From Mytilus galloprovincialis (lineage: Eukaryota > Mollusca > Bivalvia > Mytilida > Mytilidae): a DNA stretch of 64,000 nucleotides. The notes under the pieces are model-generated. The model was given only the letters and a program-made list of their open reading frames with translations. It was not told the origin of the DNA and did not search any database. Of this stretch, positions 1 to 64,000 are shown piece after piece. The translations under genes and the position numbers were made by a program. Numbering within the stretch: the first letter of the stretch is position 1; every line of letters starts with the position of its first letter. The stretch spans positions 58,703,121 through 58,767,120 of the forward strand of contig NC_134846.1 in NCBI RefSeq assembly GCF_965363235.1, written 5' to 3'.

Positions 1-2735
1 TGTGTATGATTTATATATAAAAATAGTGTGCATACAGTGTTCCACAGACTAGCATATTATAAACAACCTGTTCTGCCTCAAGGAAAATTAGAAGGGGTAA
101 AATATATCAACTAATGTTACAATTTGGTTAATCAGAACAAATATAAAACAGTTAATAAAGTTTTAGGGTAATTTGAAGTTACAAAATCCCTGACTTCAAT
201 TTATAAATTGCCAAAATTAAAAGCTCAAATACATCAAACGAATGGAAAACAGAACGATGTCATATTTCTGACTTGATACAGGAATTTCCTCATGTAAAAC
301 AGGTTGGATTAAACTTGGTTTCATAGATAGCTAAACCTCTCACTTACATGACAACAGAGTAGAATTCCATTATTTTGACAACAATGTGTTAGCAATACAA
401 ACAGACATAATAGGTGAAAATGTCGAAAAAGGGTACAGCAGTTAACATTTTATAAGAGTCTTACTCACTATAAAACAAGCAAATACATCAACTAAGAAAA
501 ACAAAATGATATAAAGACACTCTTTAGATACCGCACATAAGCAAAAATAAGAGACAAGAAAACAAAGAAATGACCATAGCACAATAACAAAATGGCGAGA
601 TGTATAAAACCAAAACCACGTCAAAACCGCAATTAAAGCGATATTTTTCTTTAAATGTCCTGTACCAAGTCAGGGGTATGGCAGTTGTTAACAAAAAGTC
701 TGTTTCTACATGAATGTATGTTGGACTTTTTTTAGAAGCAGTTCAGTATTTTTGTTGTTCCATTGTTTTCCTTGGTTTTGGTTTGTGACTCAAATTTGTT
801 TTCGCTTAATTGTTTTCTCTTAATCGATTTATGATTAATTAGCAACGTTAACTACTGTTGTCATCAAACCTAACCACAGGGCGATCTAGATTTGGAAGAC
901 TTTTTTGCATTTGATCAATGGTAATTTTTTGCCAATGATAACAATGTGGTCTTAAGCTGGTTTTAGATAAGCTCACTACATTTACATCACTGCAGGCTGG
1001 ACTAATTTCTAAATCCTTAGACGTCCTCATTGCAACCATATGGCATTGCAGTACCTTATTTCTTTAAAACGAAGACAAGTTATCTTAAATTGATTGTTGC
1101 TCCTTTACGAGTCCTAAAACAATATTTACCGTTTCCAAAAAATACTTCAATAATGAATATAAAATAAAAAGCTGTGACATTTAAACCTTGCTATTCGAAA
1201 AAAAACCGGACAACTCAATTGCAAAAAACAAAAGTATATAAAAAGACAAACAATTCAATTCATGGAAGAGTTAAAAAAAAAATGAGCAATACGAACACCA
1301 CCGAAACTGTTTATGATATCAGGTGCTCCTACGGGATCGGAAAAAAAAGCTGGTTCCAGAATAGTTCAAGAAAGCTAATCAGTAGAACCAAAATTAACAT
1401 TCGCATATTCACCATTTACTTAAGAATGCCAACATTGCTATCCTTGTCGTTGTTAAAAACACAAAACGCTTGTAGTGTTACCATTAATGAGTTTTAGAGC
1501 GAATCTTATGGGTGGGTTTTTTTTCAGAACTTATATGCTTTCAGAAGAAAGGTTTTGTAAACAGTTACTATGAAATTTCCATATATTTGAAAAAAAGCTT
1601 ATCCATGACTTTTTCTGTTGTCTGCCTTCTAGAAGGAAGATAGAAAACGGAATGGCTTACAACTTGAAAACGATCTTTCTAGTCGATCAAAAAAGGTTGA
1701 CAATATTTTCTTGATGTGAATAAGTTTCATATTCGCAGAAATCACATCGGGCCACCAGGAGTATGTATTACTAAGTTTAAATGCACACGTTTTCGAACAT
1801 ACCGCAGTAATTCTTTCAATATTTGAAAAACATATTTTTATTAATGGTATTGACTTTGCTTATATTTTTAGGAATCATTTCAATGTCATTAATATGAATG
1901 ATTTATTTAACAGCGTTCCTATTACAAATATTGGTTCATTCTTGAAGGAAGGGATACAGTATAAAATATGAAAATGTTGTATAAGTTTAAAATGATTTTA
2001 ATTTTTTATCTTTATAGTGTTGAATTTTATTTGTAAATAAACAAATATATTTCAATCGGTTGATTTATCGTTGATTTATGTGAATTAGAATGAAATGGTT
2101 TTCTTCTGAATTGTCTGCCCATAGATGGCGTTTAGGTTAAGCCTTTTGTGTGATTTGGTGGGTAAATCATTCGGCACGACAGGGTCTACTCCATAGGTCA
2201 CGTTAATTTGTACATCCATGCTATTTGATATTTTGTATCATGCATTAAAAGATTGATTGATGTACAAATCATTGTCCTTATTGAAATATATATATGATGA
2301 CATTTCGATTTTAATCGTAATTTTTATATGATAAATTTAATAAATGGTTGTTTATTAAACCAGCCCTCGGCTCTGTCGTGTGGTATAGCACTTTACTCTT
2401 TTTTGTTATTTATTAGTATGTGATTATTATCAGTGGTTGTGATTTATGGGTGTTAACAGAAGAAGAATTTTCTTCAATTATAGTTTATTAAAGGACCTTT
2501 TGTCTGAATTTAAAAATATACTGTAAATTGTAAATATATTTGAATAAGCTCTTGCCGCGATATAGCTTTTTTGTGCTCATGCAGTCTAAAGCAAACACCA
2601 ATCAGCTAATCAATCAATATTTGAAATTCCTCTAAAAGTAGATTTTGGTAATAAAAGAATTTTTTTATGTTCCATCCGTTGTGTTGTACCAAACAATGAT
2701 TTGTATCGATTCACGTAAAAAAACAAATGTATTAC
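1..2735. other. Gene A 3' intron and repeats, no exon found
   Basis: Searched on the minus strand for the missing exons 9 (EFxYSxAP) and 10; neither is present. Contains a family 4 repeat (170-300), family 5-like sequence near 1315-1360 and unclassified AT-rich DNA. Confidence 0.6.
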
Positions 2736-5700
2736 CTGAAACAATTGCGAATACTTCACTAGCACCTATCAATGTAAACTGGGGAATTTGAGCACATACG
2801 GAAACTGACGACGCAGTGTAGGTATGGTTCAAAATTGTTTGGTGAACAGAAAGATCGTCTTTACGATATCTTTCAATAACACCTGCTGCTACTACCGATA
2901 ATACTGCAAATGTCATTCCTAAACCTGAAATTAAATAGTTCGTCAACTATAAATTTATGCAAATGTTAGATTTATTTATGTTTTAGTGGCTACAAATGTG
3001 TCATATTCCCTCATAAAGAACGATTAACCCCATTTAACATAAATCATTAACCTAAATGGCAGATGGTATGCTTTGTTTTTGCCCCTTTGTGATGATTTCC
3101 ATCCATTGTATGTCAATACTATCTTTCAAAAGTTTGTATAGAGAGTTCCTTGCAATGACTTACAGTTTTGGTTTATCAATCGCAGCAAACACTGCCTGTT
3201 TAAGCTTGATCCAATTGATTAAATCCATTTACTTAAAAAAAAAAAGCCTGTACATAGTCAAGACAGTTGTTTTGCAGCCCTTTTGGTCAAACATTCAGGC
3301 GTTTTTATGGAATTCCAATTTTCGAATTTACCTTGAAGGTCTTATTGTTGTAAATATTTTTTTATTCTACAAACTTAATTTGAAATTATAATGAAAAATT
3401 AAATGCGATTACGACAAAAGTTATTACCCATTCTCTGTAAAAGTGATGGTGGTCGATTTATCCTTTTCAGAAGAGGATATATGAAGATTTCCATTAAAGG
3501 TACCAATATTAAAATGGTGATGTTGTCAAAACTTCTAAGAACTGCAACAGGAACTTTTTTCGACAATATACGGATATCAAGTCTTTCACTTTGTAGAAAA
3601 AAAGTTGAATATATCTGAGAACATATTAAAAAACATGATGAAAACATTTGAGGCCTTTTATAGCTGACAATGCGGTATGGGCTTTGCTCATTGCTAAAGG
3701 CCGTACGGTGACCTAAACTTGTTAATTTCTGTGTCATTGTTCTCGTGTGAAGAGTTGTCAAAATTGGCAATCATGCCACGTCTTCTTTTTTATAATTAAA
3801 GTATACTATTAGAAACATTTTCGTTTTTTCTTAAAATTTCAAAAAGTGGAGGTCTGTCATTGTTAATTTACAGTCAGTAAAGAATTATATTGCTGATCAT
3901 GAGGAACACAAAAGTGAAAGATAGATGGAAATTATTGATGACAGCTTCGGGGTAGAAATCTGGGAAAAAGTAAAATTACAAAAATACTGAACTCTGAGGA
4001 AAATTCAATCAAAAAGTCCCTAATCACATGGCAAAATCAAATGACAAAATACATCAAACGAATGGACAACAACTGTCATATTCCTGACTTGGTACAGGCA
4101 TTTTCAAATGTAGAAAATGGTGGATTGAACCTGAGTACCAGACAACAATCAATAAACTAAGTATAGGATTACAAGAGATCCGCTTTCAATAGTGATTTTT
4201 TATGTTTAATTGCATCCTATACATTGTACTATAAAAATAAAACAAAAAAAATAGTGAACAACGCCAATCCCTAATTCGATTATTTTCAATATCTTGATGC
4301 AATTGTTTTTATATTCATTGGTTATACTAAAATATTTTCAACCATATTAGAAAAATAATTTATCACGACTGCTATGTTTGTTTCTGTGTAATCGATTATC
4401 TAGATTTTGGACATCAGTAAACTTATTGGAGTGTTATAGCGTTAACCGAAGTACATTTTGTATCAAGCGCAGAAGCGATTCATTCTAACAATATACGCAC
4501 GGTCAACGCTTTTACAACCCTATAGAATTACCAAAAGAAGTATTCAATACTTATAATGATATTTTTAGAGGACCATGAAAACACGATCTTTATCAAGTTT
4601 TTCTTTTATTTATCTGTTAATTTTATTGTGGAAGCTCGTTTCATCATAAATGTTACATTTCATTTGGGAATGAAGGTTGATTTCAGAATGTGGCGAGATT
4701 GCTGTTGGCCAATTGAAATTACGTATTGTAAAGTCATTATGCAGACATTCATTTGTAAGATTCTTTATTTTTAGGTACACTAACTTTCTATTACCACTGT
4801 TTTTTTTGGGTTTGGTATTTATTTTATAAAATCTGGATACATATTAATGATTAAAAATAAATAGAAAATCAAAGACTATGCAAAACGGACATCACCACCA
4901 AGAAATGCGGTTAATCTCACGTGCTCCGAGAGATTCGGCAGATCCTGCTCCACTAGTGGCACCGGTAATGGTGTTTTCGGTAAGAATTAATTCGGTGATG
5001 TCACATTTAAGGAAAAGAGGACAATTTATGGTTACGACAGTTTGTCATCATATACAGCCCTTGGATGGTGTAAATTTCCAAAAACAACGTGTATGGTGAA
5101 ATTGTGTATACCATAATGTGCAATGGTAGAAGGTGCATGCTGCTATGGTGTATAGTATAAGGGGAATGATGTTATGGCGTACGAGAAATTTTAGTTTTGT
5201 ACATTAATTTACAATATTGTGATCAGAATTCGTTTCTTTAAATAAGTAAATAATTTTCTTGTCGCACGCTTTCTTTGAAATTAAATTGCATTATGGGAAA
5301 TTTTGGATGGTGTAGATGGAATTTGTAAGGTGAATGTGCAAAGGTATTACGTGAATGGTGTAATGGCACAGGGTGTATGGTTTATTAATGTAATGTTAAT
5401 TGTCTTAATGTTGTATGTTGTTAGTTGAAAGTTTACACCATCCAAGGACTGTAAAAGTGCGTTTTTACAAATGTACATATATAAATATTTTATATATGTA
5501 TTTAAGAAGTTAGACTGTAAAGTACCTGAGCATATATTCCAAAATATACAACTACGAATCCAAATATCGGTAAGAGTTTACAAAATGTGCGAACACGGTT
5601 AACAGAAACGTCACAATAGTGTCTTCCTTGATTTTCATTCGAAACTTGACCAATGCCTCTACATTTGCTAGCCCAACAAATTCCAAAAATTTCTTTAATC

Positions 5701-8700
5701 GGACTACCTGTAATATAAAAAGAAACTCCAATCAATTGGTTCTTAAAGAGATTTTTTAGTATGAATTGAACTTTACAATTTTGAACCTTCGGTTCAGTAG
5801 CTTCGATTGAAGCAGCAGGAATATATTAAGGACAACATCATAGAAATCGCAAGTCTTGAAATATCGGCTCAACTCGGATATAACTATTCGAAATTGAAGA
5901 GGTTCAAAATCGGAATGAAATTCCTCACTTTTAAACTAATATTAATGCTGAAATCTAGTTCAGATCGCAACGATATTTTCATTCAAAACTTCAAAAAATT
6001 CAGTTACACGACAAAACCTTTATAGTGAAACGTATGGTTAATGCCAGATTCTTTGTATATTTTATACCAAGCTTTTAACAACTAGGAAAGAGTAATTAAA
6101 CGTATGTTTCAGTATGTGATTTGGAACATCATTATTTTATATTCACATTCGAAACAAGACCAAAATAAAATTTCTGCACATGTTTATTCTGGACATTTTA
6201 CAAGATCGACTTTCCTAAACACATCAATATAAGAGGTGTTAGCGTGGTTTGTTGTAAGCATTCTGAGCATTCTGTGACCATACAAGCGATTTAATTCTCC
6301 AATTTTTAATGACCTTTCATGTATCTTTAGTAGGTCAACATATCGAACCGAAAAGAGACCGGATTGAGATCGCTTCTCGACCTTGTACAAAGCAGCGTCT
6401 ATATTTATATCACAATAATTTGTATCCTCCCGATAGTATGTGATTTGCAACTGGACGTTAGGCGCCAATATATGAGTATAACCATCATCTGTTTTCTTAA
6501 AATTGTCTTCAAAGTTTTAAGGGGATGCTTTAAAAATATGGATACAAGAAAAAAAAACTGCATTTACCTTCTTCTTGAGACGTTGTATATCTATTTTTAC
6601 CAATCCGAAAAATTATCTGTCCCACTATCATAACTACCACTGCTAAAAGGTAACCATAATCAAAATGGCCTACGTTCTGTTGAACATATGCTACTACTGT
6701 ATTAGCTATTACTGCACCAAAGTTAATAAACCAATAAAACCTAAATCAAAATGAAAATGTGTTTTTATGAAATTTCTAGTGAAAACTTTTAAGCTTAATG
6801 TTTTAATACATGGTATTTTTCTTTTAAAAACTTTGTCCGTATGTTTTATTCAATACACTTTTAAAAGTTCTAGAATTGATTGCATTGTAATGGAATAATC
6901 ATGACTCTCTGAATATGATTCAACGATTAACATTAATCGGTTAATGAGGAGTTTGCGGAAATCACAAAACCCAACTGTTTATGCTAAGGAAAATCTAGAG
7001 ATTAATACTGATTAATTCTAAGCTGGAATTAGCACACAATTCAGTGTACTATTAACATTATAACCGCTTTTGTACGTATTTTGGTTTCTTTTCAAAGCTT
7101 AATCACTAAATAAGCTATATTATGAAGTTTCAATATCAATATTAGTACTTACCAGCTAAAAAAAGACTGTACTGCTAGTTTACCCAAACATTCTACCTGC
7201 TGAGCGCCTAATGGCCCAATGTTAGATTTTATACCTCCGGATCCTATTGTTATGAGAACAAGTGAGCTGTAAAAAAGCGCTCGTTTGGAATCCTAAAAAT
7301 CATTAAAAAAAAACATTAATTACAATGATGCTGACATGACATATTATTTATTTGTTCTACCCCAAGGCATAGTTAGCCTTAACGATTCTTGTTGAGAGGG
7401 GTGATTGCTTTGCAACTTTGTAACTTGATATAATATAAATACTGATTAGTGTTATATAGGCATGGTTACTAGTGTAACGGCGAGATATTTACATAATATT
7501 ACCATAAACACCTCTCATATCGTGAATTTTTAAATATTCCGTGTGAAATAATTACTGTTATTGAAATATCGTATGGAGAACACAGTAGAAAATTAAGAAT
7601 AAGTTATATACATACAGAAAATTTACAAAAATAGATAAAACATAAAAAAAAAAATTTGAAAAATAGGGGTCCATACTCCTAGTCTGTAAATTTTGTGCTT
7701 AACTCACAATATGACTGAAATCATGAACAGTATATGGATGGTAGGAAGTTGCGATGTTTTAACTTTTTAATACTTTTACATATTATGTTAAAAAAGAATA
7801 TGATATAGACTTTCAATATACTTCCAATGATAACACGAATAAAATTATCAAGAATATGAAACCAACAAAACTTATCGCCCTTAAATCCCTATTTTTCACC
7901 TAGTTGAAAATAAGTTTTAATTTCAGGAATTTTTTTTATTGAAAACAAGATGTAATAGATATGAAATTGGCATAACTTTGCCTCCTCTTAAAGCCTATAG
8001 TTTAATTTTTTTGATTATGTGGCATGCTTTTGCATCACTTTCGCTCGTCCTTCCGTTATTCCCGTCTGTACCAGAGTAAGATAGTTTATAGTGACGTCGT
8101 AACTTGAACTTCTCTAGCTAATTGGTATTCGATTTATTGTTTTGCACGATATGTTGATTATATTTTTATAGATCAACATCTTAATCGTTTCATCTCAGTT
8201 TTTCATTGTTAAAAAATATATTATGACGACAATATGCAAACGTATTCTACCATCATTATTTTCCCACTCTCTATAGTTAAGTTTTAAATATGAAAGTGTA
8301 ACTGTAGGAAGTGTATAAATATCGTATCACACTCGATTCAATTGTAGATTTTTATTTTTTATGATGTGAATTTTTATAGTTATATACCAAATTACTGTTT
8401 TAACATTGTTTTCGGGATTCACCAAACATAAACATTTAGTAGCGTAAAATTATTATATTCTCTGGCTAAAGGTTTTAGTAAAGGTAATAAATGATGAAGA
8501 TGACTGTGGTCACATCCACTTAAAACTTATTACAAACGCCTATTGCAGGGTTACGCGTTAAAACGATCTCCAAATTACGATTTTGACCATAATTTTTCGT
8601 TTGATGATGCAAGCAGGACATGGTTTCCGATCGACACATATTCTTGTGTATAACTCACCTTATAGTGATGCTGATCGCCATAAAATGATTTATAGTTTAT

Positions 8701-11700
8701 AGATGAGGCAAACAGTAGAATGAGACCTGTAAATACAGAACTTATGTGTTAATATTTTCATTTTTTACAAAACAGTTCAACTGGTAAATCTCAAAAACGC
8801 ATAATGAATTTAAATCCTGGTATCTATAATAAGTTTATTTGTACATCTACATTTTAAAATTTCTTCTTTTTATTGGCACACGTTAAGAAAACTATACTGT
8901 ATAACACATATTCGTCATTTGCTGTAGTTATTCATCACAATGTGTTTATTTGATTAGGGATTGTTTGAAATATTGACAGATCCTTGAAAGTCATTCACAA
9001 CTGGTATACACGTCTTCCTCCTATTCCCACTTTTTAAAAATACTATTCCTTCTATTCCCACTTGCAAATAACAAAAGATGTTTTGATAAATAATTTGTTT
9101 TTATAACAATCAGAGTTAATTAGAATTTCACCTAAGATTTACCTGTATTTTTTTTAAAGCATAACATATTTGGTACACTGTTTAGGTATAATACCTTGTT
9201 TATTTGTAAAATGTTTCTTTTTTCATCAAATTGATACTTAAAAATAGAGAAAAATTATGATAAATAGATTGGAGTTAGATTTATTTTTAAACTTTTGAAT
9301 TTGTACTTAAAAATGAAGAAAAATTATGATAGATTGGAGTCAGATTTATTTTTAAATCTTTGAATTTGTAACTTTAAAAAATTGTCTGCTTTACTAATAA
9401 ATCATGATATGAATAATATTATAACCAAGTATAATCTTATATGTAAAATTGAGAAAGGAAATGGTGAATATGTCAAAGCGACAACCACCCGACCATAGAG
9501 CAAACAACAGCCAAAGGCAACCAATGGGTCTTCAATGTAGCGAGAATTCCCGCACCGGTAGGTGTCCTTCAGCTGGCCCCTAAAATATGCATAATAGTAC
9601 AGTGATAATGGACGTCATACTAAACTCCGAATTATACACAAGAAACTAAAATTTAAAATCATACAAGACTAACAAAGGCCAGAGGCTCCTGACTTGGGAC
9701 AGGCGCAAAATTGCGGCGGGGTTAAACATGTTTATGAGATCTCAACCCTCCCCCTATACCTCTAGCCAATGAAGAAAAGTAAAAGAATAACAATACGCAC
9801 ATTAAAATTCAGTTCAAGAGAAGTCCGAGTCTGATGTCAAAAGATGTAACAAAAGAAAATAAATAAAATGACAATAATACATAAATAACAACAGACTACT
9901 AGCAGTTAACTGACATGCCAGCTCCAGACCTCAATTAAACTGATTGAAAGATTATGTCTTCATCATATGAATATCAGGTACAATCCCTCCCGTTAGGGGT
10001 TTAGTATCATACTATCATAAAATATATGAGAAGAACATAACCCGTGTCATGCCAACAACTGTTTTTTTAGAAATAAATGTGTTTAGTTCCGATGCAAAGA
10101 CCCTATCAGTGAATCAATGTTAAAGCCAAAATATGCAATCTTTAATGACCTGACAACAGTATCGTAACTATATCCCCTTTTAATAAGTCTATTTAAAGGT
10201 TTTGTTAGTTTCTGAGGAGAATACTGACATTTTTGTGCTTTATAAAGAATATTTCCATAAAATTTTGGATGTGAAATACCTGAACGTATAAGATGTCTGC
10301 ATGTTGAGTTATATTTACGAATTATTTCCTTATACCGGTGATAAAATTTAGTAAATGTTTTGACCAGTTTGTGATATCGAAAACCCTGGTGTAATAATTT
10401 TTCAGTAATACATAAATTTCTCTCGCTAAAATCTAATACATTGTTACATACACGAGCGAATCGTACAAGTTGAGATATATAAACACCATAAGATGGTGAC
10501 AAGGGAATGTCACCATCTAAAAATGGATAATTAACAATAGGAAATGAAAAATCATCTCTTTTATCATAAATTTTTGTATTAAGCTTCCCGTTTATGATAT
10601 AGATATCAAGATCGAGGAAAGGGCAGTGGTCATTGTTATCATTAGCTTTATTTAAAGTAAGTTCTACAGGATAAATTTCTTTAGTATACATACTGAAGTC
10701 GTCATTATTTAGAGCCAATATATTATCCAAATATCTAAAAGTATTGTTAAATTTTTGTATCAAATGTTGTTTTGATGGGTCTTTGCTAATTTTAGTCATA
10801 AATTGTAACTCATAACAATACAAAAACAGGTCCGCAATAAGTGGTGCACAGTTAGTCCCCATTGGAATTCCAATAACTTGACGATATACGGAATCTCCAA
10901 AGCGAACAAAAATGTTATCAAGTAAAAATTCAAGTGCATAAATAGTAGCAAAGCATGTCCAATTGACATAGTTCTTTTGTTTATTGCTACTAAAAAATGA
11001 TCTAAAAGAGTTTGAACATATGTACTCGCATTCCGACTTTTTAAATGCCCAGTTAATTAGGGATGTGAATTTTTTCTTAATAAGAATATGAGGCAAAGTG
11101 GTATATAGGGTAGAAAAATCAAAACTTTGAACAGATTCAAAATCACCAATATATGCATGCAATTTATCAAGTACTTCCAACGAGTTTTTGACACTCCAAA
11201 AGTAATTAATTCCACTATTTTCAAAGGCCTTATTTGAACAATTTATTATCAGGTTTTTTATTGTACCAAGTGTACTAGTAAGTAAAACAGACAATTTAGT
11301 AGTTGAACAATGGCTGGAAGATGAAATAAATCTATATTTGTAAGGTTTTTTGTGCAGCTTCGGAAGCCAGTACATAGTTGGGACTTTCATTGTGTTTGGT
11401 TCTGCTTGTAAAGAAGTAGTTAAAAGTTTATGTTTGTTACAGATGTCGTTTTCTGAAAATGAAGTCAGTTGGAATGTTGGTGAATTCGTGATTTCCTTTT
11501 GCAGAACCTCTATATAAAATTTACGTCAAACAATAATGATATTATTAGCAGCTTTATCAGCCGGGACAAAAACAAATTCCTTGGCTAGTTCTGTTAGTTT
11601 ATTTTTGATACGCGAAATAGGGTTTTTATAGTTTTTGTTGAGGGTAAAATGTTCTTTAAAATGTTGTATTCGAATATCAACTATCTTCATTACTGAATTA

Positions 11701-14700
11701 AAAAAAGAGTCCAAAGATTTTTTGTCAGCTTTTTCCCGTTTTACCCATTTCAAACAGTAGGCGCGGAGTGAGTCGTTGATGATATTACGACACTCATTCC
11801 AGTTAATAGTTGACGGGGGACGATATTTAGGTCCTTTACTGAGGAATGATTTTAACTCTCGGTCGCGAACGATGTTAGGGTCTCCTGTTATAACATGGGA
11901 AATTGGTCCATAGGTGTATTCTGAATTACTGCAATTACACGACATAGGTGTATTTTCAGTGATATTTACATCTTTACACAATTGGCTATAATTAAACACA
12001 TATTTTCGGGTAGATTTCTTGTAAATATAACAAATGAGAGGGAGTTCAGTATTATCAAAATATCCAGGAATTTGGTCTTTAACAGAATGGTCGTTAAAAA
12101 TACCGGCAATATTTACAAAATCAAAACCTTTATTGACATACTTTATTTTAGTAAAAAATTTTTTATGATCTTCAGGGCGATCAATTTTTGGAAACAGTTT
12201 AGAATAACAATATGCCATTATAATTTGGACAATTTCATACTTAGGACTGTAATATGAAATTGTGTTGCAATCCTCTAAAATTTTATTTAATTTATTTATA
12301 GGTAAAGAACAAAGCTTGGTTAACAGATAATGTCTGCCGTTGTTTTTTGAAATGGAAATTAGGTCCGAAATATTTGTATGGTTGGTCCGAAATTTTCTTT
12401 GATTGCGATTTTTTCTGCGTCCATGAGAACGATTTTTACGAACAGTTTTAGAAACTATATCCAAAATGTTAACAGAATCGGTTCTTGATATATTGCCAAT
12501 TCCCATGATATTATCATTAAGACCGAGAGGGTAGACTGTCTGTAATTTTTTAATCCAATTTAATTCATTTATTTTTCGTGATCGTACAAACTTGGAATGA
12601 GATTCACCAGGCTGCTTATTTACTCCTTCTAAAGGTTGAACTGTTAAATATTTAATAGGATGACTGTGCTTCTTAAGATGTTGATAAATGATACTTTTGA
12701 ATTTATTGGGTCTTTTAAAACGATACAGGTGTTCTTGCGTGCGTTTAGATAAATATCGCCCAGTTTCTCCTACGTACTGAATACCGCATCCCGGTTTGTT
12801 TCATGTGAGTAAATAAATAATACTGTTTGTTTTTCAAGTAATATCAGTTTCAAAATTTAGAGAAAATGTGCGACCATTAAATGTGGACCTTACTGTATTG
12901 TTGGTGGAAAGACGGGGACACGTAAGTCATTTTTTGGCATGACACTTATCGATAGAAGGGTAACCACGATTTTTATTGTTAAAAACGTTAGCTATGGTAG
13001 TATTTTTAGATAAGCGATTCTGAAGATTGAGACGTGTAGATACCCTTTGAACGAGTTTAGTATTTAATATTTTTCCATTTCTAAGCTTCATATTTGTTTT
13101 TTGGTATGTAGATTTATTACAAAGGAGCAAAGACTGGCGTCCAGAATATGAACCATCACACAGTAGATTAAATTGTGTAAAAATGATAAAACTGTTCGGC
13201 TCAAGACGTCAAATGCTTATTGTCATAAGTTACCCGACAAATTTAACAAAAGATAGGGTATATCAAGGTAGCGACTGACGTCTGACTAAATAGATGAATG
13301 GGGCTGAATATTAAAATACTACTTTTTGATAGATATTCCTAAAGTAATGAACATAGAGAAGTTCTCGCTCGGACACACACTCCATAATCTAGTATAATAT
13401 AAGAGCATAAACCTTAAGCACGGGGAGGCACTCTACTGTCTCCACACGGCACTAAAGACAAACTCTGTAAAAAATAAAATTGAGAAAGGAAATGGTGAAT
13501 ATGTCAAAGCGACAACCACCCGACCATAGAGCAAACAACAGCCGAAGGCAACCAATGGGTCTTCAATGTAGCGAGAATTCCCGCACCGGTAGGTGTCCTT
13601 CAGCTGGCCCCTAAAATATGCATAATAGTACAGTGATAATGGACGTCATACTAAACTCCGAATTATACACAAGAAACTAAAATTTAAAATCATACAAGAC
13701 TAACAAAGGCCAGAGGCTCCTGACTTGGGACAGGCGCAAAATTGCGGCGGGGTTAAACATGTTTATGAGATCTCAACCCTCCCCCTATACCTCTAGCCAA
13801 TGAAGAAAAGTAAAAGAATAACAATACGCACATTAAAATTCAGTTCAAGAGAAGTCCGAGTCTGATGTCAAAAGATGTAACAAAAGAAAATAAATAAAAT
13901 GACAATAATACATAAATAACAACAGACTACTAGCAGTTAACTGACATGCAAGCTCCAGACCTCAATTATATATCTTTATTCTCACAAACCAAATTACAGA
14001 AAGGTATAGAGATAAATTAAATTATACATATTTCAATACAATTACATAAATAAATAATGTATGAAAGTAGATAGAGGCATTCACAATTGTTCACCCAGAA
14101 AAGTTCAATTTGTTATTGATCTCCTTAATAAGTTTACAAAGTTCGTTCAGTTCTGTACATTTTGGGGAATTCATGATCATTAAGTCATAAAACTTCAATG
14201 TGTTTGTTCTATTTCTATAATAATAATTGTAAAATGCAATACATTGTTTTCTACAATTATCGAAAGCTGAACAATTAAAAATGTAATGGTATTCATCACC
14301 AATGGCATCTGAATTACACAATACACATTTTCTGTTTTCTCTTTCTATGTTTTGCCATCTTCCAGTTTCTATTGGAGATTTCATGTTCAAAGTTCCAAAT
14401 TTAAGAAATAAGGATTTCTGCCGGTCATCCAAAATAAATATTTCTCAAACTCCAAAGTAACTTTATATAAACGATAATTTCATGCTTTTGGTGATTCCTG
14501 TTGGCTTAAGATGTGGAATAAAAGTATACTTTAAAATATGATTACTTAGACCAATAATCATAAGATATAAAATAATGGGTGAAAACTGTTAACTTTACTT
14601 CATTATTTATCTTGTTTAAAAAAAAACCACCAGAATTTAAACAGATGCAAAAATAACTTATTACCTGTTCTAATAAAAAAAAACTGGTCAATTAACAGTT

Positions 14701-17700
14701 GATTAAAAAATGTTTGTACAGTATAATCCTTTGTTTGCACAAGTTTTCCTTCTATTCCCACATGAAATTTTACCTTTTCTTACCAGATTTATAAAAAGTG
14801 GGAATAGAGGGAATGAACCACAAATGTTGCGATTTTTACATTGATATATCATACACCCTAAAACCACAAGCAAGGTTGATCATAGATGCATCAGTTTCTT
14901 ATAAGACATTTTCTAATACTATTCGAAACCGACGCTTACATCTATGCCTGAGACTACAGGTAACCTTTTTGAAAAGGGATAATCTCAATGTGTACAAATA
15001 CCACAGCGTTTTTGTTTAAAAAAAAAGCTTCTTTACATTTTTGATGTTGTTTAAAACTTTTGTTTTCAAATGATTTGCACTTTATTAGTTCTTTATGATA
15101 GCTGCTAATTGATTGATATCAAAATAAAAGGTGAGGGGACTTTGTGTATATTAATGTCATGTCGGGAACTATATAACTTGATATGCAATACACGTTAATG
15201 TTGTTTTTCTGTTGTGTCGTTGTTCTCCTCTTATTATTCATGCGTTTCCCTCAGTTTTAGTTAGTAACCCGGATTTGTTTTTTTCTCAGTTGATTTATGA
15301 TTTTCGAACAGCGGTATACAACTGTTGCCTTTATTTGCTCATTTTTGAAGCCTTGAACTGTATAGTTGTTAACAAGTACGTAAATTAGTCTCTGTTTTAT
15401 AATCACCTCATTGCCAATCTCACTACATCTTTTTTGTTTTTTTGTATAAGTAAAGTATTTTATGAAACTAAGGTATTTTCAATGGTGTACATATTTAACA
15501 TTTTTATCTTTCATTAGTACGAAATGCTTGAAATACATTAAACTTGCCTAAAATATAGATAAATCCAGATCCTAGAATTGTTTTATACTTCCCTGAATGG
15601 ACATCTGCAATATATCCTCCAAATGTAGGGACAAGAAATACAGAACCTGAATAACAAACAAAAATAATTCATTTAATTTCTAAGAATGAAAAAGACTGGT
15701 CTATACATTTCCATAAGCAGTTTTTAAAACTTGTTACTCTTTATTCTATAGAAGAGTCTCTATAGGAAAGCATAAAAACAACAAAATGGAACAAATTGAA
15801 TGTTTAAATTTCAGTCCAACAATTTCCTGTGGTATCGAGTATAATTGATGTATTCGCCGTTCGTACGTAACCCTTCTTTAAAATCCGTCCACATTTTAAG
15901 TCTGTTCAAAGACATGCTATCTTAACAATATCATGTTCGTAACTGTTTGTTAAATATCTGTTTTACATATATATAAGTGCTTTATAAAAACAACTGCAAA
16001 TAGAAGTTGTCTAAGAGCAAATTTACTTTGCATTTCAGCCTAACATTAATGTTTTGAATATAACGAACGACGCTACAAAGTCATGTGATATTTTGTACTC
16101 GATTTTTTTCAAAATTTTGTTAGATGATATAACCTTAGGTATTTTTTTAAATTTTGTTAGATGATATAAAACGTATGTATTTTCAAAATTTCGTTAGATG
16201 ACATAAAACTTGTAAAAACTAGTTTTAATGGCTACTAAATCGATATTTGTAATCATTTTACTGTCTGGTGGTCAGAAAAGAACATTTTTATCCTGCTTTA
16301 GTAAAGTAATTGCATATGTGATGATATCTTAAAAACTTGTTGCGTTCCGTTTTTACAGTTCATATAAGAAATCACAGTAACTCGATCTTCTGTGTCAACA
16401 ACTTCTAAAGATTATGGCTACTTTTTGTGCCCAGTCTGAGGATTTACACGTTGACCGAACGAACTCTTACAACACATCAGCATATGTTTCTTCATGTGCA
16501 ATTCAAATAGTTAACTTCCATTTCATATATAATTACATTAATTTGGTTTTTGTAACGATACTAAAGCAACAGTAGTTAATCAATATTTAATTCTCATGAA
16601 TTCCTTAAGAATACACAAGCAAGGTAAACAAATAATAATCATAAGGTAATCAAATGAACTCCAACAAAAAACGAGACCGGGTGCGTCTGCTACAGTATGT
16701 GCTTTATCCACCACGCAAATCCAAACTCATTCATGGGCTTTGCTCATTGTTGAAGGCCATAAGGTGACCTATAGTTATCAATTTCTGTGTCATTTCGGTC
16801 TCATGTGGAGAGTTGTCTCATTGGCAATCATACCACATCTTCTTTTTTGTATATATGTCAATACCGGTATATAATTATAGGATCTGGATATACAGACCAG
16901 CCAATTATTCTGGTATCTAAAGATCTAAGACCAGTCTAAATTAGCCTGAGTTTACTGACACCTTGGAGTAAGTCAAATTATATTATTCTGATACTGGTAT
17001 TGGAATTTCAACCATTATGAAATATTCAATTGATTGTACTGCTGGTAGACTATCAGTCCCCGAGAGTTTCATTAGCTCAGTAGTCAGTACTTCGTGGGTT
17101 TTTTTCTAATTTTTTAACATCATGCATGCACGTCTAAAAGACGACTACCAGCAGTCTATTAAACACTAAATAACTTCATAACGATTCATAATAACAGATA
17201 TTATATCTATTAGTAGCTAGATCTACAATGGCTAAAATTTCAAAAGAGGAATATTCCTAGATGAATCATACATTAAGACAATATCAATTGGACACAGTTC
17301 CAGTTTTTGTTTGTTTTTTTATTTTTGTTAAGATAACACATTTATCTGTGAATTTTATCGATAATAATCATCAAAGGAAATTTCCCGAAGTCCTTATATA
17401 ACTCATAAACCTAATACAAAATCGTTGTATGTCGTAGTATAGTGAGAGCAAGATAGATGTTGTTATCTTTTAATGCTTTTTGTTAGTATTAAATACCATT
17501 ACTGTAGATTCATTTATTTTCGTGGATACCAATTTCCGTGGATTGATATCAACTTTCGTATTAGTGGACATTTCAATTCGTATGTTTGGTTTCTTTAGAA
17601 AATATGTAATTCGTTGAACATTTAAACTTGTGGTTCCACTGTACCCACGACATCCACGAAAAGTAGTATCCAATGAATATTAATGAATCCACCGTAGTAT

Positions 17701-18350
17701 TTCATTACTCAAACGTTTATTAATTTATTGAAAAGAATGGAGTTCTCTTTTGAAATACAACATCTGGTAGGATAAGATAAAACCATCAATAGCAACACAT
17801 AATTTTTCTCTTACACCAGTAATCAATGACATTTAAATGATACATTATTTTTGTTATGTATACATTCATAATTGACTTCGTTTACTGTCAGCAAGGAGGA
17901 AGTAAATGCATATAATGTATACCTTGTCTAAAGATTAAACTAACTTTATACCGTGCAAAGGTTTAAAGTAAAAAAAAATGATATTTTAATATCCATAGAC
18001 ACTAGACTTGGGCTTTCTTTGTTGTTCGTTATAAATGAACCAAATCATTCAGCCTTCAACACATTATGAAGTCACGAATACTAAAATACTACTACACCTG
18101 TAAATATGATGTTGATAACAGCAGCATGCGATGAGGATATGTCCAGTGACAATGTACAATATAATATCAGATTAGCTACAACACTGTAATACGCTAAACG
18201 TTTACACACAACAGTCAGTATGATACAAACTACAGCAATCCTATCTGGATCGGTTCTATATGTGTCATTTTGTTCAGAACTTTGTATTGTTGTTGTTGTA
18301 CTTTCATGCTGTATTCTCTCAGAGTGCAGTAGTGGATCTGTCTCTTCCAT
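2736..18350 (-). CDS. SLC15A4-like: Gene A: SLC15A4-like POT transporter, 3' end outside window
   Basis: Predicted multi-pass proton-coupled peptide/histidine transporter, probably endolysosomal by homology. Exons in transcript order: 18350-18098, 15646-15548, 8726-8659, 7292-7153, 6740-6568, 5707-5526, 3614-3428, 2924-2736; together 430 codons. The last two exons (EFxYSxAP segment and C-terminal helix) should lie left of position 1. The start MEETDPLLHS matches gene B; an in-frame ATG at 18404 would add 18 residues. Visible family marks are GGYIADVHSGKY (exon 2), GSGGIKSNIGPLGAQQ (exon 4), SWFYWFINFGAVIA (exons 4-5), STFFLQSERLD (exon 7) and IPQFTLIGASEVF (exon 8). The TM1 ExxER motif reads VVCKR (residues 47-51), so both glutamates are gone. 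Intron 2 starts with GC and contains the Naiad element. It is either a working but altered transporter or an early-stage pseudogene; no frameshift or stop was seen in the eight exons. Confidence 0.85.
3650..3792 (+). repeat. 140-bp dispersed repeat, family 1
   Basis: Consensus runs from GGCCTTTTATAGCTGACTAT through GGCCGTACGGTGACCTATAG to TTGGCAATCATACCACATCT then CTTCTTTTTT. This copy lies directly upstream of gene A exon 7 and accounts for a shadow frame there. Confidence 0.85.
5055..5451. mobile_element. MITE in gene A intron 6
   Basis: 397-bp element with CAGYCCTTGGATGGTGTAAA inverted ends and TA on both sides. The interior is rich in GGTGTA / TGGTGTAATGG-type motifs. It inserted into an older dispersed repeat (4880-5052) and lies 74 bp downstream of gene A exon 6. 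Confidence 0.75.
9230..9370. repeat. Tandem duplication of a ~70-bp unit
   Basis: Two copies of a unit starting TGATACTTAAAAATAGAGAA / TTGTACTTAAAAATGAAGAA and sharing AGATTGGAGT(T/C)AGATTTATT, in gene A intron 2. Confidence 0.8.
9444..9937 (-). repeat. 3' pseudo-LTR of the Naiad
   Basis: Direct repeat partner of 13475-13968. Short tips of the same family occur alone at 23345-23437 and at 46573-46730, so pseudo-LTR fragments are dispersed in this genome. Confidence 0.9.
9973..10010 (-). promoter_or_regulatory. Candidate SECIS element of the Naiad
   Basis: About 75 bases after the TAA the minus strand has ATGA, then 12 nt, AA, 16 nt, then TGAT. ATGA and TGAT can form the non-canonical SECIS quartet. 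The 5' TAC pairs with GTA and ACCCC with GGGAG on either side of an apical loop holding AA, and the flanks (TTATGATAGT and ATTCATATGA) give a partial basal stem. The decayed copy has the same core at 48375-48412 with two substitutions outside the quartet and the AA. Confidence 0.6.
10083..13091 (-). CDS. Naiad polyprotein: GIY-YIG endonuclease plus RT, four in-frame TGA (selenocysteine)
   Basis: Retrotransposon protein for nicking the target and copying RNA into DNA. From ATG 13091 the frame runs 1002 codons to a TAA. TGA occurs at codons 55, 86, 97 and 522, and there is no TAA or TAG inside. Domains: Cys-rich knuckle (C50, U55, C58, U86, U97, C102); GIY-YIG nuclease (IIY 91-93, QYVGET 105-110, R117, later H residues in HLKKHSHP, then INELNWIKKL); CxC linker C385-N-C387; conserved FVPADKAANN just before U522; RT from about 570 with motif A Asp658 (SFDFSTLYTTLP), IGIPMGTNCAPL, and motif C at 787-790. 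Motif C reads YLDN, not YLDD, so this copy may be impaired. Another ORF call would split it into three pieces at the TGAs. A start upstream of 13091 is unlikely because an in-frame stop lies at about 13210. Confidence 0.85.
11526..12929 (-). other. Four in-frame TGA codons, probable selenocysteine sites
   Basis: TGA at 12929-12927, 12836-12834, 12803-12801 and 11528-11526, all in the same frame as the coding sequence on both sides. Contexts: CHAKK-U-LTCP, ETDIT-U-KTN, IIYLLT-U-NKPGC and NNIIIV-U-RKFY. From my knowledge of the family, relatives carry cysteine at these places, in the zinc-knuckle/GIY-YIG cysteines and in the VV-C-KKYY-like segment after the ADKAANN motif. Four random nonsense mutations would rarely all be TGA and all hit cysteine positions. 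Confidence 0.8.
13475..13968 (-). repeat. 5' pseudo-LTR of the Naiad
   Basis: 494 bp direct repeat of 9444-9937, starting TAAAATTGAG on the plus strand and ending CTCAATTA. The differences seen are CAGCCGAAGG for CAGCCAAAGG, and ATGCAAGC for ATGCCAGC. Confidence 0.9.
13970..14440 (-). mobile_element. 3' fragment of a non-LTR (LINE) retrotransposon
   Basis: The open frame 14432-14091 encodes the C-terminal tail of a LINE reverse transcriptase. KCVLCNSDAIGDEYHYIFNC has the C-x2-C...H-x4-C layout of the zf-RVT knuckle that follows RT in such elements. The RT itself is absent, so the copy is 5' truncated. It abuts the Naiad pseudo-LTR at 13968. Confidence 0.7.
15546..15547 (-). other. GC donor of gene A intron 2
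   Basis: On the minus strand exon 2 ends TTTTAG and the intron begins GCAAGTT, the strong consensus for rare GC-AG introns. The acceptor is the TTTACAG before exon 3 at 8726. Gene B has the same GC donor at the same place; gene C uses GTAAG there. Confidence 0.85.
16734..16852 (+). repeat. Dispersed repeat, family 1, 5' truncated
   Basis: Starts at GGGCTTTGCTCATTGTTGAA; in gene A intron 1. Confidence 0.8.
17038..17155. repeat. Inverted repeat, CTGGTAGAC type
   Basis: ACTGCTGGTAGAC and GACTACCAGCAGT face each other across about 90 bp holding AGCTCAGTAGTCAGTACTTCG. Single arms recur at 25735-25795 and 58747-58808. Confidence 0.55.
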
Positions 18351-18880
18351 TGGTCTATCTACTAAACTGTTATCTATTGTGCAGATTGAATTAATACCAA
18401 ACAATGTTTGTCCATTTCGTGTTTACAAGTATTTAACTGTCTACCAGCAAAGTCCAACTATTTTAAACTGTTAAACAATCCAGGTATAATTTTTGTTTGC
18501 CATCATTATTTCTGTGTCAAAGCGTACAATACGGGTCATTAAAGGTTTAAAAGAAAAATGTTCAATGCACGCAACAAAATCTTGATAGAGCTTATTTTAA
18601 CCTTGTTTTGTGTACCACGCCGACTCTAAACAAAGCTTATTTATTATTATTATTAATACTAATAATGTTATCGTTGTTTAGTCAAGCTTTTCGGTTATCT
18701 TATAAGACATGTGAAACTGATATAAAATTTGTTTTGTCATTTTTATTCAAATGTAACTTGAAACGAGTTAATATTAAATAGATGTTATCTTTTTTATAAT
18801 TATATATAATTGATTATTGACATAGTTTGTTTTTTTTATAAATTAAACATTTGTTTTCTTCTCGATCGAAGAAATTTAAA
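18351..18880 (-). other. 5' flank of gene A, homologous to that of gene B
   Basis: Stretches such as GTCCAACTATTTT, CGTACAATACGGGTCA and TTATTCAAATGTAACTTGAAA have counterparts at 40448-40640 and, beyond the Harbinger insertion, 42334-42600. Homology ends near 18880/42600, which I take as the right edge of the duplicated block. No clear TATA box. Confidence 0.65.
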
Positions 18881-21324
18881 TTTCATCGTCTAAACCATGT
18901 CAAATTTGATGCAAAATTTGCTCGATCGGACCAAAATCCGGCGAAAAGCATGACTTTTGGCCAAGGCGGGGGCCAAATGTCTATGTAACCACCACTGACG
19001 GTTTTTGGTACATAATGAAATATTTTCGATATTTACGCCAGATGGCCGTTTAGATGTCACTAAGGAAAGACTGTGGTGCTCTTTAACAATTTCTGCGCAA
19101 ATGGTGCTTTACTGAAATTGCTCCAAAGTTTCTACCGTGACCACCAGTGAACTTTTTTGACCTTTGGACAGCCATCAGAGTCGATATCGGATATGTTAAA
19201 GATCAAATGTATCGGTCTTGCTGATAGTTTCTTGCTTTTTGTACCCCGGGATGTGACTTAATATTAAATGGTCCATTTTGGTTGAATTTGTGGATGATTT
19301 GGGTTATTGTAGAGGCTACAACTTCAGTCTTTTCGTAATTGTATGCTGTGAAAGGCTTCATTGGATCATGCCCAAAACTGCATGTCGCTGTTTGTCAGAA
19401 AGTCCTGGCATTTACTCAAATGTTTTTTGCAGTTTCACAACAATAAGGGCGGGAAAATTCATGACATTAGCAAGGCTTTAAATGACAAAATCGTGAAAAT
19501 GTTGCGTATGTTGAAAAGCGGTGAACTCGGTTTATGTCCGTTCAAAATAACTCTTACTTCGCATTTGTTCCAAAAATCACTCAACCGTAAAGTTGTCGAC
19601 AATTGTCTTAAAAGTCATTTTCAACCAATTATACAAAGTTCAAATATAAATAAAATAAAAATTATAAGATTTTTTTGAAAAACAAAAGTGTTGCGTTTTC
19701 ATTGGCACTCAGTATATTTATAAACACATACGCACATACATTTTATAAATAATTCTTTCCCATTGTGTATATTTCAATAAGATAGTTAACATTTTATTCT
19801 TTATTGTTACTTTACTTTCCTTTAAATGAATACGTGAATGTATTACATGCTTGCCATATGTAGTTATGAAGATTTCTGTAAAGATGTGATGAAAACCAAT
19901 TCATCGATAGATAAAGTTTAAAGAAGGATAAAAAAAAACACCAAAGAGGACGCTTAACAACTCACATGGAACAGAAAAAAAACAAAGATACAAAAAGGAC
20001 ATTCAAATCCAAATAAGTCGAATAAGTATAATTTTAAAAGAACGAATTGGGAAAAAAGATTTAAGTCATATTAAACGAGTGACTGGTGAAAAATAAATTT
20101 TATCCAATTCTTGAACCAATGCATGTATGTATCATAAATAATCCGTTCGGTAAGTTTTCTATTTTACTTGATATCCGAAAACTAACAAATAAGTTAAATC
20201 TCATAAAACATAATTCATTTTTACAAATTGAACACAATAATCATCATTTAAAGTTATGAATGAAAACACTTGCATGTTATCACTAATGGTTTTTTCGTAA
20301 GCTTATGTACCTTTGCAAGAAATATGTCAACAATAGAGTAATAAGATATGCAATCAGTATCCTGCGTATTTGTTTCATTCCCATAGGGCAAAATCAGACA
20401 GTTGACGAGACCTTGTTGGATTCATATATTGAACAGCTGATATACATTGTGTGTTTTTTTCTAGTTACCTTCATGCACATGTATATACATATATAATTAA
20501 AATTACATCCAACACTACAATCTCTTCAGGATATATGCAACATGTTTAACATGTTTTGTGAAATTTGAAAAATGTGCACATGGTAAACTGTAATACAGCA
20601 ACATTTAAATAGAACGACATTTGATAACGATCGTAGTTTTTAACATTAATTACTTCTTTTTTTAATCTTCGACTAAACCTTGTACTGCTATAAAACATCT
20701 GATTTATTTAATAACAATAATCCCGACCCCATAAATATTCAACTAGAAAAACAAAGACAATACTCCATATTGAATGTTGTGTACGGAATCGATTATAGCG
20801 ACCGATTTATTTTTAAATCTTTCAAATTCACCAGTGCATATTCAAACTCTCAAATTTCTGACATTCTATTTATAGATTATTCATAAATTATATAACAATA
20901 TAACAATAATTATCTTAATATGACTAGCTTTTTTTGCTTTGAGAATAAACCCATGATCTATATCCAATTTGTTTTTTGCAAATGCGTATATTGACTACTG
21001 CAGAATAATGAATTCTATCAAATTGGCAAGCATTAAATATACCCGTATTTAATTAACTTAAAACACTTCCATACTCTTAAATGATGCACATGTTGTTACT
21101 AATTCATTTATTATGATCGTAATGTGTTACATTTGGAAATTGACATATTTGACCTAGATACGACAATCGACCTCCCGCTGAAAAATCACAGTGCCAGTCG
21201 TTTGCTTCTTTACAAACAAACAAAAAGAGGTTCATGGAAGATTATGCACAATGGCTCTACGCTTATACACATCGGACATAGAAACTTCCTTAATTGTCCT
21301 AATAAGAATCGAAATAATTGATGC
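18881..21324. other. Intergenic A-B
   Basis: Holds the Tc1-like remnant; the rest (about 19700-21320) is AT-rich with no gene I can support. Confidence 0.6.
19030..19405 (-). pseudogene. Tc1-like transposase remnant
   Basis: Broken frames on the minus strand give LSDKQRHAVLGMIQ, then STITQIIHKFNQNG...QQDRYI, then ISVKHHLRRNC. These fit the N-terminal helix-turn-helix order of Tc1 transposases (LS..QR...GM, STV.R.w.r..qtG, ..QDRYI, iS..TVR.RL). At least two frameshifts and several stops; no catalytic domain. Family call from pattern only. Confidence 0.5.
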
Positions 21325-21450
21325 AAGCTATACTTTATTGTAGTTTTAACATGGGTAGGCATTATATTTGTGTTATTTTAGCCCCCACTATCGCTCGGGC
21401 AAAAATAATACAATGCCAACCCATGTTAAAACTACAATAAAGTATAGCTT
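21325..21450. repeat. 126-bp hairpin in the 3' flank of gene B
   Basis: AAGCTATACTTTATTGTAGT and the next 12 bases are repeated in inverse orientation at the far end, arms about 56-60 nt with one indel, loop about 10 nt. It starts 96 bp after the gene B stop codon. On the gene's strand the second arm contains AATAAA (21339-21334), so the hairpin may form the 3' end of the transcript. Confidence 0.8.
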
Positions 21451-21545
21451 ACATTAAATTGTTTCTTAATTAACATTTAATGTACATGGATATACTTTGT
21501 TTTATGCTTTAATTGTAGTAAAGGTCTTGATATTTAGTAATTTTT

Positions 21546-24500
21546 TTAATCGCCCAGGTCGTTACCGGCGTTGTGAGACCTTTCATTGTTTTGTTCTTTT
21601 GAGTTCTTGTATCTTTTAGCAACAAAAATAAACAGTATGAAATTTAAAAAAGTAAGTACTGCAAATAAAAAGAATAAGTTTTCTGCCTTTCCATTGTTGA
21701 TATCATCTGGAAGCCACAGATCTGGAATAAATAAGAACATAAATCTATTTAAAAAGAGTTTTAGTATCAATATAAAGACGTTTTTGCCTAATGACTGAAT
21801 GAATAAAACACGTCATCAGGTCCGAGTGCACAGTTATTTTGTAATACATTTCTTTTAGACAATAAATGGAAATAACAAAAATCCAACCAGCATTTTCTCA
21901 ATAATATTCTTACAGTGTGTTGTACTACTTTTGGGACAAATTTGATCAAAAATATAGAAAACTTTATCGGCTCAAACTCAAAAAAGGGAAAATTCTATGT
22001 AAAGGTGGTCTTGAAATCTTTTGACAGCTTCCGAAATGCTAATTTTTAACCTTTTTCAGCTGAACCAAATCACTACTTTAATTTAAAATTCATGAATCCA
22101 ATTTTTTCACAAGGTAATTTTATCCCTCTTCTTGCTGTTTTAGGCATAAAACATGAAGACAAAAATTGGAAAGAGTATTAAAAAAATTGGCAAGTAACAC
22201 ACTGTCCACACTATATTTGTGGACAACGAAATTCAAGGAACGATAACTGTGTACTCGGACCATCAAACAGCAACAGTAGGTGTTATATATTCATAACAAA
22301 CAGTTCTTAATTTTCTGTTTATAAAATAAATTCTAAATCATTATGAAACTAATGTTCCAACTCTCATATGCAAAGTTGAGCTTAGATGGTGAGATTCTTT
22401 TTTGAATGTCCTTTTTTAGTAATCAAGTACCTTCTATATAAATACATCCATGGCTTTCAAGTTTGTTTCTTAGAATTCCTAATGAAGATATTTCCTGAAA
22501 AAACGCGTCGGACGCATATAATCATATAATCGATATAATATCATATTATACGAGACATTATGTTGTTTAATAAATGAAAAAAAAATAAGCCAACTATAAA
22601 TGGTTGATTAAAAGAAAAAAAACGTCACTTATTTTTTTGATTTTTTTTATCCATTAATTATTTCAGCTTAATTTTGATTACTCCTTTTCTATGTTCTATG
22701 TTGGTAGTTAATTGTCTTCAGAATGTGTAAATTGATTTTGAAGTTATCAACGACCACTGGAATGTTTTCAGAATCATACACGAAGAAAGATTAGTGCTGT
22801 TAAATCTTTTTAACCGTACAGGGAAGAGAATATGACAAGGTTTTTAAGGTTTAAGAAAGCCATATTTTTATTTTTATTTTTTGTAAGATTTCTGATTTGC
22901 TTATAAAGTGAAGAACATTCTAGAATGGTCAGGTTGAAATTTCGCTTTTGTTGCTTGTAAAGGAAAAAACATATTTGTGTAGGAAAAGTTAATCCTTTAA
23001 ATCATTTTTTGGTGTATCTGTAAACTTGTTTCTGAAAGAAATTCGTATAATCTGCTTTGCAATTATACTATGACTTGCTTTTAGGTTCGCAAATTATGTG
23101 ATTTACATTACACTAAACTGTACCTTTAAATATTCCGTTCACTATTTTAATAATCATTAATGCAAAAAAAGCGCCTATTCCTATTGTATCTAAATATAAG
23201 CCCATGCATACTCCTTTCATCATGTCTGGTGCTTCCGAATATGTAAATTCCATGCCTACAATGAATTATGGGCATAAGAGTAGGTACATGAAATTTTTTT
23301 AAATTCTGCCTAAATAGTTGACTATTTTGTCTGCGCTACTAAACTTGTTAATAAAATTGAGAATGGAAATGGGGAATGCGTCAAAGAGACAACAACCCGA
23401 CCAAATAAAAAACAACAGCAGAGGGTCACCAACAGGTAAGCATTTATTACCATTAGGAAAATTATAATGGTAAAGATTAGACATTTGGATAAAATATTCG
23501 TGTGTCTATATGTATATATCTCATTTAGATGCTATAGAAAGAATATGAAAAGATTGAGTCTGCACATTGCATATCAAAAAAATTGTAAGGGTTCCGTTGA
23601 CCCCAGTGTCTCGCTACGTTTGCTGTTAATCGCAGGTTCAACTTCAATGAGGAAAAAATCAATAAAATTATTCCTCTTGATACTATATTTGACAGTAAGA
23701 AGCCTCTGTCCAAGTTTGGTAAAAATCCAGGATAGTTTATGAATCTAATAAATGTTATTAACTTTAACTGCAGACTGTATGTAATGTTAACTGGAAGAGA
23801 TACTAAGTCGATTAATTAGTAAAACACAGATACACAGATACAAACTTTTAACAAAATTTCCATCAAGATACTAGCTTTGGATCATAAACAAGCTTCTGTT
23901 CAAGTTTGGAACAAACCCAAAATAGTAAAGTTATTAAAATTTTATAAACATTAACCTTAGAGTGAATGCGTTGTTTTCCAAAATAGTAAAGTTATTAAAA
24001 TTTTATAAACATTAACCTTAAAGTGAATGTGTTGTTTCGCTGAAAATCTAAGTCCATTTAAAAGTAAAAAACGGAAAAAAATGGATTTTATTTTTACAAA
24101 AATTACTTCTGTATACTATCTTATGATCATAAACAAGCTTCTGTTCAAGTTTGGTAGAAATCCAAGATAGTTTTAGAAAGTTATTAAAATTTCAAAAACT
24201 TTAACAACAGAGTTAATATTTGTGAACGCCGCTGACGCCGACGACAACGCCGATGTAATGTAGGATCGCTATGTTTCTCTTTTTTTAACTAAAGTCGAAG
24301 GCTCGACAAAAAGCTAAACGTCTGTGTTATTTAAAAAGAAGAAAAATCACAAAAATACTGAACTCAGAGGAAAATCCAAAAGGGAAAACCTCAATCAAAT
24401 AGCAAAATTAAAAGCTCAAGCACATCAAACGAATGGATAACAACTGTCATATTCCTGACTGGGTACAAAACTTTTTTCTAAGAGAACTAACATTATTTGA

Positions 24501-27500
24501 CAAATTTTTCTCTACATCTATATGGCAGGGGTTGTGCTATCGGTCCTGAGAGTCGATGATTACATATATAATATCATATTTTAATTAACTTAACAGGATT
24601 CTTGCATGCGAAGTTATTTATGCAACCAGCTAAGAAACTATATATCCCCATGTATATATTTCTTAAATATTTTAGATTTTATTTTATAAATAAAAGTGGG
24701 TCTTCGAGTTATTTATTTTAAGAAAGACGACGTTGACGGAGCTACTTTTTGTTACCAGTGTAAACAAGATGGCGGCGACAAAATTTTGTAAACATTGTGT
24801 GGCGTTTGCTGTTGTTTTCTAAATGCTACAAAAGTAGAGACAAATACATCGTTTTAATCTATGTTTACTGACATTGTGTGAACTTTTAATAATGCATGCA
24901 GAGGTTGTTGGTAAACAGACCTTTGACAAAAGTAGAAACAAATACATCGTTGAATCAGGTTGAAGTTAGAAACAAATGTAGCGTTTGTACTAACAAACGA
25001 TAAACGACAAACTGTAGACGCATTTTAAGCAAGTGCATAGTTTGGTCAAAGTTTATGTAAACTTTGCAAGCGAATGTTAGAAACAAATAAACAAAATATG
25101 TGCTCGCATAGTCGTTTGCATCGTATGTGTTAAAAAAGATGCACTCATATTGATTTTCACTTCGCTTTCCTCATGAAATTGAATTGTTTTTGTAGTTTAA
25201 TTTTATCAGATTGCAAATTTCCTGGAACATTTTGTTTGTGTGGCGTTAACCAAAAATATCTATACGCCATTCCAGTTCAATGACACCGATATATTATAAT
25301 AGTTTACCTGTGATAGAGTTTACGAGTGGGGAAATTAGATCTTTGTCTCAAATTTGTAAGAATGATAAGAATCTAATTCATTTTTAAGGAATTAATTTGT
25401 TGATAAATTCTTTGAATCCATAAATGCCAAAATATAGCTATTACCTGATACACTTGTGAATACTTCACTTGTGCCCATCAACGTAAACTGTGGTATTTGA
25501 GTAAATATAGATATTGACGACGCATTGTAGTCTTTGTCAAATATTGTTTGATTGAGCGAAATATCGTGTTTTCTATATATTTCTAGAACTCCTGCTGCAA
25601 CTACCGACAAAACTGCAAATATCATTCCTAGACCTGAAATGTAGTTCATATAGGTTGTTCACAACAAATCCATCAAAAATGTGCATTCGTTCTATCAAAA
25701 TGAGTGAAAATAGGTCACCTTCAGCAAGAACAGTATGCTGGTGGACTATCTGTTCTCGTGTATAACATCAGTTCAGCAGTCAGTACTTCGATCTGACATG
25801 ATTCATATCAAACATTTCTTAAATTGTCCGTGTTTACAGTAAGAAATGATAAGAATAAGAAACAACTTTTACCACCATCAAGAAAAAATTACCTAATATT
25901 GATTAAGCTATTATTTTAAGCTTTTTTTTACGTAAAAGTTTTCAACTGTTTCGTATTTTGTGCAGTCTTGGCTTTCATAATTTGCTTTCAGCGTTCCCGA
26001 TGAAGGCAAATCCAGAAAGCGCTCTAGACTCGTGACATTTTAGTGATTTTTCAAAATCCAAAAGATGTTAAACTTTACGAGAATTTGAGCTTTAAAGAGT
26101 AACCATAATAAACGTAGATTTTGACACTAAAATTCAAATGTTTAGTTGGGTTATAAAGGATTGCTGAAAATAGTTTTGGTGATACATTGTAAATGTAACA
26201 TGCTTTGTTGAAATTGTTTAACTTTTTATAGACATTTGTTTTAGGTTAAAAGTGTCATTCTTTCTCATTTTGTACATTTACTAATATTTCTGTTTTAACA
26301 ATCTGAATGCATTTAAACATATGATCACAGGTAAAAACAATTAAACCATAGTGTTTTTAAAACCTCAACAAAACATATATCCAAACACAGGAGCCTGTAA
26401 TTCAGTGGTTGTCGTTTGTTTATGTGTTACATATTTGATTTTCGTTCATTTTTTTTTTTTACATGAATAAGTTAGTTTTCTCGTTTGAATTGTTTTACAT
26501 TGTCTTATCGGGGCCTTTTATAGCTGACTATACGGTATGGGCTTTGCTCATTATTGAAGGCCGTACGGTGACCTATAGTTGTTAATGTCTGTGTCATTTT
26601 GGTCTTTTGTGGATAGTTGTCTCATTGGCAATCATACCACATCTTCTTTTTTACACAAGTGAAAGTGTGAGCTACTGTTAGCTGAAGATACCTCAACCCA
26701 AATATATCGGAGAAAGGTGCCACTAAAATTTTCAACTTGGCTATCATGTGTCAAATGATACAATTGTTCGGTAAACAAGAAAATGTTGAGTGATGAATCC
26801 GAAAAAACATCACTTGGTATAGCTGTCTTATTTAAACAATGAATCGAAATGTCAGAAATCCTCGTATTGTAGTTACTGAGAAAGATGCCACGAACATTTT
26901 CAACTTGTCTATCATGTGTAAATGATACAAGCGTTCGGTAAACAGGAAGTTTATTGAGTGATTAATCTGAAAACGCACCACACGATATAGCTGATTTATA
27001 TAAACCTTGAATTGAAATTTCAGAAATACTTGTATTGTAATTCCAGAGTAAGATATGAAGCAAATGTTCAACTTGACTATCATGTGAAAAAAAAACAGGA
27101 AGATGTTGAGTGATTTATCTGAAAACGCATCAAACGATATAGCTGACTTCTATAAGTCCTGAAACCAAATTTCAGAAATCCTTAAAATGTAGTTCCTCAA
27201 AAAGATGCGAAGAAGAATATTCATGGGACGGATGGATGGAGACACAGAGGGGTTTTCTTTAAAGCGGGGGTATAATAAGTGTAGATTGAAAGACATGAAA
27301 TTGCATCGGATGAAGCAAATTATAGGGAATTTGTCACACATTTGTACTTTTCTATAAAAATTTATTATTGCAAAACATTTTTACGGTCAAATACCCATTA
27401 TAAGACCAACTATCAAACTACAGATCTTTATGGAACATACAAAAGCCAGATAAAAAGGTCAACTGAAGAACAAATAATTACTGTTTAGCATTAAGCGTTC

Positions 27501-30500
27501 TATCAAAAATTAGGAAAGAATACATGAAACTTTAATTTGACTGATATCAAATTATATACATACAATATATGATTGATATTGTTTATAAAAACTTGTTTAA
27601 AAAATACTCAAAGTATATACAATAAGAGATGTGGTATGAATGCTAATGATACTATCAAATATAGTCCAAATGAAGCGAATTCAACCACTTAAGCAAACAA
27701 GAACATTGGACAGAATCTGTTGTCCTGAACAGTGTTCAACATTTAGCAAAACGTCAACTGTTTTTTTTTCAGGTCTAAAAGTCCCCGACAGAACAGAATA
27801 TGATCAAATAAAGGCAAAAGAAAAGAAAAAAACGACCTGATTTGTATATAATATTGTTGTAAAAAGCAGCCAACGACAACCACTAAATTAACAGCTTCTG
27901 ACTTCGGACAAAGATATATCGATAGAAGAGGGTTTGAAAATATCTGAGAGCGACCGAATTTCCCCCTAACCTTTGATGTACCAGCACAACATAAAAACAA
28001 ATAGTATCAATCAACACAACAAACAGCTAACACAAAGACAAAAGGCATACAGTATCGATCCAAAAGTACTCACAGAAACTAAAAATTAGTTCTAAATTAT
28101 TCTTGATAAACAAATCATGTTCTCCGTGACTTGAGAATCACCGGATTTATTTAAAGAAATTATAAACAGCCTGAGAAAAGAATGACATTGTACAATGTCA
28201 GAATATAACTAAATAATATCGATATGATCTAGGACCATAATATTTTCATAAATGCAATACATATTAGGTTATGTTTTACTTAATCAAAAGCAAAACCAAT
28301 TTTAGCACTGAAAAAAGATTATATTGTAGGTTTATATGTTTTTTTCATCAAAACACATGATCTATCTTTTGAAATATGGTATAAAGGAAGAGATATCCAC
28401 ATTCTCTGTAGAAGTGATGGTGATCGATTTATCTTTTCCAAAAGAGGGAAGAAAGATACCAAAGGGACATTCAAACTCATAAATCGAAAATAAACTGACA
28501 ACGCCAAGACTAAAAATGAAAAAGACAAACAGACAAACAATAGTACACATGACACAACATAGAAACTAAAGAATAAAGGATTTATAAATATTTTCATGAA
28601 AGGTATCAGTATTAAAATGGCAATTTATTCTCAAAACTTTAAAGCACTGCCAACACAAAATCAATAGTAGAAAAGACAATTTAGGATGTTTATATTTCTT
28701 TCTCCCCCAAAACACAATACGTTTCTTTTTGAAATTCAATATAAAGGAATAAAGTTATTACCCATTCTCTGTAGAAGTGATGGTGGTCGATTTATCTTTT
28801 TCAGTAGAGGATATATAAATATTTCAATGAAAATAAACTCATCATAGATACCATGACTAACTTTGGTACATACGCCAGACGCGCGTTTCGTCTACAAAAG
28901 ACTCATCAGTGACGCTCGAATCCAAAATAGTTCAAAAGGCCAAATAAAGTACGAAGTTATTACCCATTCTCTGTAAAAGTGATGGTGGTCGATTTATTCT
29001 TTTCAGAAAAGGATATATAAATATTTCCATTAAAGGTATCAATATTAAAATGGCAATGTTGTCAAAACTTCCAAGCGCTGCATCAGGAAAAATATCCGAC
29101 AGTTTACTGATATCCAGTCTCTCACTTTGTAGAAAAAACGTTGAATGTGTCTGTAATAATTAAGATATTGATAAAAAAACAAACTTTCTAATAAACTCAT
29201 CTTAGATACCAGGATTAAATTTAGTATTTACGATATACTGCGCAAAAATGTGAGTTTTTTTGCGATTTAAAAAAATTAAATTGAGAATTAAATAATGTGG
29301 TATGATTACCAATGCAACCAAATGACGTTGAAGTGCGTAACTATAGGTCACAATACGGTTTAAACAATGAGTAAAACTCATGCCGCATTATAATCTATTA
29401 AAGGCCTTAAATAGACAAACTTAAATCAATTTAAATAAAAAAAATTAAGGCTTTATTTATGTATGAAAGAAATATGATATATGATATACAGTAACAATAA
29501 AATACAACTCAATGCCTCTTTATTAAATTACAAACCATGATGAGACAAAGAATCATTCTGTCTTCTCAAGGTTTTTTTTTAGTATTTTTCAGAAACAGCT
29601 TTTTTATTATAGTAAAACAACACCACAGTCACAAACGTTACAATTATAATATATGATTTCGGTTTCAAATTGTTTGACTCCTCCATTTAATCATTCGCCT
29701 GATAATGTCTCATCTTTAGAAAATATTTCGGGGCCTTTTATAGTTGACTATGCGGTATGGGCTTTGCTCATTGTTGAAGGCCGTACGGTGACCTATAGTT
29801 GTTAATTTCTGTGTCATTTTGGTCTCTTGTGGACGGTTGTCTCATTGGCAATTATACCACATCTTCTTTTTTTATATATAATATGTTTAGCACGTTTATT
29901 TCCATTCCGTCTGATTAACACATATTGGGAAATCATCTCAGCTTAATTTCGAACATTTACAAAAAATTATTCTATAAATAAAAGATTGTGCCAAACAATT
30001 TTTACTGTAAACACCCTCTGACAGACCGCAAAATAAGTATACATGAAACTTCATGGCTTTCTTATTGGAAAGATGAGAAGTGATTGCAAATGACACAACT
30101 CTTCACTTGAGACCAAATGTCAAAGAAGTTAACATCTGCAGATTCCTGTTCTGGTTCAACAATGAGCAAAACTCATACCGCATAGTAGCTATAAAAAGCC
30201 ACGACATGACAATGGGAAAACAATTCAAACCAATGATTTACACGTTCTTGGCTTGAGACCGGCACATGCAAAATGTGGCAGAATTGAACATGTTTGTGGG
30301 CTCCAATTCCTTCCCTTAACCCGGGCCACTAGTTTTATAGAATTTTCTAAGAAGAAAAACATATAAATAAGTTGTAACGTTTTCTTTTATAAAAACGATA
30401 ATTAAGAAATCAAATACTAGTATTATTCTTTCCTTCCTCAGTGGTTACACTCTGTAAACATAAGACCAATTTGGAAATGTCTCACTCGATACAGTGATTT

Positions 30501-33500
30501 CAATTTTCTTTTAAATGGCCATTTGTGTTGATTAGTTAAACTGAAATGATTAAATATGAATATCTTCTGTTGTTAGGGCGTATGACTGTCTTGATATATA
30601 AGAAGTGTTAATAAATAAAACAAAAATCTTAAAATAAATCATAGCGACTTAAATACCTGTGCATAGGTTCCAAAGTATACAATAGCGAGTCCAAACACTG
30701 GTAAAATTTTACAAAATGATCTAACACGCTTCACAGACTCTTCGGTATAAATTCTCCCATGATTCCTTCTTTCAGCTTGATCAAAGCCTTTGCATCTACT
30801 AGCCCAACAAATACCAAATATTTCTCTGAAAGGGCTTCCTATAGAAAAATAGAATTAGAATGTTTTTGTTTATTAGGAAATTTTTCAAAGATTCCATATT
30901 CTCCCATTGTTGTTCTTTATGACAACATCCTTACAAACACTTTCAGCTGGATAGGCTCAGGTAATGAAAAGCACTTCTTTTGATCGTTTAAACATATTTC
31001 ATTTTGATCCCAAATTCCCGGTGGTTTTTTTTTCTGATGAAATGACATTTTTATGTAACACTCCTTTTTTCACATCTATCAATCAAATTAGTCCAACTGA
31101 AAATGGGCAACAACTTGATTGTTGGAAAGAAAGAACCTTATGATATCAATGAAATTAATATATCTGAAGGTCGCTTGAATTGAAGGAATATTTTGACTTG
31201 ATATTACATTTATTTGTTGTTGGGTTTGTTTGTTTTTTGTGTTTTAACGCCACTTTTAAGCACTGCATTCAGATTATTTCGTGGCGGACAGTTTTTATTG
31301 GTGGAGGATGCCGGATTGACCGGAGAAAACCACCGACCTTCGATATGAAAACCGACAGTCTTGGTCAATTAAGATTGGAGGCGAGTGCACCCCCAAGAAC
31401 GGGGTTCGAACTCACAACCTCAGTGTTGACTGGCTAGTGATTACAGTAGGAGCTATTTAGACCACTCGGCCACCGAGATCCCCTTGATTTACAAGGTAAT
31501 GGTGCAGTTATCGGGAAAAGCTTATACAGTATACATTTTGTATCATTTCTTCTCAACAAATGTGTCATTCCTCAAGTAGACAAAGACTCGGTCAATATTG
31601 TTTTTAATGCAAAAAATATATTTTTGAAGTATAAAAACTAACTCAAGGAAATAAATCATTAAAATATTTAAATAGTAAACTAAAAATAATGTAAAATGTT
31701 AATTTGAGGTTTCATATGATTTTAAGGTATCCAGTATAGAGAATTATCATTGATATGTTCATAAGTATAAATCATCAGTTTACAAAACTTTGAATTTTTC
31801 AAAACAAATGTGGATATTGTACCCCACAAAAAGATTACTGTAGCTGTATTTTGCCTTTCAGACCTTTTTCTATTCAAGAGTTACTGATGGATCTTTTTGT
31901 AGAAGAAACGCTTCTCTAGTATATAACAATTAATTCTAGAATCTGTAATGTGTTAATATATAAATGTCACCCAAAGCAAAAAAAAAAACAACAGTTTGTT
32001 CACTTCTTTATTTCAGGCTCAGATATATTGATCATGTTCTGTCATACCTTTCCAGTAAATGCTTAAATCTCATATCACAGAAAACCAGAAAAGAAATTAA
32101 TGGAAACACTTAGGTTTACTTCACACTTTGATTGTTTTCTTGATATTTATATACATTTAATACTTAAATGTGTGACAGTAAAAAAAAGTCGACAGTTAAC
32201 TTAGGCACTGACACATTTTATGGATCAACCATTCTTTATGGTGACCGTAAAACTTAACCTATAATGATGATATTTATGGTTTAACAGCAGTCACACCCAC
32301 AATTTTATGGGAGGGACGAAAACAAATGTAGCATGATAGAATTTCATCTTAAATTGATGAGCCTCTTACTGGATTTCATGGTAATACTTCACTGATGTTT
32401 TTACCACAACTTCCATCAACTGTTACTTAATTACCAAGTTGTATTAGAGCTTTCTTACAAATTGACGAAAGGTACGTATGCTTGACGAATCATACGTAAG
32501 ACTCGTTTTAGGGATCCTTTATTTTGACATATTTAGATAATACTAAGTAGTCGTGGAATTTCGGACAATTATAATCCTACATGCAACGACACTTATTAAA
32601 TTGGACTTTTCTTGAGATATATAAACATTTTAGAATTTCGGGACGTACAATAGGTTAAAAAATGATACCACCAGGTCGGAGGAGGCAACACTACAAAATA
32701 TCCTAAATACATCTAGTAGTCACACGAATAAAATATCCCTAAAAGACTAAAAACCGATCCCTCCCCTACTCTTCAATATTACAATGTTGCACTGTTTAAC
32801 CTCAGAAAATGTCAAAGCAAATACATTGTCTTCTTCCCTTACAGAAAAATAAGAAAAAATTAAAACACAAATACTTCCTTGATTCAAAATTTTCAACGCT
32901 CAAAATAATAAAATGAAAATGAATAAAAAAGATTATCTTCATACTTTGCCATATGCTGGTGCTCGTTTAATAACTTTTGAATCATCGCCTCTCCTCTGGT
33001 AATATTCACCCCCCTAAATGTGTATATATGATACACCGCAGCAATGGAACGAATATTTTAACGTATAATTGCGTTTTGCCTATAGTCCTGAACATTCATG
33101 AAATATTAGCCACTGGACGATAAGTGACAACTGCGTCTATCTTCCAAACATGTGTACTGTTAAATCGTCATTATATTAAAATCCACAATGTATATGGTGC
33201 AAAATTGTAGATTTATTTTCTTGATATACAAAATCTGTTTTTTCTAGATTTATTCAACATTACTTTTCAAAAACATTGAAGCATCATTTTTTTTTAATCA
33301 AATCTCGATATTCCACTTTGACAATTTGCTGAAAGTGACTATACAAAATAAAAATAAATGTGAATCTTGTCGTTAAATTTAGACTAATGTACTTCAATAA
33401 TGCCATTGAAAAGTTAATCGTGAAACTCGTGCTTAAAAAATTCCCGCTGAAATGTGTGTACTCGTGGTTTACGGAAGTAACGTATCGGACGTAAGTGTAT

Positions 33501-36500
33501 TTGACACTATTTTTCTCTGTTTGGTTATATTAAAATCGTGTATTATTTGCAATATTATTATTTTTGAAAAATAAACTTGATTTAGAAAAGAATGCTGTTT
33601 TACTGGATAAAACAAAGACTCTTTTAACTGTTATTGTGGAAATGAAATACGTGCTCCCTTTACATTCGTTCGTACCTTTCGTCAATTTGTAAGAAAGCTC
33701 TAATAATACAGTCTCAATATTTTACAATGCATATGCATTAAACATTTGTTTTTAAAAAAAAATGAATACCTTCGTCCGAAGCCGTTATGTACCTATTCCT
33801 ACCGATCCAAAATATAAACTGTCCTATTATCATCACAACCAATGGTATGAGGTAACCGTAATCAAATCTTATTTTCTGCTGAACATATGCTACTGCTGTA
33901 TGAGCTATTACTGCGCCAAAATTAATTGACCAGAAAAACCTAAATAAAAATAAATATGGGTTGTTAATGACGTTTTACTGATAGTTTTAAAGCTTAACAT
34001 CGTATATGCAAGGCTTTAACTATGTACATTTTATGTTTGAATTTTTACTATTTTTAAAAATTATAAGGAAGAAAAATCTCAGTGCAATAACATTTTCATA
34101 ATTCTCCTTAAGTTTTTCTTAACATCATCGTAACGAGAACTGAATTTATTGCACAATACAACGTGCGTAGGAGAATATTTTTTTAATGATTCACTGATAT
34201 ATTTGTATTACATGTATTTACAAAATTGCATTGATGAAATGTTATTTTCCTTTCGTTAGATATATCAATATTGTTCATATGATTAACTTGCCAGTTAAAG
34301 AACGATTGTACCGCAGATGTACCTAAACATTCTACTTGTTGAGCGCCTAATGGCCCAATGTTAGATTTTATACCTCCAGATCCTATCGTTATGAAAACAA
34401 GTGAGCTGAAAAAGAGTGCTTCTCTTAATTTCTGAAAGTAAATTAAATTTTAAACAACATGCGAGCTATCAAGATAACAATATAATATATACTTAATGAA
34501 TCTTAGCGGTAATGAAAATATTTTAAAGCACTACTGATTATCTATCCCATTCATTAATAGCATAGATTGCCGTAGTAAATTTTGGTACAACTTTTTTTAA
34601 CGTTTAATTCGCAATACTTTCCTTTTTCAAATGGGTTTGGCCTTTTAACTACTATTAGTATTTTGATTTTTTCTTCATTGGTAAAAATAAAAAAAGCAAA
34701 TCTATCATACTGAACTGTATTAAGAGTATCATAAGTTAGTTTTTACAAGTATAGTTGCGAGCTCCAAATTTCTGTGTTGTCAGTTTGTTCATGTACACTT
34801 TGAATTAAGATATGTCTTTGGGATATTGATGTCTTTTTACTACTGTCACACAAATATGTGGATACATGCGCCTATCCATTATATTGTCCTTTAATAGCAG
34901 CTTTTGTACTTTTTGATGGTTTTGTCTCGCTGTGAAATAGGATGGACTATCTGGTGGCAGCGACAATAAGAAAACCGGATCGCTTCATACTTTTTTTTCA
35001 GATGCCTTATGTAACGAAGTGCAGTCTTTCATATGGCCTTTGTCCTTGACCTCATATTCAAGTTACAGCGACTACTTCAAAACAAGTTATCTAAGACATG
35101 TGAAATACTCATTTATTTTAAGTAATAGGTTAACTATATTTAAATCATGACCTCTTTTTAATGTCTACAAGTCCATCAAACAAGATGTAAATCAATTTCG
35201 ATGTATTTCAGCTTTAAGGAGTTTTAAATTTTAAGTATGAAAACTCATAAAGTGTGTAACTCACATGAGAAATTCCATTTATGGCTGAATAATACAGCAA
35301 TGTAAGACCTGTAAATACAAAAATTAAGTGTTATAATTTCCATCTCTTCAAACACAATTAAAGTGGAAAGCAAAAAAAAATGATATTTTATAATTGAACG
35401 TATTTGTTTTCAATTACACAAACTATAAAATACTAGTCGGTTGCTGTAGTTTGTTATCTTATAGTTTGGTTAATAGATAATCGTCACACTACATTGATCA
35501 TTTAGTAGTATTTGTAAAAATAACAATTTTGTATTATTCATTTCAAAATTAAAGATCAATAAATATTTTGCATCAAAGCAACAGGTAATTAAGCATGATA
35601 CAAATCATTTTAATATATATATAGTGGAAGAAAACTGACAATACCAAGGCAAAACTCGAAAAAACGACAAAAAAATAAACTGCAATCTATGAAAAACTTT
35701 AAAGAAAAGTAAAGACTGACAACACCAACCAAATCAAAACCTAAGCGCTCTGGAAGTGTAAGTATATCCTGCTCAACTTGTGTCATCCATCATGGTGATC
35801 ATGTAAAATGTTGTTAATCTTCTCATTCAATGATATCCCAAATAAGGAGAAAAGGACAATGTTTCGGTGATGACAATAGCAAAACTCAAATATTATCGTT
35901 GTCAGCTGTAACACCTATATTTATAACTGTCAGTTAGTTCATGAACATTCAAAGGGACGAGTTCAACTTTACAACATGATTTCTTAGTTGAAAATAGCTT
36001 GCAGTGGAAAAATATATACATCATATGCAGGCGCTGCTGAAATGTTGCTATATAGGAAAGAACAGTTTGCAATAGGACAGCTGCCATCCCCTTTTTTTGT
36101 CGTAAAAAAATATTTTTACCCGATGATAATTTTCAATTTCTAGATGCAAGTTAAGATATCCGGAAGACTTATAATAAACTTCAAGTCGAATGGGATAGAC
36201 AAAAATTGCGTTTAACAACAAATATAGCCACCCAATTATGAATAATTTAGTGAAAGAGTATCATCTATATAGCGGAACGCGAATTTAAACTAGAGGCTCT
36301 AAAGAGCCTGTGTCGCTCACCTTGGTCTATGTGAGTATTAAACAAAGGAAGCAGATGGATTCATGACAAAATTGTGTTTTGGTGATGGTGATGTGTTTGT
36401 ACATCTTACTTTACTGAACATTCTTGCTGCTTACAATTATCTCTTTCTATAATAAACTTGGCCCAGTAGTTTCTGTGGAAAATGTTAGTAAAAATTTACA

Positions 36501-39500
36501 AATTTTATGAAAATTGTTAAAAATTGACTATAAAGGGCAATAACTCCTAAAGAGGTCAACTGACCATTTTGGTCATTTGACTTATTTGTAGATCTTACTT
36601 TGCTGAACATTATTGCTGTTTACAGTTTATCTCTATCTATAAAAATATTCAAGATAATAACCAAAAACAGCAAAATTTCCTTAAAATTACCAATTCAGGG
36701 GCAGCAACCTAACAACCGGTAATCAGATTCATCTGAAAATTTCAGGGCAGATAGATCTTGACCTGATAAACAATTTTTCCCCTTGTCAGATTTGCTCTAA
36801 ATGCTTTGGGTTTTCAGTTAAAAGCCAAAAACTGCATTTTACCCCTATGTTATATTTTGGCCATGGCAGCCATTTGGTTAGATGGCCGGGTCACCGCACA
36901 CATTTTTCAAACTACATACCCCAAAGATGATTGTGGCCAAGTTTAAATTAATTTAGCCCAGTAGTTTCAGAGGAGAAGATTTTTGTAAAAGATTACTAAG
37001 ATTTACGAAAAATGGTTAAAAATTGACTATAAAGGGCAATAACTCCTAAAGAGGTCAATTGGCCATTTTGGTCATTTAACTTATTTGTAGATCTTACTTT
37101 GCTGAACATTATTGCTGTTAACAGTTCATTTCTATCTATAATAATATTCAAGATAATGACCAAAAACAGCAAAATTTCATTAAAATTACCAATTCAGGGG
37201 CAGGAACCTAACAACCGGTTATCTGAAAATTTCAGGGCAGATAGATCTTGACCTGATAAACAATTTTACCCCTGTTAAATTTTTCTATAAATGCTTTGCT
37301 TTTTGAGTTATATGCCAAAAACTGCATTTACCCCTTTGTTCTATTTTTAGCCATTGCAGCCATCTTGGATGGTTGGCCAGGTCACCGGACACATTTTTTA
37401 AACTAGATACTCCAATGATGATGTGGCCACGTTTGGTTAAATTTGGCCCAGTAGTTTCAGAGGAGAAGATTTTTGTAAAAGTTAACGCAGGACGACGACG
37501 GACGACGCCGGACGCCGGACGCAAAGTGATGAGAAAAGCTCACTTGGCCCTTCGGGCCAGGTGAGCTAAAAATAAATGCTTGCTGATGTTTGTCTTTATT
37601 TTTTCGAGTATGAAGTATGTCTAAAAGTTCACAAAGGATTAACCCTCTGAACAATGTCGGTCTTTATTTCAGTTTTTTTTTCAAATTTAACAATGTTCAC
37701 ATTATGATCTACATTTTTCAACAAATGAAAAAAAATGAGTCCGAAAAATCAAAATATTAAACTGTAAATCTGCACATGTATTTATTTCCTTCTCGCAAAA
37801 TTTTCTGATAGACAATCTTCAAAACTATTCCCCGCATGAGAGGCGCCAAAAAAATATGCCAATTTTTTTAATTGTCCCTTGATCAAATAAGCTCCCCCAT
37901 GCAAAGATCTGATTCCTTTACCGAATTTAGCTATACTTTTTAGACCTTCTGGATTATAGCTCTTCATCTTTTATATAAGCTTTGGATTTCAAATATTTTG
38001 GCCACGAGCATCCCTGAAGAGACATGTATTGCCGAAATGGGCATCTTGTGCAGGAAAATTGGTACCGTAAATGTTATTATATAAGTGTTTCATTATCATT
38101 ATCGATCATCATCATTAACACTTATGTATGACTCAAGACAGGGGAACATGAATATGTTGAAGAATTATTTCAATTAGATACCGATCTTCCCCTTTAAGAG
38201 TAAAATAAAAAAAATACCAAAATCCATGGAAAATTCGAATGAAAAATCGTTTATCAAATCGCTGAATAAATAATTAAAAAAAAATCAAACACTTCAATCT
38301 TAATCTCAATCAATTAACACATACAAGTTGCACAAGAGAGCAAAAATTCATTATCAGCACACGAAAAGCGCTTCTTAACCTAAGCAATGATATAATAAAG
38401 ACACAAGTACATATAGATTACAAATATTAATTAATCATATGATTATACTATAGTCACTGGCAACAAGCTTTAACTTGATGACCTAACCAAACACATAAAA
38501 TATAAAATACCAAGAAACAAGGGTATATTTCTGTAATGTAATATAAATATTTCTTTTTTGCACTTTTCATCAATATGACAATTGTATATGTGTTATATGA
38601 TAAAGTTTTGAAGTAACTTGCCTAAAATATATATGAATCCAGATCCTAGAATTGTTTTGTACTTCCCTGTATAGACATCCGCAATATATCCTCCAAATGC
38701 AGGTACAAGAAATACAGAACCTATTTAACATACAAAAATGTTCAACAAAAAACGAATACTATATAACAGCATGACACAATTTAAGAGATGTCTTATCATA
38801 TCATATTTGAATAACGCCCTACATCTCCAGATGAATAGAAAATTCCAAAGCAATTGAAAATATATACATTTTTAACCCTAATTCCAAAGAGGATTTCTTA
38901 GAGACATGTTTTTATAACTATAGAATATGGTTGTTTTTAATTGTCAATCTACATTTTGTAAATGAAACATTAAACACGTATCATCAACTTAACCTCCTGC
39001 ATAGATCTAGCACTGGCTAGTTTTGATTACCAGTAATGTAAAGCTATGTTTGCTAAGATATTATATTAAAACATGTTGAAACTTATAAAAACCATTATAG
39101 GTCAAAGTTCGGCCTTCTGCACGGAGCCTTCGTTCACACTGAACCCATCCTTTCAATATTTCGTTATGTAACAAATTTGAAAAATCACGCTGGTATGAGT
39201 ATTTTTTTGCGTTAATTATTTAGGGCGAAGGCTAAAACTGCACACACAACCTGTTTGTTGTGTTAGCTTATCAGATAGTAATTTAATTGATTTTTGTTTG
39301 TCTTATTATTGTTGTTTTATCAAATTTGATCACTGTGAATACCTATAGAAATCAAAAAATATAACTTGAAAGCATTTGATTTCTAAAAAAATCATTCTGT
39401 ATGTTCTGCAGTAGCAAAACCAGGATTAAATTCTTCATGGCTTTTTTGTATTAAATTAGACTATTTGGTATACAAAAAATTCTCACTGCCATCATTTTAA

Positions 39501-40447
39501 TAAGAATTATTTAAAACATGCGCAAAAAACTATAAAAACAACAACTCATAGAAGGAAACACCATCGACTATTGCAAGATCATTTTTCTTTTTACCGCATT
39601 TTCTCATCTTCAAATTTTATATACTCTTCGCATACACCTATACCATCTACTTTAAGAAAACATGTAGTCATTTAGTTAATTTCTTCTTTTTGTGTATATA
39701 TTTAACAAAAAGGTTCGTATTTATTTTAACAAATATGAATGAGTAGTTCTGTCAGTAACTTAATAATATTTTTTTTAAGTGAGAGAACGTCCATATAAAA
39801 TGCTTTCTGCACTTTGCCTACGACTTGATTAAAAATTGACTAAGTTCACTGTCAATAAAGAGGAAATAAATTATCTTTTCAACAAGTAAATATAAACCTT
39901 TTTTAAGGTTTTATCTCTCGTAAAGTGGTTTAAAGTAAACATTTGACCTTTAAAATAATACCATAGATACTACACTTTGAGATATTAAAGTTAAATATGT
40001 ACCAATTAAGTCATCATAAATACTGTACCAGGATTGAAATTTTGTATTTGCGCCGACAATCGTGTCGTCAACAAAAGATTCATAAGTGACGCTCGAATAA
40101 AACAAAAGTAAAAAAGGTACGAAGTAAATAAGGTACGAAGATGAAGAGCATTCAACGAAAACATAATGAGAGGTAACAAAAATTGAAGAAACTACTACAC
40201 CTGTAAATATTAGGTTGATATCAGTAGCTTTTGTAGATGATATGCCCAATTTAGAGTTGCAATATAATATGAGATTAGCCACAACACTGTAATAAGCTAA
40301 ACGTTCACACATAACAGTCAGTATAATACAAACTACAGCAATCCTATCTGGACGAATTCTTTGTGTGTCATTCTGATCAGATCTCTGTAGTGATGTACTT
40401 TCACGTTGTACTCTGTTAGAGTGCAGTAGTGGGTCGGTTTCTTCCAT
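21546..40447 (-). CDS. SLC15A4-like: Gene B: SLC15A4-like POT transporter, complete, 10 exons
   Basis: Exons in transcript order: 40447-40201, 38720-38622, 35308-35265, 34431-34292, 33939-33770, 30838-30657, 29150-28964, 25633-25445, 23255-23124, 21721-21546. They total 1566 nt, 521 aa plus stop, with all phases consistent. Family marks: GGYIADVYTGKYK (exon 2), GSGGIKSNIGPLGAQQ (exon 4), NWFFWSINFGAVIA (exons 4-5), AQTHSTFFLQSERLD (exons 6-7), IPQFTLMGTSEVF (exon 8), MEFTYSEAPDMMKG (exon 9), and a last helix in exon 10. The short loop before IPQF is PHT-like, not PEPT1/2-like. The first glutamate of TM1 ExxER is V45; the second (E48) and R49 remain. Exon 3 is only 44 nt against 68-71 nt in the paralogues. 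Introns 2 and 4 have GC donors. An upstream in-frame TGA excludes a longer start. Tandem paralogue of gene A. Confidence 0.9.
23920..24040. repeat. Tandem duplication of a ~60-bp unit
   Basis: AATAGTAAAGTTATTAAAAT and the next 40 bases occur twice in a row, inside a longer dispersed repeat (about 23570-24320) that ends in CGCTGACGCCGACGACAACG. In gene B intron 8. Confidence 0.8.
24343..24470 (+). repeat. Dispersed repeat, family 4
   Basis: Marked by ATACTGAACTCAGAGGAAAA and CACATCAAACGAATGGATAA. Other copies at about 3973-4140 and, diverged, 170-300. Confidence 0.75.
26511..26653 (+). repeat. Dispersed repeat, family 1
   Basis: Full-length copy in gene B intron 7. Confidence 0.85.
26710..27200. 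repeat. Three diverged tandem units of ~165 bp
   Basis: Each unit contains TCAACTTG.CTATCATGTG, GTTGAGTGAT or its variant, CGATATAGCTGA and TTTCAGAAATMCTTG. The array stops in GGGACGGATGGATGGAGACA. In gene B intron 7. Confidence 0.75.
28396..28660 (-). pseudogene. Split partial copy of gene B exon 7 (copy 1)
   Basis: Two exon 7-like blocks, 28396-28446 and 28577-28660, are separated by about 130 bp of one arm of the fold-back repeat seen at 44289-44647. The donor GGTAAT has become GGATAT, so splicing here should fail. About 60 bp of intron below 28396 aligns with the flank of copy 2 at 28690-28760, so the copies arose as a tandem duplication. Confidence 0.7.
28762..28832 (-). pseudogene. Partial copy of gene B exon 7 (copy 2)
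   Basis: The 3' half of exon 7 with its intact GGTAAT donor, lying in intron 7 downstream of the real exon (29150-28964). It still reads YPLLKKINRPPSLLQRMG-like residues without a stop, but the 5' half and the acceptor are missing. The break coincides with a dispersed repeat starting at about 28833. Shared intron sequence below 28762 shows that flanking intron was copied too. Confidence 0.75.
28833..28950 (+). repeat. Dispersed repeat, family 2 (GCGCGTTTCGTCTACAAAAG)
   Basis: Contains CAGACGCGCGTTTCGTCTAC followed by AAAAGACTCATCAGTGACGC. It lies between two exon 7 copies of gene B. Related copies: about 40020-40145, 58490-58640, 60000-60057 (inverse), 62300-62460 and, diverged, 45660-45745. 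Confidence 0.8.
29731..29873 (+). repeat. Dispersed repeat, family 1
   Basis: Full-length copy in gene B intron 6. Two diverged inverse copies lie on either side, at about 29290-29412 and 30070-30205. Confidence 0.85.
31230..31484 (-). mobile_element. tRNA-derived SINE in gene B intron 5
   Basis: On the minus strand the head reads GATCTCGGTGGCCGAGTGG (A box) and, about 45 bases on, GTTGTGAGTTCGAACCCC (B box), as in a type II tRNA (Leu/Ser). A GC-richer core with CCGGTCAATCCGGCATCCTC follows, then an AT-rich tail. The body after the B box and the lack of a foldable acceptor stem make it a SINE, not a tRNA gene. Confidence 0.75.
32444..33703. mobile_element. TIR element with 33-bp perfect ends, in gene B intron 5
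   Basis: Left end TTAGAGCTTTCTTACAAATT (32444 on) and right end its reverse complement ending 33703; 33 bp identical, TA on both sides. No transposase frame is present, so it is non-autonomous. The TA duplication suggests a Tc1/mariner-like mover. Its right end is only 66 bp from exon 5 of gene B. Confidence 0.75.
34290..34291 (-). other. GC donor of gene B intron 4
   Basis: Exon 4 ends TTTAACTG followed by GCAAGTTA. Gene A (GCTG|GTAAGT) and gene C (ATTG|GTAAAT) use GT at this junction, so this second GC donor is private to gene B. Confidence 0.85.
35630..35900 (+). repeat. Dispersed repeat, family 5 (GTGCTCC type)
   Basis: AGATCCTGCTCCAC..GTGGCACC-like core followed by a GGAAAAGAGGACAATTT-like block. 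Similar sequence at 4880-5052 (cut by the MITE) and 62595-62885; its core also forms the spacer of the fold-back at 44289-44647. Confidence 0.6.
36290..37573. repeat. Long dispersed repeat with internal 506-bp duplication, gene B intron 2
   Basis: Starts GAGGCTCTAAAGAGCCTGTG with GCTCACCTTGG and ends CTTGGCCCTTCGGGCCAGGT followed by GAGCT, so the ends are loosely inverted. About 36507-37012 is repeated at 37013 on (TTAAAAATTGACTATAAAGG, CCTAACAACCGG, GGCCCAGTAGTTTCAGAGG in both). A run of GACGACGGACGACGCCGGAC precedes the right end. Open frames here are shadows. Confidence 0.75.
38620..38621 (-). other. GC donor of gene B intron 2
   Basis: Exon 2 ends ATTTTAG and the intron starts GCAAGTTA; the acceptor is TTTACAG before 35308. 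It is shared with gene A, so the GC state probably predates the A/B duplication. Confidence 0.85.
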
Positions 40448-40783
40448 TTGACTATCTACGAATCCGTTGTTTATTTTTCAATTTGAATTTAAACATTCAA
40501 ATTTTTGTCAATTTCGTGTTTACAATTGTTTAAACATTCGCCATCAAAGTCCAACTATTTTTAAATTGTCGCTTTATCCAGGTATGACTTTCTGTTTGCC
40601 TTTAATATATCAATGTGAAAGTGTACAATATGGGTCAATGAGTAAAATTACCTGATTTTAAATCAGTTTATTTAAGGAAATGTAAAGATCATTCAAAAGT
40701 TTAAAAAAAAAAAGATAAGTCGATTTAAAGCTAAATAGAGCTGATATTGTCTCGTTGTTTTGTATGCCACCCAGACTCTAATA

Positions 40784-42328
40784 GACCTTTTGAACAATTG
40801 TCTACACCTACAGTTGAGAACGACTACGACAGGTAAAATGTGAGGGGTCGTCTCAGAAACAAAAAATGAAAATAATAGCATTGATCACTATTGATTTTAT
40901 TGTTTAAAATGTTTTTGATTGGTAATGATACAACTTTCCAACAGAGTCCAAATGACATGGATTTTGTAATTTAGTATGAAGAAAAGGATGGTCTTTAAAT
41001 TTCATCTCATCTTTTAAGACGTTGAGCTTCTAGCTGTCTTGGTGCAGTTTGGAAAATAAAGGAAAAAAATGTATTGTTGTAGTTGGGGTTTACAAGGTCG
41101 GCACATGTTTCTTCAATATCTGTTAGTTTTGGCCTTGGGTGCATCCATAATGCACAAATTACTTTATATCTTTTTAATTCTATGATTCACAAGTTGAGTT
41201 CAACTTGAATTCTATTTTCACCGATGGCACGATTAAATTTTCTTCACTTTATCTTCAAATTTTCTGGCTTACGGTTAATCTGGGGTGTTGTAAAAAGTGA
41301 TACTGAAAGGTGACAATGGGGATATATTTTGCCTTCTTTACCGGCTAAGAGAACACTGTCTTCCGGGATATACAGCGGACCATCTCTCCCGATTTGCTGC
41401 ATTAACGTGAATTGTTGGGCATTATTCTGATTACCCAGAATCCCGTTCTCTACGTAGCAAATATACCCAGTATTGTCTAAAACCACCTGTATGTGTATGG
41501 CATGATAAGGACGATGACCAGAATAATAAAGTTATTTTGGCTCAATTTGCGGAGTATATATTTTTGTTAATATTCTATCATAGTAACTAATGAGTTAAAA
41601 TATAATTTACATACGCAGATACATGTAGCTACTGCTTAGATATTGATACATTGGAACGAGAAGTCAATCTCCCCCCACCAAAAAATATATTAAATAAATA
41701 AAAATCATTACAGAAATGTATCATCTCAACAAGGTATCTTGAAGCGGTGTAGTGTCTCGTTGATAAATATAGCGATGCGTCCTTTTCCTTTGACCTTTGA
41801 AATCAATTTGTTTTAACCCAACCCGAAATTGAATATGTACATTAGGTAAGGTGAAGATCGATAGGCACCAACTCGAACGTGTTTACAAGTAATAATATGT
41901 AACGGACGGACTAACGGACAGTGTAGAAATCATGTTTCATAAATTTTGAAAATTTCATTAAAAAACAAATTTTAAAATTGTTTTCGGCATGCGGTACAAT
42001 CTTTGATAGATGATTTGCAAACACATAAAATTGGAGAGAAAGCTAATTGAAATGCGATAATAATTGCAGTACTTTTTAAATCAATTCACCGTGAAATGTC
42101 GTGTAAGTACATGTAATAAGATTATTAAATGACCGAGAAAAAATGTTTATTTAATTTTTTGTTCGATATATATCTTCTGTAGCTTTATTTCAAGACAGCA
42201 TATAACCGCCAATTCGAAACTGTATACGCAATGATAATCATTATAGTTTTTGTCGTTGAGACGACCCCTCCATTTTACCTGTAAACTGTATGTGTCATTA
42301 GTCGGTGTCGAGAGATGTTGAAAAGGTC
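40784..42328. mobile_element. Harbinger-like DNA transposon, defective
   Basis: Terminal inverted repeats GACCTTTTSAACA, flanked on both sides by TAATA (40779-40783, 42329-42333). A second inverted block, ACAGGTAAAATG then GGGGTCGTCTCA, follows inside each end. Gene A's matching 5' flank reads ACTCTAAACAAAG near 18622 without the insert, giving an empty site. Contains the transposase remnant 41050-41540. Confidence 0.7.
41050..41540 (-). pseudogene. Harbinger/DDE transposase remnant
   Basis: The minus strand reads YYSGHRPYHAIHIQVVLDNT, then GNQNNAQQFTLM, GPLYIPEDSVLL and INRKPENLKIK, and after a disruption ELKRYKVICALWMHPRPKLT. This is the order of the DDE_4/HARBI1-type nuclease domain (GH..yH.i..QVV.D..g, G..NDA..f, gPL..P.D, then R.NR.ie...). 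The usual ND is NN here, and stops and a frame break follow about 41244. Not functional. Confidence 0.7.
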
Positions 42329-43734
42329 TAATAGGACACTTCATAGTTATTATCATTATTATTATTATTATTATAATTGTTATTATCATTATAAGGTCAT
42401 GATTGTCATTTATCTTATCACTAGTGAAACTGATATTACATTATTTATTTTCTCATTTTATTTTTGTAATTTTATTCAAATATCACTTTGAAATCAGTTA
42501 ACATTAGATCATTTTATCTTGTTTACAAATACATATGAATCATCGACATAGTTTTTCATAAATTAAATATTTGTGTTCTACTCGATTTAAGAAATAAACG
42601 AGTAAGAACTACATTTGTTTTTCCCGATGGATAACAAATCCTTGTTCATGATACTGTTTAGGCACATTTTTTTTAATTTTCTTTAAGTATTATTTGTTTT
42701 CTACTTGTTCAATATAGAGTACATAATTCAATGTTTACAAAATGTTCAAAACTCCATACTAGTATGAAGCAACGATCTACACATTTTACGTCGAATTTTC
42801 ATTTCCTGTTATAATTAATTATGTGGAAAATATTTTAGGAAGATCTAAATACTTATAATTTACACTGTTAATTTCTCAATATCACGATTGTAGTAATGCT
42901 TTCCTATTAAAACCTGTCATTAAAAACAATGGAATTTTAGTTTATGATAAAATCAACGATTGAAATTCGTCTGACACGTTTAATTTTGATACAAATCTTC
43001 ATCTTTTTTTTATACGTTTCCCTTAGTTTTAGTTTGTAACCCAGATTTGTTTTTTTTTCTCTATCGATTTTTGAATTTTGAACCGCGTTATACTACTATT
43101 GCCTTTATTTAACAACATCCGCAACAAAAAGTTATGTTATGAAAATCAACATTTCTGTAGATGAAATCTTGCAACAAAATAGGGGAAGTGGTCATTTCTG
43201 AATTCTAATAAAAATATTATTAGTTATATAGTGTGCTAGTGACCTAATACAGTATATATGGAGTCAGTAAATTCCATATGGGTTGAGAGCGAAGCTCACT
43301 ATGTACGGAATTTATCTTACCGAGTATCTTAACGTGTCATTTTTAGACTAGTCACCTATCTAATTGAGCTAGTCTTCAACACCGTAATCATTCAGAAACT
43401 ACTTCCATTGTTCATACAAAAACAGATGCCAACAATAACAATGTGTTAGCTTTTAATAAAGTAGTAAACCGCTGTTCAAATCTCGTAAATCCATGGGAAA
43501 AAAACAAAATAGGAGTAACAAACTAAAACTGAGGGAAACGCATTAGATATAAGAGGAGAACAATGACACAACATTAAAATGTAACACACACAGAAACGGA
43601 AATGTGTTTTTATAAATTTATTTCAATCTCCATCAATTACTTCGTCTGTCAAAACATTTACACCACTACTAACCGTGTATTGAAATAAGCCCCGCCTCCC
43701 TACTAACCTAATATGGAATATAAATCAAAATTCA

Positions 43735-44015
43735 AGCTATGTAAGGCATTTTTTGCAAATAATTCCTTCAGAGGAAGATCTTTTAAGGCCTTACGCAAGT
43801 TTTTAAAAACTTATTTTTACAATGATGAACTGAAAAAACATTGTAAAATACTTACAAATAAAGGTAATGTTGGTTATATGTCAAGCTATGTTAGGCATTT
43901 GTTGCAAATATTTCCTGAAAAGGAAGATGTTTTAAAGCCTATAGCAAGTATTTAAAAACTGTACTGACAAAATATTATAAAATACTTACAAATAAAGGAG
44001 ATGTTGGTTATATTT
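43735..44015. repeat. Two tandem ~154-bp units
   Basis: CAAGCTATGT(A/T)AGGCATTTKTTGC begins both units (43735, 43888). The 80-aa open frame 43713-43955 is built from this repeat and I do not call it a gene. Confidence 0.75.
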
Positions 44016-44288
44016 CAATGAAACAGAAACCCAACACGAGAATAGGCAACAATTATTTCCAGATAAAAGTGGTCTGTATTAAATTCCATTTCTTCTTATT
44101 TGGACCCTACAGATAAGAAAAAAAAAGGCTGTATTTAAATGTCCAGTCTTAAGTAAATTTATTAAGCTTAGTAAACTTACTTCTACCTGAGTAAGTTTTA
44201 TTAGAACTTCAAGTGTATCTTATTTCTTGAATAGTAGGTGTACATGTAACGCTTCTAATTCTACTTGGTTTTCCCTGGAACATGTTGA

Positions 44289-44647
44289 AAGAGGGATGAA
44301 AGATACCAGAGGTACATTCAAACTCATAGATCGAAAATAAACTTACAACGCCCTGGCTTAATAAGAAAAAGACGGACAGTTCAATGATAGAACACAAGAC
44401 ACAACATAGAAAACTAAAGAATAAGCAACACGAACTCTACCAAAAAATTGATCTCAGGTGCTCCGGTAGGATAAGCAGATCATGCTTCACATGTGGCACC
44501 CTTCATGGTGCTTATTCGTTAGTTTTATATGTTGTTTCATGTGTACTATTGTTTGTCTGTTTTTCTTTTTCATTTTTAGCCATAGCGTTGTCAGTTTATT
44601 TTCGGTTAATGAGTTCGACTGTCCCTCTGGTATCTTTCGTCCCTCTT
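44289..44647. repeat. Fold-back repeat with ~127-bp arms
   Basis: Arm 44289-44415 (AGAGGGATGAAAGATACCAG...) is the reverse complement of 44522-44647, with a spacer holding the ATCTCAGGTGCTCC motif common in mussel repeats. One arm alone occurs at 28443-28575 (inside an exon 7 copy) and at 53040-53105. Confidence 0.75.
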
Positions 44648-45994
44648 ATTTTTTGCTCTTATCATAACAAAAAAACGGTAAATAGTCTAATCTGGTAACA
44701 ATTGGTATAGTGATTTAAAATTGACACTCCGTAAATTTTATGGACACCATCACAAATTGGTGGATCCATACAATGTGTCTTTGATCAAACAAGCTAAGGA
44801 CATTTTTACCTCATGGTAGATTGTGGTTTGTCATTATGTCGTCTAATCTTTTAATTACCAAACGTGACTTATTCCCGATTGTGACAGTTTTGCTGAGTGT
44901 GAATTCGCATTACTATAAGACGTGTTACGGTTCTTGTCTGTCCCAAATTCATGTATTTAGTTTAAATGTTTAATGTTATATTTGTAAGTCTCATCGGATT
45001 TTGTCAAATGTGATGACGTCTTTTCTATTATATTTATGTGTTATGGTAAAGAAAATTAATCACCGCATTCATTTATTAGATTTGATTTTGTTCAACGTAA
45101 TCAGTACGATATTTTACGTTTGAAGTTAGATTCAAAGCAAACCGGACATAGCTTTATAATATAGTTAATTGTTACCTTAGTTTGCTATTAATAAGTATTG
45201 AAATGTGCATTGTTATTAAATGCAATATCAGTATTTAGTTCAAATATAATCTTAAATCAATCTTAATTCTATTTTATTCCTTCAAATGTGACGTAATTTT
45301 TAATTTTTTGATGATCTGTTTTACAAATTCAAATGACGTCATTTTCGTTTTTGTCATTTTTTACAATTTCAAATATGACGTCACTTTGCGTTCAGGTTTA
45401 AACTTATTCGGATGTGCCTACATTTTGTGTTGCAAATGTCTGGTTATGTAATGTATTTCAGTTGTTTCCTGTAATTAGTTAATACTTCAGTTTTATCATG
45501 TACATCTTTTGTATAGTAATTTTATAAATTTACTGTTTGCAAAATTATAAACTATTCTGAATAATAGGGATGTTCTAGTAACTAACAGAAAACCCTGGCC
45601 GTTTTTGGCACAGCTTTTTTTATCTTTTGGTCCTCGATGCTGTTCGACTTTGTGCTTGTTTCGGCTTTCAAACTTTCAAAAAAATCTTGGCGTCACTAGT
45701 AGATCTTGTGTGAACAAAATGCACTTCTGGCGTATTAAAATTTTGAACTTGTTGCCTTTTGTTAGCTGTTGTTCGTGTGTTTCTTTGTCAATTGTGTTCT
45801 CCAATTTATTTATATTGTAGTCCTGTGGTGTTGAGTTGTCATTTTAATGTTATATTTCACATGGCTATAAAAGAGGGAGGTTTGGCATGCAACAAAACTA
45901 GGTTCAACCCACCATTTTTCCTTTGTTATATTTTAGTTCGTTTCTGTGTGTGTTACATTTTAACGTTGCGTCGTTTGTTTTCTCTTATTTTTTA

Positions 45995-46270
45995 GTGTAA
46001 ATTCACATTACGATAAGACGTGTCACGGTACTTGTCTATCCCGAATTCATGTATTTGGTTTTGATGTTATATTCGTTATTCTCGTGGGATTTTGTCTGAT
46101 GCTTGATCCGTTTCTGTGTGTGTTACATTATAGTGTTGTGTCGTTGTTCTCCTCTTATATTTAATGCGTTTCCATCAGTTTCAGTTTGTTACCCGGATTT
46201 TGTTTTTTGTCCATGGATTTATGAGTTTGAACAGCAGTATACTACTGTTGCCTTTATTTAAGAGAAGATT
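45995..46270 (+). repeat. Dispersed repeat, family 3
   Basis: Shares TAAGACGTGTCACGGTACTT, TGTTACAT...GTGTTGTGTCGTTGTTCTCC and CTACTGTTGCCTTTATTTA with other copies at 56330-56690 (plus), 55245-55560 (minus), 43440-43610 (minus), 43005-43115, 15200-15345 and 44900-45050 (plus). The unit looks like the 3' end of a larger retroelement, but I see no RT with it here. Confidence 0.75.
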
Positions 46271-46736
46271 TTTTTAATTAGAGACGCCAAGTCAATATTT
46301 GACACGGCCCCTCGATCTAGGTCAGCTAAGAGCGAAATAGTTTGATATCCAGTTGTAATGACATCAAAATAATGAAACGTTTGGGTAGGTTAAGTATGTA
46401 TATTTGATTTTTTTAAAACTGCTTTTTATGGACTTTAAAAGTAAAATGTAGGTGTAAAGTTATAGGTTTTTGCATTTTATATCCTTGTTTATAGTATGAA
46501 GCTACGAGATATTTGTAAATTTTCAAATTACAGCGGTAGACTACTGTTGCCTTCATTTTAATTAAGTATAAAATAAAATTGAGAATGGAAATGGGGAATG
46601 TGCCAAAGAGACAACAACCCGACCATAGAAAAAAACCAGCAGAAGGTCACCAACAGGTCTTCAATGTAGCGAAAAATTCCTGCACCCGGAGGCGTCCTTC
46701 AACTGGCCCCTAAACAAATATATACTAGTTCAGTGA

Positions 46737-48001
46737 AGGGTTTCCGCTGGCGGTCGCCATTTTCGCAATTTGCGAAAAAATAATAATTGTGGCGATAAAA
46801 ATTCGTCATTTGCGAAAGAATTTGGCGAAAGAAATATATAGAACGATTTACTTTCCTCCATCTTGTTTATTTACTTTTTTCGAGTTTCTCGGACTTTATC
46901 AGATCAGACAATACTCGGAATTCACCTTGACTTCATTAAGATTTGGACAGAAAATCAATAATCAGCTGATTGCATTTTATAGCTATCGACTGAGACTACT
47001 ATGACACATGTGTTATAGTAGTCTCAGCTATCGACGACAAATTTAAAGGACTAATTAATAAAGGTGTTGATTGAATTGTTTGACAAAATGATATGGTTAA
47101 ATGGCTTCCGCTAAATATCACATACAGAATTTATTTACCACTTTGCGACGCACGTGTTTGAAGCAAACTTGTGACGTCTCCTCTCCTTTTAAATATAGTT
47201 TGGAAAAGAAAGCTGTTGTTGTGACGAAAAAATTTTCAAAAGCAAGAAAAATCTCCGATTTAAAACTTTAACTATCCTTTGACTTTAATATAGGTAATTG
47301 ATTAGGGAGACTTCTTTAAAGTCGTTTGAGTGACACGTGTGTTTCAAGCATAGTTTTACGTCTCAACTTTTTCATTTACGATGGTCAAGAAAAGAAAACT
47401 GTGTTATAAAGAAATATATCCAAAAGGTTGGGAACAACCCCTCGAATGAGAGTAGCCCTTCAATGTTTTGAATTCACATGAAATGAGGGATCAAAACATC
47501 ATGTGATAAAAGCTTTTGTTTTGTTGTAAAAATCACTTCTTAGTACAAAAGGGCACATTAATATTTTTCTTTTAAGGAACCTTCGCTACGAATTATACTG
47601 GCATTATATAATCAAAACATGTCCATTAATTTTGTTGTATTCCAGGACTTATATCTTCTTTATGATTAAAAGTATAGTGGCCCCCTCATTTAGAAAAGTT
47701 GTTTAAAATACAATGAATATTTTTCCCTCTTATGTTAAAAACAAAATCTGTTGTTTTAAAGTAAATGTTTAGTGTTTATTCATTAAATGTAGACTCTAAA
47801 ATAAGTTTGACAGAATAATCATAGACATAATGGGGCAAAATCACCTTATTTAAGGGAAAAGGGGGGGGTAAGAAAAAAAGGTAAATTTTAAACGAAAAAT
47901 ATAGTTATGTTACTTAGCGAAAAAAATAATAAAGTGGCGAAAAATATATTGTTTTGGCGAAAGAGGTTGCGAAAAAAATAATTGACCCAGGGGAAACCCT
48001 G
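46737..48001. mobile_element. hAT-like non-autonomous element nested in Naiad fragment
   Basis: Begins AGGGTTTCCGCTGG and ends GGAAACCCTG, inverted CAGGGTTTCC-type ends with one terminal base lost on the left. TCAGTGA is duplicated on both sides (46730-46736, 48002-48008), and the uninterrupted site is visible in the other Naiad copy. Many TTCGCMA / GCGAAAA motifs lie under both termini. No transposase frame was found. A 7-8 bp duplication and CAGGG ends fit hAT. Confidence 0.65.
46981..47035. repeat. 36-bp palindrome flanked by a 10-bp direct repeat
   Basis: TGAGACTACTATGACACAT is followed at once by its near-exact reverse complement (one mismatch), and AGCTATCGAC stands on both sides. It sits inside the hAT-like element. 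A small inserted fold-back or a template-switch scar would both explain it. Confidence 0.7.
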
Positions 48002-48789
48002 TCAGTGATAATGAACGCCATACTAATTTCAAAATTGTACAAAAGAAACTAAAATTAAAATAATACAAGACTAACAAAGGCCAGAGGCTCCAAACTTGGG
48101 ACAGGCGCAAAAATGCGGCGGGGTTAAACATGTTTGTGAGATCTCAACCCTCCCCCTATACCTCTAGCCAATGTAGAAAAGTAAACGCATAGCAATACGC
48201 ACATTAAAATTCAGTTCAAGAGAAGTCCGAGTCTGATGTCAGAAGATGTAACCAAAGAAAATAAACAAAATGACAATAATACATAAATAACAACAGACTA
48301 CTAGCAGTTAACTGACATGCCAGCTCCAGACTTCAATTAAACTGACTGAAAGATTATGATTCCATCATATGAACATCAGGCACAATCCTTCCCGTTAGGG
48401 GTTTAGTATCATACCATCATAACATATATGAGAAGAACATAACCCGTGTCATGCCAACAACTGGTTTTTGAATAAATGTGTTTAGTTCCGATGCAAAGAC
48501 CCTATGAGTGAATCAATATTAACGCCAAAATATGCAATCTTTAATGACCTGACAACAGTATCGTAACTATATCCCTTCTTAATAAGTCTATTCAAAGGTT
48601 TTGTTAGCGAGCGAATCGTACAAGTTGAGATATATAAACACCGTAAGATGGTGACAAGGGAACGTCACCATCTAAAAATGGATAATTAACGATAGGAAAT
48701 GAAAAATCAAAATACATTTAACAAAACAGTCGATTTCAGTAGGACCAAATCCTTCTGTATCTTTAAGATGCATAATCATAGATTCAACT

Positions 48790-48805
48790 GGGGGGGGGGG
48801 GGGGG
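48790..48805 (+). repeat. 16-base G run
   Basis: Uninterrupted poly-G, unique in this AT-rich window; possible G-quadruplex or assembly/sequencing slippage point. Confidence 0.9.
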
Positions 48806-49067
48806 AACACACGGAAAGAAAACATTTTGCTCTTTAAAAGCATTTTTTTTTTTTGCATCTCTGCCATCGGCAATATTATTTTTTTAGGGCGTCTTATTAA
48901 TATTTGACAAGTACACACCCGTGATATCGCGGGTCCGTGACTGAATTAAAGTATATAACTATGCCTAAGCCTTATTTTAGTAATTGGTATTGTCATCTGA
49001 TAAAGTAATGTCGATTATAAGATACACAGTTTTCTCTGCTTTCATTTTTTTCTGTTTGAACCTGTCG

Positions 49068-49491
49068 ACCTGGAACTTATCAATTATTGGAAATATTAAT
49101 TATTTGGAAAACAAAAGGTCCAGGCTATCCAGGAATGGGGTATTTTTTAATCAACAGCATTGTCCTATATTAGTTATCTTAGAAAGTCTTGCTGATTGCT
49201 GAATAAAGCTACAATAGGGAACAATTTGACAATGATTGAATTTAGTAGTGTCAGCCCTTTGATTATGACCCGTGTATATAGCAAAATCCTAAATACACCG
49301 TTTGGTGGTGCGCCTGTCAAATGCGGAACGTACAGATAAGGTAATAGCTAACAGGTGAATATACTATTGGTATCGGTATCGGATTAGACCCGGAACTTGT
49401 TAATTATTGGCAATATTAATTATGTGGAAAACAAAAGGGTCTGGAGTGGTGTAATTTTTAATCTACACCATTGTCCTATATTAGTTATATA
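49068..49491. repeat. Direct repeat of ~105 bp
   Basis: 49068-49185 and 49387-49491 share GGAACTT.TTAATTATTGG, AATATTAATTAT.TGGAAAAC and CATTGTCCTATATTAGTTAT. Unknown family. Confidence 0.7.
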
Positions 49492-50396
49492 TAGAGTTGA
49501 ATTCTTTGATTTGTCGTTTTTACCCGATGACGGCTGACAAATTGGACCTCGTAATTTTAGTATTATAGATATGCCAAAAAACGCATGGACAATGATTGTA
49601 TCGTTAAGAGACAGAGGAGTACACATTTTACGTTCAGGCGAGTTTGGGTTGATTGATTTGTCCTGTGAAAAGTTTAGGCATTTTTTATTTTTATTCATGA
49701 AGTATATTATTCTTAAAAAGTAGGACACGTCGTTCACTAACTCTACCTTTGTTCTTCATCAAAACCCTTTGACAACAGACTTTACTTTTGGATAAAATGG
49801 TTATAAAAATGCATAAATTAAAAAATATATTTGTTTGTGTGTCATCTAGATAATTCAGTCTTCATTTTCTGACAAATTCTATTCTGCCCTTCTAAGATAT
49901 ATCTGGTGTTGTATTGATCTTTATATATCCTATGTATATTTGTTATCAATAATTGCACTATTAAATAAATGATCTTAAATATCTGCCAACCTTTAACTTT
50001 TGTGCATAGTTGCACAGTACCAGGACATATGTGCACAGTTATGTGACCGTTTTTATAATCACCAGCACGTCATTAGGACAATTTCGTTTGGCAAATTGCA
50101 CGACTTTTGCAAAGAAAATTCGTTGTTACATACCTCAAATGGTACTAAGACTACCAACAGTGTATTAGAGAAAAAGGAACTTTACTGAAATTAAGTTCCT
50201 ATACCCTTTTCCAAGGCAGATGATCGTAACCCTAGATAATTGTCTGCGAATTTTTTTTTAATTCTCTAGATCTGTGAACTTCGTATCTTTCTCTATTCCG
50301 TCCAGAAAGATGTTGACCATTTCTTTGCAGAATGGTGTAGGCGAGGATTCATTGTAGTATAACACTAATGATCGTAATCTCAAATTTATCTTGGGC

Positions 50397-50418
50397 CATA
50401 TATATATATATATATATT
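50397..50418. repeat. (AT)n microsatellite
   Basis: About 11 AT units in the intergenic region upstream of gene C. Confidence 0.9.
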
Positions 50419-51348
50419 CTTTTGTGCCGCCAAAATACGTCGTCTGCAACCGGAAGTTCTTTGAGTATTGTAAATAAAGAATTGGAATCCAAAAGAGGAT
50501 GACGTTTTTACGAAATTACTACTAGAATCAAACAAAATCTTACCAAAAAGCTCCGAGAATCAGAATCGAAAATCTTTCAATCACTGTAAAATTCTGTGAT
50601 TTTTTTTTATAAAGAATTTAAGGGAAAATTGTCATCCTGACAAGCAAAAATCCCGATTTCCCGATCTTAAAATACGAAAATCCCGAATGTCGCTCACAAA
50701 TTTTCTCGAAATCCCGGAGTTAAATTGTATGCATCCCGATTTCCCGAATCAAAACATGGCCAATCCCAACGTCCTGAAAAAGGTCCTGCCTCCCCCCTCT
50801 TTTAAGAATGTATTAGAGAAAAAGTAAGCAACATATCGATTGTTTTATTACCGTTCTGATACAATGTAAACAAACCCGACAGCACAGAATCATGACCAAC
50901 AAGCACCAGTCAGGACCGAATCACCAGCGCGGAATGTTCTCTCCCAGGACACCCTTACCCAACGTAATGTATGTTCACACTTAATAGAATACATTGGCAG
51001 TGGTATGCTATTTACACCAAAATTGCCCCCACAGAGTTTTATGGAAGCTGGACTGAAATGGACACTATATAAGTTGTACGCTGGTATAACTAAACGATAT
51101 TTTTGTGTCACAACTCAGTTCAACAGTCTAAGATCTTTAAAAATATTAAAAATCCTATCTGTAATTTCACTGATTATGTCCTATTCCCTCACTATTTTGA
51201 CATTTTTTAATTCTTGTGATTTCCTCGGGTTTTTTTCAAATGATTTTTCTTTTTAAAATATTAAAGTTGGACGTTCTCAGAATACGTCTCCTCAAACGAG
51301 GATATAAAACATCTGGGGACGCCGAAATTTTTAATCAAATACAAAATA

Positions 51349-52305
51349 CAGGGGCGGATTAAGAACATCGATGTCTGAGGGGGGCACCATGAAAACAAAA
51401 TATAGTAAAAATTATTTAGGAGGGTGTGAGTGGGTTTGTGGAATCAGATTCTACATTTCTGTATCTGTTGTTTTTTACAATTTCAATTTTGTTTTCTTAT
51501 TTTGTCAGTTGATCTCAATTATATTCGTCCTGAATGAAATATTTGCCCCTGGGCGTTAAACAAACAACATTAAATCAATATTTTTTTTATATATTTCATC
51601 ACCTCTGTATTTTGTTATCTCTAATTTTGGCCTCGCTCCATTAATCTCATAACTGAAATTCCTATTCATGTCCTGATTAATGGTGACGTACATACATGTA
51701 TAAACACACAATAGTATGTTATCAATGATTATGCATTAAAAAAAGGCCAATTCATTTTTTCTAGACAGTGAAAGGGGGGCTACGACATTCCGTTAAAACA
51801 AGTTTAATTTGTTGTCGGATAAATTCATAGTTTCGAAAACAAATAATACATTTACAAGAAATGATAATGTGAGTAGTGTATTTTGTAATGCACACTTATC
51901 CCATATATAGACACTAAACCTGTATGTTTACTATTCTTTAAAAACATAGATTTAAGTGGATACTATCTTTTCTGATCAGAAGATCTCACCTGGTAATCAG
52001 TCTTAATGTTACTTGTATTAAAAACTAATGCAATTTCGTACTATTTCAATCAGCATGTACATATATTTAAGATAAAAGCATTTGCAAAGAGACATTATAC
52101 GCAGGTGTCAATACATACCCACCAATAAGTTGTCATAAATCACGCATGTGGACGCTGGAATTAATTTATGATTATTTTAAGAAGAAAAATCAAGCTGTAA
52201 TTTCCGATCTAGATAAGCAGATTCAGTAACAATAACATAATGTAAGAAAAAATTTGGGTGATCTCAACTAAGGTTGGACTGCGTGCCCCGGTGAATCCGC
52301 CACTG
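51349..52305. mobile_element. hAT-like MITE
   Basis: Ends CAGGGGCGGATT and AATCCGCCACTG (11 of 12 bases inverted), with AAATACAG overlapping the left end and following the right end, a possible 8-bp target duplication. No coding frame for a transposase. Old, AT-rich interior. Confidence 0.5.
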
Positions 52306-53392
52306 AAATACAGAAAGGGGAAATTATACAACGTCCAACGTAACTGGAGCAATCACTAGTAATGTTAACAAAATTCAACCCATCTATATACAAATTAAAA
52401 CATATAATAAGGAAACACTGGAATCTTAAATACAAAAAAATGAAATTGTGAACATATCAAATAGCTTAAAAAAGACATAAAATCTTACAGAACTTCTATC
52501 AAAGCATAAACAGGTATAGTTCGCTCGATGTTTCACAATATAATATGATTCTGAACTCAGAAAAAAGACATCCAGCGTATAGTCCAATATAACATACGGA
52601 ATAAAACAAAAAAAGCAAAAATAAGCAACTATGGACTACAACAAGGCCATTCCTGCAATTTCTGTTTGTCGCCTTGATTTTTGTCTCTTCTCTATCGTTT
52701 TAAGAGATGTGAACATTGTCACCCAAAGATTTTCCGTATCAAACTAGAATCAGAAATCATTTCAACAGGAACATGCCACATACTTTATTAAGTGAGTTTT
52801 ATGTACTTTTATTCATATCTGATGCTAACTATCAATGCTCGCCAAATATTCAAACCAAGTCTTACGACTTACAGATTTTTATCCGTTATAAGTTGTTTCA
52901 GTTTAGTATATAAAAACTCCCTGACTGATAGTGAAAATAGACGTTTCCATGGCTGTTCCTTAACTCAAAGTTCCAATGACATATAAATACTGTTGACATT
53001 TTGTAGGATCATTGCAGGTTTCTTTCTAAGGGAGATGGAAAAAGAGGGACGAAAAATACCAGAGGGGCAGTCAAACTCATAAATCAAAAATAAACTGACA
53101 ACGCATGGAACCTTTCTACCACAAACATTTATCAAAGAATAAACATTTGCAATTCATTTAAAAGAAAAAAACAATTTACTGCATTGCTACAAATTGTCTA
53201 ATGAAAGTGCATTTCAATGCGGAAGCTGAGTACATTTAACTAAAATGATATAATTGTATTTATTTATAACATGACTTTGATTATCCAAGTCGGCATGTGA
53301 TACTGATAAAACCTGTAACCGATTTAATTTTAGAATAAAGTATATTGTTTGCCCATAGCCATACAAAACATTTGCGACAGAGAATTGTTCCA

Positions 53393-56300
53393 ATGGCTGG
53401 AGAAACGTCCGCTACGGAACCATTGTTGGCCGAACTTAATCGACGAAACAGTATTGAAGATATTAGTGAAACTCTACCTAAAACAACGGGATATGGCACT
53501 ACCGAAGTTAATCCTCGCTTTACAAGGAAAAGGCTGCTCATAGTTGGAAGTGTTTTGATGACCGAATTATGTGAACGTTTGACATATTATAGTGTGGTGG
53601 CCAATTTGATATTATTTTGCACCTCCACTTTAGATATATCGTCAACTGACGCAGCAAGGATAAATTTGGTATTTTCTGGTTAGTTTTAAGATGATATGAA
53701 ATAAATTTATGAAATCAAAGTACGCGTTACCAAATTTTATACAGAGCAGTTTTGAAGTGAAAATACGATCGCATTTGTCCATTTGTTATATGAACCTTAA
53801 CGGATCCAGAAGAAAAAATATTTTTCTGTGAATGTCATTATTTCTATTGTAAATAGATGTGGTAGTTTGGTTGAGGAAAATTTCTTCTAATTCATGACTT
53901 TGGTAGTTAGTTTTTCGTAAACTTAATTCATTTTACGGGCAATTGGAATAGATCCATAAAATAGTATATTTTAAAGGAACATGAGAAGAATAATTGTGTC
54001 TAGTTCATTTTGTACCCAACATTTAAGATTACAATGGTTTAAGAGAATTATAAATTTATTACAGGTTCGGTGTTTATCATACCAATTTTTGGAGGATATA
54101 TTGCAGATGCTTTTACAGGAAAGTATAACGCTATATTTGGATCTGGATTGATTTATGTAATTGGTAAGTTTGAATGCTAAAAATGTCCACATCATGATCT
54201 AAATTTTTATATCATGTTATACTGGGTTTTATATCAGATCATTATGACATAATGCACTGCAAGCTCTTCAAACTGCACCATAATGTCGAATTAAAATTAT
54301 CCCTATGTAATCATATCTCCGGATTTAGAATAATTTGAATTGCGATTTCTTGAAATATGTCCTTAGAATTAAATGTTATTGCTTTGAATGATTCTATTTT
54401 AGATGTTCAAATAAATTACAAAGAATTAAGTTACTTTTTCTTTGCTGTTTATATCATTCACGTTTAAAGGATAAAAAAGAAATGAAAACACCGAATTTTC
54501 AACACAACACCCACATGATATTACGATTAATTTGCCCCTTTTCGCTCTATATATCGCAACCAAATTATTCAATTTCCTTGAGCCAAAATGAATATTTTAT
54601 CATTAACAAAAATGTTCAAAGCAATGAGGAACCCAGTGGTCGATTTTTCTAACTAGCCTGATAACACGCAGTTTGTAATTTCGAACCTCAATTAGGCAGG
54701 TGCGTTAGACTTCAATTTTAGTTGACTAAAATGCAACTTTTTCTGTAGAAGGTCTGTTGTTCTTTGCGATCACTCCGGCTTCCTCCAACAATAAAAAAAA
54801 AAATTGGCGTAACGAAAAAGCACAATAGTTCTGAAAGTGGCGTGAAACACTAATCCATCAATGAATTCAATCCCGTTCGAAGTCGGCCTCATCTGAAAGT
54901 AAGAAGTCAACAGAAATAAAAACACAGTTGGATCCGGTTTTCAAACACGTCACGATGAAACTTCCATGTTTAAATTAGTATTTGTTGATGCCTTTTGCAG
55001 GCTTAGTTTTATTGCCAGCCTCGGCGGTTGACTACAAGGCTTGGTTTGGAAATCATAACGACATATCTACTGTAAGTTTACCGATTACATAACAAGATTC
55101 AATCAATTGCAAAATGTATAAATAAAATAATTATATCATTCAAGAATACAAAAGAAAATACCATTTGTACTTGAAATACAAAACAAAACACTTGCCGTGT
55201 TAATCAAAATAGTTTATTAAAAAGAAAAAAGAAAAAAAGCATTTACAAATAAAGGCAACAGTAGTATACCGCTGTTCAAACTCATAAATCCATGGACAAA
55301 AAACAAAATCGGGGTAACAAACTAAAACTGAGGGAAACGTATAAATATAAGAGGAGAACAACGACACAACACTACAATGTAACTAACACACACAGAAACG
55401 GACCAAGCATCAGACAATATCCCACGAGAATAACAAATATAACATCAAAACCAAATACATGAATTTGGGATAGACAAGTACCGTGACACGTCTTATCGCA
55501 ATGTCAATTTACACTCAAAAATAAGAGAAAACAAACGACGCAACGTTAAATTGTAAATTTACAAAAGATACCAGGATTTTTTTTACGCCAGAATAGCGTT
55601 CTCACCAGAAATGCTCCAATTCAAAATTAAAAGGCAAAAAATTATTTACCTTTGTATTCAAAATTATGTATATAAGAAGAGCTTGTGTATGGTTTAATAC
55701 TAAAGTATTAATATTATAGGAAACAAGAAGAGGATTTTTCATATCATCGCTTGTCTTAATTGCTATAGGGACTGGTGGTATAAAGGCTAATGTTGGACCA
55801 TTTGGTGCTCAACAGGTTGAAAATCTGGGACCACAAGCTGTGCAGTCTTTTTTTAATTGGTAAATTACAGCGTATAAGAAGTTTTAAAGAAACATATACA
55901 TGCTTTTCTCGAATGTATAAATATAAGGAGATGTGATATATTTGATGAGACTATTTGGGTATGATACAACTGATAAATTAAATTGTCAACAGAAATTGTC
56001 ACGTATGTCATATTTATATTTTAAAGTCGTAGATCTATGTTGATTTCACAATTAGATCTAGATATGAAATAGCATATCATGTTATCTGTGATGTCAAGAT
56101 CAATAGGTTATATCAAATGATACTTCCTGATATAATTTTTCTCACACTCATATATCGGTGATTGTACTTATGCATATACTCATACTACATAGTACATAAT
56201 TACCTGAGTATATTGTTTATACAAAACAGAACATATCTAAATGAATTTCGTTTACTGTTTTGTAATAAATAAGGTCGTTCGATTTTTTGTGTGAATTTTT

Positions 56301-59300
56301 CACATGTTGAAAATTCGGGGTCTTTTATATATTTGTTATATTATAGTTCTTTTCTATAGATGTGTGTTACATTTTAACTTTGTGTTTCCGTTGTGTTGTT
56401 TGTTTTCTCTTATTTTTTAGTGTGAATACACATTACTATAAGACGACGTGTCACGGTACTTATCTATCCCAAATTCATGTATTATGTTATATTTGTTATT
56501 CTCATAGGATTTTGTCTAATGCTTAGTCCGTTTCTGTGTGTGTTACATTTTAATGTTGTGTCGTTGTTCTCCTCTTATATTTAATGCGTTTCCCTCAGTT
56601 TTAGTTTGTTACCCCAATTTTGTTTTTTGTCCATAGATTTATGAGTTTTGAACAGCGGTATACTACTGTTGCCTTTATTTATAACAGAGAGAAGAGGTAT
56701 ATATAAGAGACTTTTAAACTTATGAGTCTAAAACAAACTTACAGCAAGACAAAAACATTGACTGTACTGTATGGGTTATTTTTGTTTGTTCTGTTAAAGG
56801 CCGTACGGTGACCTATTGTTGCTTGTATCGAATAATTTGTATGCTTTCTCATTTGCAATAATACCACATATCCTTACTCATGTTACTTTCTATATATCTC
56901 AATCTATTTAGTATGAAAATGTAAATGAATACAAGTATTAAATCTAAAAAGCGCAAATGCATTTACAATAGCAATTATATTATTGTGACAGGAAAGCTTA
57001 GAAGTCGATAAAAAAAATCTCAAATTACACCAGACTACGGACTAGATATATTTATTATATGCTATACTTTATTACAGGTTTTATTGGTTTATAAATGTCG
57101 GTGCTATAATTGCCTACTCCGGTGTAGCAGCTGTACAACAAGACGTTGGATTCGATGTTGGTTTTCTCATACCATTAATAAGCATGATAATAGCACTTGT
57201 AATTTTCGTGCTGAATAAGTCAAAATACAATTCGTCACCTGCAGGAGGTAACAACGATCTTATTTTCCAACTACATACTCCATAAGCTGAAAAAATTTAA
57301 AGCAAAATGCATCATGTGTGGTTTTTTTTTTAATTCTAGCCAGTGACGAAGCAATGGCTAGTGAAACATTTAAAAAAAGATTAATAAGATAAGAAGGGAG
57401 CAATCACAGCACATTATTTAAAGACCGGCAGAAAATACTACGATCAAAAGAAAAAGTAATATTACAGTAAAAACTTAAGTTCAAGCAACACATACCACAC
57501 CAAAACAATGAATCCTTCCGCAAAGAACGCACTTCTAGGATGATCCCCTTTATAAAGTATAACTCTTTCCTAAATTGAACACAGAAAGGCTGATGGTATC
57601 ATGATCTATCATGTCTTACATCAACCTTTGTTTACTGGTTATAAAATGGTGAAATTATTGGAAACACTTTAAAAGTTTTCTGCACTTAAACATATTTAGG
57701 CGAAACTGTACTTGGCACAACATATCGGATTTTAACGTTTTTGTTGATTTTTTTCTACTTCATATTTGATATATAAGTATAATGTGTACATACCCTTTGG
57801 TGCTGTAAAACACCTTTTTTTAATCTTATTGTCTGATCTTTTAAAATTTATGACATATTCTTAAGATTTTGATAATCCTTATCATGGGAAAGTCGTCATG
57901 TAAATTTGTTGTAAAAAGTCAGAACTTGTTTCATTATGCTCGCAGAACAGAGAAAAATATCACATAACAAATGCACCGAAAATGAGAATGCATTTTGCGT
58001 GATAAACATTCCATTTGGATGTACGTATTGTATTGATGCAGAATTATTCATGAGCATCAAACAAATAATGTGTGCATGTTATATATGTGAAAATATTAAT
58101 CAACACAAACAACTCTACTAGAACAAATCTTTCATAACATTATGAATGTAATACTTTAGAAATTACATTTTGTATATAAAATTATTTTTCTTTGTTTTGC
58201 ATAGACAGTGTTCTCCAGGATACCATAGGTGTATGTTGGGCTTCTAAATATAAGGGTTTCAACAACGCCAGAAACGATAATGGTGGCAAATACAGTAATG
58301 AGATGGTAGACGGCGTTATAGCTGTTCTGCGTATTCTACCCGTATTTTTATTTGTCATTATGTACTGGGCAATATATTCACAGGTAGAGCTATTTCAGAC
58401 ATGATTATTTCTTGAATTGAATTCGACCCAGAGTTTCATGTAAAATTTGAGTTTTTATGCGCAATTGTTCTTAACAAACTTTTGTCTTTTTTGTACAAAT
58501 ATATAAACACCAGACGTGCGTTTCGTCTACAAAAGACTCATCAGTGTCGCTCGAATCAAAAAATGTTTAAAAGATCATATAAAGAACGAAGTTGAAGAGC
58601 ATTGAGAACCAAAAGCTCCTACAAGTTTTGCCAAATACGGTTAAGGTAATTTATTCCTGAGGTAGAAAGCATTAGTATTCCAAAAAAATCAAAGTTTCGT
58701 TAACAGTAATTTATTAATATGAACACATCAATGATAACTCAAGTCAATAGAGAAGTGCTGACTACTGAGCTGGTGATACCCTCGTGGAAATAAATCTCCA
58801 CCAGCAGCTAAGTGTGCAAAAACCGGCGGTATACCGTTGTTTTTAATTATGAAAAAAAAGTATTTAACTTATCAACAGAACTATTAATAACTGTCATACA
58901 AGTGGGAGGGTTAGCTAGCTATAAACCCATATTTAATCCACCATTATCTTCGAGAAATGTCTGTACCAAGTTAGGGAAATGATATGGTGTTTTTTCACTT
59001 GTTCCATTGGTTGATAACATATGCTTTTGTCAGTTTAGACATACTTCACCTTCTTGAATTTACCGATGTTTATATTAGTATTTTTGTTTTTACATTTGTT
59101 GTTAAATTGCATTAGAAAATACAAGAAATTGACACAAAAAGCATTTGAATTTAATGAGATAAATAGATAAAAAATATCAACATCTATAAATCTATAGAAT
59201 GTACGTAAAAGTGGTAAATATAGCTGATTTAGATTTTTTCTATATTTCTGCTATGCATATTGTTTGCAATATATTGATGTGAGTTTATTAGATTAAACTA

Positions 59301-62300
59301 CTGTTGCCTTAATTTTATTCTTACCTGACATAAGTAAAGCAGCAAATATAAGCAATAACACACGGTTCAATAAAGCATTTTACTGAAGAAAAAAATGTTG
59401 GCCATACTGTTATAGATCTGTTTTACAAGAAAAAGACAAATTGGAACGTATACTATTTTTCAAGTATACAAATGAAGCTTAAAGACTCTAAATAATTTAA
59501 GGAGCACAGTGAGTTATGTCCTTTCAAAGTTGGAGAGTAGAATGGTAGAGTAGGCAAGAACTTAAAGTAATATTGTTTTTCTCGGGTTATCAGATGTATA
59601 TTCAATTACTGTCTTATTGTAATATGCAATTATGTAGATTGTTGTAATTTTTCTAGATGAGTACAACATTTTTCTTGCAAAGTGAGAGAATGGACATTAA
59701 AGTAGGGTCCGGTAATGTACCCGTTGCAGTGCTTAATATTTTTGACACTATCATCATAATAGTGTTAATACCTATAATGGAATCGTTTGTGTATCCATTT
59801 CTAGAGAGGATCCATAGATCACCTTCACATCTACAAAGAATGGGTGAGATAACATTATATATGTGATTAGAAATTATTCTAAGCTTTTTAAAAAAAATAT
59901 TATCATGTGTTTGTTCTGATGTTTAGTAAATCCTTTTGGAATATCTTTATCAATACCTTTCAACGTCCTGCCATTTTCTGGCCACTTAAACTTTTTATGT
60001 TAGCATCACTGATGAGACTTTTGTTAACGACACGCGTGTCTGTCGGCGTACAAAATTTTTAGCCTGAGTTTTATATAAATTCTTTACATTTTTTCAGGAA
60101 TTGGAATGATTCTGGCTGCACTGTCCGTATTTGTGGCGGGAATTTTGGAAATTTATAGAAAGAAAGATATAAGTATTATAGGCCAAACACTTGCTGGTGA
60201 TACATTCAATGCGTCATCTATATCAGTTTTTGCACAAATACCACAATTTACTCTGATAGGTGCAAGTGAAGTGTTTACAAGTATATCAGGTAGTTATATT
60301 CATAGTATTTTGTCTCTTCTTGCAAATACTTGGTATATATTGATATCCCGATTATGACATGTTAATTGAGTTATAATGTACAAAGCGAGGGAAAGCATGC
60401 ACAGAAGAAACCTCTTACCCTATCGACGCGATAGGTAACCCTTTTTTTTCCTTCAATTCCCTCAATTTGTATTGGTTTACTTGATTTGATCTTCTCGATT
60501 TATTTATAAGATTTGAACCCTTTTTAGCGTTTACATTTTTTTCTTGTGGTATATAATTGATCGAATAATGTTTATACCGTTATCCCGCAATTTTTATTGA
60601 TGTGTGTGCATCTTTCCTTTACTTGATAAAAGGTATTTGCTGACCTTATACATTTATCTGTCGAAGATATTTCTAAACACTAGAATGATTGAAAAGTAAA
60701 ATGAAAACAATACAGAACTCAAAGGAAAATTCAAAACGGAGAGTCCCTTAAATATATATAAAGACTAAAATATTTATTGTTGAAAATAGTAGAAATAATG
60801 CCGCGTAAAGTAGAACTGAGTCAGACGGAAATTACCAAATGGATATTCAAAATTAGCAGAAAAAATTAAATTGCCATGGCGAAAAACAAATGATACAGTA
60901 GATATAAAAAGAAAATGTGTGATTGCCAATGAGGCAACTCTCCACAGGAGACCAAATGACACAGAAATTAACAACTATAGGTCACCATACGGCCTTCAAC
61001 AATGAGCAAGCCAACACCACATAGTCAGTTAAATGGAGTAGCTAGATTGTAATTGATTGAAATAACAGTATACCTATTTGATTAAATTCTCTGCAGATAT
61101 TTTTTTAAACAAAACTATTTTTTATGACAAAATGTATGATATTAAGCCTCCACCTACTCTACAATTTTGTTTAACTCCTCCGAAAAAAGCTATTACAAAA
61201 TGCATTGCAAGGATATAAGGAATACCCACAAATATTTGACTACTCAACAGAACAAACCAATCACCGAAGTTCGGATACATTCCTCATATTTCAAAGACTT
61301 CTTTTAAGACTTCGCAGTTTCAAGCGGAGGTATCACCTTATCGCTGTAAATATGTTTTACTTTGTATATGTACACATGATTTAACGTTTTGCATATGTGT
61401 TTATTTTACAACATAAAATACACCAATTGATTTTAATCAACAGGGTTGGAATTCGCTTATTCTCAAGCACCAGATTTTATGCAGGGAGTATGTATGGGAT
61501 TGTTTTTGGCGACCTCTGGAATTGGTGGTTATGTAGCTGAGCTGATTCTAGAAATTGTAGTTGCTTTGACAGGATCCAACCCTCCAGGTAATCGTGTATA
61601 CTAAAGTTTAACGCACCAAATAATTGATTAAAACAATAATTGTGTGATCTTGTGACCAGAATAACACAAAGGTTTTGTACTATTTCCTTGTATGCAGTAG
61701 GCAAAGCAAAAAACAAGGATTATAAACATAAATTTTCTGATGCAATTTGCTTTTAATGACAATTTTGTTTGAAATATATCACAATTTTCTGGAATCAAAT
61801 TCACAGTTTACTTGTTTGTAAATAAGGATAATGGCTTGGTTGTAGAAAGGAGTAAATCTCGCTTCTTTAAATCTTTTAAATCTGTTCAAAAACGAACTAG
61901 GGTATACCAGATGTAAGATTGGTCCATGTTTCATTGATCTAACTCATTGTAGAGTAGAAGTAGTATAATATATACTGCAGGTTTAATAATAAAATCATTT
62001 CCTAAAATCAGACAATTCACTTACAAGTAAACCTATGCCATATAAATAATGTCTTTTCGGTGGCCGACCCTGCAAGACTCTCATGGGTAGTTAATGTCAT
62101 TACAAACCCTCCTCTTGCCTTTTCGGTATCCTTCATCTCTCGAGAGTCACATGTCTTGTTAATATCAACTTTACTCTTTTTTTGAAGTTTTTATCGATTT
62201 TAATCGTTTCGAATCAACTTTCTCCTTAATATGGAAAAAAACAAAAACTGAGAAAGCGAAACATCATATTCAATTGACAATAGAACTTTTCAATTAACTC

Positions 62301-63379
62301 GTCATAGATACTTGGATAAAAATTTTGAATTTGCGACGGATTGTCTTAAAATGACGCTCGAATCAAAAAAAGTAAAAAAGGCCAAAAAAATTATGAATTT
62401 GAAGAGAATTAAGGACCAAACATTTCTGAAAGTTTTGCCAAAAACAGCTAAGGTAATCTATTCCTAAGGTAGAAAAAAATTTAAGTACAAGTTTATCAAA
62501 ATTTCGAAGTTTTGTAAACAGTTGATTTATATTTACGACTATAACAGTATATAGAGTGATAAACGTAAATCGTGAAAAATGTATTATTGCTTTAAAAAAG
62601 AGAGCCCAGATACCATAAAAATATTCAAATGCATAAGTCGAAGACAAACTGGTATAGCCATTTAAACACAACATTAAAAACTGGTGATGGTATCTGGTGC
62701 TTCAGAACGGTAAGCACATCTTGCTCTACTTTTGTCACCCGTCGTGCCCCTCGTAGAATTATAAAGTTTGTAACAAGTCTCATTTGGAGATGTCACATTC
62801 GAGATAAGAGAACGGAATTATTGTTACGATCAAAATAACATAATCATCGTCATATGTGACACATATATTCTGTCATAGTTAACCAACACACGAAGGCGTC
62901 CGACAAATTATCTTAGGGATACTATTAACCTTTACATTCACAAGGTTCGAAGAATACGCAATGTGAAAGGAGAAAAACATGTGTTATGCAAGATAGAATA
63001 TATATGTATATACGAAGCGAACGCTTGTTCGATTGATGTCTACGTCTTTAATGTGGTTATTATTACATTCAATTTATCATGTGATATAATTAGCATATAA
63101 TGATTTTCTTCAGATTCTTGGTTTCCTGATGAAATAAATGATGGCAAGACGGAATACCTTTTCTTTTTATTAGGGATTTTAATGTTAATTGACTTTGTTT
63201 TGTTTGTCATTATTGCATACTTTTACAAATACCGAAAATTTGACAAAGTTGAGGCTAAAATTTCAGAATCAAAACAAGAAATCAATTGTGTTATCAATGA
63301 AAATGTTAAAATAACAACACCTCAACACGTGGTGGTGAAATACGACAACAAGGAGCAGAACGTAACAACAGAAATGTAA
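53393..63379 (+). CDS. SLC15A4-like: Gene C: SLC15A4-like POT transporter, complete, 10 exons
   Basis: Exons: 53393-53678, 54065-54163, 55001-55071, 55720-55859, 57078-57247, 58205-58383, 59657-59843, 60098-60289, 61444-61587, 63114-63379. They sum to 1734 nt, 577 aa, the size expected for SLC15A4, and all introns are GT-AG. Predicted 12-helix proton-coupled transporter of small peptides and histidine, probably endolysosomal. TM1 carries intact ExxER (E58-LC-E61-R62) and YY 65-66. GGYIADAFTGKYN (105-117) nearly fits POT signature 1, and FNWFYWFINVGAI (197-209) fits signature 2. GTGGIKANVGPFGAQQ (169-184), a TM7 ending in YWAIYSQ, SEVF (434-437) and EFAYSQAP (444-451) follow. The loop after TM9 is short, as in PHT proteins, with an FNASS glycosylation site. 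The ATG at 53393 (MAGETSATEPLL) puts an acidic Leu-Leu near the N terminus. Transcribed away from gene B. The POT family is sure; the PHT subgroup is likely. Confidence 0.93.
60905..61036 (-). repeat. Dispersed repeat, family 1, inverse copy
   Basis: In gene C intron 8. A further degenerate plus-strand copy is at about 56775-56875 in intron 4. Confidence 0.8.
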
Positions 63380-63962
63380 AAAAAACTGTTACCGTGCAAC
63401 TTAAAAGAACAAAAGTTGCGTCTTTTATTGTATTGAAGTATATTTATGTATGTGTATGAAACACGTCATTTCGTTCTTACTGTTACGTATTTGATTGTTT
63501 AGATACATGTTAACTTGTGGATCATAGTTAAGGCAAAATATGTGTCAGTTTTATATATATGTATACATAATCCAATGACCACTATAAGAAAGCAGTTTTG
63601 CATATTTGCATAAAACGATAACCCAATAAGCATTAACTTTTCCGTATTTAACTTCTTTTCATTTTAATATACAAGTGTGACATTTCTTCTTCTTCTCTTT
63701 TTTTCATCTGTTTTGCAAACAACGATCTACACTATGGAAGAGCTATCATGGAGCTATTTGTTTTTATCTTATAAATTCGTGAAATGTATTTTGACAGCGA
63801 ATAACACTGGTTCATGCTTGGTGATGTGTACAATGCAAAACAAGATGAAGAGATGTTTGTTTTATTTTTTGTATGCACATAAGTCAATATGATATTACTA
63901 ATATTTTTCCATTATTTGTAAGTTGTCAGGACTACAAGCCTTTTTATTGCATACTTATTATA

Positions 63963-63968
63963 AATAAA
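63963..63968 (+). terminator. Possible poly(A) signal of gene C
   Basis: AATAAA about 585 bases after the stop codon of gene C; no closer exact AATAAA was seen. Confidence 0.4.
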
Positions 63969-64000
63969 ATATAAATTGTATATATTACCTGTCGATACAC

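Follow-up and report, generated by a model that had tools for sequence, protein, structure and literature searches.

A Naiad-order retrotransposon with four in-frame TGA codons in Mytilus galloprovincialis, most likely translated as a selenoprotein

Penelope-like retrotransposons of the Naiad type combine an N-terminal GIY-YIG nuclease with a CxC linker, a telomerase-related reverse transcriptase (RT) that contains an insertion-in-fingers domain, pseudo-LTRs, 5' truncation and an insertion bias for microsatellites, and they have no canonical hammerhead ribozyme. This clade of N-terminal-endonuclease elements was reportedly described by Craig, Yushenova, Rodriguez and Arkhipova in Mol Biol Evol in 2021, and selenoprotein Naiads with several selenocysteine (Sec) residues are said to have been found there in clams and spiders. 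To our knowledge, dependence on the selenocysteine machinery is very rare among mobile elements, and a literature search on Penelope-like, Naiad or other transposons together with selenium listed no paper on the subject. One report treats Naiad as one class among the Penelope-like elements (PMC10941475). Canonical Penelope/Poseidon elements, exemplified by an Anolis element, share with the element studied here a single ORF for RT and GIY-YIG and pseudo-LTRs that result from tandem arrangement, but according to the section that treats them they carry a C-terminal nuclease and a hammerhead ribozyme (PMC11167929), whereas the nuclease is N-terminal here.

Host genes provide further systems for comparison. 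A passage on SELENOP gives 46 Sec residues in oysters and 132 in one bivalve species; the likeness lies in multiple in-frame UGAs whose decoding as Sec is, or in the element would be, controlled by a SECIS, and in Sec-rich bivalve hosts, whereas SELENOP belongs to the host, is secreted and has two SECIS elements in vertebrates, and the present element is a mobile-element enzyme with one SECIS match (PMC8230778). The deiodinases McDx and McDy of Mytilus coruscus, as outlined in part of their description, likewise read TGA as Sec, carry a SECIS in their 3' UTR and come from a mussel, but they are host genes with a single Sec and the element has four TGA sites (PMC8481496).

Here, a retroelement is described from a 64,000-nucleotide stretch of the M. 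galloprovincialis genome (NC_134846.1, positions 58,703,121 to 58,767,120), referred to as the window. Judged from its sequence, this young, high-copy element of Naiad order most likely has its protein translated as a selenoprotein (probability about 0.93). The open frame, the conserved Cys columns, the SECIS match, the genomic copies, the dN/dS values and the host tRNA-Sec together make it very probable that this is a selenoprotein retroelement with recent activity. With a mussel (Pteriomorphia) as host, the range of clams and spiders would be widened within bivalves.

Reading frame and architecture of the element

The frame begins with ATG at 13091 and ends with TAA at 10083 (Table 1). The preliminary description had placed it correctly without giving a strand, which is minus, and its count of 1002 codons with exactly four in-phase stops, all TGA, was confirmed: TAA and TAG are absent inside the frame, and a random frame of the same length and base composition is expected to hold about 42 TAA, 16 TAG and 16 TGA. 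The sequence contexts it gave match the TGA positions at residues 69, 100, 111 and 536 in the numbering of the read-through translation P0001, which are UGA codons 55, 86, 97 and 522 if the ATG is taken as codon 1. Its placement of the sites needs a small correction: three TGAs lie in the N-terminal Cys cluster and GIY-YIG region, and the fourth is the last residue of a predicted strand (528-536) in that portion of the structure model which aligns with telomerase (approximately residues 371-987).

Table 1. Features of the element and its surroundings in the window
Feature	Coordinates	Strand	Basis
Single ORF with four TGA read through, 1002 codons + TAA	10083..13091	-	read-through frame; homologs; 45 scored full-length copies
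Residue 69 (TGA) in a conserved Cys column	12927..12929	-	homolog alignment and copies
Residue 100 (TGA) in a conserved Cys column	12834..12836	-	homolog alignment and copies
Residue 111 (TGA) in a conserved Cys column	12801..12803	-	homolog alignment and copies
Residue 536 (TGA) in a conserved Cys column, N-terminal end of RT	11526..11528	-	homolog alignment and copies
N-terminal Cys cluster, residues 64-116; 3/6 conserved Cys columns are TGA	12786..12944	-	homolog alignment
GIY-YIG nuclease domain, ~residues 105-200	12534..12821	-	
CxC linker motif, residues 399-401	11931..11939	-	C in 45/47 and 47/47 homologs
RT region, ~residues 520-900, telomerase-like fold	10434..11576	-	
RT YxDD motif, last Asp substituted (YLDN)	10722..10733	-	
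3' pseudo-LTR	9444..9937	-	494 bp direct repeat, 2 mismatches vs 13475-13968
5' pseudo-LTR	13475..13968	-	partner of 494 bp direct repeat
SECIS match	9964..10028	-	Rfam SECIS_1 30.9 bits (gathering cut-off 35); E 0.0038 in 5.8 kb, 0.042 in 64 kb
Flanking exon-like segments (18087-18377, 7152-7286) of SLC15/POT-type gene	7152..18377	-	element between them
Second, deleted copy: parts of C-terminal ORF, SECIS, part of pseudo-LTR	48003..48709	-	93% nt identity/609 bp, 97%/102 bp
SECIS of second copy	48366..48430	-	Rfam SECIS_1 32.3 bits (gathering cut-off 35), E 0.017

One ORF holds, in this order, the nuclease, the CxC linker and the telomerase-like RT, the domain folds being predicted ones. Together with the pseudo-LTRs and the lack of a hammerhead match in the element (Rfam, E up to 5, 8800-14600), this is the likeness to Naiads, and by these defining features the element is a Penelope-like retrotransposon with the permuted (Naiad) order. 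Pfam gave RT and GIY-YIG matches in relatives only and none in the element itself. Two hammerhead matches occur elsewhere in the 64-kb window, both outside the element. Truncation at the 5' side was seen in 8/30 best copies, which are without the N-terminal Cys cluster and whose match begins inside the ORF. The motif was read in 28 of the 30 best copies, and among these the YLDN variant occurs in the present copy alone. With this substitution in the RT catalytic motif, the copy is probably inactive, whereas the family has been active recently.

Conserved Cys columns, genomic copies and the SECIS match

The view that the TGA sites are Cys positions in relatives held at all four columns, whether or not the site was masked in the alignment. 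Cys was found in 35/36 aligned homologs at residue 69 (24/28 masked), 38/38 at residue 100 (33/43 masked) and 41/41 at residue 111 (47/48 masked); at residue 536, 52 homologs have 49 Cys and 3 Trp, and the masked alignment has 104 Cys and 9 Trp among 113. The chance that all four TGAs fall on conserved Cys columns is about 5e-9 with ten conserved columns and, by arithmetic, about 1e-8 with the twelve that pass 60% in the masked alignment; in a neutral simulation, four TGA at conserved Cys arose in 0/2000 runs.

Trp at residue 536 occurs only inside the element's own clade in a tree of the element and 117 homologs (8 Trp and 16 Cys inside, 0 Trp and 86 Cys outside), from which the ninth Trp relative, P0064, was left out because too little of its RT was covered. 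Three relatives, of the own clade only among the tree rows, also have Trp at the first Cys of CxC. Trp at either position may be a TGA called as Trp by a gene caller, or TGG, and it was not counted as evidence. A search of genome contigs yielded three loci that are apparently host DNA within assemblies of symbionts. Two are Bathymodiolus fragments, of which one spans site 536 and has TGT at that codon, and the third is a 37-residue Ctena fragment. The SECIS_1 model had no match in the Bathymodiolus and Ctena loci. In viral contigs, the element alignment returned 39 stretches with no relative among them, and two DNA patterns gave 0 matches each.

Genome searches scored only the copies closest to the query, and because these are best matches and are related to one another, the counts below reflect neither random sampling nor independent occurrences: at least four TGA were present in 45/45 best full-length copies, this one included, exactly four and no other stop in 39/45, and none beyond the four in 42/45, the other stops over all 45 being 1 TAG, 2 TAA and 4 extra TGA. 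Among the 30 best copies, again with this one, TGA stands at residues 69, 100 and 111 in 22/22 each and at 536 in 30/30. A second subfamily of 17 copies has TGA in 11/11 at 69, 11/11 at 100 and 12/12 at 111, and at 536 in 16 copies, the seventeenth having TGC (Cys). The sites thus read TGA and once TGC, with neither TAA/TAG nor an unrelated sense codon in the copies read, in line with the expectation of the preliminary description. At least 106 copies show 98-100% protein identity across all or most of a 326-residue query. As the element is young and numerous, the proposed recoding of four UGAs must have functioned sufficiently well to allow its recent expansion. Between the two subfamilies, in what is essentially one comparison, dN/dS over residues 70-208 was 0.06-0.16, which corresponds to purifying selection behind UGA69.

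A SECIS had been predicted for the 3' UTR, and a match begins 54 nt beyond the TAA and recurs in both subfamilies, with the core motifs AUGA, AAA and UGAU all present, although its score and that of the second copy (30.9 and 32.3 bits) are below the Rfam SECIS_1 gathering cut-off of 35 bits. At E up to 5 these two, both within copies of the element, were the only SECIS_1 matches in 64 kb, and 21.9 kb of other loci had none. Free folding of the 65-nt sequence was no better than that of shuffles (z -0.06; -1.70 with flanks). The five SECIS differences between the subfamilies leave the core untouched and change the pairing from 16 to 17 of 18. Of the 17 second-subfamily copies, 15 were read, and the core is intact in 14 and changed in UGAU in one. 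The hairpin sequence is present in 20/20 young copies taken with the 3' UTR; four carry one change, and among the 20, one is altered in the apical AAA and one has a lower-stem deletion. The host genome contains two tRNA-Sec genes (79.6 and 77.0 bits; cut-off 47), in a search whose cut-off was passed in 5/14 control genomes.

Readings of the four TGA codons

It is proposed that the 3' UTR SECIS, with the host tRNA-Sec and Sec factors, would recode the four UGA codons to selenocysteine. Sec would then take the place of three conserved Cys in the cluster that surrounds the nuclease and of one at the N-terminal end of the RT. The complete protein would nick DNA and reverse-transcribe its own RNA into the genome, and 5'-truncated copies and pseudo-LTRs would be left. 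We infer that the inserted residue is Sec, that Sec works like Cys at the four sites and that the element moves in this manner. Against Sec stands the general knowledge of selenoproteins that one SECIS serving four UGAs, three of them within 43 codons, would be inefficient. If Sec is used, element mobility would be tied to the host selenium machinery, and the element would offer a tractable case of one SECIS for several closely spaced UGAs outside SELENOP; it also bears on repeated Sec-for-Cys replacement in one nuclease and on the response of transposition to selenium.

A further and rather doubtful proposal is that Sec serves as a functional gate, so that the selenium or redox state of the host would set the amount of full-length enzyme and hence mobility, and that 3' fragments scatter ready-made SECIS elements through the genome, open to capture by host genes. 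With three UGAs before or inside the nuclease and a fourth where the RT begins, mobility would depend on selenium and redox under such a gate. The deleted copy at 48003-48709, in which the SECIS is kept and the UGA-bearing part is absent, is an example of what SECIS scattering would produce.

Generic readthrough, in which a near-cognate tRNA for Cys, Trp or Arg suppresses UGA and the SECIS-like hairpin is unrelated, is improbable. UGA followed by C is a leaky context, which two of the four sites have; nine relatives with Trp at residue 536 also fit. However, readthrough leaves unexplained why the stops are all UGA and stand at Cys columns, as well as the TGC of one copy, and it has to contend with a SECIS_1 match just past the stop whose core is kept in 14/15 copies and whose hairpin is kept in 20/20 young ones.

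Selenocysteine insertion also accounts for the frame better than two or three separate proteins, with the UGAs as true stops and the RT made by internal initiation. Met codons that could serve as such starts are present, for instance at residues 210, 582 and 587, but residues 70-208 contain no Met codon, yet they are under purifying selection in frame and include conserved GIY-YIG residues and the Cys cluster; moreover, the ORF is often whole in relatives outside the clade (49/88 extend to column 116 or less). This very unlikely alternative was rejected on the selected, Met-less stretch behind UGA69.

Ordinary decay, with this locus as a dead copy carrying chance TGA stops, is scarcely credible. 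Single copies do decay, since this copy has the RT motif substitution and non-synonymous changes are common among the best copies (321 vs 137 synonymous). Yet the same TGAs occur at the same sites in all 22 N-terminally complete copies among the 30 best and in the second subfamily, which refutes decay, selection is purifying behind them, and the pseudo-LTR pair differs at 2/494 positions, against about 94 mutations needed on average for four neutral stops. A variant genetic code with TGA as Cys or Trp, formally compatible with TGA at Cys columns, has a negligible probability and was rejected, as the genome encodes tRNA-Sec, 25 standard TGT/TGC and 7 TGG codons occur within the frame, animal SLC15-type genes lie in the window, and 42/45 copies have no further TGA.

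Host gene

The location in a transporter intron given in the preliminary description was borne out: the element lies in sense orientation between two exon-like segments. Segment 18087-18377 has no Pfam match of its own, and the assignment to a transporter is based on PF00854 matches in other exons, at 6533-6745 and 2668-2946.

The TGA codons of the element and their alignment with cysteine

The genomic case for UGA recoding is strong, and consists of codon constancy, one exchange of the Sec-to-Cys type and selection behind a UGA; the earlier reading of a selenocysteine-encoding retroelement is upheld. The single frame of 1002 codons, ending in TAA, contains exactly four TGA codons and neither TAA nor TAG within it, as first described, and it lies on the minus strand. 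Residues are numbered on P0001, the read-through translation, in which the start Met is residue 15. The proposed location in a transporter intron was also borne out, as the element sits between two exon-like segments of an SLC15/POT-type gene, in sense orientation relative to that gene. The 494-bp repeat pair that encloses it, with 2 differences, agrees with what is expected for pseudo-LTRs of Penelope elements (PMC11167929).

Coordinates of features in the window
Feature	Position	Strand	Remarks
Element ORF	13091-10083	minus	ATG at 13091, TAA ending at 10083
TGA codons	P0001 residues 69, 100, 111, 536	minus	in-frame stops within element ORF
Exon-like segments flanking element	18087-18377 and 7152-7286	both minus	SLC15/POT-type gene
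Repeat pair flanking element	9444-9937 and 13475-13968		494 bp, 2 differences
SLC15/POT-type genes or gene parts	2668-18422, 21549-40477, 53339-63376	two minus, one plus	PF00854
Type I hammerhead ribozyme matches	28872-28915 and 58507-58549	minus	32.5 and 24.9 bits

The best 120 of 125 homologs found were aligned with the four sites masked in the element row, and a second, MAFFT alignment of 53 sequences was made with Cys written at these sites. Both confirmed that the TGAs stand at Cys positions of related elements: Cys was present in 24/28, 33/43, 47/48 and 104/113 rows at sites 69, 100, 111 and 536 in the masked alignment (Trp in the other 9 at site 536), and in 35/36, 38/38, 41/41 and 49/52 in the MAFFT alignment. 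Ten columns of the latter are at least 60% Cys, and the element has TGA at four of them and TGT or TGC at six; the masked alignment has twelve, adding to the same ten a column with Cys in the element and another with Ser. Four randomly placed codons would all fall on the ten columns with a chance of about 5e-9, or about 1e-8 for twelve by our own arithmetic. In a nuclease-region alignment of 28 homologs, with the query row written with Cys at the TGA sites, three of the four invariant Cys columns are TGA sites.

Codon constancy and selection among genomic copies

The window's own genome (1.38 Gb, 331 contigs) was searched twice with protein and once with RNA queries; these searches score only the most query-like candidates, so the copies are the best ones rather than a random sample, and include the window's own. 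With the 326 residues before site 536 as query, the best 123 of 7566 candidates were scored, spread over contigs C1-C14, of which 106 are 98-100% identical (the young subfamily) and 17 are 91-92% identical (the second subfamily). The full protein as query gave scores for the best 45 of 57350 candidates. None of these has fewer than four TGAs; 39 have exactly four and no further stop, and the other six add TAG once (one copy), TAA twice (two copies) and TGA four times (three copies).

Codons were read individually in the 30 best of the 123 copies and in all 17 of the second subfamily, and TGA was found throughout at the four sites, with one TGC. Among the 30 best, site 536 is TGA in all, and sites 69, 100 and 111 are TGA in the 22 that cover them, the other eight matching only from within the ORF; at the six further conserved Cys positions every covered codon is TGT or TGC. 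In the second subfamily TGA occupies sites 69 (11/11), 100 (11/11) and 111 (12/12), and site 536 is TGA in 16 and TGC in one of 17.

Residues 70-208 lie downstream of UGA69 and contain no Met codon, and therefore translation of this stretch from an AUG in this frame requires that at least one UGA be read through. Here the window copy differs from the 11 second-subfamily copies that span the stretch by 14-20 synonymous and 5-9 non-synonymous changes (dS 0.18-0.27, dN 0.016-0.029), comparisons that share history and are worth about one independent comparison. Relative to the window copy, 29 young copies carry 137 synonymous and 321 non-synonymous changes (neutral site ratio 3.8), as for copies mostly decaying after insertion.

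Same-strand copy pairs about 4 kb apart (G000:C13:20713665-20720744 and G000:C3:50305282-50310265, in the window's genome) are as expected for tandem Penelope-type insertions. Beside a young copy at locus L046, diverged fragments (48-421, 993-1165 and 5175-5560; 70-75% identity) of a related element were found, showing older families in this genome.

The SECIS candidate and the proposed recoding

An Rfam SECIS_1 match was found at 9964-10028 (minus), beginning 54 nt past the stop. At 30.9 bits, with E 0.0038 over 5.8 kb and all families and 0.042 over the whole window, it is good yet below the gathering cut-off of 35 bits. Another match (32.3 bits, E 0.017) lies inside a second, deleted element copy at 48003-48709, and no SECIS_1 beyond these two was found in the whole window at E up to 5. 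Thermodynamic folding alone of both hairpins is unremarkable (for the window's intact-frame copy z -0.06 over 65 nt and -1.70 with flanks; -1.88 and -1.26 for the second copy). A fragment at 46566-46736, 1.27 kb from 48003, resembles (about 82%) the 3' end missing from the second copy, and on the element's coordinates the two overlap by 6 bases, possibly the result of a later insertion into that copy.

Twenty young copies were retrieved together with the 3' UTR, and all 20 contain the SECIS: in 16 it equals that of the window copy, and in four it has a single change, which in one case falls in the apical AAA and in another is the loss of a lower-stem base. It was readable in 15/17 second-subfamily slices, the remaining two being unaligned over it, and its core is kept in 14 of the 15, L078 being altered in the core UGAU. 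Of five differences between the subfamilies two are within helices, where the first converts a mismatch to a G-C pair and the second retains a standard pair.

Two above-cut-off tRNA-Sec matches in the window's genome support the host machinery that the element would need. Most likely, the UGA codons would be recoded to Sec under one SECIS, and the nuclease-RT would then contain four Sec; the family was active until recently. Selenoprotein retroelements are known from clams and spiders, of which this would be another case. Mussel selenoproteins with SECIS are described in one published account (PMC8481496), and bivalves are described as rich in Sec in another (PMC8230778).

Relatives and neighboring sequences

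The element and 117 homologs were placed in an RT tree (118 rows), with support from a quick search and related rows non-independent. The element falls within a 30-member clade (SH-aLRT 99), where its closest neighbors are two proteins with 79 and 75% identity. Among these protein rows, predicted ORFs reach the N-terminal Cys region in 0/29 of its clade versus 49/88 outside (Fisher p 7e-9), a pattern that clade-wide in-frame N-terminal stops would produce. The RT catalytic motif of the window copy reads YLDN instead of YLDD (10722-10733), a change absent from the 27 other copies read there; the distant relative P0008 has the same change.

The three SLC15/POT-type genes or gene parts were so assigned because PF00854 matched 7 of 10 segments submitted to Pfam, with no match in any of the three first-exon segments, and apparently arose by local duplication. 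Exon 28935-29159 is adjoined by additional partial copies of one SLC15 exon (28379-28828), immediately beside a hammerhead repeat. Both hammerhead matches score below the gathering score of 34, and they are probably retrozymes resembling those described in mussels (PMC7229834).

Naiad-like fragments also occur in GTDB symbiont assemblies (L001 and L002 in a Thiodubiliella MAG, L003 in a Thiodiazotropha MAG), which apparently include host mussel and clam DNA; the filing of homolog P0037 under a Campylobacter assembly looks like the same sort of contamination.
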